Source of the DNA: Liolophura sinensis
Lineage: Eukaryota; Mollusca; Polyplacophora; Chitonida; Chitonidae
Length of the DNA: 64,000 nt
Reading direction: 5' to 3'
Assembly: GCF_032854445.1 (NCBI RefSeq)
Contig: NC_088300.1
Span: 74,887,005-74,951,004 of the forward strand
The position numbers were made by a program, and so were the translations under genes. Below are positions 1 to 64,000 of the stretch, piece after piece (within the stretch, counting starts at the first letter, position 1; the number at the start of each line of letters is the position of its first letter). Under the pieces are notes generated by a model. That model was not told where the DNA came from. It did not search any database and saw only the letters and a list, made by a program, of their open reading frames with translations.

Positions 1-96
1 TTAATTTTCTGTTAATGAATGTCCACATGTGCACGTGTAAAGTTAAGCGTTGCTTTTACTCTTCCCTAATTTCAGTACACGCACTGTTGGTATTAC

Positions 97-284
97 CTGG
101 GGTTGAACGCCTCCCATTTGCCTATGATGATCCCAGTATCCAAGGTAACGCTTACAAACTTATCACTGGTCACAGACACGACACGGTCTGGCTGGACGGT
201 CACTTCCAAAACGGCCGGCCACACGGACTGCTGAGTCAGCAGAAATGAGAGAAGAACCAACAACCACATAGCTGGTGACACCAT
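97..284 (-). CDS. HPSE-like: Heparanase gene E, alpha type, exon 1 only
   Basis: Start codon at 284. It encodes a hydrophobic leader ([15 protein letters not shown]) and [19 protein letters not shown], ending AACCCCAG before gtaata. It matches exon 1 of gene C except for one extra leucine codon in the leader. The remaining exons would lie left of the window. It sits about 750 bp downstream of gene D's stop, in the same head-to-tail layout as gene C after gene B. Confidence 0.82.
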
Positions 285-336
285 GGCTTACCTAACAGGA
301 CTCAACACTGACACAGCCCTAGATCCTCGGTATGCC

Positions 337-342
337 TTTATA
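337..342 (-). promoter_or_regulatory. TATA box of heparanase E
   Basis: TATAAA on the minus strand, 53 bases upstream of the ATG. The same hexamer is at the same distance in gene C, so it is probably functional. Confidence 0.45.
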
Positions 343-985
343 TTCATGTCAAGTTCGATCTATTTGTTTGTGAGATATCACGAGGTGTGAATAGGCCTAC
401 TGTACGGCTTATCTGCAGTACATTGTCTCAGTTCTATATACATATATGTACAGTTGTCTTCACTCAGGGTTGAGACCTATAAGTTTGCATGGCTATGGAT
501 GATAGTAACTTACACATGGCTTGGCCCAGTTGCACGATAATGTCCATAAAACAAGTTTTATGTATAAATCATAATATTGCAAAGAAACAAACAAAAAAAA
601 ACTACTCCGCTCAAAGTGTAATGTTTTTGAGGGTTCCTACAAAGGTAACATTTTATGAAGATTAAACTGGAGCAACTGGTTCTGGTTATTTAAAGCCGTA
701 CCGGTACTGTAGAATGTTTCACTTTTATTACAATCGTCAGATTTATAGCTGAAGGAAATCTCGACTTAAAGCCACAGCAAAATTTCCAGAGCTGGATTCG
801 AACACACAACCGCATTGGTCAAGAATCTGTTAGTTGTAGCGAGTCAGGGCTTTAAAGTAAAAAAGGTTAACCAATAGTATACATATAAGTCTGGATCGAA
901 AATATTCATGCATGAAATAGGGATAGTGTTTGTTACTCCAAAAGAACGAACATCACAAAACGGGTTTTAAGGGTGTGAAGATATT

Positions 986-991
986 TTTATT
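986..991 (-). terminator. Poly(A) signal of heparanase D
   Basis: AATAAA on the minus strand, 47 bases after the stop codon. The same signal recurs after the stop of gene B (28121-28126), as expected from their shared 3' ends. Confidence 0.6.
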
Positions 992-1037
992 TCGTATCTA
1001 AAATATGGCATAACTGAATGCTGAAGCGCACATAACA

Positions 1038-1194
1038 TTAGGTTCCCATACACGCGGCGGCCCCAGAATTAGGGACAACGATAAATGCAAACGAGAATGG
1101 CGGGAGAGGGACTTCAGATGAGACAATTTTCGGTGGCAAGGGAGGTAACTGTCCAGATATCAGCTCCAGCGGTTTACCATTCAGATTCACCTTC
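1038..1194 (-). CDS. Heparanase D exon 10 (C-terminus)
   Basis: Encodes [14 protein letters not shown], then [18 protein letters not shown] and a final AACMGT before the stop. Human heparanase ends FSYSFFVIRNAKVAACI. The acceptor is gtttcag. Confidence 0.88.
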
Positions 1195-4100
1195 CTGAAA
1201 CACAGCACAAGTCGACAAGTCGAAAAAACATCCACGGAATTGATCTTGCTTTTATCAGGTCAGCCGAAGTTTTAGTGTTGAAGTGTTTATGATGTTGCAT
1301 AAGGCTAGACAAGAAAGTTGGAGCGATAATATAACATTATACATTTACAATAATTTAATTATACCTTTGAGACACACTGTTTACTTAGTGTTAAACATGA
1401 AGACCTTCATCTTGGCTGTCCACAGGTCTTACCTGCTCACCAAGGTTGTATCGTCACCAGACGTCAGCTCGTAAACATGCAGGTCAATACCTCTAAACTG
1501 GGGGAAGGACATATTCATGGATGTGTTGTATAGATTCATCGCGTAGAATGTGATTGCCCCGAGGCCATAACCAGACCTGGGAATAAATGAAACACTTACA
1601 GTATTGAACAAAATATTCCGTGGTGAAATATACAACATACATATGTAAAAATACATCCTCTGCTTAAGCATTGGTGGTAGGGGTGTTACTACTATCCAAT
1701 CATTTACAGGAACAGTTGGAATAAAACCGTAACTGAGGTCTACTAACAAGGGTTTTACGTTATGTGTGACTTTGCCAGCTATCACACTGTTTTTAATACA
1801 TGTACTACATACCGTACATCATTAAAAAATATTTCAAACTATATAGAAAACCAGTCAAGCATATGAAACCGTCTACCCTGTTTTCCTCAGAAAATATCGC
1901 AGTGTTCCAGTTTGAAAGTATCTATAAAATGAACATACATCAGTACTGGTATTAAGCCATCACCATTCACTGAGAAGCAGTTTTGTGGTCAGCTGATGTA
2001 TTCGCTACATTGCTCGTTTGTATCATTTGCATATCTTTTCTCAATGTGACGCTGGTTCTCTCACCATTTGTGTCTTTGTGACAAAGTTCACCAATGTTAT
2101 TCTTTCATCACATACTTTTCCCAACATCAAAAATGTTTCTATACATATACGACACCAATACCCTGTTCCCATGGTGAAAATTTCACCTTCTCGGCTCTCA
2201 GCTGGATTAAACCCGCGGAGCTGTTTTGACAGCTATTACCACTGACGCAAAGGTTACAAACTATATATTTTACAGAGTAACTACGAAGAAGAACACTTAG
2301 AATCCTCTTGAACTTTCATTAGTTAGAACACATTCTAAATTACATTTTAATTAAACATAAAACAGAACGTTTCATGTGTCCTTTTGCTACCTTAGGAGGT
2401 TGTCAAACTAGCACAGTGAATGTAAACCCTATGTTTCTCCTGTGTTTGCACTGTACACAGAACAACGCACCTACTCCTAGTACAGAGAATATAAACCCTG
2501 AGTTTCTCTTATGATTTCCCATGCTCAGAACAACTCATATACTGCTGGTACAGTTACTGTACATCCTGAGTTTCTCCTGTGATGTCCTGTGCTCAGAACA
2601 ACTCACCTACTCCTAGTAGAGAGAATATAAACCCTGAGTTTCTCTTATGGTTTCCCATGCTCAGAACAACTCATATACTGCTGGTACAGTGACTGTACAT
2701 CCTGAGTTTCTCCTGTGATGCCCTGTGCTCAGAACAACTCACCTACTACTGGTACAGTGACTTTAATCCCCGAGTTTCTCCTATGGTGTCCCATGCACAG
2801 AACAACTCATATACTGCTGGTACAGTGACTGTACATCCTGAATTTTTCCTGTGATGTCCTGTGCTCAGAACAACTCACCTACTACTGGTACAGTGAATTT
2901 AATCCCCGAGTTTCTCCTATGGTGTCCCATGCACAGAACAACTCATATACTGCTGGTACAGTGACTGTACATCCTGAGTTTCTCCTGTGATGTCCTGTGC
3001 TCACAGGAACTCACCTACTGCTGGTACAGTGGCTGTAGACCCTGAGTTTCTCCTGTGCCTGTTCTGTACTCAGAACAACTCACCTACTGCTGGTATAGGG
3101 ACTGTAAAACCCGAGCTTCTCCAGGGATGTCCTGTACTCAGAACAACTCACTGTACTGCTGGCACAGTGACTATAAACCCTGAATTTCCCCTGTATTCAC
3201 ATCAACTCACCTACTGCGAGTAGAGTGACAGTAGACCCTGAGTTTCTCCTGTGATATCCTGTATTCAGAACAACTCACCAACTACTGGTACAGTGACTGT
3301 AGACCCTGAGTTTCTCCTGTGTCTGTTCTGTACTCAGAACAACTCACCTACTACTGGTATAGGGACTGTAAACACCAAGTTTCTCCTGTGATGTTCTGTG
3401 TTCAGAACAACTCACCTACTGATGGCATAGGGTGATTATTAACCCCGATTTTCTCAGGTGTTTGCCTGTACTCACATCAACTCACCTACGGTGACTGTAA
3501 AACCTGAGTTTCTCCTGTGATGTCCTGTGTTCAGAACAATTCACATACAGTACTGCTGGTACAGTGACTACAGACCCTTAGTTTCTCCTGTGATGTCCTT
3601 TACTCAGAACAACTCACCCTACTTCTGGTACGGAGACTGTACATCCTAAATTTCTCCTGTGATGTCCTGGTACAGTGGCTGTAGACCCTAAGTTTCTCCT
3701 ATATGTGTTTGCCCTATATTCACAAAAACTCACCTGCTGCTGATACGGCGACTGTAAAACCTGAGTTTCCCTGTATTCACATCAATTCACCTACTGCGTG
3801 TAGAATGACTGTAAACCCTGAATTTCTCCTGTGATATTCTGTATTAAGAACAACTCAGCAACTACTGGTACAGTGACTGTTGACCCTGAGTTTCTCCTGT
3901 GTCTGCCCTGTCCATAGACCCACTCAACCACTAGACCCTGAGTTTCTCCTGTGATGCCCTGTGCTCCGAAAAACTCACCTACAGCTGGCATAGTGACTGT
4001 AGACTCTGGGTTTCTCCTGTGTGTGCCCTGTACTCACAACATCTCCTGTGATGTCATGTACTAAGAACAACTTACCTACTTTTGGCATAGGATGATTTTC

Positions 4101-7100
4101 CGTGATTTTCTTAGATGTTTGCTTGTACTCACATCAACTCACCTACTGCTGATACGGTGACTCTAAAACCCTGAGTTTCTCCTGTGATGTCCTGTGCTCA
4201 GAACCACTCACCTACTGATGGTACACTGAGTGTAAAACCTGAATTTCTCCTGCAATGTCCTCTGCTCCGAAAAACTCACCTACTGCTGGCATAGTGACTG
4301 TAGAACCTGACTTTCTCATCTTTTATCCCTGTGCTCAAAAACCCAAGTATCTCCTGTGATGTCGTGTACTCACAACAACTCACCCACTGCTGACACAGTG
4401 ACCGTAAAAAACCCCGAGTTTCTCCTGTGATGCCATGCATTCAGAACAACTCACCTACTACTGGTACAGTGACTGTAGTCCCTGCGTTTCTCCTGTCCTG
4501 AGAAAAACTCACCTACTACTGGTACAGTGACTGTAGATCCTGAGTTTCTCATCTTTTATCCCTGTGCTCAAAACTATCTGTCCAACTAGGTTTTTGTATA
4601 ATACAGTCAGCCAGTAATCCTGCAAAGCAAAATGTTTTTTTTTATTCGAACCCGACAGTCGTTCAGCTACATGTAAATGTACAATGTTGTCCTAGTAAGA
4701 GCAATAAATCATCATTACATTAATTAAGCATGAAATGTACCGGTGTATATTTGTTCAATCTCAATTAGAGACACAGGATTTAAAATATTTAACACATGTA
4801 AAGTCTGTCTGAATAAAGGAACTTACCGGATTCACACTAAAAACCCCATTAGAATAATCTAGCAGTCCATAGTGTCCTCCTACAAAGGCTTGTCTTAACA
4901 CCACTTCTGTTCCGTAATACGCGGCCAGGCCAAGTTTATCCAGCCACCTGACAGTGTTGTAACAGAACCAGATAATGACTAGCCTTAGCTTGTCCAGACA
5001 GTGTTAGGCAATCACTAGCTTTTGCTTGTCCAGCCACATGACAGTGTTGTAACAGAACCAGATAATGACTAGACTTAGCTTGTCCAGCCAAATGACAGTG
5101 TTATAACAGAACCAGATAATGACTAGACTTAGCTTGTCCAGCCAAATGACAGTGTTGTAACAGAACCAGATAATGACTAGCCTTAGCTTGTCCAGCCACA
5201 TAACAATGTTATAACACAACCAGATAATGACTAGCCCTGGCTTGTCCAGCCACATCACAGTGTTATAACACAACCAGATAATGACTAGCCTTGGCTTGTC
5301 CAGCCACATAACAGTGTTATAACAGAACCAGGTAATGACTAGCCTTAGCTTGTCCAGCCAAATGACAGTGTTGTAACAGAACCAGATAATGACTAGCCTT
5401 AGCTTGTCCAGCCACATAACAATGTTATAACACAACCAGATAATGACTAGCCCTGGCTTGTCTAGCCACATGACAGTGTTATAACAGAACCAGATAATGA
5501 CTAGCGCTAGCGTGTCCAGCCACATAACAGTGTTATAACAGAACCAGATAATGACTAGACCTGGCTTGTCCAGCCACATAACAGTGTTATAACAGAACCA
5601 GATAATGACTAGCGTTAGCCTGTCCATCCACATAACAGTGTTATAACAGAACCAGATAATGACTAGCCCTGGCTTGTCCAGCCACATAACAGTGTTATAA
5701 CAGAGCCAGATAATGACTAGCCCTGGCTTGTCCAGCCACATAACAGTGTCATAACAGAGCCAGATAAAGACTGACCTTGGTTTGTCCAGACAGTGTTAGA
5801 CAATGTCTAGTCTTCGCTTGTCCAGTCACATAACAGTGTTATAACAGAACCAGACAATGGCTTGCCTTAGCTTGTCCAGCCAAATGACAGTGTTGTAACA
5901 GAACCAGATAATGACTAGCCTTAGCTTGTCCAGCCACATAACAATGTTATAACACAACCAGATAATGACTAGCCCTGGCTTGTCTAGCCACATGACAGTG
6001 TTATAACAGAACCAGACAATGACTAGCGCTAGCGTGTCCAGCCACATAACAGTGTTATAACAGAACCAGATAATGACTAGACCTGGCTTGTCCAGCCACA
6101 TAACAGTGTTATAACAGAACCAGATAATGACTAGCGTTAGCCTGTCCATCCACATAACAGTGTTATAACAGAACCAGATAATGACTAGCCCTGGCTTGTC
6201 CAGCCACATAACAGTGTTATAACAGAGCCAGATAATGACTAGCCCTGGCTTGTCCAGCCACATAACAGTGTCATAACAGAGCCAGATAAAGACTGACCTT
6301 GGTTTGTCCAGACAGTGTTAGACAATGTCTAGTCTTCGCTTGTCCAGTCACATAACAGTGTTATAACAGAACCAGACAATGGCTTGCCTTAGCTTGTCCA
6401 ACCACATAACAGTGCTATAACAGAACCAGATAATGACTAGCCTTAGCTTGTCCAGCCACATAGCAGTGTTATAAAAGAACCAGATAATGACTAGCCTTGG
6501 TTTGTCCAGCCACATGACAATGTTATAACAGAACCAGATAATGACTAGCCCTGGCTTGTCCAGCCACATGACAATGTTATAACAGAACCAGACAATGACT
6601 AGCCCTGACTTTTCCAGCCACATAAAAGTGTTATAAAGGAACCTGATAATGACTAGCCTAATATCTTTATCTTCTAATGATTAAAAAAAGACTTTTATGC
6701 ATAGGTTTGTGCAAGTGCATATAGATGCATGGTTAATATAACAATTTCATGTACCGTACACTTACCTAAGTTATCTATCTTTTATCAAGCTTCTGTCCCT
6801 GTTTCCTCAATCAATACACCTGACCATCGGCAGAAATACTTTAGTCTAACACAAAACACCTTTCATACACATAAAACTATAAATACTGAAAGCTTGCTCG
6901 GTTAATGTCAAAGCATTCTGTGGTCAGATCAACTGAAATTCCTTACATGAATCCTGCGATGAATGTGTCGGACACTCCTGAAACACCACCCCCGTAGGCT
7001 GAACTAGTTTCTCCCACCCAGAATTTCTGTGTACCGTGAGACAGGTTACGAAGAATTTCCTGCGCTTCTGTCATATCTGGGATGAAACTGTCCAGTCTAG

Positions 7101-10100
7101 ACGCGTCTATAAAGTCCGCGGCTTTGGCTTCGTGTCCATTCATATAATAACTGGAAGAGAAATTAAAATATCCTTATCTCAGATAGCTAGTTCAAACTGA
7201 AGAAATAAGTGGGGTTTACTTCAAATGTATTTAATTTACTCTAATTAAAAGTAGAGATTGTATGTAAATCACCATTTGGTCTATTCTCCACCAATCCTAC
7301 GGGTGTGGTTCTCTCAGCCAGTATCAAAGCTTATGACAAATTTAAGCGCAGGCTTTGACGGAGAATCCGTTTTTATCAAATTCTAATGACTGAGACATTC
7401 CCTGATCACAGATCAAATTATCTTCATGAATCCTAGGGAAATATTTGCCACACAGGGCTTTTCATTTCATGCAATCACGTGATTAGAGTAGATAAATAAG
7501 AGTCCTGCAAGAGTCCAAAAAACAGGTTAGGTATAACTGCAAACAATTTATTGGGTTTGAGTCGGGGTAAACATGTGGTACGACAGACGTGACATCATGT
7601 TTCATGTTGCTCTTAGGTAAGAATGCCTGGTTATAAGTTGATTCATAGTTACCAAGGAATGTCGGTGGCCGTTTTGGTCGGTCACAACCCTCATCTTACA
7701 TGTATTATTTTTTGTCTTTTCTTTCAGCTGAACTGAATTTTGATGAGTGATTATTATATAGCGTTGTGGTCAAAATTCATATGCATTTCCGAATTAATAA
7801 AAATACAATAATCTGAACAAATTCAACATAGTCATCCTATCTAGATAATTTTGCTGTGGGAGTTTTGACAGGATACAGAAAGCGATTCAAATTAAAGTCA
7901 ATGACCTAAAATTTCGCCCATGACTCAGCTGTACATTTTTGTATTTGCCTGTTACTACTAGAAACATGTAAATTTCAGCGTCAAAAGTTATATTTTTTGA
8001 CATTTATTTGTCCCTAAAACTGAAAGTACAGGTCATAGTTTATACTGTTGTAACGCTGCAGCGTTTGTGGACTACAAATACACCAGAACTTTGACGTCCT
8101 ATACACGAAGGAATAAAATACCTTTGGATCACTTTCTTAAAGGCAGGAGCGAAATTTACAAGTTACCCATTGACTGCATTTATAGTGATTGATGGACTAA
8201 AATTGATTCGTTGCCGATATAAAGTTATACACGAAAGTTATGCAGATGTCATCAATCCTAAATGTACTGGCTGTTATCAAACAATATACGGAAATAATTA
8301 AAATAAGCACATTATAGAATTATTCAGGATGAGATCGGTCTGTCAATGGTTGATAAACTTGCTACAAGAAAATGTCAGGACTTTGATGGGGCTATCACTT
8401 ACTGGTGGAAGGTCATGGCAGAGATATACTCTGACCCAGTTTTCATGAAGCTGAAACAATTAAAACACAAGATTTAACCCCATGGGAGAGAAGATATAAG
8501 TGTCATAACCTGGATACAGTTGTTAGGGAAGATAACAAGCTGTGATATTTAATACACAGATAATCAGACAAATCGTTATGTTCAAAGTTCATTTGTTCTG
8601 GAGTTAACATCTCTTCAATAGCTCTATAAACTCAAACCAAATGATTACTAGCAACTCTGCGGTGAACAGAGCGACGTCTCGACAAACAATATGTAATAAA
8701 GGTACATTGTAAATTTTCATCCACATAAGCAGTATCCTGTGACTGGGTAGGAAATCTGGTCTGGTGTCAGAACATTGTCTGGGTAGAGGGTAATGTCTGA
8801 TGTCAGAACACTGTGTCTTGGTAGGGGGCAATGTGTGGCTTCGGGAAACTGAGTCAGAGTAGGGGGTAATGTCTGATGTCAGAGCACTGTGTCTGGGTAG
8901 GGTGTCATATCTGGTGTCATTATACTGTGACTGGGTTATCTGGTGTCATTACACTGTGACTGGGTAGGGTGTCATGTCTGGTGTCATTACACTGTGACTG
9001 GGTGGGATATCATGTCTTTTGTCAGTAATACTCTAAATGGATATATCTGGCGGTATGAGCCTGTAGCTGGGTGGGGCAACCGGTATCATGACTGGTGTCA
9101 GTATATTGTGGCTTGTTGGAGTGTCATATTTGGTGTCATCATACCGTGACTGCATGGGTTGGATGTCATGTCGTGTGTAAGTATCTTGTGATTGAGTGAG
9201 ATATCAGTATTCAGTGTGCTTGGCTGTAAAATCTGGTGTGAGTATATTGTGACTGGTTGGATGTCATGTCCCGTGTCTATACACTCTGATTGTGTGGAGC
9301 ATCATAGCTGGTGTCAGCATACTGTGACAAGGTAATACATGATGTAAGGTGTCAGTCTAATGTGACTGTGCAATCTAAAATACTTCTGAAAGCTTTTACA
9401 ATGAACTCATTTTGTTAAAGACAGGGTTTATCGTGGATGGCTTACTCCTTTAGGTATGGGCCGCTGGAGCCTACATCCCGTGTCTCGTCTGGGCCTAACA
9501 GAAGGCGTGAGGAGAAGGTGGGCATGGAGTCCATGATCGCACGCAGTCTACCAAAGTCATGCCCTAACTGCCGCGGATCCACCGATCTGTTATATTGGTG
9601 TGGGTAAATATCAGGCTCTACCAATTTAAAAAAGTATATAACAGAGTAACATAACATTAATGGCAATACATGATAAGCTTTACGGAAAGGATCTCTTTTT
9701 GTTGAAGTTAAATTTATGTTACTTCTTGGTATCATACTTTACCATCATTATTGGCTGCTCCTTGACAAAAAATAATTCTTGGTTACAGGCTTTCAGTATC
9801 CTCAATGTGTGGTTTCATGGTTGTCATTACTCTCTAGATTCCATAATATCAATTACTCTCAGCCCGTCGTTTCACGGTGATCGATACTCTCTAGATCCTA
9901 CGATATCAATTACTCTCAGCCTGTCGTTTCACAGTGATCGATTCTCTGTAGATGCTGCGGTATCAATTACTCTCAGCCTGTCGTTTCACAGTGATCGATT
10001 CTCTGTAGATGCTGCGGTATCAATTACTCTCAGCCTGTCGTTTCACAGTGATCGATTCTCTGTAGATGCTGCGGTATCAATTACTCTCAGCCTGTCGTTT

Positions 10101-13100
10101 CACGGTGATCGATTCTCTGTAGATGCTGCGGTATCAATTACTCTCAGCCCGTCGTTTCACAGTGATCGATTCTCTGTAGATGCTGCGGTATCAATTACTC
10201 TCAGCCTGTCGTTTCACGGTGATCGATACTCTCTAGATCCTACGATATTAATTACTCTCAGCCTGTCGTTTCACAGTGATCGATTCTCTGTAGATGCTGC
10301 GGTATCAATTACTCTCAGATTTTGGTTTTCATGGTGATCATTAGTGTTTATAGATTCTATATTAACCTTTACTCTCAGCCTGTCGTTTTATGATAATCAT
10401 TACCCTCCTGATTCCATGATATCCATTACTCTCAGCCTGTGGTTAAACGGTGATAGATAATCTCTAAATTCCATAATATCAATTACACTCCGATTGTGGT
10501 TTCAGGCTGATCATTACTCTCTGTAGATTCTATAATAATCATTACTCTTAGACTGTGGTTTCATTATTACCATTACCCTCTTGATTCTATGATATCCATT
10601 ACTTTCAGCCTGTGGTTTCATGGTGACTATAGTTGTCCACATCCTGCAATACCCATGACTTTCAGCTTGTGGCTTTATGATGACTATAGTTTCCACATCC
10701 TGCAAAATCCATTACATTCAGCCTGTGGTTTCATGGTGACTATAGTTGTCCACATCCTGCAATACCCATTACTTTCAGTCTGTGGTTTCATGGTGACTAT
10801 AGCTGTTCACATCCTGCGATACCCATTACTTTCAGCCTGTGGTTTCATGGTGACTATAGTTGTCCACATCCTGCAATACCCATTACTTTCAGCCTGTGGT
10901 TTCATGGTGACTATAGTTGTCCACATCCTGCAATACCCATTACTTTCAGCCTGTGGTTTCATGGTGACTATAGTTGTCCACATCCTGCAATACCCATTAC
11001 TTTCAGCCTGTGGTTTCATGGTGACTATAGTTGTCCACATCCTGCAATACCCATTACTTTCAGCCTGTGGCTTTATGGTCATCAGTACTCCTTAGATTTT
11101 GTGATATTTATCACAGCTAGTAGATTGACAGATTTGACTAAATTATTGTTACATTCTTAAACGTAAATTGCTCCAACATATAACCAGTGCGTTGGGTGAC
11201 CAAAACCATTACAACATTACAACGTATAGCACTTTTTTTTTACATAGCACATTGTCAAGGTGTTTCCATTGCTCTAACTCTTTCAGCGTTAATACAACAC
11301 TATAATTTTAATAGTGTACGGCACTTAGCAGATACCATCCACACCGGGATATATGCGGAAGCTGAACCAGCGACTTCTACCAATGATCAAACATTACCCA
11401 ACCCTCTAAAGAAAACTACTCGGCTGCCCAACTAGCAATGGCCTTATGTTGGTACAAGAAGAATCGATAGTGTATCCCTTCCTACCATTGCCTAACTCCA
11501 AATCCAGAACGTAGCCCTTGTCAGCTGAGTATTTCATTAGTTCAATTGCATTTGCTGGATCCCAAGCTGTTCCAGAACGATACAGGCTGTTTAGACCAAA
11601 AATCAGGCTTAGGTTGGCCTGTGTGGCAAACTGGTTCAGTTCATCCCACGTTGTGGCTGTAAACAAAACCAACAGAGAAATGTAAATGTAAAAAACATCA
11701 ACAGAATAAAGTCGTTGTTCATGATATGGCATTAGACTGGAGACCAGTAGTGGATAAATCCAAATTTAAACAAAGAGCAGACCTATAATGAGCAAATACA
11801 ACTTTTATTGGTACTAGTTGTACCGATGGGTTGACTGGTTTTGAGGATTTGGGGTCGTAAACCTTCGCTTTCTAGGTGCAAATCTGTACGTCATACGTAA
11901 GGAAGTTCGCCAATTACATACCAAAGCTCACCGGTATTATTCTAGCAGCAGCTTCTTCTACCCATGAACCTGTACTCTGTCATGTATATACAGCCTACAT
12001 GAAACGTTAAGGATGGTAAATACCTGTGGAATCAATGAATAACTTTCTCCTTTTAGAGTAAATTCATGAAGAACTACAGTCTATTGCACAATACAAGAAT
12101 AGGAACAGTTTCTTATGTTTGTCTTGCTATTAAACGACCTTTTCATACAGCTATGCTTGACAAAGCAGGGGGTGAAATCTGGTTCATGCGAGTCATTTTC
12201 CAGTGGTGACCTTGACCGTTAACCTTCAGCTCATTTAAGATCAACAGGTGGTCATTAGTTGAACAAGTACAAATGTCTGTCAAAAATAGGTTTTACAGTC
12301 TTTTTGAGTGTTGCTTAACACCATGCTCAACAATTTTCCTTTTATACGACGGTGGTTGGTTTTATGGATAGAGGAAATCGGATTGCCCGGCGTAAACCAC
12401 TGACCTTTTGCAAGTTTCTGAGAAAGCTTCCCACATGTGATGTACATCTGTGCAAGTCATTTTGGTAGAAGGCAAGTAGTCTTCTACGAATCTGACGGTG
12501 CAAACCCACACTGGAGAGTGGTCCGCCTCTTTTTCTCAACTAAAGTACAATACATATAGAGTAACTTCCACGATGACTTACTGGAAAGTGTGCAGTTAGG
12601 AAAGTTTGTGTCCTGGTGTTTATTTCCTGTAGAGAAGATGAGGGAATCCCCTGGTGTTCCCCCAACCCTCAGGTAGGCAGGGTAAAGAGCTCTGGCCAGC
12701 CTGATCGCCAACGATGATCTGCAAATCATGGACACGAGACTTATTTATTTATTTGATGGGAGTATTGCGCCATCCTCAAGAATAATTCATTTATGTGATG
12801 GTGGGAGGAAACGGAGAAGTTCACGACCATCCATAGGTTCCGAAGAGGAATCCCCAGCATGAGTTGAACTTGATTCACATTTCATGGCGAAAGGTTCTTG
12901 GGCCATTGCGCTGTGCTAGCACCCTTATATTACCTTAAGAGTTGCACGTATATAATTTACAAGAACTTTTTTTGGTATTTGGGATACTTTCCATAAACTA
13001 GCATGAATGACAGATCATATCAATATAGGTATCATGGAGTGACCATATCCCTTATATGAGGGCAAGTCGTTCAACTATCGGGCGTGCAATGCATAACATT

Positions 13101-13292
13101 TGTTTACCTAGGGTCGAAACCCTTCCAATGGTTCACAAGATTGCCTGCATCCAGCGTGATACTGACAAACCTCTCACTGGTTACGGACACCACACGGTCC
13201 GTCTGCACGGTCACTTCCAAGCCCGCCACTTGTACGGACTGGATCAGCAGAGAGCCTAGACACAGGCACGTATAAACATCCCGCACGGCCAT
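1038..13292 (-). CDS. HPSE-like: Heparanase gene D, beta type, ten exons, complete
   Basis: This is a secreted or lysosomal GH79 endo-beta-glucuronidase that would cleave heparan sulfate. Exons run from right to left: 13108-13292, 12582-12718, 11486-11656, 9446-9617, 8403-8450, 6947-7150, 4827-4947, 4513-4619, 1433-1576, 1038-1194. All junctions are GT-AG and the phases fit, giving 481 residues. Landmarks are a signal peptide (about 1-24), [11 protein letters not shown] near residue 80, the ELGNEP proton-donor motif with Glu165, HYYMNG near 240, the [11 protein letters not shown] nucleophile motif with Glu285, and a C-terminal beta domain ending AAACMGT. The two glutamates are 120 residues apart, against 118 in human heparanase (225 and 343). 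The protein is about 60 residues shorter than human heparanase because the excised linker is nearly absent. Introns 3, 4, 6 and 8 are full of minisatellites. An AATAAA lies 47 bases past the stop. I am confident of the family; the exon joins are by eye. Confidence 0.88.
1433..1576 (-). CDS. Heparanase D exon 9
   Basis: Encodes [20 protein letters not shown], then [19 protein letters not shown]. Human heparanase has DLTLYAINLHNVT and KYLLRPLG here. It is 144 bp, with cccag and gtaaga splice sites. Confidence 0.87.
2390..4512. repeat. 69-bp exon-8-derived minisatellite, heparanase D intron 8
   Basis: Roughly thirty diverged copies of a 69-bp unit. On the minus strand each unit resembles the end of exon 8 (VLSTG, then EKLR-Y-HC) followed by its splice donor (AGGTGAGTT). 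The array directly abuts the true exon 8. Copies vary in length and sequence much more than in gene A. Confidence 0.85.
4513..4619 (-). CDS. Heparanase D exon 8
   Basis: Starts [20 protein letters not shown] and ends EKLRIYSHCTSS plus AG before gtgagt. It matches DYWLSLLFKKLVGTKVL and KLRVYLHCTNT of human heparanase. It was too short to stand out as an open frame. The 69-bp array to its left repeats its second half and its donor. Confidence 0.87.
4827..4947 (-). CDS. Heparanase D exon 7
   Basis: Encodes [19 protein letters not shown] and FVGGHYGLLDYSNGVF, matching [20 protein letters not shown] in human. The acceptor is cactgtcag. The 54-bp array immediately to its right is made from copies of this junction. 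Confidence 0.88.
4948..6655. repeat. 54-bp exon-7-junction minisatellite, heparanase D intron 6
   Basis: About thirty copies of a 54-bp unit. On the minus strand the unit is the last ~40 bases of intron 6 plus the first ~14 bases of exon 7 (GTGGCTGGACAAGC). Each copy has TAT or CAT where the true acceptor has CAG. A block of about 522 bp recurs (compare 5761 with 6283). The long minus-strand open frames here are a result of the unit length. Confidence 0.85.
6947..7150 (-). CDS. Heparanase D exon 6 (nucleophile exon)
   Basis: Encodes HYYMNGH through [13 protein letters not shown] to FIAGFM. The Glu of GETSS (residue 285) is the expected catalytic nucleophile of GH79 enzymes. The exon is 204 bp, with cttccag and gtaagg splice sites. 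Confidence 0.9.
7151..8402. other. Heparanase D intron 5
   Basis: A unique-looking AT-rich intron. Its first 420 bp (to about 7570) are near-identical to the matching intron of gene B. I see no gene or repeat array in the rest. Confidence 0.5.
8403..8450 (-). CDS. Heparanase D exon 5 (48 bp)
   Basis: A micro-exon encoding FMKTGSEYISAMTFH, equal to FLKAGGEVIDSVTWH in human heparanase. Its splice sites (tttcag, gtaagt) are clear and the same exon recurs in genes A and C. Confidence 0.85.
8740..9370. repeat. GTGACTGGGTGGG minisatellite, heparanase D intron 4
   Basis: Diverged units of about 36-40 bp built on GTGACTGGGTAGG and GTCTGGTGTCA. The same family fills intron 4 of gene A. The core resembles the central part of some mollusc SINEs, so it may have grown from one. 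Confidence 0.65.
9446..9617 (-). CDS. Heparanase D exon 4
   Basis: Starts AG CCT GAT and so completes Glu165 and the NEPD motif. It continues through DPRQLGHDFGRLRAIMDSMP and LLLGPDE, matching QLGEDF and LYGPDV of human heparanase. The acceptor is attggtag and the donor gtaagc. Confidence 0.86.
9800..11095. repeat. Two adjoining 57-bp minisatellites, heparanase D intron 3
   Basis: From about 9800 to 10345 the unit carries TCAGCCTGTCGTTTCACAG. From about 10350 to 11095 a related unit carries TCAGCCTGTGGTTTCATGG. Both are 57 bp, so both strands stay open over long stretches. A decayed version lies at 49690-50240 in gene A. Confidence 0.75.
11486..11656 (-). CDS. Heparanase D exon 3 (up to the proton donor)
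   Basis: Contains [13 protein letters not shown] and ends ELGN plus the first base of the catalytic glutamate codon. The acceptor is tttacag and the donor gtagga. Human heparanase has SLIFGLNALLR at the same place. Confidence 0.88.
12582..12718 (-). CDS. Heparanase D exon 2
   Basis: Encodes [21 protein letters not shown], matching SPAYLRFGG of human heparanase. It is flanked by tttgcag and gtaagt and is 137 bp long. It ends FPNCTLS and runs straight to exon 3 without the long linker of vertebrates. Confidence 0.88.
12745..12935 (-). mobile_element. Old SINE copy, heparanase D intron 1
   Basis: A diverged copy of the SINE found at 53295-53566, with tail at left (TTTATTTATTTATTTGATGG) and the GGTGGGAGGAAAC core. 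Gene B retains a fragment at about 36408-36425. Confidence 0.5.
13108..13292 (-). CDS. Heparanase D exon 1 (signal peptide, first beta strand)
   Basis: Begins at an ATG and encodes a hydrophobic leader (CLCLGSLLIQSVQVAG) followed by LEVTVQ and FVSITLDAGN, the opening strand of the GH79 fold. It ends GACCCTAG before gtaaac, in phase 2. It is nearly identical to exon 1 of gene A. Confidence 0.88.
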
Positions 13293-14178
13293 GATCAGTC
13301 AATGGCCCGAACTCACTGTCTCTAAAACATACTATACATGAGTAACTCCGCATCTGATTAAGGTCAGCCTGTGCTAGTTTGAGACCCACAGAAATGACGT
13401 TTGTATGTATCACAAGATAACATGGAATTGACATAGTTTCTGTGCGAATCCATTGCACATTCAGTTATTTTAATAATATGTACCGTTCATGAATCTGTAG
13501 TGTTATGTATTCAAATCTGGTTCCCATATAGCCGGTGAGAAATCGACACCCTCTCCCGCTCCTAATCTACACACTCTCTCTACTCCACGCTCAATGTAAG
13601 AACACGTGCATCGGTGGTATGAGAACACGGACACAAGTTCAGCTTTCTCGGTTGGATTTTTCGTTGAGAACAGTCATTGAGTTGAGTCGCCGGTCCCGAC
13701 CGATTCAAACGCTGGCCACCGGTGGTCGTTCATCGGGTGCATATGAACCAGGTTTAATAGTTCATGCAAGTGGAACGGATATAAAATAAATTTTCTAAAT
13801 CTTCTAGACTGTCGGCAACAGTCGCACACGTGGTGGTTTTGTGTTACGGTAGGCGACGGTCGTCCTGGTGGCGGTCACGTACCAAGGTGAGCTGCGCTTG
13901 TCACGGTGGTGGTCACGTACAATGATCGCCTTGGTGGCGGTCACTTACCACGGTGAGCGACAGTCGCCCCGGTGGCGATCACATACCACAGTGTGCGACG
14001 ACCGTGTACGACCACAAAACAGTGTATAAAAGTCCCCTAAATAGATATGTAAGGCGACTTGGAAACCAAATCCAGGAATGGCTGCATGTCAGGAATCTCC
14101 ATTGTGATCTCAATGCAGTCGGCCAGCAAGCCGGACGAAGCTAGCCAATTCCCTATAGGACGAAGATTGGTAAGCAAT
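13293..14178. other. Upstream region of heparanase D
   Basis: No gene seen. From about 13815 to 14010 there are GC-rich imperfect repeats of about 40 bp containing GGTCACGTACCA and GGTGAGCGACAGTCG. The same motif cluster lies upstream of gene B (36550-36670), so it travelled with the beta-type 5' end. Confidence 0.45.
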
Positions 14179-14180
14179 TA

Positions 14181-15297
14181 CAGTCAAAAATGTACCTACG
14201 GCCACCTGTAATCAGCGTCCATTTGCCATAAGCGGCCACTCTCTGCCGCGACCAAACAATTTTCCATGTTAAACGACCTGTAATATGCGAGCACCTGTCC
14301 AATGCGTCCAGCGGCCAATATATTTTGCCACCAAATTCTATATCAGCCTGTCCTGAGCGGCCGAGACTTTCAACAGTAATGGTGACTGCCGCATCGGACA
14401 TTCAAGAATTTCAAAATGGCGACCACCTGACTTCAATAGGTTTTGTAGTGATTAAAAGTTACAACCTGCCACCTTGTGAAGACAAGTGGAGTGGGAACAT
14501 TATTGGTCAATAGGACTGAAGTCTATTGTTCTTTAATCAGGCCTAGCTGGATATTGTCGGGATGTCCTGCACTGTGGCAGTGGATTAGCTCCCTGCTGAG
14601 GTCCCCGCTACGAATGCCAGAAAAACTCCGATATAATCGGATATAATCTGACCTCCTGTGGTTCCTCCCATGAATGGTGTCTTTGACAAATTATCTGGCT
14701 TGCTTGGCCATTATCTTTGCAGGCAAATGATGTTGTGTTTTCATTTCGCGTGGCCAAAATATTGCATGTACCGGTACCGGACACATGGAGAAACTGATTT
14801 TCCTCGTACATGTTGTTGTTGTTGTTTCACCGATAATAGCAAATATGATTGAACATCTCAGCAGTCTGCCATTTACAGTCCAAAACTTTGTTAGAATAGT
14901 CATTTATACCTACGTAGGCCAAACTAGGATATGGCTGTCTAGGTCTTGACAATGATGGGAAGAAAGTTCTCCTGTCATGCGTGCCCTCACCTGAAACTCT
15001 TTCTGTAATCGCCTGTTAAATGCGTGAAGTCCATAGGTTTACCCGACACAACTTGAAATTATTAAGTTATTATTTTACTACAATTGTTATATTTCTATGA
15101 AATTTATGTACCAGAACAGATTAGTGCTGTAACAATTATGTATAACATTATTATGTAGGCCAACATGTGTAGATTTCCTGAAACTTAATTCAGTTGTGAT
15201 TTGGCTTGGTCTTCACAACCTGTCTTGTGTGGCCAACTGTCATATGCGGCCACTTTTTACGTGTCCCTTCACTGGCCGCATACAACAGGTTTGACTG
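14181..15297. mobile_element. Tigger/pogo-like non-autonomous DNA transposon
   Basis: The left end reads TA-CAGTCAAAAATGTACC and the right end ACAGGTTTGACTG-TA, so the termini are inverted (CAGTCAAA/TTTGACTG) and flanked by TA. Sub-terminal GCGGCCAC-type repeats occur at both ends, a pattern seen in pogo/Tigger elements. No transposase frame is visible, so it is non-autonomous at about 1.1 kb. Confidence 0.55.
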
Positions 15298-15299
15298 TA

Positions 15300-16438
15300 T
15301 AGCCATCTGCATGGGGTGTAACTCTAACCAAAAGGGAGTTAATAGTTTACTCAATGAGTTTTTTGGAAATTATATATATATGAGTAAACTGAATTTTGGT
15401 TTATATTTTGTTAACATCTTTACACTGAAAACTGTTTGAATTGTGTGAATGATTTAGTACGATGTTCCAACAGCCAAAGACAGAAAGAGAACATGTACTT
15501 TGAAATCAGATAATCCCAACCTCTACTCCATGCCTATCGCCAATCGATGCTTTCGTCAATCTATTGAAACATATCCATGGAGAGCGCATCTTTAGACGCC
15601 ATTAACTTTTGGTTTTGATAACTTAAGTATCGGTTTGCACATGGTGGTCTGAAAAGCGTGATAATGCTGAATCACTGTAAACCATCCATTTAACGCCATT
15701 GTGTGAGAAACCCAATGATCCTCAATGCTAGCAGGCATTTCCACAGATTGATGCCAGACATCAGTGAAGAATGATACTTAGAACTGAAACACTCGTACAT
15801 TACCAATAAGTTAATACTAGCACTTTTAATTTTTTTATTTATTTATTTATTTATCTGATAATTGGTGTTTATGCCATACCAAAGAATATTTCATTTACAG
15901 GGCATTAGCCTCCATTATCGCGGAAGGATGAAGGAAGTCCACCGCCATCCGAAAGTTACTGACAGACCTTTCCACGTACAGCCACGGATGAAGCCGTCAT
16001 GCATGAGTTGAGACTAACGCACAAATCCACCGTTCCGTTATAACAGTGACATAGGTAACAACATTAGCAGGGCTTTTTAAGAAGGTAACAGCTGATAGCA
16101 TATTTACACCTCTATAATTTATGAAAGAAATGTATTTACTTGTGTAAATCTCAAACAATTTTAGAGACCATCAAAACAACTAATATTAAGATTAATTACA
16201 TATATATTAATAAATAATAAAGGTTAAATGTCCCATTACATCAATTTTATAATAATCAACAACACATATACTAATGTACAACTGTGCGTATCTCATGCAA
16301 GGAAATATATCATCATGAAAAAAATTAACTCGAAATGATGTATACAGGTGCAAATACTCGTACAAGAATGATTTTTCAAAAACTGATTTTTTTCATACAC
16401 AAAATATGTCAAAACTGAGTGATGAAGAGCACATAAAC
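15300..16438. other. Intergenic spacer between heparanase D and C
   Basis: No gene seen. A decayed SINE lies at about 15835-16010. From about 16010 the sequence is near-identical to 37555-37990 downstream of gene A. The rest is AT-rich unique sequence. Confidence 0.45.
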
Positions 16439-16595
16439 TCAGGTTCCCATACACGCAGCTGCCCCAGAATTGGGTACAACGATAAATGCAAACGAGAATG
16501 GCGGAAGAGGGACTTGGGATGAGAAAATTTTCGGTGGCAAGGGAGGTAACTGTCCAGATATCAGCTCCAAGGGTTTACCATTCAGATTCACCTTC
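16439..16595 (-). CDS. Heparanase C exon 10
   Basis: Intact C-terminus: [14 protein letters not shown], then [19 protein letters not shown] and a TGA stop. It gives the reference reading for the frameshifted copy in gene A. Confidence 0.87.
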
Positions 16596-19500
16596 CTGAA
16601 ACAGCAAAATATAAGTTATATCCGTTTAGAAAACAGATTGAATTTGATGCCTACATAGGTTCAGTGAAGTACATATGACAGTCTGGAACTAAGTGTATGC
16701 CAAAGAATTATATGATGGTTCACAGGTCTGTACTCAGCATGCCCAGTCTAACCTGGAATTAGGGTAGACGTCTGTCTTAATCCCAGGCCTGACAGGCCAC
16801 TGGGGCGATGTTTTCAGATCTAACCGTACATTTAGAGTACTACAAGTAGGCAATGTCATAATGAGGAATATTGAGGAGTAACTTGTCATCTATAGGTCGC
16901 GAATATTACCGGCACCGTCAATTTTACCAGGATGCATAACTTTGCCTCAGTATAGATGGTTTAAATGGCAGCTATATTTGAGGTAAGTTTGTATATATTG
17001 CCCATTGTGTGTCCTTACCAGGCACGGGCCTCTGTCCAGCTTATGACACCTCTAACAATAGACACCCAGTGGGCAATACACAAACTTACCTCAAAGATGG
17101 CTGCCATTGCAAACCATCTATAACAATAGATTTACAGAAGATGGCCTGTTACCGCTGTCACTGTGATAGTATGCATCAATCAAAGTGCACTGGGCCCAGT
17201 TGTGTTAAAAATGTATTAAGAATTAAGCCCGGTATTAGCTCTAGTCCAGACTAAAGTGTCATTTACTTTGTATTAGGTTTAGACTGGTACTAAGATTTCA
17301 GCCTAGCTTAACTTTAATACACTTTTGAACAACTGGCCCCTGAACTACGTAGATGGAGAATCAGATAAATCAGATAAACAGTCAATTCAATCAATTCTGA
17401 TATTAGGTAGGGTATGGCTCTCTTCAATGTCGACCCATCTTACCTGGTCACCAAGGTTGTATCGTCACCAGACGTCAGCTCGTAAACATGCAGGTCAATA
17501 CCTCTAAACTGGGGGAAGGACACATTCATGGATGTGTTGTATAGATTCATCGCATAGAACGTTATTGCCCCAGGACCATAACTAGACCTGCAAACCCAGA
17601 AAGTAAATATATTTATATAAATATATTAATATTAATATAGCTTTTCTTTTGTGGGATAGAAAAAGTCCACTGCACTACATTCGACACCAATTCAATTTTG
17701 CATGGCATTTCAAATGTATGTATTCATATATATTTTGTATAACAATGAAATGAAAACAAACAACGCAATTGTTGGCGATATTTGTCATTTTCAACCCACA
17801 TATGTTCGCCTATCCTTAACCTACATTCAGTACATCATATGTTTTGTTCATAAAACCTAACAGTGTTTCTCTTTTCAAGTACATAATCTAAACAGTGCCT
17901 CATACCTATTTTACGCCATGAAATGGCTGCAATATTGCCGAAGTGGTGTTAAACCATTATCATTCATTGAGAATATTTTGTAATCAGCTACTGTATTTCC
18001 GCAATCTAATCCAGTCTAATCCAATGTCCACTCTAATTAATTTGTCCACTCTTTCTATTACTCAATCCACGTGTCATTGATTTGTCCACTCTTTCTATTA
18101 TTCAATGTTTCACTGACTTCTCCCAATCTTTCTCTTATTCAATGTTTCATTCATTTGTCCACTCTTTCTATTATCCAATGTTTCGCTGACTTCCCCAATC
18201 TTTCTCTTATTCAATGTTTCATTCATTTGTCCACTCTTTCTATTATCCAATGTTTCGCTGACTTCCCCAATCTTTCTCTTATTCAATGTTTCATTCATTT
18301 GCCCACTCTTTCTATTATCCAATGTTTCACTGACTTCCCCAATCTTTCTCTTACCCAATGTTTCACTAATTTTTGCAATCTTTTTCTTGTCCGATGTTTC
18401 ACCTACTTGTCCAATGTTTCTCATACCTAATGTTTTACTGAGTTTCCCAATCTTTTTCCTTCCCACTATTCCACTTATTTATCCAATGTTTCTCCTACCT
18501 AATGTTTTACTGAGTTTCCCAATCTTTTTCTTTCCAAATATTCCACTTATTTATCCAATCTTTCTCCTACCTAATGTTTTACTGAGTTTCCCAATCTTTT
18601 TTTTTCCAAATATTCCACTTGTTTATCCAATGTTTCTCCTACCTAATGTTTTACTGAGTTTCCCAATCTTTTTCCTTCCCAATGTTCCACTTATTTATCC
18701 AATCTTTCTCCTACCTAAAGTTTTACTGAGTTTCCCAATCTTTTTCTTTCCAAATATTCCACTTATTTATCCAATCTTTCTCCTGCTTAATGTTTTACTG
18801 AGTCTCCCAATCTTTTTCTTTCCCAATATTCCACTTATTTATCCAATCTTTCTCCTACTTAATGTTTTACTGAGTTTCCCAATCTTTTTCCTTCCCAATA
18901 TTCCACTTATTTATCCAATCTTTCTCCTACCTAATGTTTTACTGAGTTTCCCAATCTTTTTCCTTCCCAATATTCCACTTATTTATCCAATCTTTCTCCT
19001 ACCTAATGTTTTACTGAGTTTCCCAATCTTTTTCCTTCCCAATATTCCACTTATTTATCCAATGTTTCTCCTACCTAATGTTTTACTGAGTTTCCCAATC
19101 TTTTTCCTTCCCAATATTCTACTTATTTATCCAATCTTTCTCCTACCTAATGTTTTACTGAGTTTCCCAATCTTTTTCTTTCCCAATATTCCACTTATTT
19201 ATCCAATGTTTCTCCTACCTAATGTTTTACTGAGTTTCCCAATCTTTTTCTTTCCCAATGTTCCACTTATTTATCCAATGTTTCTCCTACCTAATGTTTT
19301 ACTGAGTTTCCCAATCTTTTTCCTTCCCAATATTCTACTTATTTATCCAATCTTTCTCCTACCTAATGTTTTACTGAGTTTCCCAATCTTTTTCTTTCCC
19401 AATATTCCACTTATTTATCCAATCTTTCTCCTACCTAATGTTTTACTGAGTTTCCCAATCTTTTTCCTTCCCAATATTCCACTTATTTATCCAATCTTTC

Positions 19501-22500
19501 TCCTACCTAATGTTTTACTGAGTTTCCCAATCTTTCTCCTACCCGATGTTCCACTGATTTTTTCATTCTCTGCCTCACTCAATCCATGTTTCACCAATTT
19601 ATCCACCCTTTGTCTTATTCAGTATTTCTCTGTTTAGTTCACTATTTGTGACTTTCCAGATGTTTTCCACACTTTACTTTTACCCAATGTTTCACAAAGT
19701 CATTCACACTTGCTCTAACTTAACGTTTTACTAATTTCACCACTCTTCATCAATGCTTTATGCATCCATCCACTCTGTTTCGCCCACACCCTAATGATTC
19801 CCAGATTCAAATGTTTCACTGACTTGCTCACCCTTTGTATCTTTGCTAATTTTTGTCCTTCTGTTGCACAAATATTCCCAATCTTTCTCGGGCACAATAT
19901 TTTACTGATTTGTCCACTGTTACTCACTGAATCTTTGTTTTACTCTTTTTCTGACTCGCTCAATGTTTCTCTGATCTGTTCATTGTTTCTCTTACTCCAT
20001 CTTTTAACCAATTTTCCCAGCTTTTCTCTTGTCGCACATTTTAGTTACGGATTATTCCATTCTTTCTCATTATCAGTGAAAAATTGTCCATTCATTCTCT
20101 TCAGTGGAAAACTGTCCACTCATTCTCTTCGTCATCCACTGTTTCATGGACTTGTCCACTTTTTATGTTTTACCGATTTCATTCCTTTTTTTTCTTATGG
20201 CTGCACTCAATTGAAAACTCTATCTTTCACAGATCTATTCATACTTTCCCTCACTCAATAAATGCTTTGCTCAATACCCACCGCTATTAAGAGTCATCTA
20301 ATGTTTTGTTACCCACTTACTCATTAACTGACTTACATACATTCTTACTCATTAGTTTGTCCTGTGCTCAGAACAGTCACATGCCACTAGTACAGTGACT
20401 GTAGACCCAGAGTTTCTCCTGTACTCAGAACAACTCACCTACTACTAGTACAGTGACTGTAGACCCAGAGTTTGTCTTTTGTTCGCCCTGTACTCAGAAC
20501 AACTCACCTACTACTAGCACAGTGACTGTAGACCCTGAGTTTCTCTTTTGTTCGCCCTGTACTCAGAACAACTCACCTACTACTAGCACAGTGACTGTAG
20601 ACCCAGAGTTTCTCTTTTGTTCGCCCTGTACTCAGAACAACTCACCTACTACTAGCACAGTGACTGTAGACCCTGAGTTTCTCCTGTACTCATAACAACT
20701 CACCTACTACTGGTGCAGTGACTGTAGACCCTGAGTTTCTCCTGTGTTTGTCCTGTACTCAAAACAGTCTCCCCCACCAGTTTCTTGTACAGAACTGTCA
20801 ACCAGTAATCCTGCAGGGTAAATGTAGAGATTAGCTATTTCTGACAAATGTGGTGCAAGTATTTGTTAGATAAATCTTTGCTGCCTACAATATCACATTT
20901 CGGTTTTTCGGTAGCGACCTTGTCTGTGGAGTAACTGAAAACAAAAATGAAAAAAGAAAGATCGCATAAAAATAGCAAATTACAATATATATTGAAAAAC
21001 AAACATTGACTGCAAGTTGATAGATAGCAAGTGAGATAGGAAATGGACACTTTGGCAATATGGAATTATAATGAGAGCCTACAAATAACCTCCTCTTGCT
21101 ATAAATGATGATAGCACAGTTGGTAGAGCGTCCGCTTCTGGAGCGGTTAGTGCAGGGTCAATCCTGGGTCGAGTCACACCTAAGGCCTTAAAAGAGGAAG
21201 TTGTAACTTCCTCGCTTGATGTTCAGCATGAAGGGGATAGTACAACGACTGGTTGAGCCGTATCAGTATAATGGCTAGGACGGGGAGCCGTACTTCCCTT
21301 TAGTAAGGCGTCTCAGTGAAACAGCACGAGATGAAGAGCGGTGGGAATCAGTCCTGCAACAAGAAGGCGCATTACATACTCTAGGAACTGCTTCGTCGTC
21401 ATATGACTGAAAAATTGTTAAGCGACGTTATACACCAATCACTCACTCACTCATTCACTATAAATGATGGATGGTCGTGGGTTATCTCCAGCTCTAACCA
21501 TAATGCTTGCCGCCATCGTATAATTGAAATATTCTTTAGTACGGGATAAACACCAATCAAATAAATAAATAAATATAAATGATGCATGGGCTTTGGGTAC
21601 ATTTAGTGCTGTAATATTTGTCTTGTATTCATCAAGGACCAGTAAATTTCCGTTGAGGTTTGTACTTTGATTTAAGTACTTTGTGACACATTTCAGAAAT
21701 TTCAGCTTTTTTTTACTGACGCTGCAGCATATAAATAATCCCGATGAAGATGAATATTGACACTTCCAATGCGACAATGACCTGTTTCCACATCTACATG
21801 TACATCGAGAATACCCCCAACGTACTGGGTTAGGACTGTAGACGCCATCAGAGTAATCCACCAGGCCGTAATTTCCACCCACAAACTCCTGCCGTATCAC
21901 TACCTCAGCCCCGTAATACGCCGCCAATCCGAGTTTGTCCAACCACCTATCAGTTAAAACCATTTACATACAGATAATCCACCAATATGGTATGTTAGAA
22001 TGTAGCATACTTGATTCAAACTTCATGTTTTACCATGCCGAATAATTCTTCAGAAACATTTAAGGTATTTATAACAAAATAAACAACTACGAAAATGTGG
22101 CCTTTAAAGAGGAAAACTATGTAGCTATGCCGTTAGCGAAAATCAGTAGACATATAAGATGTCAGCACTAACAGCGATGGATTCATTATGATATCAGTCG
22201 CTAGGAAGAAAGTAATGGGTAGAGTAACAATGGATTCGTTATGATATCAGGTCATAGGGTAAAAAATAATGAGGAGAGTAACGATGGATTCATTTTGATA
22301 TCAGTTCCTAGGAAGAAAAGCAATGAGAGTAACGATGGATTTATTTTGATATCAGGTCCTAGGAAGAAAACTAACGGGGAGAGTAACGAAGGATTCATTA
22401 TGATATCACGTCATAGGAAGAAAAGTTATGGGAAGAGTAACGATGGATTCATTTTGATAACATGTCCTAAGAAGAAAGGTAATGGGTAGAGTAACGTTGG

Positions 22501-25500
22501 ATTCATTTTGATATTAGGTCCTTAGAAGAAAAGTAATGGTGAGAGTAACGATCGATTCATTTTTGATATTAGGTCCTAGGAAGAAAAGTAATGAGGAGAG
22601 TAACGATCGATTCCTTATGATATTAGGTAGTTGACGCAAAAGTAATGGTGAGAGTAACGATGGTTTCATTTTGATATTAGGTCCTTGGAGGAAAAGTAAT
22701 GGTGAGAGTAACGATGGTTTCATTTTGATATTAGATCCTTGACGGATAAGTAATGGTGAGAGTAACGATGGTTTCATTTTGATATCAGGTCCTAGGAAGA
22801 AGAGTAATGGGGAGAGTAACGATAACTGCATCATGATATTAGTTCATAAGAAGAAAAGTTATGTGGTATAAGCGATGGCTACATTATGATATTAGGTCCT
22901 AGGAAGAAAAGCACTGGGGGTAGCCACTGCTACATTATGATATCATTTAATATCGAGAAAAGTAATGACTACATTCTGATATCGGTTCCTAGAAAGAAAA
23001 GTAAAGGGGGGGGGGGGGGCAGCGATGGACACATTATGACTCCACCTTGTAGCAAGAAAAGTAATGGAAAGGGAGCAGCGATAGCTACATTAGGATATCA
23101 GTTTTTAGGGGGGAAAAAGTAATGTAGGGTGGGGGACGATGGCTGCATTACGATATTAGTTCATAAGAAGAAAAGTTATATAGTATAAGCGATGTCTACA
23201 TTATGATATCAGTTCCCAGGAAGAAAAGTAATCGGGCGAGCAGAAATGGCTACATTCTGGTCTCAGTTCCAAAGAAGAAAAGTAATCGGGCGAGCAGCCA
23301 TGGCTACATTATATCAGATCCTAGGAAGAAAAGGGGATGGGGAGCAGCAATGGTTACATTATGATACCAGATCTTTTAAAAAAATTTAATCCTTACATGA
23401 ATCCAGCGACGAACGTGTTTGAGATTCCAGGTGCACCCCCGTTGTAAGCCGTGCTGGTCTCCCCCACCCATAAGCTTTGAGTGCCGTAAGAGGCATTGCG
23501 TAGGATTTTCTGAGCTGACACCATATCGTAGATAAAACTGTCCAACTTGGCAGGATCCACAAAGTCCTGCGGTTGGGCAGTGTGACCGTTCATGTAATAG
23601 CTGGAATGGAATACTACAGATAGAGAAGCAACTGAATAAATCTAAATCTTTGCCAAATCCAATATTTTGGGAAATGGCCATTTGCACGAAGCCTTCTTGT
23701 TACCTGTAAGTAACTTCCACCTTCTTGAATATATCGTTTGACCGCCTGTTTGTCCGTTTGTGTCCTTTTCAGTCAAAAGATCCTCGAATTAGAATAAAGC
23801 TGACACAGTGGACCGATTGTTGAGATTTCTGGCGCATGCAGAATCATTTAGTGTGTCAAGCTTGTGACATGTATGACGTCAAAGCAAGAATGTGGTTCAT
23901 ATGTTTCTAGGAGAGCTACTAGCATTTCCAATAGAGCTGAACAAAGCCCACACTTGAAAGTATGTATACTTAGCAAATAAAATTGCCCAAATACTTTTAG
24001 TCACCAGTGACTTACTCTCAGCAGACCATAAAAACTGACAGCCGTCTTATGAATGAAAAACTCTTATGTATAGCCATAAACAGAAATGAAATAAATAAAG
24101 AAATAAACAAACCTCTAGGTACAATTAATCAAGCGTACTAGATTTTTCATTGATTTATATATAGCTTCATATAACGAATGCAAAATGTAGATGTACATGT
24201 ATAATTATCGGGAAGCTTTCTATAGATTCTTGGCCGTCTGAACTGACTGATTCTGATTGTACTCAACACGTTGTAACACAGACAAGGGAGGTACAAATAA
24301 TAACCGCCACAGAACCTTGGTTACTTACTGGTGGAAAGTCATGGCATTGATATGCTCTGCTCCAGTTTTCATGAAGCTGAAAACAAAAATAGAGCATAAA
24401 ATATTAATACCACTGAAGAAGTGACGTTTGAAAACTGGAAACTTATTACTTGTCACCATTTTCCCTTTCCTACATTCCAGGAATTCTGGTCCAAGCTGTA
24501 CAGTATTGTGATAGTTCAGTTTTATCGGTCAGGTGATATATTAATGCTCTCCACTGGGTAGCCTCACAACATAGGCGGAAATATGCTCCCTGTGGCCAGT
24601 TGGCCGATAGATAAGGTGTTGGCATCCTGTGTAGTCTTTAACGAAAGATGCATGATATCAGCTGACATATATGTGTCCAGTACATTTTATGTAGCAGTGT
24701 TGCAGGAGGGTCTTGCCTTAGTCCTATGCTTTAGGGCATGGATAAAGCAAATTATTCAACTTATTTCCAATTTATTTAAGAAATTTATTTCAAAACTGTT
24801 TTTTTTTATTTTTCAAAAAAATGTTTTCATTCCAAACCTGAATGGTTATGAAATACAACATATATGACTTTAATCGGCCTTACTTCTGCAGGTATGACTG
24901 AGTGAAGGAGTTGCTGTCGCCGGTAGTGTCAGGTCCGACCAGACGTCGTGATCTGAAGGCCGGCATGGAGTCCATCAGCTGGCGGAGAGTGCCGAAATCC
25001 CGACCCAGCTGTTGGGGATCCACTTTCCGACTGTACTCCTTCCAGTATATATCGGGCTCTGTTGCAGACATTGGCAACATATAGGTTATTCTGAATGACA
25101 TGCGAATCATTAACTGAACTGTAATTACCGGACTGTGTTACATCTCCAAAAAATAAAACATCATGATAGTGTACTCTGACAAGAATACCAAGAAGTAGAA
25201 AGAATCATCTTACGATAATAACAAGGTTATTACTAGAAGTCGGATAAGGAAGAGATTTAGAGTAATGTAATAGTAAGAGCAGAAAATTGTGGAAAATGAG
25301 TGTATGGTGAGAGGTAAGATGAAGAGCAAGGAGAGCTAGTGTTCTCGGAGGAGAGAGTAAGGAGAATTAGTGTAGCGTCGAGAAGTAGGGAGAATTAGTG
25401 TACTCCAAGGAGAGGGTTAATAAGTCAGGAGAATTAGTACAGCTGTGAGAAGAAGGTAGAGGAAAAAGAATTAGTTTACTGGTAAAAAAGGTCGATGAGT

Positions 25501-27410
25501 AGGGAGAATTGGTGTGGTTAGAGTAGATGGGCGAAAAGTGGGGGGAACTGGCGTAGCTGGATAAGTACTGTAAGTAGCTAGGGGAGTAAATGTACAGTTA
25601 GAAGGTCGAGGGCCGGGGAGAATTAGTGTAGTTTGAAAGGGAGGATGAGTAGCAAATAGAATAAGTGTATTCTGTAATGAGGTTACTCGCCCAAGAAGGT
25701 TGGTGAGACAGAAAACCAAACAGATGGCATGTACAATGAGCAAAAGAGAGTACTGAATTCTATGGAATAGGTGTGAGGTGAGATGTAGCGAAAAGTTACC
25801 ATTGCCTAACTCAAGATCCATACCGTACCCTCTGTCAGCTGAGTATTTCATCAGTTCAATAGCATTTGCCGGATCCCAGGCTGTGCCAGGACGATATAGG
25901 CTGTTCAGACCAAATATAAAGCTCAGGTTGGCCTCTTTGACAAATAGATTCAGCTCATCCCAATCTGCAGCTATAACCACAAAAGGAGCCGCATATGTCA
26001 TTTCCCTATCATACATGTATTTCCCCACGTTACACTGCCAGCAGATGATTCCAAATATGATAATGGTCTACTGCCTCAATAACAACATCATAGAGAATAG
26101 GGCATGAACATAATGTGTGCAAGTATCAATGTTATTCAGTATATCAATATATATATCACGCATTTATACAGTATATTTTATAGCACAGTGCTGTTATGTA
26201 CCGTGTGTATATACAGTGTATTTTATAGCACGATGTGATGTGTATCATGCATATATAAACTATATTTTATGACATTGTGCTATTTATTTATTTATTTGAT
26301 TGGTATTTTATGCCGTACTCAATAATACTTCACTTAAACGACGGCGGCCAGCATTATGGTGGGAGGAAACCGGCAGAGGGGGAACTCACGACCATCCGCA
26401 GTACATTATGGTATATCACAAATAGTATATTTCATGACACACTGTGATGTGTCATGTATGCAGAGGTAGCCGTTACACAGAGTTGTACGATGAATGACAA
26501 ATAGGCTCAGGCTGATGTATATGTATACGTGACCACTGAAAAACCCACTTTATAATTACTCCAGCCAAGGACAAAGTTTAAAATACAGCGAGTAAGATCG
26601 ACAATCTCGGTCACATGAGTAAAATGTAGGCTAAAACTCACATGTTATTGTAGAATTTGCAATGGCTGTCGTAGAATTCCCCACCTGATATATGAGGGAG
26701 TCGGCCGTAGTGCCTCCCACCCTCAGGTAGGCTGGGTACAGAGCCTTAGCCAAGGTGACAGCTACAGGGGACCTGGGGATAAGACCAGGAGCCATATATA
26801 ATACGCGTTAATAAAACATTGGTGCTAGCCTCATTGCATGTGCTGACTGAATGACTGAATGATTATGGATTAACGCTAATTTGGCACTACTGCAGCCATA
26901 TCGATGTTACTTGTATACTGATATTCCGTGCCACATTTTTATACATGCTAGCTTATAAGAAACTGAATGTGATATGTTGTCTACATCATACATGACCGGA
27001 GAACTTTGTGGAACAGACCCTTTAATGCAAACATATGGATTGCAAGCTGTAGTGAAATAGATCCACGATTCCTTTCATACACATTTCATCTTTCAAAGTT
27101 GGATTGGCCAAAGTTAAAATTTCTATCAATTAATTTTCTGTTAATGAATGTCCACATGCGCACGTGTAAAGTTCAGCGTTGATTTTAATCTTCCCTAATT
27201 TCAGTACACGCACTGTTGGTATTACCTGGGGTTGAACGCCTCCCATTTGTCTATGATAATTGCAGGATCCATGGCAACGCTTATAAACTTGTCACTGGTC
27301 ACAGACACGACACGGTCTGGCTGGGCCGTCACTTCCAAAACGGCCGGCCACACGGACTGTTGAGTCAGCAGAAATGAGAGAACCAACAACCACATAGCTG
27401 GTGACACCAT
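16439..27410 (-). CDS. HPSE-like: Heparanase gene C, alpha type, ten exons, complete
   Basis: A complete GH79 heparanase, predicted secreted. Exons: 27226-27410, 26642-26772, 25800-25970, 24884-25058, 24329-24376, 23397-23600, 21826-21946, 20704-20810, 17444-17587, 16439-16595. Phases fit throughout, giving 480 residues. Catalytic residues are Glu163 in ELGNEP, formed across the exon 3/4 junction, and Glu284 in [12 protein letters not shown], 121 residues apart. It differs from genes A and D in exon 2 ([15 protein letters not shown]), in one extra codon in exon 4 and in many substitutions, so it is a distinct paralogue. It has TATAAA 53 bases upstream of the ATG. The linker between the small and large subunits of human heparanase is missing. 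Intron 8 has only about five exon-8-derived units, next to a 72-bp array. Confidence 0.88.
16952..17121. mobile_element. Hairpin MITE-like repeat, heparanase C intron 9
   Basis: About 62 bases (ATAGATGGTTTAAATGGC onward) recur as an inverted copy at 17061-17121, with a loop of about 50 bases. The same structure is at 38504-38674 in gene A. Confidence 0.55.
17187..17340. mobile_element. MITE with GGGCCCAGTTGT-type termini, heparanase C intron 9
   Basis: The left end is GGGCCCAGTTGTGTTAAAAA and the right end CACTTTTGAACAACTGGCCC, an imperfect inverted pair about 150 bp apart. A second copy is at 38745-38891. Confidence 0.55.
17444..17587 (-). CDS. Heparanase C exon 9
   Basis: Encodes [20 protein letters not shown] and [16 protein letters not shown]. 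It is the same sequence as exon 9 of gene A apart from occasional bases. Confidence 0.87.
18000..19640. repeat. 72-bp minisatellite (two 36-bp halves), heparanase C intron 8
   Basis: Pyrimidine-rich units of 72 bp, each made of two related 36-bp halves around CCAATCTTTCTCCTACC and CCAATCTTTTTCCTTCCC. The unit length keeps a 416-codon plus-strand frame open (Phe, Pro, Leu, Ile only). Gene A has a shorter version at 39490-40000. Confidence 0.8.
20345..20703. repeat. 69-bp exon-8-derived minisatellite, heparanase C intron 8
   Basis: About five units beside true exon 8, each ending on the minus strand in CAGTAGTAGGTGAGTT or close. This is the smallest of the intact arrays. Confidence 0.8.
20704..20810 (-). 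CDS. Heparanase C exon 8
   Basis: Encodes [20 protein letters not shown], then [15 protein letters not shown] and AG before gtgagt. It is the same length as in A and D. Confidence 0.86.
21108..21460 (+). mobile_element. tRNA-derived SINE, second family, heparanase C intron 7
   Basis: The tRNA-like head has an A box at 21112-21123 (TAGCACAGTTGG) and a B box at 21167-21175 (GGTCGAGTC). It ends near the CACTCACTCACTCATTC run. It is not a functional tRNA because no cloverleaf anticodon arm is evident. Confidence 0.55.
21470..21575 (+). mobile_element. SINE tail fragment, heparanase C intron 7
   Basis: A 5'-truncated fragment of the main SINE family: ATAATGCTTGCCGCC, then CACCAATCAAATAAATAAAT. 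Confidence 0.5.
21826..21946 (-). CDS. Heparanase C exon 7
   Basis: Encodes [19 protein letters not shown] and [19 protein letters not shown]. The acceptor is actgatag. Unlike genes B and D, no 54-bp junction array lies beside it. Confidence 0.87.
22160..23370. repeat. 54-bp minisatellite, heparanase C intron 6
   Basis: Units of about 54 bp containing GAGTAACGATGGATTC and CCTAGGAAGAAAAGTAATGG, decaying to the right, with a poly-G run near 23003. It is unrelated to the exon-7 junction unit in gene D. Confidence 0.75.
23397..23600 (-). CDS. Heparanase C exon 6 (nucleophile exon)
   Basis: Encodes [16 protein letters not shown] and [12 protein letters not shown], ending FVAGFM. Glu284 is the predicted nucleophile. 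Confidence 0.89.
24329..24376 (-). CDS. Heparanase C exon 5
   Basis: The 48-bp micro-exon encoding [15 protein letters not shown], with gttttcag and gtaagt sites. Confidence 0.85.
24884..25058 (-). CDS. Heparanase C exon 4
   Basis: Begins [19 protein letters not shown] and ends FTQSYLQ. It is 175 bp, one codon longer than in genes A and D. The acceptor is tgcaacag. Confidence 0.86.
25310..25690. repeat. Purine-rich degenerate repeat, heparanase C intron 3
   Basis: Loose repeats around GGAGAATTAGTGTA every 35-40 bases. No coding signal was seen. Confidence 0.45.
25800..25970 (-). CDS. Heparanase C exon 3
   Basis: Encodes [20 protein letters not shown], then LNSLYRPG and ELGN. The acceptor is ggttatag and the donor gtaact. 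Confidence 0.86.
26110..26470. repeat. AT-rich tandem repeat split by a SINE, heparanase C intron 2
   Basis: Units of about 44 bp around TATATTTTATAGCAC run from 26110 to 26280 and resume at 26403. A SINE fragment sits at 26283-26402. Confidence 0.5.
26283..26402 (-). mobile_element. Truncated SINE, heparanase C intron 2
   Basis: Tail and core of the main SINE (TTTATTTGATTGGTATTTTA and ACGACGGCGGCCAGCATTAT) without the tRNA head. Confidence 0.55.
26642..26772 (-). CDS. Heparanase C exon 2
   Basis: Encodes [20 protein letters not shown], then [13 protein letters not shown]. It is 131 bp, with tccccag and gtgagt sites. It carries no long open frame, so it is found only by homology to exon 2 of the other copies. 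Confidence 0.85.
27226..27410 (-). CDS. Heparanase C exon 1
   Basis: ATG at 27410. The leader is [19 protein letters not shown], followed by [19 protein letters not shown]. It ends AACCCCAG before gtaata. It is a near-copy of the exon at 97-284. Confidence 0.87.
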
Positions 27411-28172
27411 GGCTTACCTAACAGGACTCAACACTGACACAGCCCTAGATCCTCGGTATGCCTTTATATTCATGTCAAGTTTGATCTATTTGTTTGTGAG
27501 ATATCACGAGGTGTGAATGCTGTACGGCTTATCTGCAGTACATTGTTTCAGTTTCATATATGTACAGTTGTCTTCACTCAGGGTTAAGACCTATAAGTTG
27601 ACATCATTATGGATGATAGTAACTTGCACATGGCTTGGCACAATTTCACGATAATGTCTATAAAACAAGTTGTATGTACAACTCACAATATTGCAAACGA
27701 ACTAAAAAAGAAAAAAGTACCTGCCCAAAGTGTAATGTCTTTGGGGGTGCCTATAAAGGTAACTTTTATGAACATTAAACTGGAGCAACTGGTTCTGGTA
27801 TTTTACAGCCGTACTGAAGAATTGTACACTTTTATTACAGTTATCAGATTCATAGCTGAGGGAAACCGGCAATAAAGGAGTAAACCGCCGACCTTCGCCA
27901 GGTGTGCCACAGCAAAATTTCCAGAGCTGGATTCGAACACACAGCCGCATTGGTCAAGAATCTGCTAGTTGCAGCGAGCCAGGGCTTTAAAGTAAAGAAG
28001 GTTAACCGATATCATACATATAAGCCTGAATCGAAAATATTCATGCATAAAATAGAGATGGTGTTTATTATTCCAAAAGAACGAACAACACAAAATGGGC
28101 TTTAAGGGTGTGTGGATATTTTTATTTCGCATCAAAAATATGGTATAACTGGATGATGAAGTGCACTTAGCA
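27411..28172. other. Intergenic spacer between heparanase C and B
   Basis: Promoter side of gene C and 3' UTR of gene B. It is part of the 2.5-kb duplication shared with 1-2560. No other gene was seen. Confidence 0.5.
27463..27468 (-). promoter_or_regulatory. TATA box of heparanase C
   Basis: TATAAA on the minus strand, 53 bases before the ATG. The implied 5' UTR is about 25 bases. Confidence 0.45.
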
Positions 28173-28323
28173 TCAGGTACCCATACACGCGGCTGCCTCA
28201 GAATTAGGGACAACAATAAATGCAAACGAGAATAGCAGAAGAGGGGCTTGAGATGGGAGAATTTTCGGCGGCAAGGAAGGTCCAGATATCAGCACCAGCA
28301 GTTTACCACTCAGATTCAGCTCC
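28173..28323 (-). pseudogene. Heparanase B exon 10
   Basis: Open, six bases shorter than in D, with [19 protein letters not shown] then a stop. It is followed by AATAAA at 28121-28126. Confidence 0.75.
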
Positions 28324-28564
28324 CTGAAACACAGTACAAGTCGACAAGTCGAAAAGACTTTCAAGGAATTGATCTTGCTTTTATCAGGTCAGCCGAAGTT
28401 TTAATGTTGAATTGTTTATTTTGTTGCATAAGACTAGGTAACAATGTTGAACTGATATTATTATACATAATACATTTACAATCACTTAATAATATATTTT
28501 AGACACACTGTTTATTTAATGTTAAACATATAACCCTTTCATTTTGGTTGTCAACAAGCCTTAC

Positions 28565-28708
28565 CTTGTCACCAAGGATGTATCGTCACCAGACGTCAGC
28601 TCGAAAACATGCAAGTCAATACCCCTAAACTGGGGGAAGGACATACTCATGGATGTGTTGTATAGATTCATCGCGTAGAATGTGATTGCCCCGGGGCCAT
28701 AACCAGAC
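28565..28708 (-). pseudogene. Heparanase B exon 9
   Basis: Open and 144 bp, with [20 protein letters not shown] and intact sites. It is probably not expressed as part of an enzyme. Confidence 0.75.
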
Positions 28709-29519
28709 CTAGAGACAAATGAAACACTTACAGTATTGTACAAAGTATTCGTTGGTGAAATACACAACATACACATGTAAAAATACGTCCTCTGCTTAAG
28801 CATTGGTGGTAGGGATGTTACTACTGTCCCAGCATTTACAGGGACAGTTGGAATAAAACCGTAACTGAGGTCTACTAACAAGGGTTTTACGTTATGTGTG
28901 ACTTTGCCAACTATCACACTGTTTTTTAATACATGTACTACATACCTTACATCATTCCAAAATATTTCAAACTATATAGAAAACCAGCCAAGCATATGAA
29001 ACCGTCTACCCTGTTTTCCTCAGAAAATATCGCAGTGTTCCAGTTTGAAAGTATCTATAAAATGAACATACATCAGTATTGGTATTAAGCCATCACCATT
29101 CACTGAGAAGCAGTTTTGTGGTCAGCTAATGTATTCGCTACATTGCTCGTTTGTATCATCTGCATATCTTTTCTCAATGTGACGCTGCTTCTCTCACCAT
29201 TTGTGTCTCTGTGACAAAGTTCACCAATGTTATTCTTTCATCGCATACTTTTCCCAACATCAAAAATGTTTGTATACATATACGACACCAATACCCTGTT
29301 CCCATGGTGAAAATTTAACCTTCTCGGCTCTCAGCTGGACTAAACCCGCGGAGCTGTTTTGACAGCTATTACCACTGACGCCAAGGTTACAAACTACATG
29401 TTTTACAGAGTAACTACGAAGAAGAACACTTAGAATCCTCTTGAACTTTCATTAGTTAGAACACATTCTAAATTACATTTTAATTAAACATAAAACAGAA
29501 CGTTTCATGTGTCCTTTTG

Positions 29520-31570
29520 CAACCTTAGGAAGTTGTCAAACTAGCACAGTGAATGTAAACCCTATGTTTCTCCTGTGTTTGCACTGTACACAGAACAACG
29601 CACCTACTCCTAGTACAGAGAATATAAACCCTGAGTTTCTCCTGTGGTTTCCCATGCTCAGAACAACTCATATACTGCTGGTAAAGTGACTGTACATCCT
29701 GAGTTTCTTCTGTGATGTCCTGTGCTCACAACTCACCTATTTTCTGGTACAGTGGCTGTAGACCCTGAGTTTCTCCTGTGTCTGCCCTGTATTCACAAGA
29801 ACTCACCTCCAGCTGATACGGTGACTGTAAAACCCGAGTTTCTCCTGTGATGTCCTGTACTCAGAACAACTCACTGTACTGCTGGTACAGTGACTATAAA
29901 CCCTGAGTTTCCCCTGCATTCACATCAATTCACCTACTGCGTGTTGAGTGACTGTAAACCCTGAGTTTCTCCTGTGATATCCTGTATCAGAACAACTCAC
30001 CAACTACTGGTACAGTAACTGTAGACCCTGAGTTTCCCCTGTGTCTGTTCTGTACTCAGAACAACTCACCAACTACTGGTACAGTAACTGTAGACCCTGA
30101 GTTTCTCCTGTGATGTTCTGTGCTCAGAACAACTCACCTACTGCTGGCATAGGGTGATTATTAATCCGATTTTCTCAGGTGTTTGCCCGTACTCAGATCA
30201 ACTCACCTACTGCTGATACGGTGACCGTAAAACCCTGAGTTTTATGATGTCAGAATATCTCACCTAACTGCTGGCATAGTGACTGTAGACCCTGGGTTTC
30301 TCCTGTGTGTGCCCTGTACTCACAACAACTCACCCACTGCTGATACGGTGACTGTAAAAAAAATCCGCATTTCTCCTGTGATGTCCTGTCCTCAGAACAA
30401 CTCACCCACTGCTGGTACAGTGACTCTAAACCCTGAATTTCTCCTGTGATATCCTGTGCTTAGAACAACTCACCTACTGCTGGCACAGTGAGTTTAAACC
30501 CTAAGTTTCTCCTGTTTTTGCCTTGTACTCAGATCAATTCACCTCCTCCTTGTACAGTGAGTGTAAACCCTAAGTTTCTCCTGTGATGTCCTGCGCTCAG
30601 AACAACTGGTCAGCTGCTGTTACAAAGACCGTAGACCGTGAGTTCCGAATGTACTAAGAAAAAACTCACCTACTACTGGTTCACTGACTGTAGACCTTGG
30701 GAATCTGCTGAGTTTGCCCTCAACTCAGAACAACTCACCTGCTGCTGGTACAGTGATGGTAGACCCTGAGTTTCTCCTGTGATGTCCTGTACTAACAAAA
30801 ACTCACCTACTGCTAGTACAGTGAATATACACCCTGAATTTCTCCTGTGATGCCCTGTGATCAGAACAACTCTCTTACTGCTGTTACGGTGATTGCTGCC
30901 CTGAGCTTCTCCTGTGTTTGTTCTGTACTCAGAACAATGTATCCATTATTGGCTCAGTAACTGTAGACCCTGAGTTTCTCCTGTGATGTCCTTTGCTAAT
31001 AAAAACTCACCTACTGGTAATACAGTGACTGTAGACCCTTAGTTTCTTCTGTGATGTCCTGTGATCAGAACAACTTACTTGCTGCTATTAGAGTGATTGT
31101 CAATCCTTTGCCCTGTACCTACAAACACCTGCTGCTGATGCGGTGACTATCCTGATTTTCTCAGGTGTTCGCCCTGTACTCACATCAACTCACCTACTGC
31201 TAATACGGTGACTGTAAATCCCTGTTTTTCTGTGATGTCCTGTGGTCAGAAAAACTCATCTACTGCTGTTACAGTGACGGTTAGACTGCGAGTTTCTAAT
31301 GTACTAAGAAAAACTCACCTCCTGCTAGTACAGTGACTGTAGACCCTGAGTTTCTCCTGTGATGTCCTGTGCCACAACAACTCACCTACTGCTGATGCAG
31401 TGACTATAAACCCTGAGTTTCTCCTGTGTTTGTTTTGCATTCAGAACAACCCTTCAACTACTCGCACAGTGACTGTAGACTATGGCTTTCTTATGTTTTT
31501 GTCCTATACTAAGTACAACTCACTTAGAAGTGATACAGTGACTGTAAACCCTGAGTTTCTGCCTGTGATA
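29520..31570. repeat. 69-bp exon-8-derived minisatellite, heparanase B (main part)
   Basis: About thirty diverged units of the exon-8/donor repeat. The first 180 bp are near-identical to the start of the array in gene D. A short continuation lies at 32786-32890 across the inserted retroelement. Confidence 0.82.
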
Positions 31571-31746
31571 TAAGCGTCAAGTCCGACATTCCTATACCAT
31601 TCGTAGTCCGTAAAGGGCGTTCCAAGCCGATAATCGCAAGATCCATTTCCACAACAACGTTTAACACTAACTCCCGAAAACAAAGGTATGTAAGAAATTA
31701 TACAAATAAGAAATAAAGCGGTAACACACAAGAGAGAAGCGGTCAT
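31504..31746 (-). CDS. Putative secreted peptide fused to an exon-8 repeat unit
   Basis: An 80-codon frame from ATG at 31746. Residues 1-25 look like a signal peptide (SLLCVTALFLICIISYIPLF). A KR dibasic site follows, then CCGNGSC and a stretch ending AYITGR, which looks like an amidation and cleavage signal. The last ~20 codons read into a degenerate heparanase exon-8 unit, whose donor (TCTAAGTGAGT) could end an exon. It might be a neuropeptide-like precursor exon, but only three cysteines follow the leader and I do not recognise the family. It could be a chance frame in inserted DNA. Confidence 0.3.
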   Translation of the reverse strand: MTASLLCVTALFLICIISYIPLFSGVSVKRCCGNGSCDYRLGTPFTDYEWYRNVGLDAYITGRNSGFTVTVSLLSELYLV

Positions 31747-32227
31747 CAGTTTTCAATGATGCCGGCAGACAATGAATATTCCAGGGATGAATTCCATATC
31801 AAAGTTCAAATTCGTAGTCCGTGAATGAGTTCCATGTCAAATAACAGCTAAACAAGTATCTCAGTCGCGCTTTCATTGCAAACTGTTCATAAAGGCACCA
31901 TGCTGATGTAATTAGCATGGCTACCTTTACGGCCCCTAGCCCCAGGTTAAGCGGTATTAGATACAGTTTGAAAATGACGAGCGTTACAGACCCTAACCGA
32001 TCAGATTATGATTCGAAAGTAACGGACGATTACGTCTTTCCCGTTTATATGTAGGCCTAAAGATCTCATGCTACAAGAGGCGCCATCTATGATGTTACAC
32101 ATGACATACAAGATAGACGGTTACACTGGGCAACCAGCGCCATCTATGTTGTTAAATACCATGTGCGTGATAGATATGTACATAGGGATAACAGCGCCGT
32201 CTGTGTGGTTGATCACAATGCAGATCG
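31747..32227. other. Inserted DNA with three GCGCC-ATCTATG motifs
   Basis: No gene seen. GCGCCATCTATG or a close variant occurs near 32079, 32138 and 32192. A short duplication (ATTCGTAGTCCGT) occurs at about 31602 and 31810. It is probably the 3' part of the retroelement insertion. Confidence 0.35.
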
Positions 32228-32785
32228 TCAGAGATTCTGAACGCTCTGTCCATACCTGCCAACGAGAGTGTTATATTCATTGTAAAATTTGAGAAACTTA
32301 GAATGAAGGCGTTTGATGGAGTATCCTTGACAAACTAGTTTTTGAACTAGCAACTTGTGACGCAGATTAAAGTCATCACAATTAACGCAAGATCTGACAA
32401 ATGCTACAAGGCGAGATATGTATACGCCATATGCAGGACCCTTTGGTATATTGCTATCTAAATAAGGATAATTTACAATATCAGAATTGAAATTATCCCT
32501 TTTGTCGTAAAGGCGGCGTGAAATGAGACCTTGTCCGTCTTTGTACAGATATAGATCCAAATAAGATGTACCATCAGGACTATCTGTTGTCTCCTTTAAA
32601 TCCAATGAAGGCGTATAGATTTCCTTCACCGCTTCAGCAATATGGGGATTATTTAACGCCAGTAGATCATCAATATACCGCTTGGTAAATGAAAAGGATC
32701 GAGCTTTAAAGATATTACTTTTAAGTAATTTCTGCATATAGTCGTATTCATATGAAAACAGGTATAGGTCTGCTTGTCCATGTCC
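32228..32785 (-). mobile_element. 5'-truncated reverse-transcriptase fragment
   Basis: About 185 codons, open to a stop at 32228, containing FTKRYIDDLLALNNP (the YIDD polymerase box). SYLDLYLYKDGQ and LYDKRDNFNSDIVNYP follow, then AYGVYISRLVAFVRSC. This belongs to a widespread invertebrate reverse-transcriptase family whose clade I cannot assign with certainty. The upstream catalytic part is missing. The fragment starts abruptly inside a heparanase exon-8 repeat unit at about 32785, as expected for a 5'-truncated insertion. Confidence 0.65.
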
Positions 32786-32889
32786 TGTGCTCACTACAAC
32801 TCACCTAGTGCTGGTGCGGTGACTCGTCCTGTGTTTTACTCATGTGTTTTTCCTATACTTTTGCCCTCAACCCAGAACAACTCACCTAC

Positions 32890-34090
32890 AACTGGTTAGC
32901 TTGTCCACCCATCTAACAGCGTTACAACAGAGCCAGATAATGACTAGCCTTAGCTTATCCAGCCACATAACTGTGTTATAACAGAGCCAGGTAATGACTA
33001 GACTTAGCTGGTCCATCCACCTAACAGTGTTATAACAGAGCCAGATAATGAATAGCCTTGGCTTGTCCATCCACATAGCAGTGTTATAACAGAATCAGAC
33101 AATAACTTCTAGCCCTGACTTGTCTAGCCACATAGCAGTGTTATAACAGAGCCAGATAATGACTAGCCCTGACTTGTCTAGCCACATAGCAGTGTTATAA
33201 CAGAGCCAGATAATGACTTACCCTGACTTGTCAAGCCACATGACAGTGTTATAACAGAACCAGATAATGACTAGCCCTGACTTGTCTAGCCACATAGCAG
33301 TGTTATAACAGAACCAGACAATGACTAGCCCTGGCTTGTCCATCCACATAGCAGTGTTATAACAGAACCAGATAATGATTAGCCCTGACTTGTCCAGCCA
33401 CATGACAGTGTTATAACAGAACCAGATAATGACTAGCCCTGACTTGTCCAGCCACATGACAGTGTTATAACAGAACCAGATAATGACTAGACTTAGCTTG
33501 CCCATCCACATGACAGTGTTATAACAGAACCAGATAATGACTAGCCTTGGCTTGTCCATCCACATAGTAGTGTTATAACAAAATCAGACAATAACTACTA
33601 GTCCTGGCTTGCCCATCCACATAGCAGTGTTATAACAGAACCAGATAATGACTAGCCTTGGCTTGTCCATCCACATAGCAGTGTTATAAAAAAATCAGAC
33701 AATAACTACTAGCCCTGGCTTGTCTAGCCACATAGCAGTGTTATAACAGAGCCAGATAATGACTAGCCCTGACTTGTTCAGCCACATGACAGTGTTATAA
33801 CAGAACCAGATAATGACTAGGCTTAGCTTGCCCATCCACGTAGTAGTGTTATAACAGAACCAGATAATGACTAGCCCTGGCTTGTCTATCCATATAGCAG
33901 TGTTATAACAAAAACAAACAATAACTACTAGCCCTGGCTTGTCTAGCCACATAGCAGTGTTATAACAGAGCCAGATAATGACTAGCCCTAACTTGTCCAG
34001 CCACATAACAGTGTTATAACAGAACCAGATAATGACTAGCCCTGACTTGTCCATCCACATGACAGTGTTATAACAGAACCAGATAATGAC
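32890..34090. repeat. 54-bp exon-7-junction minisatellite, heparanase B
   Basis: About twenty-two units related to the array in gene D. Its left end joins an exon-8-type unit directly, with no exon 7 body between them. Confidence 0.82.
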
Positions 34091-34382
34091 TAGCCTAATA
34101 TCTTTATCTTTTAATGATTAAAATAAGACTTTCTGCATAGGTTTGTGCAAGTGCATATAGATGCATGGTTTATATAACAATTTCATGTACCGTACACTTA
34201 CCTAAGTTATCTATCTTTTATCAAGCTTCTGTCCCTGTTTCCTCAATCAATACACCTGACCATCGGCAGAAATACTTTAGTCTAACACAAAACACCTTTC
34301 ATACACATAAAACTATAAATACTGAAAGCTTGCTCGGTTAATGTCAAAGCATTCTGTGGTCATATCAACTGAAATTCCTTAC

Positions 34383-34585
34383 ATGAATCCTGCGATGAAT
34401 GTGTCGGACACTCCTGGAACACAACCCCCGTAGGCTGAACTAGTTTCTCCCACCCAGAATTCTGTGTACCGTGAGACAGGTTACGAAGAATTTCCTGCGC
34501 TTCTGTCATATCTGGGATGAAACTGTCCAGTCTAGACGCGTCTATAAAGTCCGCGGCTTTGGCTTCGTGTCCATTCATACAATAA
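34383..34585 (-). pseudogene. Heparanase B exon 6, frameshifted
   Basis: 203 bp instead of 204. One T is missing in the run before TTCTGG, so the frame is lost before the GETSS motif. Confidence 0.8.
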
Positions 34586-35322
34586 CTGGAAGAGAACTTA
34601 AAATATCCTTATCTCAGACAGCTAGTTCAAACTAAAGAAATAAGTGGGGTTTACTTCAAATGTATTTAATTTACTCTAATTAAAAGCAGAGATTGTATGT
34701 AAATCACCATTTGGTCTATTCTACTCCACCAATCCTACGGGTGTGGTTCTCTCAGCCAGTGTCAAAGCTTATGACAAATTTAAGCGCAGGCTTTGACGGA
34801 GAATCCATTTTTATCAAATTCTAATCACTGAGACATTCCCTGATCACAGATCAAGTTATCTTCATGAATCCTAGGGAAATATTTGCCACACAGTGCTTTT
34901 CGTTTCATGCAATCACGTCATTAGAGTAGATAAATAAGAGTCCTGCAAGAGTTCAAAAACAGGTTAGGTATGACTGCAAACAATTTATTGGGTTTCAGTC
35001 GGGGTAAATGGGCCGTAACTGACTCTACGATCCAAAGATCTCTTCGTCGATAGACGTGGCTCTGGTAAGACTTTTTACATAGCACATTGTCAAGGTGTTT
35101 CCATTGCTCTAACTCTTTCAGCGTTAATGCAACATTATAATTTTAACAGGTGTACAGCACTTAGCAGATACCATCCACACCAGGATTATATGCTGAAGCT
35201 GAACCAGCGACTTCTACCAATGATCAAACATTACCCAACCCTCTAAAGAAAACTACTCGGCTGCCCAACTAGCAATGGCCTTATGTTGGTACAAGAAAAA
35301 TCGATAGTGTATCCCTTCCTAC

Positions 35323-35769
35323 CATTGCCTAACTCCAAGTCGGGGCCTCCGTGGCTCAGTCGGTTAGCGCGCTAGCGCAGCATAATGACCCAGGAGCCTC
35401 TCACCAATGCGGTCGCTGTGAGTTCAAGTCCAGCTCATGCTGGCTTCCTCTCCGGCCGTAAGTGGGAAGGTCTGTCAGCAACCTGCGGATGGTCGTGGTT
35501 TCCCCCGGGCTCTGCCCGGTTTCCACCACCATAATGCTGGCCGCCGTCGTTTAAGTGAAATATTCTTGAGTACGACGTAAAACACCAATCAAATAAAATA
35601 AATAAACTCCAAGTCCAGAACGTAGCCCTTGTCAGCTGAGTATTTCATTAGTTCAATTGCATTTGCTGGATCCCAAGCTGTTCCAGAACGATACAGGCTG
35701 TTTTAGACCACATATCAGGCTTACGTTGGCCTGTGTGGCAAACTGGGTTTAGTTCATCCAACGTTGTGG
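35323..35769 (-). pseudogene. Heparanase B exon 3 interrupted by a SINE
   Basis: Exon 3 homology lies on both sides of the SINE at 35342-35604. An extra T (CTGTTTTAGACC) and changes near the 5' end break the frame as well. Confidence 0.8.
35342..35604 (+). mobile_element. Full-length tRNA-derived SINE in heparanase B exon 3
   Basis: The head has an A box at 35352-35363 (TGGCTCAGTCGG) and a B box at 35422-35430 (GTTCAAGTC). The conserved core (ATAATGCTGGCCGCCGTCGT) and a CAAATAAAATAAATAAA tail follow. It is flanked by AACTCCAAGTC at 35331-35341 and 35605-35615, a perfect 11-bp target duplication. Confidence 0.85.
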
Positions 35770-36242
35770 CTGTAAACTAAACCAACAGAGAAATGTAAAT
35801 GTAAAAAACATCAGCAGAATGAAGTCGTTGTTCATGATATGGCATTAGACTGGAGACCAGTAGTGGATAAATCCAAATTTAAACAAAAGGGCAGACCTAT
35901 AATGAGCAAATACAACTTTTATTGTACTAGTTGTACCGATGGGTTGACTGGTTTTGAGGATTTGGGGTCGTAAACCTTCGTTCTACTGGTGCAAATCTTT
36001 TCGTCATACGTGAGGAAGTTCGCCAATTACATACCAAACCTTTGTCTAGCAGTAGTTTCTTCTACCCGGCGTAAACCACTGACACTTTGGCAAGTTAATG
36101 ACCATCCTTCCACATGTGATGTACAGCTATGTAAGTCATATTGGTAGAAGCTCCCCGCCCCCAACCCCCCACAGGAGGGTGGTCCACCGCTTATTGTCAA
36201 CTAAAATACAATACATATAGAGTAACTGCCACGATGACTTAC

Positions 36243-36376
36243 TGAGAAGTGTGTAGTTAGGGAAAGTTTGTGTCCTGGAGTTTATTTCATGTAGAGAAGA
36301 TGAGTCCCTTGATATTCCCCCAACCCTCAGGTAGGCAGGGTAAAGAGCTCTGGCCAGCCTGATCGCCAACGGTGAC
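36243..36376 (-). pseudogene. Heparanase B exon 2
   Basis: Splice sites and [21 protein letters not shown] are intact. A 4-bp loss and a later 1-bp gain scramble about a dozen codons in between. Confidence 0.75.
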
Positions 36377-36452
36377 CTGCAGATCATGGACACGAGACTT
36401 GTTCATTTATTTGATGGGAGTATTGCACGGGCACCACAAGATCTGGCTGTAT

Positions 36453-36530
36453 GGCCTGCCACCCGTACGGGCTGGATCAGGAGGGAGCCTGTACACAGGT
36501 ACGTACGGACAGCACAGTCCGCACGGCCAT
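36453..36530 (-). pseudogene. Heparanase B exon 1 remnant
   Basis: Starts ATGGCCGTGCGG as in gene D and retains GGCTCCCTCCTGATCCAG. It is frameshifted after the fifth codon, and homology stops at the end of the signal peptide. Confidence 0.7.
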
Positions 36531-37999
36531 GATCAGTAAATGGCCAGAACCCAACAGTCGCCCCGTGACGATCACATACCACAGTTTGCAACAGTCGCCC
36601 ACCCGGCGGTTTTGTGTTCGGTAGACGACGGTCGTCTCGGTGGCGATCACGTACCACGGTGAGCGAGTGTTATCCCGATTCCACTTCGGTGTCTCTAGGG
36701 ACGACCCAGTCGCGCTTGGGTGGTACCATTTCGATGGATACATACAACCGTTTTGTCACCAGCTTGCAAAAATACTTCCAGTCCGCCAAGGATGGACAAA
36801 GAAGCACTACGATGGTAGTACAGACTCAATACGACCATCCCCGATGACACAGTTCAAAGCCTCTTTTACGACATGAACTTCGACATATCTTTGAAATAAA
36901 TAGCTATTACCCACATACCTGGTCAAGTTCTATTTAAGCAGCTCAGATGTGGACTGGATATAATAAATATATCGTGCCAAATGGAACGGTCTTGAAGATA
37001 ATCGCATGAATTTGAACAAATCGTAGGGAAAACATCCTGAATTTTTGTTAAAAGTAGAACATGAGTATATTTCATTTAAAAAGAGGAACGGCTCTCGTTA
37101 TTGTAGGACTCGAGGACACGACAGTGCAATCCCACGTCAACCGGTAAGCCCTTGGCAAGTACCGCGTTTTTGTTTTTTTCAGCATAAACTATTATTCCAC
37201 CAAAAATGAAAATAGTATCCACTTTGACTACAGCGGAAGGCATCTTACTTCCGATGAGCTTCATTTTGGCGAAGTTAAGATTTTTTTTTTTTTTTTTTTT
37301 GATTGGTGTTTTACGCCGTACTCAAGAATATTTCACTTATACGACGGCGGCCAGCATTATGGTGGGTGGAAACCGGGCAGAGCCCGGGGGAAACCCACGA
37401 CCATCCGCAAGTTGCTGACAGACCTTCCCACGTACGGCCGGAGAGGAAGCCAGCATGAGCTGGACTTGAACTCACAGCGACCCGCATTGGTGAGAGACTC
37501 CTGATCATTACGCTGCGCTAGCGCTTTAAGCGACTGAGCCACGGAGGCCCCTGCATGAGTTGAGACTAACAGACAAATCCATTGATCCTTTATAGCAGTA
37601 TCAGAGGTAATAACATCAGCAGGGCTTTTTTAAGAAGGTAACAGCTGATAGCATATTTACCCCTCTATAATTTATGAAAGAAATGTATTTACTTGTGTAA
37701 ATCTCAAACAATTTTAGAGACCATCAAAACAACTAATATTAATATTAATTACATACATATAAATAAATAATAAAGGTTAAATGTCACATTACATCAATTT
37801 TATAATAATCAACAACAAATATACTAATGTACAACCTTGCGCATCTCATGCAAGGAAATATATCATCTTGAAAAAAATTTAACTCGAAATGATGTTATAC
37901 ATGTGCAACTACTTGTTCAAGAATGATTTTTTTTAAAAATAAATTCTTTTCATACACAAATATGTCAAAACTGGATGATGAAAAGCACATTAACTCAGG
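36531..37999. other. Intergenic spacer between heparanase B and A
   Basis: No gene seen. It holds the GC-rich beta-type upstream repeats (36550-36670), a poly-T run and a SINE at 37290-37552. From about 37555 the sequence is shared with the region downstream of gene C. Confidence 0.45.
37290..37552 (-). mobile_element. tRNA-derived SINE downstream of heparanase A
   Basis: Tail at left (poly-T, then GATTGGTGTTTTACGCCGTA) and tRNA-like head at right (GACTGAGCCACGGAGGCCCC). Confidence 0.8.
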
Positions 38000-38153
38000 T
38001 TCCCATACACGCAGCTGCCCCAGAATTAGGGACAACGATAAATGCAAACGAGAATGGCGGGAAGAGGGACTTGGGATGAGAGAATTTTCGGTGGCAAGGG
38101 AGGTAACTGTCCAGATATCAGCTCCAAGGGTTTACCCATTCAGATTCACCTTC
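37997..38153 (-). CDS. Heparanase A exon 10, frameshifted
   Basis: The acceptor and RKVNLNG are intact, then an inserted base gives TAA at 38132-38134. The rest of the exon is recognisable with a second 1-bp insertion near 38060 (GCGGGAAGAGG). The end of the region is set by homology to gene C. Confidence 0.75.
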
Positions 38154-41100
38154 CTGAAACAGCCAAATATGAGTTAGTTTGGAAAACAGATTGAATTTGA
38201 TGCCTATATAGGTTCAGTGAAGTACTATGACAGTCTGGAACTAAGTGTATGCCAAAGAATTATATGATGGTTCACAGGTCTGTACTCAGCATGCCCAGTC
38301 TAACCTGGAATTAGGGTATACACCTGTCTTAATCCCAGGCCTGACAGGCCACTGGGGCGATGTTTTCAGATCTAACTGTACATTTAGAGTACTACAAGTA
38401 GGCAATGTCATAATGAGGAATATTGAGGAGTAACTTGTCATCTATAGGTCGCGAATATTACCGGCACCGTCAGTTTTACCAGGATGCATAACTTTGCCTC
38501 AGTATAGATGGTTTAAATGGCAGCCATATTTGAGGTAAGTTTGTATATATTGCCCATTGTGTGTCCTTACCAGGTACAGGCCTCTGTCCAGCTTATGACA
38601 CCTCTAACAATAGACACCCCATTGGGCAATACACAAACCTACCTCAAAGATGGCTGCCATTGCAAACCATCTATAACAATAGATTTACACAAGATGGCCT
38701 GTTACCGTTGTCACCGTGATAGTATGCGTCAATCAACGTGTACTGGACCCAGTGGTTCAAAAGTGTATTAAGACTTAAGCCCGGTATTAACTTTAGTCCA
38801 GACTAAAGTGTCATTTACTTTGTATTAGGTTGAGATTGGTATTAACATTTAAGCCTAGCTTAACTTTAATACACTTTTGAACAACTGGCCCCTGAACTAC
38901 GTAGATGGAGAATCAGATAAATCAGATAAACAGTCAATTCAATCAATTCTGATATTAGGTAGGGTATGGCTCTCTTCAATGTCGACCCATCTTACCTGGT
39001 CACCAAGGTTGTATCGTCACCAGACGTCAGCTCGTAAACATGCAGGTCAATACCTCTAAACTGGGGGAAGGACACATTCATGGATGTGTTGTACAGATTC
39101 ATCGCATAGAACGTTATTGCCCCAGGACCATAACTAGACCTGCAAACCCAGAAAGTAAATAGTTATATTTACGATATATATATACTTATCTGCCCGGCAA
39201 ACAACTGTTTAATACTCACATAATTTTTCTTTTGTGGGATAGAACAAATCCACTGCACTACATTCGACACCAATTCAATTTTGCAATGTATTTATTCATA
39301 TATATGTTGAATAAAAATGAAATGAAAACAAACAACGCAATTGTTGGCGATATTTGTCAACTTCAACCCACGTATGTTCGCCTATCCTTAACCTACATTC
39401 AGTACATCATATGCTTTCTTCTTAAAACCTAACAGTGTTTCTCTTTTCAAGTACCTAATCTGAACAGTGCCTCATATCTCATATCGCAATCTTATTCAAT
39501 CTAATCCAGTGTTTCGTTAATTTATCCACTCTTTCTATTATTCAATGTTTCACTGACTTTCCCAAACCTTCTCTTACCCAATGTTTCACTGATTTTCCCA
39601 ATCTTTCTCTTGTCCCATGTTCCACTTATTTGTCCACTTTTCTCTTAACGTTTTACTGAGTTTCCCAATCTTTCGCCTGTCCGATATTTCACTGATTTTC
39701 CCAATCCTTATATTGCCCAATGTTCCACTTATTTGTCCAAAAGTTTTACTGATTTCCCCAATCTTTCTCTTTTCCGATGTTCCACTTATTTGTCCACTTT
39801 CTCTTAATGTTTTACTGAGTTTCCCAATCTTTCTCGTGTCCGATATTTCACTGATTTTCCCAATCCTTATATTGCCCAATGTTCCACTTATTTGTCCAAT
39901 CTTTCTCTTACCTAATGTTTTACCGAATCTCCCAATCTTTCTCTTGTCCGATATTTCATTGATTTTTCAAATACTAAATATTTCACAGCTTTGTCCACCA
40001 CTTCTGTTGCTCATCGCACATTTTAGTTACGGATTATTCCACTCTTTCTAATTATCAGTGAAAAATTGTCCATTCATTCTTTTCAGTGAAAAACTGTCCA
40101 CTCATTCTCTTTCTCATCCACTGTTTCATGGACTTGTCCACTTTTTATATTTACAGATCTTAAATCAAGGCTTTACTGATTTCGTTCCTTTCTTTCTTAT
40201 GGCTGCACTCAACTGTAAACTCTATCTATCACAGATCTATTCAGGCTTTCTGTTACTCAATAAATGCTTTGCTCACTACCCACCCCTTCCTGGATTCATC
40301 TAATGTTTCGCTAATCACTTACCCATTTACTGACTTACTTACATTCTCACTGACTATTTTGTCTTGTACTCAGAACGGTCACCTGCCAGTGACTGCAGAC
40401 CCTGAGTTTCTCCTGTGTTTGTCCAATACTCAGAACAACCCTGAGTTTCTAATCCGTTTGTCTTGTACTCAAAACAACTCGCCTGCCATTAGTACAGTGA
40501 CTGTAGACCCTGAGTTTTTCCTGTGTTATTCCTGTGCTCAGAACAACTCACCTACTACTGGTACAGTGACTGTAAACCCTGAGTTTCTCCTGTGTTATTC
40601 CTGTACTCAGAACAACTCACCTACTACTGGTACAGTGACTGTAAACCCTGAGTTTCTCCTGTGTTATTCCTGTGCTCAGAACAACTCACCTACTACTGGT
40701 ACAGTGCCTGTAAACCCTGAGTTTCTCCTGGGTTATTCCTGTGCTCAGAACAACTCAACTACTACTGGTACAGTGCCTGTAAACCCTGAGTTTCTCCTGT
40801 GTTATTCCTGTGCTCAGAACAACTCACCTGTAGTTTCTCCTCAGTTAGTCCTGTACTCAGAGCAACCCACCTACTACTGGTACAGTGACTGTCGACCCAG
40901 AGTATCTCCTTAGTACTGTACTCAAAGCAACCCACCTCGTACTGGTACAGTGACTGTAGACCCTGAGTTTCTCTTGTGTTATTCCTGTGCTCAGAACAAC
41001 TCACCAACTACTGGTACAGTGACTGTAAACCCTGAGTTTCTCCTGGGTTATTCCTGTACTCAGAATAACTCACCTACTACTGGTACAGTGACTGTAAACC

Positions 41101-44100
41101 CTGAGTTTCTCCTGGGTTATTCCTGTACTCAGAACAACTCACCTACTACTGGTACAGTGACTGCAGACCCTGAGTTTCTCCTGTGTTTGTCCAATACTCA
41201 GAACAACCCTGAGTTTCTAATCCGTTTGTCTTGTACTCAAAACAACTCACCTACTACTGGTACAGTGACTGTAAACCCTCAGTTTCTCCTGGGTTATTCC
41301 TGTGCTCAGAACAACTCACCAACTACTGGTACAGTGACTGTAAACCCTGAGTTTCTCCTGTGTTATTCCCGAGCTCAGAACAACTCACCTACTACTGGTA
41401 CAGTGACTGTAAACCCTGAGTTTCTCCTGGGTTATTCCTGTGCTTAGAACAACTCACCTACTACTGGTACAGTGACTGTAGACCCTGAGTTTCTCCTGGG
41501 TTATTCCTGCGCTCAGAACAACTCACCTACTACTGGTACAGTGACTGTAGACCCTGAGTTTCTCCTGGGTTATTCCTGTGCTCAGAACTCACCTACTACT
41601 GGTACAGTGACTGTAGACCCTGAGTTTCTCCTGGGTTATTCCTGCGCTCAGAACAACTCACCTACTACTGGTACAGTGACTGTAGACCCTGAGTTTCTCC
41701 TGGGTTATTCCTGTGCTCAGAACAACTCACCTACTACTGGTACAGTGACTGTAAACCCTGAGTTTCTCCTGTGTTATTCCTGTACTCAGAACAACTCACC
41801 TACTACTGGTACAGTGACTGTAAACCCTGAGTTTCTCCTGGGTTATTCCTGTGCTCAGAACAACTCACCTACTACTGGTACAGTGACTGTAAACCCTGAG
41901 TTTCTCCTGTGTTATTCCTGTGCTCAGAACAACTCACCTACTACTGGTACAGTGACTGTAGACCCTGAGATTCTCCTGGGTTATTCCTGTGCTCAGAACA
42001 ACTCACCTACTACTGGTACAGTGACTGTAGACCCTGAGTTTCTCCTGGGTTATTCCTGTGCTCAGAACAACTCACCTACTACTGGTACAGTGACTATAAA
42101 CCCTGAGTTTCTCCTGTGTTATTCCTGTACTCAGAACAACTCACCTACTACTGGTACAGTGACTGTAGACCCTGAGTTTCTCTTTTCTTTGCCCTGTACT
42201 CAGAACAACTCACCTACTACTGGTACAGTGACTGTAAACCCTGAGTTTTTCCTGTGTTATTCCCGTGCTCAGAACAACTCACCTACTACTGGTACAGTGA
42301 CTGTAGACCCTGAGTTTCTCCTGTGTTATTCCCGTGCTCAGAACAACTCACCTACTACTGGTACAGTGACTGTAGACCCTGAGTTTATCCTGTGTTATTC
42401 CCGTGCTCAGAACAACTCACCTACTACTGGTACAGTGACTGTAAACCCTGAGTTTCTCCTCAGTTAGTCCTGTGCTCAGAACAACTCACCAACTACTGGT
42501 ACAGTGACTGTAAACCCTGAGTTTCTCCTGGGTTATTCCTGTGCTCAGAACAACTCACCAACTACTGGTACAGTGACTGTAGACCCTGAGTTTCTCCTGG
42601 GTTATTTCTGTACTCAGAACAACTCACCTACTACTGGTACAGTGACTGTAAACCCTGAGTTTCTCCTGGGTTATTCCTGTGCTCAGAACAACTCACCTAC
42701 TACTGGTACAGTGACTGTAGACCCTCAGTTTCTCCTGTGTTATTTCCGTGCTCAGAACAACTCACCTACTACTGGTACAGTGACTGTAGACCCTCAGTTT
42801 CTCCTGGGTTATTTCTGTACTCAGAACAACTCACCTACTACTGGTACAGTGACTGTAAACCCTGAGTTTCTCCTGTGTTATTCCTGTGCTCAGAACAACT
42901 CACCTACTACTGGTACAGTGACTGTAGACCCTGAGTTTCTCCTGGGTTATTCCTGTGCTCAGAACAACTCACCTACTACTGGTACAGTGACTGTAAACCC
43001 TGAGTTTCTCCTGGGTTATTCCTGTGCTCAGAACAACTCACCTACTACTGGTACAGTGACTGTAGACCCTGAGTTTCTCCTGTGTTATTCCCGTGCTCAG
43101 AACAACTCACCTACTACTGGTACAGTGACTGTAGACCCTGAGTTTCTCCTGTGTTATTCCCGTGCTCAGAACAACTCACCTACTACTGGTACAGTGACTG
43201 TAGACCCTGAGTTTATCCTGTGTTATTCCCGTGCTCAGAACAACTCACCTACTACTGGTACAGTGACTGTAAACCCTGAGTTTCTCCTCAGTTAGTCCTG
43301 TGCTCAGAACAACTCACCTACTACTGGTACAGTGACTGTAGACCCTGAGTTTCTCCTGGGTTATTCCTGTGCTCAGAACAACTCACCTACTACTGGTACA
43401 GTGACTGTAGACCCTGAGTTTCTCCTGGGTTATTTCTGTACTCAGAACAACTCACCTACTACTGGTACAGTGACTGTAAACCTTGGGTTATTCCTGTGCT
43501 CAGAACAACTCACCTACTACTGGTACAGTGACTGTAGACCCTGAGTTTCTCCTGTGTTATTCCCATGCTCAGAACAACTCACCTACTACTGGTACAGTGA
43601 CTGTAGACCCTGAGTTTCTCCTGGGTTATTTCTGTACTCAGAACAACTCACCTACTACTGGTACAGTGACTGTAAACCCTGAGTTTCTCCTGTGTTATTC
43701 CTGTGCTCAGAACAACTCACCTACTACTGGTACAGTGACTGTAAACCCTCAGTTTCTCCTGGGTTATTCCTGTGCTCAGAACAACTCACCTACTACTGGT
43801 ACAGTGACTGTAAACCCTGAGTTTCTCCTGGGTTATTCCTGTGCTCAGAACAACTCACCTACTACTGGTACAGTGACTGTAGACCCTGAGTTTCTCCTGT
43901 GTTATTCCTGTACTCAGAACAACTCACCTACTACTGGTACAGTGACTGTAGACCCTGAGTTTCTCCTGGGTTATTCCTGTGCTCAGAACAACTCACCTAC
44001 GACTGGTACAGTGACTGTAAACCCTGAGTTTCTCCTGTGTTATTCCTGTGCTCAGAACAACTCACCTACTACTGGTACAGTGACTGTAGACCCTGAGTTT

Positions 44101-47100
44101 CTCCTGGGTTATTCCCGTGCTCAGAACAACTCACCTACTACTGGTACAGTGACTGTAAACCCTGAGTTTCTCCTGGGTTATTCCTGTGCTCAGAACAACT
44201 CACCTACTACTGGTACAGTGACTGTAGACCCTGAGTTTCTCCTGTGTTATTCCTGTGCTCAGAACTATTTGCCCTACCAAGTTCTTGTATAAAACAGTCA
44301 GCCAGTAATCCTGGAAAACAACAGTTTCTTTAACTGCATGTATAACATATATGTGGTCCTAATAAGACTAAAAAGAATTTTAAACGATACTGGTACCATA
44401 GTGTTCCATGGTTTAAAGGAGGTACACATGTACAAGTGCCAGTCCAACACATTTTCGTGTGAGTCCGGATCCAGAATACCATGAACAATGTCACTGCCAG
44501 ACGTCTGTCTGTCTCTCAACAACATTATGGAAAAACATATGCACAAGTTTGCAAGAAAATATTCAGCACAGAATGGCCTTCATACAAGCCCACAATCAGT
44601 CAATTTTGGGTTCATCCATAGCTTGATCCAGATCCAGGAATAAATGATTCTTCATCATAGCAAAATGCAGTATTTTGCAATTCTCCTGAAGTATTTAGCA
44701 ATTGCAGTATTGTCCCTTTTGTGTAGTGGGAGATTTGTTCACTTATTTTGGTGGAGGTTTGTGCCCTTGGAAAACATTTTAGTTTATTTTGTTATCACTT
44801 TCTACATGTATGTGATTAGGATTGTACAATCCACCTGGGTATCTAGGCTCAGGGTAAATCTCATGTTACCCTAAATGATCTAAAACGTCACCCACAAAAG
44901 TGCATTTTTAAGGGCAAATAAATGTCACCAAATATTATTTTTGGTGATGAAACAATTTTTCAGCAGAATACCATAGCATGATCTAAGCAAACCTCAAAAC
45001 ACCTTTCTAAGCTCAATAGAACTCCCAGAATCAGGAAAAATGTGCAAGTTAGTCATGGAAGAAATTTACGGTCATTTAGGGTATATAATCTGATACAAAT
45101 AAAACCCCATACATGAAATTTGCAGAATAAATCTGAAAAGATTTACCACATAAGAACTGTGCCTAAATAAAACAGAAGTTTTGTCATACTTACCGGGTTC
45201 ACACTGAAGACCCCATCAGAGTACTCCACCAGTCCATAGCTTCCACCTACAAAGTCTTGTCTTAGCACCACTTCCGCTCCATAATATGCAGCCAGACCAA
45301 GCTTGTCCAGCCACCTGACAATGTTGACCAGACAATAAACATACATGTGACGGAACTAGACAAAAACCATACAACGTGACAGAACTAGACAAAAACCATA
45401 AACATGATTCAACTAGACAATAAACATGATAGAACCAGATAATAAACATGCTTAAACTAGACAATAAATATAAACATGATAGAATCAGACAATAAACATA
45501 AACATGACAGAACCAGAAAATAGACACAAACATGATAGAACTAAACAAAAAACATGAACATGATTGGACCAGACAATAAACACAAACATGATAGAACTAT
45601 ACAATAAACATAAACATGATTGAACCAGACAATAAACATAAACATGATAGAACTAGACAACAAACATAAACATGATTGAACCAGACAATAAACACAAACA
45701 TGATAGAACTATACAAAAAACATGAACATGACAGAACCAGACAATAGACACAAACATGATAGAACTATACAAAAAACATGAACATGATTGGACCAGACAA
45801 TAAACATAAACATGATAGAACTAGACAATAAACATGAACATGATTGGACCAGACAATAAACACAAACATGATAGAACTAAACAAAAAACATGAACATGAT
45901 TGGACCAGACAATAAACACAAACATGATAGAACTATACAAAAAACATGAACATGACAGAACCAGACAATAGACACAAACATGATAGAACTATACAAAAAA
46001 CATGAACATGATTGGACCAGACAATAGACACAAACATGATAGAACTAAACAAAAAACATGAACATGATTGGACCAGACAATAAACACAAACATGACAGAA
46101 CTATACAATAAACATAAACATGATTGAACCAGACAATAAACATAAACATGATAGAACTAGACAAGAAACATAAACATGATAGAACTAGACATAAACATGA
46201 TAGAATTAGACAGTAAACATAAACATGATAGAGCTAGGCAATAAACTTAAACATGATAGAGCTAGACAATAAACATAAACATGATAGAACCAGACAATAA
46301 ACATAAACATGATCAAGCCAGGCAAGAAACATAAACATGATAGAACCAGATAACAAACATAAACATGACAGAACCAAACAATAAACATAAACATGATAGA
46401 ACAAGACAGTAACCATGAAGATGACAGAACCAGGCTTTAAACCAGAAATACATATATTTCACAATTTGCTAAGTTACAGTGTTCTGATGTCAAATTATCA
46501 ACTCAATTTCGATTGACACTTACATGAATCCTGCGATAAATGTATTGGACACACCAGGAACACCACCATCATAGGCTGAACTCGTTTCTCCTACCCAGAA
46601 TTTCTGCGTGCCCCGAGACAGGTTACGCAAAATTTCCTGCGCAGATGTCATATCTGGGATAAAACTGTCCAGTCTGGTTGTGTCTATAAAGTCCCGGCGT
46701 GTAGCTTTGTGTCCATTCATATAATAACTGGAAGAGAAATTAAAATGTCCTGATGTCTGTCAGTTAATTAAAGCTGAAGAAAAATGGAGGTTTCACTTAA
46801 AATCAATCTGATTAAATTCATGGACTGCATGTAAATTCATGCCTACTGCAGTAACTCTGCGGGTGTCATTTTCTCAGCCATTAACAGCTGCTTGACATAT
46901 TGAATGAAACAAAGACTTAAACAGCGATCAGTCCAAATACTAATGATCCAGAGACATTCACTGATTGGTTGTTCTAGGTGTTGCAGTCCTTACACCATTG
47001 TACATCACTGACAGAAGATCACAAGGCAGAGGTTATAGGCTACTAAATACACTGAGATAGTTTTCTACAAGTTGCAGGGATATTCCTTTATAATAACAAT

Positions 47101-50100
47101 AAGACTGTGTGACTGTTTGAATTCATGATACAATCTCATGCACATATTAGACATTTCTTTTTACTGTATTTTAACTTTCTTCAGATTAAAATCATTTTTG
47201 AATTTAACACCTTGACCACTACTGCATGGGCCTCATCACTTGTCTCGTGGTACTCCCCCACTCTCCCCTCATCACCCCCCCCCCCCCCAAAAAAAGGGCA
47301 GGTATCAGGACTGTCACTTACTGGTGGAAGGTCATGGCAGAGATATACTCTGACCCAGTTTTCATGAAGCTGAAACAGTTAAAACACAAGATTTAACCCC
47401 ATGGGAGAGAAGATATAAGTGTCATAACCTGGATACAGTTGTTAGGGAAGATAACAAGCTGTGATATTTGATACACAGATAATCAGACAATTCATTACGT
47501 TCAAAGTTCAAGCGTTCTGGATTTCACGCCTCTCCACGATTAACACTTAACACCTCCTAACCAGATGCTTACATCTGCATTATCATAAACATAGTGCATG
47601 ATGGCTTGATATACATAATGTAATAAATGAATATTGTAAATTTTTATCCACAGACCAAAAAATGCAATCCTCAATAACAAACAAACATCCATAAATACAT
47701 GTACATGCAACTACTGGACAAAAGCTGTCCAATAGGATAGATTAATTCTGATGGGTGTGGCATGCAGAATGTCAAATTCTGAGTGTTTAGACTGAATCAT
47801 CACATGTGAGCAAACTGAATGAAGGATTAGTACAGGCTTAATGCCACTGCAGCAATACTACAGTCATATCATGTAGGCAGGAGACAAGGGTTTTTGACAT
47901 CCTGATTTAACAGTATACTGTGATTAAGTGGGATGGTGTGTCTGGTGTCAGTGCACAGTGATAGGTGGGACCGTGTGTCTGGTGTCAGTGCACAGTGACT
48001 AGGTGGGATGGTATGTCTGGTGTTAGTGCACAGTGACTAGGTGGGATGGTATGTCTGGTGTCAGTGCACAGTGACTAGGTGAGATGGTATGTCTGGTGTC
48101 AGTGCACAGTGACGAGGTGGGACCGTGTGTCTGGTGTCAGTGCACAGTGACTAGGTGGGATGGTGTGTCTGGTGTCAGTGCACAGTGACTAGGTGGGACC
48201 GTGTGTCTGGTGTCAGTGCACAGTGACTAGGTGGGATGGTATGTCTGGTGTCAAACCCTTGTCTTCTGCCTACATATGACATGACTGTAGTATTGCTGAA
48301 GTGGCATTAAGCCTGTACTAATCCTTCATTCAGTTTACTCACATGTCATGAGTCAGTCTAAACATTCAGAATTTGACATTCTGCATGCCACACCTGTCAG
48401 AATTAATCTATCCTTTTGGACAGCTTTTGTCTGGTAGTTGTATGTACATGTATTTATGTATGTGTGGTGTCAGTGCACAGTGACTAGGTTGGATGGTGTG
48501 TTTTGTGTCAGTGCACTGTGACTAGGTGGGATGGTATGTCTGGTGTCAGTACACAGTCACTGGGGGTGTCATGTTTGGCATCAGTAAAGAGTGACTGGGT
48601 TGAGTGTCATGTTTGGTGTCAGTGCAGTGACTGGGTGGGAGGTCATATTTGGTGGATTGGGTGGATTTTCATTATTGGTGTCAGTACACTATGACTGGGT
48701 GGTTGTCATGTAAGGTGTCATTAGACAGTGACTGGGTGGGGCTTTATTTCTGGTGTCTCTTACTGGGTTGGGTGTCAGTACATTGTGATGGGATGGGGTG
48801 CCATGTATGGTGCCAGTGCATTGACTGTGTGGCATCAGTACACTGTATCTGGGTGCGTTGTTATGTCTGGTGTCAGAATACTATGACTGATAAGGGCTAC
48901 TTCATGAAGTGACTGGATGGGTGTCATGTTTGGTGTCAGTACACTGTGACTGGATGTGGGTGTCATGGTGGGTGTTCGTACAGAGTGACTGAGTGGGGTG
49001 TTGTGTATGTGTGTATACTGTGACTGGGAGAGTGTCATGTATGGTGTCAGTACACTGTGACTGGTTGAAGTTTCATACTTATTGTCATTGCACTTTGACT
49101 GGGCAGGGTGTCATGTATGGTGTCTGTATACTGTGATTGGACCGGGTGTGAGTATACTGTAAGCGGTCTCATGTCTGGTGTCAGTCCACTGTAACTGGTG
49201 AGGAATCATGTCTGACTTCTGTATACAGTGAGTAGGTGGATATCCTGTTAGGTGTCAGTACACTGTGAATGTGTGGGGTGTCATGTTTGGTGAGAGTACA
49301 CTGTTGGGACATTATGGCTTGTGGCAGTCAATTGAATGGGCAATGTCTACTCTCAGGACAAAGTGCTTGTAGGTGGGGTAGCAGGTTTGGCGACAGTACA
49401 CTTACAGAAGCTTTAACAAGACAACCTATTTTGAATGAAGCATTGATTGTATGTGACTTACTTCTCTAAGTATGTACTGCTGGTCCCCAAATCCTGTGTC
49501 ACATCTGGGCCTAACAGAAGGCGTGACGAGAAGGTGGGCATGGAGTCCATGATCGCACGCAGTCTACCAAAGTCATGCCCTAACTGCTGCGGATCCACAG
49601 ACCTGTTATATTTGTGTGGGTATATATTAGGTTCTGTCAATTAAAGAAAAAAAAACTGGCATAAACATTAATGACAGTTAATATAAAATATTCTGAGAGA
49701 AACCCTGTCTTTGCCCTTTCAGTAAATACTTTTTCACTTCATGGTAACCATCAATGTATTGTAATAAACTTCTCTTTCCATCATTACTCCTGGCTTATAT
49801 TCCTGTGACATTCATTAATGACATAAGCCAAGAGTAACGATGGTGAAGATCATAACTATACCAATAACAGGGGCTTCCATGGCCAAGGCGTATTGACCCA
49901 GGAGCCTCTCACCAATGCAGTCACTGTAAGGCCAGCTCATGCTGGCTTCCTCTGCGGTCATACAAGGGAAGGTCTCCAGCAACTTGCTGATGGTCATGGG
50001 TTTCCCCTGAGTCCTGTCCAGTTTCCTTCCACCATAATGCTGGCCACCGTCATATAAGTGAAATACTCTTGGGTACAGGATAAAACACCAATCAAATAAA

Positions 50101-52218
50101 TAAATCCATACTATCAACATTTTGTGACATTCATTATTGACAGTATGTGGTTTCAAGGTGATCATTACTAATCTAAATGTTGCTGTGATATTCATTAATT
50201 GATCTTAGTCTGTGATTTCATGGCGAACATTCCAGTCCATATTTTCTGTTACTTGTTACAGCTAGCTCCTTGACAGATTTTATACCCTCCACACAAGGAC
50301 AAGCTGGAGATGAACGAGCAACCTCTATAATTCGTCAATGTTTTCTGGACACTCTGGAGAAGCTACTAGGCTGCCTAGCTAGCAGTAGCTATATTTTGCT
50401 GGAAGTGTAGCTGTATTATCCTCAGACAAATCATCAGTGTAACGCTTCCTACCATTGCCTAGCTCAAGATCCAGTACATAACCCCTGTCAGTTGAGTACT
50501 TCATTAGTTCAATGGCATTTGCTGGATCCCAGACTCCTCCAGGACGATACAGGCTGTTCAGACCAAAAATCAGACTTAGGTTGGCCTGTATGGCAAACTG
50601 GTTCAGCTCATCCCATTCTGTGGCTGTAACCAAAACCAAAGGAAACATAAAGAAAAGACGGCGTTGTTTACCACAATAAGACATTAGCTTAAATAGAAAA
50701 GGTGGGCAGACCCATGCCTTAATAAAGGACAGACCTACATATATAAGCAAAATACAAGTAAAAGTAATCAAGAACCATTCAGTGTATAGATGATTGCGGT
50801 CAGTTTTATAGGTGGAACAAACCTGAGTGCTTGGTGTAAACCACTGACCTTTGGTAAGTTACTGACACACTTTCTCACATATGACGTACATGCAGATATG
50901 CATGCTATCATATTGCTGTAGACAGTGGTCTTCAACGCAAGTGAGCTGCTGAGCAAATGACACGACTGAGTGTCGCTGACTGCTTGTTGTTACCATACAA
51001 ATAAAATAACTGAGCACTATGACAACTTACTAGACAGTGTGCTGTTAGGAAAGTCTTTGTCTGAAAGTTTGTTTCCAGTACTGAAAATGAGGGAGTCCCC
51101 TGATGTCCCTCCGACCCTCAGGTAGGCAGGGTAGAGAGCTTTGGCCAACGTGATTGCCAGTGACGACCTACACGTCAACAAAAGTCGAGACGTCACAAAC
51201 ACCGATCTGTGTTCTGTACAGAAGCATGTTAAAACTCACAGATTTTTTTTTTGTCTTGAGTTCATTATTTGTCATCTATAATTCAGCATTATAACTTTGA
51301 CACACAAGCTGAATATATCTATTCATTTGTATCCAAAAACATGAATATATCAAACAGTAAACCAGTATGTTATATAATTGAAACAATGATAAAAAATAAG
51401 ATATGTATACCCACCACAATAAGATACAATATTTTTAAACATGACGTTAAAGTTTCATAAAATACAGGCAACATTCAAACATATGTTCAAACCTAATTAA
51501 CATGTTCAAACGTATAATTAACATGTTCAAACGTATAATTAACATTTTCAAATGTAATTATTTGTTTATTTATTTATTTGATTGGTGTTTTACGCCATAC
51601 TCAAAAATATTTCACTTATACGGCGGCAGCCAGCATTATGGTGGGAGGAAACTGGGCAGAGCCCGGGGGAAACCCACGACCATCCGCAGGTTGCTGGATG
51701 ACCAAACGCAATTAACACGTTCAAACACACTGTAGCCTTCCAAATGTTAGTTTTACGCTTTCAATTACATTGATTTACAAAAATTTATAAAATTTGCGAA
51801 GAAATGGGACATTTCAAGTAACTCCTTTAAGTTGGTTAATTTAAGAGTGGCAATTAAAACTTACAAAAACTTTTGCATATTTATTTGGAATATGGGATAC
51901 ATTCCATAACCCAGCAAGACGACAGATTATATGACTCATACAGGCACAATATAGTGATCATATCCCCACAAGTCGTTCAACTTTCGAGTCGTCATTTCAG
52001 CTACCGGCCGTGCAAATACAAACATGCCATTACCTGGGGTCGAAACCCTTCCAATGGTTCACAAGATTGCCTGCATCCAGCGTGATACTGACAAACCTCT
52101 CACTGGTCACGGACACCACATGGTCTGGCTGTACGGTCACTTCCAAGCCCGCCACTTGTACGGACTGGATCAGCAGGGAGCCTAGACACAGGCACGTATA
52201 AACAGTCGGCGCGACCAT
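38132..52218 (-). CDS. HPSE-like: Heparanase gene A, beta/alpha hybrid, frameshifted last exon
   Basis: A GH79 heparanase with exons 52034-52218, 51031-51167, 50453-50623, 49462-49633, 47322-47369, 46524-46727, 45194-45314, 44204-44310, 38996-39139 and 38132-38153. Exons 1-9 are open with matching phases and include ELGNEP and [11 protein letters not shown]. In exon 10 an extra C in TTTACCCATT creates GGG TAA seven codons in, so the protein would stop at 436 residues. A further extra G lies downstream. Exons 1-8 are closest to gene D, whereas exons 9-10 and their surroundings match gene C. The missing C-terminal strands belong to the C-terminal domain that human heparanase needs for secretion and activity. 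The shift could be real or an assembly error. Confidence 0.82.
38504..38674. mobile_element. Hairpin MITE-like repeat, heparanase A intron 9
   Basis: Second copy of the inverted-repeat structure at 16952-17121, shared by descent with the 3' end of gene C. Confidence 0.55.
38745..38891. mobile_element. MITE with CAGTTGTTCAAAAGTG-type termini, heparanase A intron 9
   Basis: Left end GGACCCAGTGGTTCAAAAGT and right end CACTTTTGAACAACTGGCCC. Same insertion as 17187-17340. Confidence 0.55.
38996..39139 (-). CDS. Heparanase A exon 9
   Basis: Encodes [20 protein letters not shown] and [16 protein letters not shown]. It is near-identical to gene C. Confidence 0.86.
39490..40000. repeat. 72-bp minisatellite, heparanase A intron 8
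   Basis: A shorter and more irregular form of the array at 18000-19640, in the same position relative to exon 9. Confidence 0.7.
40365..44203. repeat. Expanded 69-bp exon-8-derived minisatellite, heparanase A intron 8
   Basis: About 55 highly similar 69-bp units. On the minus strand each reads [20 protein letters not shown] followed by AGGTGAGTT, that is, the end of exon 8 with its donor. A marker variant (TCCTCAGTTAGTCC) recurs at 42451 and 43279, exactly 828 bp or 12 units apart, so blocks have been duplicated. The long plus-strand frames (up to 331 codons) are antisense artefacts. Confidence 0.9.
44204..44310 (-). CDS. Heparanase A exon 8
   Basis: [20 protein letters not shown] matches gene D, then [15 protein letters not shown] matches gene C and the array units. 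It ends AG before gtgagt and borders the 3.8-kb array. Confidence 0.87.
44311..45193. other. Heparanase A intron 7
   Basis: About 880 bp of AT-rich unique sequence. No repeat array or gene was seen. Confidence 0.45.
45194..45314 (-). CDS. Heparanase A exon 7
   Basis: Encodes [19 protein letters not shown] and VGGSYGLVEYSDGVFSVNP. The acceptor is cattgtcag and the donor gtaagt. Confidence 0.88.
45330..46435. repeat. 28-bp minisatellite beside exon 7, heparanase A intron 6
   Basis: About forty units of 28 bp containing CATGATAGAACCAGACAATAA. It starts next to the exon 7 acceptor, and its TTGTCTGGTTCTAT (minus strand) resembles TTATCTGGTTCTGT of the 54-bp unit in gene D. It probably grew from the same intron end. 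Confidence 0.75.
46524..46727 (-). CDS. Heparanase A exon 6 (nucleophile exon)
   Basis: Encodes HYYMNGHKATRRDFID and [16 protein letters not shown], ending FIAGFM. It is intact, in contrast to the same exon in gene B. Confidence 0.89.
47322..47369 (-). CDS. Heparanase A exon 5
   Basis: The 48-bp micro-exon FMKTGSEYISAMTFH, identical in protein to gene D. Confidence 0.85.
47691..48471. mobile_element. Foldback element with ~205-bp inverted arms
   Basis: The arm at 47691-47900 is the inverted copy of 48250-48471, with about nine in ten bases alike by eye (for example ATTCTGCATGCCACACC in both orientations). The loop is a 38-bp minisatellite. It lies in intron 4 of gene A and is absent from the same intron of gene D. 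Confidence 0.65.
47925..49330. repeat. 38-bp GTGTCAGTGCACAGTGACT minisatellite, heparanase A intron 4
   Basis: Regular 38-bp units at 47925-48250, then diverged units from 48470 to about 49330. Same family as 8740-9370. Confidence 0.7.
49462..49633 (-). CDS. Heparanase A exon 4
   Basis: Completes the catalytic Glu and encodes EPNIYPHKYNRSVDPQQLG, then LLLGPDV. The sites are attgacag and gtaagt. Confidence 0.87.
49868..50106 (+). mobile_element. SINE with damaged head, heparanase A intron 3
   Basis: Head region partly deleted (TTCCATGGCCAAGG). The core (ACCATAATGCTGGCCACCGT) and CACCAATCAAATAAATAAAT tail are clear. Confidence 0.7.
50453..50623 (-). CDS. Heparanase A exon 3
   Basis: Encodes TEWDELNQFAIQANLSLIFG, then LNSLYRPGG and ELGN. 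The sites are ggttacag and gtagga. Confidence 0.87.
51031..51167 (-). CDS. Heparanase A exon 2
   Basis: Encodes [20 protein letters not shown] and SGDSLIFSTGNKLSDKDF, ending PNSTLS. The sites are gtgtag and gtaagt. Confidence 0.87.
51557..51700 (-). mobile_element. Truncated SINE, heparanase A intron 1
   Basis: Tail and core only: TTTATTTATTTATTTGATTG and GGCAGCCAGCATTATGGTGG. It is inserted among ACATGTTCAAACGTATAATT repeats. Confidence 0.65.
52034..52218 (-). CDS. Heparanase A exon 1
   Basis: ATG at 52218, leader CLCLGSLLIQSVQVAG, then LEVTVQPDHVVSVTSERF. It ends GACCCCAG before gtaatg. Confidence 0.87.
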
Positions 52219-53294
52219 GATCAGTCAATGGCCCGCACTCACTGTCTGAAACATATTATGTATGAACCACTGTGTGGCTGTGGTTGACATGTATCGCGCG
52301 CGTGTGTGAACTCTCCAGTCCATATAGGTCAGTCTGTGCCAGTTGGAGATCCACATAAACAATGTTTGAGTGAATCACGGGATAATATGTAGGAGAGACA
52401 TACGAATCGTTTCAAGCACCATGCACTGTTTCGCTGTGTACTTACGCCGACTGTAGTGGCGCGATAGTTACGTAATCGGCACGTGGCCTATCATGCCTGT
52501 GCAGCTGTGGATAAAACCGCAAACTGCGGTTTAGCCGGCACAGGTTACATAAAGCTGGGCTAAATATTATTTCGCTTCCTGCTGCACAGCATGAAAAAAT
52601 TAAACTGTGTTTAAAACGACATTGGTAGTTATAGGCCTATTCTCCTTACGTAGACCATTCAGGCCTAGGTCATTCTAGTCAAACACATGTAGGCCTACTG
52701 TAAAAACTTCAACCTTTTCGCATGCTTGCAAGTTGTTCATCCAGATATATTCTGACATTATTCTACATAGACTGATAAAATTATGCTTTTTGGTGAAGTC
52801 CTGAGAATGGTCAACCAAACAAATGTAGTTTTGCCTCTATAAGCAAATTTAAAGGTGCATAAATTTCACTGAATAAAGTTGCTCTTTCATACGCAAAAAA
52901 TGTTGAGGAATTCGAGGGAGCTGAAATCAGGCTTTAGCGATTTGGTGTGCACATGTCAGTTCATTTAAGACGGTGCTGGTGCCATCATTTTGCACATAAG
53001 TAGATTCACGTCTTGGTCTAGTTTTCACTGACGTTTACCTCGCCTTATAGCCAGAAAGTCATAAACACCAGACCTATTTGCCGGACAATATATATATATT
53101 TTCTCACTTCAGCCGTTTTTCAGATATCTTCAGTATGAATGGGGGCCGAAACAACTTGGCTTTTGCTGCAGAGGTAGCGACTCATATATACCAGTAGGCC
53201 TACCATGGAGGTTATTTCTATTTCCATGCTATAGCTCCTAAAGTCGCTTCGGCTCATCAAGGCACATCTTAAATTGTGAAGTCATCAGCGATAA
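52219..53294. other. Upstream region of heparanase A
   Basis: No gene seen. It contains a nested hairpin at 52496-52544 (CCTGTGC...GCACAGG enclosing AAACCGCA...TGCGGTTT) about 280 bases upstream of the ATG. Confidence 0.4.
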
Positions 53295-53566
53295 TTTATT
53301 TATTTATTTATTTGATTGGTGTTTTACGCCGTACTCAAGAATATTTGACTTATACGACGGCGGCCAGCATTATGGTGGGAGGAAACCGGGCAGAGCCTGG
53401 GGAAACCCACGACCATCCGCAAGTTGCTGGCAGACCTTCCCACGTACGGCCGGAGAAGAAGCCAGCATGAGCTGGACTTGAGCTCACAGCAACCGCATTG
53501 GTGAGAGACTCCTGGGTCATTACGCTGCACTAGCGCGCTAACCGACTGAACCACGGAGGCCCCAAG
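53295..53566 (-). mobile_element. Full-length tRNA-derived SINE between heparanase A and API5
   Basis: Tail at left, tRNA-like head at right (CTGAACCACGGAGGCCCC). It is flanked by AAGTCATCAGCGA and AAGTCATCGGCGA, a 13-bp target duplication with one mismatch. Confidence 0.85.
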
Positions 53567-55264
53567 TCATCGGCGAAATAACTCATGGAGAAACCTGTAC
53601 ATGTACACTGAAAGTCAGGAACAACTTTGCGACAGTTAGAATAGTTAATGAAAAGCTTAAATATAAAGCACTTTACATAGCGCCTATACTCATATCGTGT
53701 ACTGAATAATGTGAAGTTCGGTGGATGTATGCCATTTATAAGCACCTGAAGAATGTAATAATAAATATATTCATACATTCATATCATCTGTAGATAACGC
53801 ACGTGCAGTTGACGACTCAGGAATTATTCCCTGTAAACAAATGTTCATATAGCTGATGTGAGCAATGCAAACAGCTTTTTTGTACCTGTATGTAGCTGTG
53901 GGTTGTGTTGTTGAGGAAAGAGTCGCAGAAGATAGTGCCATATCGCATATGGTGGATGAAACCAAAATGAGGATCTTAATTCAATCAAGTTTTGCACCAA
54001 GACAAGACAATACCACGAATAAATTAAAACCATTTCTTTTATTCTTGTATAAGGTGACAGTTCATCTAAATCATGAAGGCATGCTGCTAGCTGAAGAAAT
54101 GAACTTTTTATTTAACACAATTACTTAGCCACCTGTTTATAATCCATTGTTCCATGTTATTCTGCAAACAATAATAGAGATATTAACCCCTAAAAAATAC
54201 AGATGCATTTTGACAATTACATGTGAGCTGGGCTACAAACAGTTGCTAGTAGTTATACTCTTCTTGAAGATGGTCTAAAGCTGTAATAAATGGTGAACTG
54301 GAATACACCCCTTTAATAACATCACTATTGCCTTAACAGAGGAACAAAAACGACTACATCAAAGTACATGTACACAAGACAAAAAAAATTGCAAACCATC
54401 AAGCTACCTGTAGAAAATGGATATTTACTTTGCAAAATAAAAACGCATCAATGTATGCAACAATGAAATAATGCCTACAGCTGCTTTACACGTGAAATGA
54501 TGGCCACACATCCAGTTCCGATACATGTAATGAAAATCCATTCTCAAACCTTCCTGTGATGTGTCACATGAACTTTAAAAATAAATGAGTTGATAATGGA
54601 CGTGAACAGGGAATAAATGGCTAGGCTATTTACATCGTCTAAATCACATATTATCTTCCATGGGTTGATTGATGACATCTTGGGAGCTGTTCAGACAAAA
54701 TGGTTAAATAATACAGTGAAAAGCAACATGAATGTTTTTCTTTGTATGCTTAGAACTTGAAGATATTTCCAAATCCAAATTCAACAAACAAAATGTCTTC
54801 ATGTCCTGTTAAACATGACAGTAAATATGAGTCTTGAAAATCTGGTTCACCAGTAACACACATGGTAAAACAAATTCAGAGGTCTCAAATAAGTCGACAT
54901 GTAGTTTTCATGCAAATCACATGTGTTTTAGATGACAACAGCAGAATATCGAAATACAAGCATCATGTTTAGACTTGGAGCCTTCACAAATACATTGTGG
55001 GGTAACCAACTCAGTGGACTCCTGATCCATAGACTTCACACTCTAACTTTACCTCCTGCTTATGTATCATCACAATCAGTCGATGCGCGCAGATGTGACG
55101 AGAGCTGAATGTAACATAAGGAAGTTAGGTGGTGCTAAGAGAAGATAGAGTCGCTCTGTACAGCTGCTAAGTGCGGCTGATTCAGCCTTCTCAGTGTAAT
55201 CTTCCCAGTCGGTAGAGACTTGAGCTGACAATATTCACAGTTCTTCGAACCCCTCACTCCAATA
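53567..55264. other. 3' UTR and downstream region of API5
   Basis: No coding exon recognised. The nearest minus-strand AATAAA past the API5 stop that I found is at 54107-54112, which would imply a 3' UTR of about 1.15 kb. This is tentative. Confidence 0.35.
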
Positions 55265-55329
55265 TTAAAATCTGTTGTAACCACGACGACCTCTAAAGCT
55301 TCGTCCCCGTCCACCGCCACCACGCCCCC
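55265..55329 (-). CDS. API5: API5 last exon (RG-rich tail)
   Basis: Encodes GRGGGGRGRSFRGRRGYNRF and a stop. The acceptor is tttctctag. The open frame listed on this strand at 55135-55323 is in a different, non-coding frame. Confidence 0.82.
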
Positions 55330-58300
55330 CTAGAGAAATAGGAGGACATATAATATCTGTTTTACCTCATGTTAATATCCTGGCCCACTTCACAGCATCT
55401 TCCAGTTACAACCAGCATATAATCAGTCTGTCTTACCTCCAGCACAAGAGTCCATATTATGGTCTGCTTAACAAAGTTACAACCAGATTATAATCAACCT
55501 GTCTTACCTCCAGTACATGTGTCATCATCATGACAATATCCCCCAGTTACAACCAGTGTATAATCAACCTGTCTTACCTCCAGTACATGTGTCATCATCA
55601 TGACAATATCCCCCAGTTACAACCAGTGTATAATCAACCTGTCTTACCTCCAGTACATGTGTCATCATCATGACAATATTCCCCAGTTACAACCAGTGTA
55701 TAATCAACCTGTCTTACCTCCAGTACATGCGTCATCATCATGACAATATCCCCCAGTTACAACCAGTGTATAATCAACCTGTCTTACCTCCAGTACATGT
55801 GTCATCATCATGACAATATCCCCCAGTTACAACCAGTGTATAATTAACCTGTCTTACCGCCAGTACATGTGTCCACATCATGACAATATCCCCCAGTTAC
55901 AACCAGTGTATAATCAACCTGTCTTACCTCCAGTACATGTGTCCACATCATGACAATATTCTCCAGTTACAACCAGTGTATAATCAACCTGCCTTACCTC
56001 CAGTACATGCGTCATCATCATGACAATATCCCTCAGTTACAACCAGTGTATAATCAACCTGTCTTACCTCCAGTACATGTGTCATCATCATGACAATATC
56101 CCCCAGTTACAACCAGTGTATAATTAACCTGTCTTACCGCCAGTACATGTGTCCACATCATGAACATATCCCCCAGTTATAACCAGTGTATAATCAACCT
56201 GTCTTACCTCCAGTACATGTGTCATCATCATGACAATATCCCCCAGTTACAACCAGTGTATAATTAACCTGTCTTACCTCCTGTACATGTGTCCATATCA
56301 TGACAATATCCCCCAGTTACAACTAGTGTATAATCAGCCTGTCTTACCTCCAGTACACGTGTCATCATCATGGCCTGTCTCACAATAACCTCCAGTTACA
56401 ACCAGTGTATAATCAACCTGTCTTATATCCTGCACATGTGTCTATATCATGGTCTGTCTGACAATATCCCCCAGTTACAACAGGTGTATAATCAACCTGT
56501 CTAACCTTCAGCATGTGCCCGTATCATGGCCTGTCTCACAATAACCCCCAGTTACAACCAGTGTATAATCAACCTGTCTTACCTCCAGTACATGTGTCCA
56601 TATCATGACAATATCCCCCAGTTACAACTAGTGTATAATGAACCTGTCTTACCTCCAGTACATGTGTCCATATCATGACAATATCCCCCAGTTACAACCA
56701 GTGTATAATCAGCCTGTCTTACCTCCAGTACACGTGTCATCATCATGGCCTGTCTCACAATAACCCCCAGTTACAACCGGTGTATAATCAACCTGTCTAA
56801 CCTCCACCATGTGTCTATATCATGGTCTGTCTGACAATATCCCCCAGTTACGACTAGTGTATAATCAGCCTGTCTTACCTCCAGCACATGTGCACATATC
56901 ATGGTCTGTCTCACAATATAACCCCAGTTACAACCAGTGTATAATCAGCCTGTCTTATATCCTACACATATGGTCTGTCTCACAATATCCCCCAGTTACA
57001 ACCAGTGTATAATCAGTATGTAGTACCTCCAGCACTTGTGTACATATCATGATCTGTCTCACAATATCTGCCAGTTACAATCAGTGTATAATCAACCTGT
57101 CTTACCTCCAGCACAAGCGCATGTGTTATGGTTTGTCTCACAATATCTCCCAGTTACAACCAGTGTATAATCAGTATGTAGTACCTCCAGCACATGTGCA
57201 TATATCATGGCCTAGATCATAATAACCCAGAAGAAGAGAAGTGTCATAAACCTGGCTTACCTCCAGCATATGTCCCAGCTTTGTTACTGTATTTCCCACC
57301 CGGAGGAGAGTAAATGGCTCGACTCTGTTTGTTTATTTTCTTAGCAGATGCCCCATCACTGGAGTCAAAAGTGATCGGTGTTCGCTTTTGGCTGAAATTG
57401 CAAATATTTATTTATCTGATTATTGCTTAACATGTTGACTGCCGGCTACGAGATAACTCGTAGTGGTTGGTGCACCGCGTGACGCCAGTACGAGTTATCT
57501 CGTAGGTAATTTCTATGATCCTCAAAGTACATGGCAAATGCTGTAAACTAAAAGCAAGGATGATGGCAACAGGCTAGAAGCCTTATTTACCGGAAATTGA
57601 AAACAAAAGACATGTCTGACAAAAACGTCTCATTTATTCGCTACATTTTGACAGGCCAACCTGAACAGAGATATCTGCTCTTTCTCACAGTCTCTGTGCA
57701 AGCTATATTCAGACAAAAAATGACATTTGTCGGCAATGGACAGTGTGGATGTAATTTACCACGGATTTACCATAAAAGGGTAAAGGCAGATACGAATTAT
57801 TGTCAGTAAGCAGTATATGTCCGACGAAAAATTCACAACACATGGTACACCTTGAAGCACGGATCGACGCAAAGGGCTGGTTTCTCAGGACATACGGGGC
57901 AAATGTACCTTGTTTCTCGTCTTCTGCCATTTTTCGTGCATTGGCGGCATGGCTTTGTTGGCCTCTCCTTTTTCTCTGTAAGTGGTACGCCGACAAGGTG
58001 GTGAAAAGTTTCTGCGGGCGGTCCTTCAGTCAGGGTCGGCTGAAGGTCAACGTTTCCCAGCAGGTGAAGCGTTACCTTTTCACGGAACCGCAGCATTCTC
58101 ATTTGTTCACCCACTGATTCGTTGTACATCATGTGAGCATTGAACAACATGATCTCCAAACCATGGAGTCCGATTTTCTTGTACCAACGGATTGTTTTGC
58201 GCAAAGCAAAATAGTAAGAGAGCATCTGGTCTGACTGATCGATCCCAGACATCCCATTGTTATAATCACGCACAATGTTTGGTTTCTGGGATACCTTTTG

Positions 58301-61300
58301 GTTGCGGTTTGTCACGTTCACCATCTCCATGTTGTGCATATTGGTGATAGTGAGAACATCTCGTTTATCTCTCCACTTGCACACCACCACCGGCCCGGAC
58401 CGTTTCCAACAGTGTTCTCCCTTTTCCAGCTTTTTCTGAACGACGTCTTTTGGGTTTTCTTTTCGATCAAAGCGAAGTGTCCCGCACAAATAGGTTGACC
58501 TGTCTGTTAGTGCTTTTGTTAGGCCAACCGAGTTGTAATAGTTGTCAGTGTACAGCAAGTGGCCTTTGTCCAAGAAATCAGACATCAGATGCAAGACAAC
58601 GGCAGCTGACTGACCCAGGTGTAAGTCATCGTCGACACTAGTCCCAGAATAAATCACAATCTTGAGAACCATGCCATCGGATTCGCAAAGTTCATACGGC
58701 TTCACACCGTACTTGTGTCGCTTGTTCTTGATATACTGACGAAACAGAAGCCGCCCACGCCATAATACCATTGATTCATCAATGCACAAATCTTGTTTGG
58801 GATAGTAGACTTCCCTCATGGTTTTATCAAAGTAATCAAGTAACGGGCGGATCTTGATAAGACGATCTTCAGAATTCTGTGAGTTGTCAGAAAAGTGCCA
58901 AAACCTTAGAAGAAGTTGAAATCGATTTCGGCCCATTGACTTTCCATAAACTTCCGTTTTATACAGTGGGTCATTAGTCCAATAATGTTCCAGGGTAGGG
59001 AGATTATTTGGCCCCATGTGAATCAGGAGACCTAAGAACTTTTTCATCTCAGCTGCGTCAGTGTCTTTCCAAGCCCACAGACGGGATTCCCTGAGCAAAG
59101 GACGTTGTTTGGCTATTTCAGCATTTGCATAGCGATTGGTCTCGGTAACCATTAGATCCACTAACTCATCAGTTAGAAGCAACTCAAAGTACTTTCCAGG
59201 GGATATCCCTTCAGCGGGCCTCTTGAGACCAGGTGTTTTGGTAAATGTGAATACAGGCGGTTCCTGCTCTCCATCGGTCCAGATGTATACAGGGGTTGGA
59301 AATCTTTGAGATGGTCTAGGTCTTGTTACTCTACGGGGCACTCCACGGATGCCACGATTTGGCGACACAGAGGTGCGACCGTCCCTGGTCCATACCCTAT
59401 GACCCCGCCCACCTCGTGTGCGAACTCCGTGCATCCTTGGCCGGCCACGGCCAGAAAAGTGTTCCGCTTCATCACTAGATGTGGCAGTTTCGGGCGAAAA
59501 TTCATCACTAGACTTTTCCTCATCACTGTCGATTTCAAACTCACTATCGTCCAGACTAAGCTCCATTCCTGCCTCATCAATCTCGTCATCAGTTTCCATC
59601 AGAAGTTGTGCAACCTCGTCTGCACTCATGCAAGCCATTTTGGAAAGTGCTGACCTTGATTCCGATTTTGACCTAAGGACCTGCTGTATATCTGTTGGAA
59701 ATTCCGCTACGAGTAAACTCGTAGTTGGTAAACCGGATATACCAGTTATATCTGTGCGCCAGCTACGACTTATCACGTATGTACTTTATAGAGGTATATA
59801 TTACTAGGGGATCACGGGAAACGGTTTAGCGCATGTTTATAGGTGTTCCTATACATAAACGTCCATCATGCGTACAAAAACTTAAAATGGCAAATGGGAG
59901 GAGATCGGCGACTACGAGTTATCTCGTAGCTGGCAGTCAACGTGTTAAAGCCATACATAAGAATTACAGTGCAATCACCTTGACAAAGGCAGTCAGTTTT
60001 ATTGATAGAGCGAACCAGAATGATTAGGCCACTGAATGTACATTTGAAAGCCATTTTGATGGAAGACAAGTGACCTTTCATAAATGACCGGCTACATGAG
60101 GGCCCAACAAGCACAGTCAACCTCTCATTGTCATCCAGGTCCCCCAAAACGATGAAACTCTTTACTGTCACCAAGGCCCCATGAGCAACGAGACCTCTTT
60201 CTGTTGCCAAGAGCCTATGAACAATCTCCTATTCCTGCCCAGGTCTCATGAATAAGTTGCTGTCACCTAGACCCAATGAACAATGAGACCTGTTATTGTC
60301 ACCAAAGCCCCATGAACAATGAGACCTGTTACTGTCACCAAGGTCCCATGCATAAGGAGACCTGCTATTGTCTCCATGGCCCCTTGAAAAATGAGACCTG
60401 TTACTGTCACCAAGACCCCATGAACAATGAGATCTGTTATTGTCTCCATGGCCCATGAACAATGAGACCTGTTACTGTCACCAAGACCCCATGAACAATG
60501 AGACCTGTTATTGTCACCAAAGCCCCATGAACAATGAGACCTGTTATTGTCACCAAAGCCCCATGAACAACAAGACCTGTTATTGTCATCAAAGCCCCAT
60601 GAACAATGAGATTTTTTGCTGTCCTCAAAGCTCCATTAACAATAAGACCTGTTATTGTCACTGGGGCCCTTGTACAATGAGACCTGCTATTGTCACTGAG
60701 GCACCTTGAACAACGAGACCTGTTATTGTCTCCATGGCCCCATGAACAATGAGACCTGTTACTGTCCCCAAGGTCCCCATGAATAAGGAGATCTGTTATT
60801 GTCTCCATGGCCCCTTGAACAATGAGATCTGTTACTGTCACCAAGACCTCATGAACAATGAGACCTGTTATTGTCATCAAAGCCCCATGAACAATGAGAT
60901 CTGTTGCTGTCCTCAAAGCTCCATGAACAATAAGACCTGTTATTGTTTCCACAGTCAGTTGAACAATGAGATCTGTTATGGTCACCAAAGCTCCATGAGT
61001 GTGAAAGAAAGTCCAGAAATGCCCTGTCCAGCATTTAGTACGTCAGTGGTTGAGTGTGCAACGTCTTACCGGTAAGCCACATACATATGTACAACATCTC
61101 GCAACAGCAAATGTATTCTGACAGAGATGTTGTTCATAAAACAAACACGAACTACCTCAAGTCTGTGGAATTTTTCTACAAGAATTGGTGTGGATATGTG
61201 AGTAACATATGAAAGGAAAGTCTCTGTGAAATATTTGATGAAAGAAAATACAGTATGAGTAGAACTTGACAGGAAACTGCTCCCAGTGGATAAGACACAG

Positions 61301-63415
61301 TACATTGCGTATCTTGGGAACCATGATCTCTTCATACAGATTAAATTAAATCTCACATGTAAAATGTGGGAAAGAAGAATCACATAAATGGTTTGCATTT
61401 TATCCTCATGAATCAATGAGGATAATAAACGGATTTTAATTTTCTAGGATGTAGAGCTCTGTACAACATACCCAGTGGAAGGCCTGGACTCTGATGCTGC
61501 TACTGTTTTAGCCTGCAAAAAAAAAAAAGTTCATATGTTTCCTGCAACTTACTAGATTGAACACACAATACAGTGAGGACAAAATACAATACTGTATTCA
61601 CTTATTAAGAGAAACTGAAGTCAACAAAATGTGAGTAAAGTGAAGGAAAACGAACAACATGAGTGGCAGGACAAAATTCGAATGCAAATCTACTTTTGAT
61701 GGATTCTGTAATGTTATGTTTTGACAAAAATGTAGAAGTCAATTGCTTAATCTTAAAGTTTTACTTTACGAACTATGAAGATGATGTATGAGGTCAGAAG
61801 GATTTTTTCCTTCTATTTTCACCTTTTTAAATTACAAAAGTGTTTCCATTCAAATTTAAAACCAGTTAAATTGTCTGAAGTAGCTTACCACTATTGGTTT
61901 CCATGACAATGTGACGGATGATTTGTAGGAGGGTGGGTTGTGGAGCAGATCTTTGATCAGGACGTTGATATTTGACGTGATTTTTAGAGCCATTATCTTG
62001 ATTTTGTTCTGGAAAAACGCCAATACATAAAATTAATCAAATTTCCTGATCTTAGTCCTGACTTAATTAAATACAATGAATTAACTGTTCTTTTTATAAA
62101 AAGATTTGGCCTGAGAATTGCCTGAAATCTGATACGTATCACAATACATAGCAAAGATATGACAGTGTCATGATACAGTGTGCGAAGAGCTTCGGAGACT
62201 GGGTTAAGGACATGCAAAGAGTATCTGTGAGAAAAAGCACTAATTTGTAATGTCTCCGTATCTGCACCAATTCCATAGAGCACAACAGCCTACCTATTCA
62301 ATAACCCTCACAGATATGACCGATATGACATGCATATTGCCAATTCACGACATTGATATTATCGAACTGTTACATTCACTACACAAACCTCTTCTGTCTT
62401 GAGAGCATCCCCGGTTTTCCCCTGAAGAGCAGCTCGCAGCTGTTTGATATACACCTGTACACCACGGGCAAAGTACTGCAGCCTAAAAAACAACAACACA
62501 CCCATCTGTATCCAGCAGGCAGCATACTCTGTAAAATTTACCTGGACAAATATCTGATATAATTTGCCACGCATTCTAGCACTACAGGCTGGTAAATTTT
62601 CTGATGAAAGGTACAAGTACAAAATGTAAGTGCATGAAAAATGTTTAGGTTTTGATAATCCATAAAATCTTTCAAGACTGGCTGATTATGTAATTATTTA
62701 TTTATTTGAGCGTTGGCTTAACGCCATACTCAAAACATTTTTAACATATACCACTAGACCTAAGCCAATTTTAAGGATAGAGGAAACGGGAGTGCCTCGG
62801 GTAAAACCACTAACCTCTGGTAAGTTACTGTCAGACATGCCTATGAGTGACTTACAGACTTGTATGTCAAATTAATAGAAAACCATTAGTCTTCAACAAG
62901 TGCTAGACCGCACAAATCACCCCAAAAACTGTTTATTGTCACTATGGCCACATGACCCGAGAGTGTGAAATATCTACAAAATTCACCCCGAAAACTGGGA
63001 TTGAACCTGCACTTCCTTTCAAGCTTAGAGAATGCTATTATCAATGTTATATGCAAAGGGTTTCACACTATTCATATGTCTGCATTGGCAGTTGTTTGCA
63101 ATGGCACACCTTGCTCTCAAGACTCAGAGAGTTTTGTCTACATGTAGCTGGGTAGTAGAACTGAAGCAATCCTGAAGTTTACTTGAGAATACATGTGGCA
63201 TTAGCATTATAACGAACAGAGAACAACCCCTACCGAAGTCGGAAGTCCTTTAGCCTCTCTGCATTGGCTGGGTCTGTGAGAAAGCCAGGAATCTTCCCGG
63301 CCAGCTGGTGGAAAGCAAACATCAGACATTCTACATGGGAGAACTGTAACTTAGGCTCTTCTGTACCAGTCATCACATCCTCATTCTCATCTGGAGTCGG
63401 CAAGGGCATGAAACT
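55265..63415 (-). CDS. API5: API5 (apoptosis inhibitor 5), 3' part, six exons
   Basis: API5 is a nuclear HEAT/ARM-repeat protein that restrains apoptosis. The C-terminal ~210 residues are encoded here in exons 63234-63415, 62389-62482, 61889-62008, 61472-61512, 57261-57391 and 55265-55329, with GT-AG sites and matching phases. Diagnostic blocks are LQFSHVECLMFAFHQLAGK, LQYFARGVQVYIKQLRAALQ, INVLIKDLLHNPPSYKSSVT with LSWKP, then QKRTPITF, a lysine-rich stretch (AKKINKQSR), IYSPPGGKYSNKAG and a glycine/arginine tail RGRSFRGRRGYNRF. Human API5 has the same order, ending in a PPSGKYSSN and RG-rich tail. Earlier exons lie beyond the right edge. The large intron at 57392-61471 holds a piggyBac element and a 36-bp array; the last intron holds a 70-bp donor-bearing array. 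Confidence 0.88.
55420..57255. repeat. 70-bp donor-bearing minisatellite in API5 last intron
   Basis: About two dozen units of about 70 bp. On the minus strand each includes ACATGTACTGGAGGTAAGAC, a copy of the preceding exon's end and its donor (true site: ACATATGCTGGAGGTAAGCC). Copies nearest the exon are the most diverged; the middle of the array is nearly uniform. Confidence 0.88.
57261..57391 (-). CDS. API5: API5 exon with NLS and PPGGKYSN
   Basis: Encodes QKRTPITFDSSDGASAKK, then INKQSRAIYSPPGGKYSNKA and GTYAG. It ends GCTGGAG before gtaagcc; this end is the seed of the array to its left. Confidence 0.85.
57431..59944. mobile_element. Complete piggyBac transposon in an API5 intron
   Basis: Flanked by TTAA at 57427-57430 and 59945-59948. 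Counting the TTAA, the termini match over 38 bases with two mismatches (start TTAACATGTTGACTGCC at left, inverted TTAACACGTTGACTGCC at right). Within each terminus is the palindrome CTACGAG-ATAA-CTCGTAG, repeated internally at 57489-57504 and 59707-59724. It encodes one full-length transposase on the minus strand, so it may be recent or still mobile. Confidence 0.92.
57833..59638 (-). CDS. piggyBac transposase, 601 aa, intact
   Basis: A DDD transposase that cuts and pastes at TTAA. I start it at the ATG at 59638 (MACMSADEV); the open frame extends 46 codons upstream without an ATG. The N-terminus is acidic (MELSLDDSEFEIDSDEEKSS) followed by an RG-rich stretch. The catalytic aspartates appear as D287 (CIDESMVLWRGR), D365 (LYTDNYYNS) and D467 (GMSGIDQSDQM), with spacings of 78 and 102, close to the cabbage-looper enzyme. 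The C-terminus (564-599) is a cysteine-rich zinc domain: CRQC, then CPVC, ALCVDPCFKVYH. No stops or frameshifts were seen. It is transcribed in the same direction as API5. Confidence 0.92.
   Translation of the reverse strand: MACMSADEVAQLLMETDDEIDEAGMELSLDDSEFEIDSDEEKSSDEFSPETATSSDEAEHFSGRGRPRMHGVRTRGGRGHRVWTRDGRTSVSPNRGIRGVPRRVTRPRPSQRFPTPVYIWTDGEQEPPVFTFTKTPGLKRPAEGISPGKYFELLLTDELVDLMVTETNRYANAEIAKQRPLLRESRLWAWKDTDAAEMKKFLGLLIHMGPNNLPTLEHYWTNDPLYKTEVYGKSMGRNRFQLLLRFWHFSDNSQNSEDRLIKIRPLLDYFDKTMREVYYPKQDLCIDESMVLWRGRLLFRQYIKNKRHKYGVKPYELCESDGMVLKIVIYSGTSVDDDLHLGQSAAVVLHLMSDFLDKGHLLYTDNYYNSVGLTKALTDRSTYLCGTLRFDRKENPKDVVQKKLEKGEHCWKRSGPVVVCKWRDKRDVLTITNMHNMEMVNVTNRNQKVSQKPNIVRDYNNGMSGIDQSDQMLSYYFALRKTIRWYKKIGLHGLEIMLFNAHMMYNESVGEQMRMLRFREKVTLHLLGNVDLQPTLTEGPPAETFHHLVGVPLTEKKERPTKPCRQCTKNGRRRETRYICPVCPEKPALCVDPCFKVYHVL
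59949..61040. repeat. 36-bp minisatellite in API5 intron
   Basis: From about 60110 to 61000, units of 36 bp containing CCATGAACAATGAGACCTG and TTATTGTCACCAA. The length keeps both strands open. Unlike the 70-bp array, no exon end is recognisable in it. Confidence 0.75.
61472..61512 (-). CDS. API5: API5 41-bp exon
   Basis: Encodes AKTVAASESRPST plus two bases of a glycine codon. The sites are tttgcag and gtatgt. It joins in phase to the QKRTP exon. Confidence 0.75.
61889..62008 (-). CDS. API5: API5 exon with the NINVLIKDL block
   Basis: Exactly 40 codons: NKIKIMALKITSNINVLIKD, then LLHNPPSYKSSVTLSWKPIV. The sites are ttttccag and gtaagc. Confidence 0.88.
62389..62482 (-). CDS. API5: API5 exon with the LQYFARG block
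   Basis: Encodes LQYFARGVQVYIKQLRAALQ and GKTGDALKTEE, ending at gtttgt. Almost every residue matches the vertebrate protein. Confidence 0.88.
62695..62890 (-). mobile_element. Diverged SINE in API5 intron
   Basis: Tail TTTATTTATTTGAGCG, then a GAGGAAACGGGAGTGCC core and AAACCACTAACCTCTGG. Related cores occur at about 12340-12480 and 50800-50890. Confidence 0.45.
63234..63415 (-). CDS. API5: API5 exon with the FSHVECLM block
   Basis: Encodes SFMPLPTPDENEDVM, then QFSHVECLMFAFHQLAGK and LKDFRL. The acceptor is tcctgcag and the donor gtaggg. Confidence 0.88.
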
Positions 63416-63724
63416 CTGCAGGAAAAACATGTACAACAATTAGGTCCATTATAAAACCTTACAGGGAAGATTTAGGCTTAAAACATGTGCTTGCATTTGT
63501 AAATAATCTTCAAAATAAATTTGATTTGATTGAGCACAGAAGATATAACATGGACAAGGCTGGTGTCTGCTATAGCGTCAAAATACTGATAGAGGAATAA
63601 GCAGACAAATATTCTCTGCAAGTTCATCAGTTTTAAAAGCATCTGTCATTAAGCTTCAAACCAAATATCTGTACATTCAATCCATTAGTTCTGGAGACTC
63701 GGAAATGTTATGACCTGGTCAAGT

Positions 63725-64000
63725 GTGAAAATAGTGACCAATACACAGACAGCATACATGTAGACACAATATGACTCCCCAACACATTTCAATAGGGAGA
63801 GGTGACCAATACACAGACAGCACACATGTAGACACAATATGACTCCCCAACACATTTCAATAGGGAGAGGTGACCAATACACAGACAGCACACATGTAGA
63901 CACAATATGACTCCCCAACACATTTCAATAGGGAGAGGTGACCAATACACAGACAGCAAACATGTAGACACAATATGACTCCCCAACACATTTCAATAGG
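63725..64000. repeat. 68-bp tandem repeat in API5 intron
   Basis: Four near-identical units of 68 bp (ATGTAGACACAATATGACTC and ACACATTTCAATAGGG). It continues to the window edge. Confidence 0.8.

Follow-up and report, generated by a model that had tools for sequence, protein, structure and literature searches.

A 69-bp minisatellite built on the donor junction of a heparanase exon in the chiton Liolophura sinensis

A minisatellite that supplies multiple splice donors was reportedly described in 1995 for human IFI6 (6-16, G1P3) by Turri, Cuin and Porter in Nucleic Acids Res 23:1854. In the available portion of a later account, two downstream repeat units of IFI6 act as donors (PMC4526556). This minisatellite appears to be the closest precedent for the locus described here. 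Introns themselves are said, in work by Zhuo et al. from 2007, to originate from tandem arrays, or from tandem genomic duplication carrying AGGT. The available portion of another source presents potato RdRp as a case of intron origin via tandem duplication (PMC4974935), and arrays of minisatellite-length units are described within intron 1 of earthworm metallothionein in the accessible part of a third (PMC12783039).

We analysed a window, meaning the whole stretch of 64,000 nt, from Liolophura sinensis (GCF_032854445.1, contig NC_088300.1, forward strand 74,887,005-74,951,004). Assignment to heparanase (GH79) draws on an exon match to the GH79 N-terminal domain PF03662 at 50454-50663 of the window (C6:74937458-74937667), which scored 29.5 bits against the Pfam cut-off of 23.1. 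Exon 8 of gene A aligned with a heparanase query at 52.6% identity (tblastn, E = 4.4e-6); its 35 residues taken alone matched no Pfam family, and the identity of gene A therefore rests on all of its exons. Exons are numbered by the order of the ten exon pieces recovered in this analysis. Pieces 1-9 of gene A were recovered in order, and the set of ten is not fully open, since exon 10 is frameshifted as assembled. Both +1 changes in exon 10 lie in homopolymers and may be base errors. Exon 8 is bounded by an TTTTCCAG acceptor immediately upstream and GTGAGTT immediately downstream (Table 1).

Intron 8 of gene A opens with an array of a 69-bp unit, which starts at the exon's own donor and takes up about three quarters of the intron's roughly 5.06 kb. 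Each unit is composed of the terminal 62 nt of exon 8 followed by GTGAGTT. The exonic part is that of exon 8 from 44265 onward, save a few variable positions, and the local alignment of unit to exon scored 209, where 40 shuffles gave at most 26. Parsing of the array yielded 58 units, 56 of them with fewer than 25 gaps, at a mean identity to the consensus of 95.8%. GTGAGT was retained in 49 of the 54 units with readable donor columns and AGGTGAGT in 45 of them; a direct count from 44310 to 40365 found 51 occurrences of GTGAGT, spaced by exactly 69 nt in 45 of 50 intervals. Translation through to the second donor reads ...HCTSSR*VVLSTG..., with TGA in frame after the true donor, and given the 69-nt spacing this stop falls about 65 nt upstream of the following junction. 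The preliminary description had drawn the same picture, of a heparanase exon 8 whose second half and true donor had been copied about 55 times, nearly always with a consensus GTGAGT and with an in-frame TGA behind the true donor, and it is confirmed in these respects by the alignment, the donor counts and the other exons. Higher-order pattern within the array was weak (best lag 12 units, 0.904; other lags 0.870-0.900). Common variants were synonymous in 5/8 cases (p = 0.025, in an unplanned test) and rare variants in 13/38, and no clear excess of synonymous variants was seen in the arrays of genes B and D.

Table 1 Features of the heparanase cluster in the window (window positions).
Feature	Position	Strand	Basis
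Gene D, 69-bp unit in an older, diverged array	2413..4512	-	
Gene D, exon 8	4513..4619	-	tblastn with heparanase query
Gene D, 54-bp array: intron end (about 35 nt) joined to exon 7 start (about 15-19 nt)	5010..6658	-	
Gene C, 69-bp unit in a short array	20354..20703	-	
Gene C, exon 8	20704..20810	-	tblastn with heparanase query
Gene B, 69-bp unit in a diverged array	29546..31560, further piece 32781-32896	-	
Gene B, 54-bp exon-7-acceptor array, 3' end fused to 69-bp units	32899..34095	-	
Gene A, exon 10, with two +1 frameshifts in the assembly compared with copies C and D	37995..38153 (about)	-	
Gene A, exon 9	38996..39139 (about)	-	
Gene A, 69-bp minisatellite, about 55 units, most being exon-8 end plus GTGAGT donor	40380..44203 (about)	-	
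Gene A, GT dinucleotide of the true donor of exon 8 (TAG then GTGAGTT)	44202..44203	-	sequence
Gene A, exon 8 (DYWL...HCTSS + AG), 107 nt, last 62 nt the source of the repeat unit	44204..44310	-	sequence and tblastn
Gene A, exon 7 (WLDKLGL...)	45194..45314	-	
Intron-only 28-bp array, upstream of gene A exon 7	45327-46433		

The 69-bp unit was present in all six heparanase copies (A-F) found in the cluster, so the duplication is older than the cluster. A whole-genome search gave no match outside the cluster, in keeping with the earlier expectation that the unit is not common away from heparanase genes. The earlier idea of an event confined to one gene has to be abandoned in view of the six copies and of several independent junction-spanning arrays elsewhere. 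Array length varies: that of gene A is long and homogenised, and the paralogues carry from a few to about 50 copies. Exons 8-10 are open in copies C and D; a search of gene B found neither exon 7 nor the 5' half of exon 8. In the other heparanases L002, L003 and L004, the exon 8 and exon 9 regions match separately, with intervening DNA at the same point. The array thus merely lengthens an existing intron, and we saw no new intron in a formerly continuous exon.

We give a probability of roughly two in three to the reading that the array is a minisatellite straddling a splice junction, produced by ordinary tandem duplication and tolerated, with mainly the first donor in use. An early tandem duplication would have copied ~62 nt from the end of exon 8 and the adjoining 7 nt of the intron, and would have been tolerated because the original exon and donor were left untouched and the intron merely became longer. 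The array would then have grown by further duplications, presumably through slippage or unequal exchange; the basis for such growth is the presence of copies in all six cluster genes and the long, homogenised state of one array. Splicing most likely proceeds mainly from the first donor, as it is transcribed first and gives the shortest exon, although test substrates with identical duplicated donors often favour the intron-proximal copy. Any later donor in gene A would produce an early-stop mRNA, which nonsense-mediated decay should remove. The array might instead act as a passive dimmer, with later donors used appreciably, their TGA-terminated products destroyed and heparanase output falling with array length. 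Dozens of equal donors that share the same 60 nt upstream, and the stop that any later donor would bring in ahead of the next junction, are consistent with this. The last exon of gene A is frameshifted as assembled, however, so that the output of this copy may not matter, and we regard the dimmer as rather unlikely.

Tandem duplication followed by tolerance also occurs at other splice junctions of the genome, as shown for several genes. Among the heparanases, independent donor arrays were found at exon 7 of one further gene (74 bp, 7.8 copies) and at exon 2 of another (61 bp, 17 copies), a P450 exon has a donor-spanning array with a 57-bp unit, and further such arrays lie at RPTOR, GH31 and prominin exons. 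Their sequences are unrelated to the 69-bp unit, and they are independent cases. The P450 loci were screened by donor-like words in units, with one locus read closely, a count that leaves aside arrays with weak donors and arrays spanning acceptors. An interspersed repeat in the P450 loci made exon mapping by cross-locus blastp noisy. The edges of the L038 and L039 arrays were set by alignment, which puts both in a doubtful class. Tandem arrays occupy 16.6% of the 19 P450 loci and 31.8% of the window; the genome is crowded with arrays, which is the setting for ordinary tandem duplication.

Acceptors are copied as well. In the 54-bp array of gene D the AG reads AT in 25/26 matched copies, the sole exception being the true acceptor, and AT was found in 14/15 copies in gene B. 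These arrays had suggested a rule that acceptor copies must be dead. The rule does not hold, since the AG is intact in acceptor arrays at an exon for a DEP domain and at one that probably encodes aldolase. Comparison of the 12 consensus units of the window with exons and their 60-nt flanks, with shuffles as control, gave matches across a junction for two of the 12, the 69-bp and 54-bp units. The 54-bp unit scored 106 in gene D, whose flank takes in some of the array itself, against 37 in gene A, where the array is absent, with shuffles at no more than 27. The 28-bp unit matched intron flank alone, namely the edge of its own array, and was rejected as exon-derived, as were nine other units with scores within or next to the shuffled range.

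Exon-intron junctions, and donors above all, could be favoured birthplaces of minisatellites in this genome through mutational bias. Evidence for this includes four independent arrays that span donors in the heparanase and P450 loci examined, genome-wide counts of overlapping matches for donor words against reversed words (867 vs 692 for AGGTAAGT; 1496 vs 559 for AGGTGAGT), the likewise higher counts for acceptor words, and 25 arrays of AGGTGAGT within the initial 52 Mb of C1 (manual grouping, forward word only). By contrast, over the first 57 Mb of C1, arrays of AGGTAAGT were no more numerous than those of the reversed word (12 vs 14, manual grouping). A large proportion of AGGTAAGT words are probably real donors, so the 8 to 10 exon-like cases among 23 may be near the random level. 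Such a bias is unlikely.

The preliminary description had offered two outcomes, a splicing-dependent switch or simple tolerance, and tolerance fits best. As a switch, the array would be kept so that the cell can choose a truncated heparanase. The in-frame stop after the true donor and the occurrence of the unit in every paralogue found in the cluster would suit this, and a faint hint comes from the donor octamer, which we ranked against the 69 windows of the unit in each array. It ranked 28 (A), 22 (B), 21 (C), 11 (D), 1 (E) and 16 (F), always in the better half, and its mean identity exceeded that of the rest of the unit in 6/6 arrays, by 0.02 to 0.065. It was outstanding in one small array, E, and not in the large arrays A (56 units), B (30) and D (32). 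Distinct variants per site, donor against rest, were 0.75/0.77 in A, 1.62/1.74 in B and 1.12/1.62 in D, and with arrays pooled the octamer had the 11th fewest variants among the 69 windows. Because the six arrays share ancestry, these tests are not independent, and the slight excess of identity is too weak and too dependent for a claim of selection on the donor. Exon 10 of gene A is moreover broken as assembled, and across genes the repeat units shift the frame in RPTOR, prominin, L003 and L002 and leave it open in P450 and GH31, a lack of common logic that argues against a switch, which we hold to be very unlikely. That the array or its length is an assembly artefact is extremely improbable: tandem arrays are hard to assemble and exon 10 may contain base errors, but it is hard to see how the diverged arrays in five other copies, and the unrelated ones elsewhere, could all have arisen in this way.

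Tentatively, the genome may hold a large class of splice-junction minisatellites, perhaps in hundreds of genes, in which an exon's own donor or acceptor is copied 5 to 50 times. Studies of spliceosomal choice among identical donors in living cells usually rely on two or three sites duplicated by design. Natural genes here present up to about 50 equal, regularly spaced donors, whose units would bring in a stop, shift the frame or insert sequence in an open frame, and similar arrays in other genes would make them a test bed for the choice between identical splice sites, a natural competition series. Counting donor use along the arrays would directly test first-come, proximity and exon-definition rules. 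Units that leave the frame open, as in P450 and GH31, could turn into new protein isoforms. The arrays show a simple route to intron lengthening, and exons between two paired arrays may be lost by the same route, possibly as in heparanase B.

In the literature searched, with most subscription journals outside its coverage, we found no report of recurrent exon-junction minisatellites. Like the arrays in earthworm metallothionein, those described here consist of minisatellite-length units in the introns of an invertebrate gene; the earthworm units, in the accessible part of that source, are not described as holding exon ends or donors, unlike those of heparanase. With intron origin by tandem duplication the locus shares the copying in tandem of gene sequence that includes splice-site letters, but in that process a new intron is made, whereas the heparanase array lengthens an old one and no new intron is evident. 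As in IFI6, the array of gene A starts at the exon's own donor and most units carry a consensus donor. The IFI6 unit, however, is short, at 12 bp, and its later donors are found in real isoforms, whereas the gene A unit is 69 bp, largely coding exon, and each of its putative donors is followed by a stop. Arrays of this kind also recur in unrelated genes. What looks to be new here is the length of the unit and its derivation from an exon, along with the recurrence across genes.

Searches with tblastn placed tandem heparanase genes on the minus strand of the window (C6:74887005-74951004), itself part of the 609 Mb genome searched, with the GH79 domain scoring above the Pfam cut-off. Exon 8 of gene A matched heparanase when taken alone (tblastn, E = 4.4e-6) and gave no Pfam family. 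Exon 10 of gene A (37995-38153) carries two +1 changes in homopolymers (GGG and CCC runs) compared with copies C and D, which reflect either damage to the gene or base errors; in the former case, copy A may not make a whole heparanase. A 38-bp array (92% matches) lies between exons 3 and 4 of gene E, at L001:7300-8385; in gene C the corresponding flanks lie about 20 nt apart and the array is absent.

Heparanase gene copies (A-F) and junction-spanning arrays; L numbers are other fetched stretches of the genome
Feature	Location	Strand	Basis or details
Gene A	about 52.1-38.0 kb	minus	tblastn
Gene A exon 8	44310-44204	minus	
Gene B, damaged	36.4-28.2 kb	minus	tblastn
Gene C	26.8-16.4 kb	minus	tblastn
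Gene D	13.2-1.0 kb	minus	tblastn
Gene E	from the window's left edge into L001	minus	tblastn
Remnant F	L005, farther left		exon 10 match and units
Heparanase exon 7 donor array	L003		74-bp, 7.8 copies, begins at exon 7 donor
Heparanase exon 2 array	L002		61-bp, 17 copies, begins in exon 2, CAG|GTAAGTGG in most
P450 array	L013:4981-7625		TRF row; 8060-6700 read closely; exon p450 E = 4e-19
RPTOR exon, donor array downstream	L026:1-1551		candidate acceptor-word array (54 bp, TTTTGCAGGTATG; TTTTGCAG copies) roughly 300 nt upstream

The intron after exon 8 of gene A opens at 44203 with GTGAGTT, followed immediately by repeats of the exon's final 62 nt together with those 7 nt. TRF reported the 69-bp period at 44265-41206 and a more irregular stretch in further rows to about 40400; parsing of the array gave 58 units, with gap counts below 25 in 56. 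The preliminary description had held that the unit derives from exon 8 and that GTGAGT is near-universal within it. The alignment scored 209 where 40 shuffles reached 26 at most, which bears out the homology, and the motif was present at 49 of 54 readable donors (51 by direct count in 44310-40365). Separately, a 70-bp array at 55402-57115 has a minus-strand unit containing the donor-like word CTGGAGGTAAGAC.

When the DNA of exon 8 and the first repeats was used to query the whole genome, in a search that scored the best seven candidates and skipped common words, all 68 matches fell inside the cluster (C6:74.876-74.931 Mb) and none away from heparanase; the unit is likely to be rare elsewhere in the genome. 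Within the stretches parsed, units with fewer than 25 gaps numbered 56 in A, 30 in B, 6 in C, 32 in D, 9 in E and 4 in F. Since units occur in all six copies, the first duplication predates the cluster. Mean identity of the units to the array consensus was 95.8% in A, 85.0% in B and 86.8% in D, and the long array of gene A appears to have expanded late and been homogenised.

Donor-spanning arrays were also found in two other heparanases (Table), and none appeared in the TRF rows of a third, L004. Among 19 P450 loci, chosen from 99 matches before their arrays were known, one (L013) has an array that copies GTAAGT along with the ~43-50 nt before it at the end of a coding exon. From about 6880 a larger part of this exon is copied, a higher-order duplication. 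An interspersed repeat seen in L021, L023, L024 and other P450 loci was found across many of the 19. The genome was further scanned for three AGGTAAGT words spaced 40-70 nt apart, giving 867 matches overall; about the first hundred represent 23 arrays in the first 93.4 Mb of contig C1, and upstream flanks were taken for all 23. Three begin within an exon with homology, namely RPTOR (PDB match, 1.7e-14), GH31 (5.4e-13) and prominin (6.1e-9, just over the cut-off). Five (L030, L034, L037, L041, L044) have an open frame into the first donor, with about 30-55 nt of it inside the repeat, and no homologue was found for them; in two others (L038, L039; edges by alignment) the frame is open to the first donor with little or none inside the repeat. 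L030, L034 and L038 had no hit in PDB or Pfam, and L037, L039, L041 and L044 had none in Pfam, the sole database searched. The array edge lay beyond the stretch examined in two cases (L033, L045), and 11 arrays were judged not exon-like. In four of these 11 (L027, L031, L035, L036) a frame of 42 to 95 codons likewise runs open into the first donor, so an open frame does not by itself prove an exon.

Acceptors are spanned as well. Genes D and B carry a 54-bp array whose unit joins the intron end to roughly the initial 15-19 nt of exon 7. AT stands in place of AG in 25 of the 26 matched copies of gene D (5010-6658), where only the true acceptor has AG, and in 14 of the 15 of gene B. Acceptor arrays with a live AG occur at a DEP-domain exon (L048, E = 1.8e-13; TTTGCAGG five times in the stretch) and in L049, where the exon is probably a deoxyribose-phosphate aldolase by sequence, aldolases matching at 0.033-0.045, under a chance-like top hit of 0.018. 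Near 32896, the 54-bp array of gene B runs straight into the 69-bp units (32781-34095). This gene yielded exons 6, 9 and 10 but neither exon 7 nor the first half of exon 8, and the simplest reading, for this one case, is a deletion between two flanking junction arrays.

These observations establish the anatomy of the heparanase array, its shared origin and the recurrence of junction arrays. We read them as tandem duplications that straddle splice junctions and are tolerated, with a probability of about two in three. After a duplication across a donor, the first copy would remain a normal exon with its donor, so that the duplication would merely lengthen the intron; the array could then have grown via slippage or unequal exchange, and the first donor would be mainly used. 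In duplicated-donor experiments the donor nearest the acceptor is often favoured, which makes donor choice here a real question.

A bias of arrays towards splice junctions is possible but rather unlikely. Donor and acceptor words outnumber their reversed controls in counts of overlapping matches (AGGTAAGT 867 vs 692; AGGTGAGT 1496 vs 559; TTTGCAGG 209 vs 106), but when counted as arrays in the first 57 Mb of C1, AGGTAAGT did not exceed its reverse (12 vs 14). For AGGTGAGT, 25 arrays were counted in the first 52 Mb of C1, with the forward word only. Arrays occupy 31.8% of the window and 16.6% of the 19 P450 loci, and in a genome so crowded with them some will straddle junctions anyway.

The in-frame stop described after the true donor of gene A was confirmed; a second donor would follow residues ending in HCTSSR and a stop. 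With that donor used, the stop would lie about 65 nt ahead of the new junction, and nonsense-mediated decay is predicted to remove an mRNA with such spacing. A stop after a later donor is no general design of such arrays. Unit length is not divisible by three at RPTOR (61), prominin (76) and L003 exon 7 (74), and at L002 exon 2 the first copy is 65 nt long. The P450 (57) and GH31 (39) units are multiples of three and leave the frame open to the next readable donor, which in the P450 array is two units (114 nt) away.

Donor conservation was assessed by ranking the donor octamer against all 69 circular 8-base windows for identity to each array's own consensus. It ranked 28th in A, 22nd in B, 21st in C, 11th in D, 1st in E and 16th in F, always in the better half, and its mean identity exceeded the rest in six of six arrays, by 0.02 to 0.065; the arrays share ancestry, and these results are not independent. 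Median identity at donor and other positions was equal in A, C, E and F, and stood at 0.893 vs 0.885 in B and 0.95 vs 0.90 in D. With the arrays pooled, the donor window ranked 11th of 69 for fewest distinct variants, and the old arrays retained GTGAGT at 17 of the 28 donors readable in B and at 20 of the 29 in D. This is at most a faint hint of selection keeping donor copies. The suggestion that the array acts as a splicing-dependent switch, truncating heparanase in a regulated way, keeps the slight identity excess of the octamer in its favour, but appears highly improbable given the weak conservation and an exon 10 with which gene A perhaps makes no whole heparanase.

Tandem duplication as an intron source was reportedly described by Zhuo et al. 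in 2007. In the part of the literature covered, we found no account of exon-end minisatellites recurring within a single genome. Tandem duplication is also known as a source of introns from a further article (PMC4974935). The nearest known case to the heparanase array is the human IFI6 minisatellite, in which two downstream repeat units act as donors (PMC4526556).
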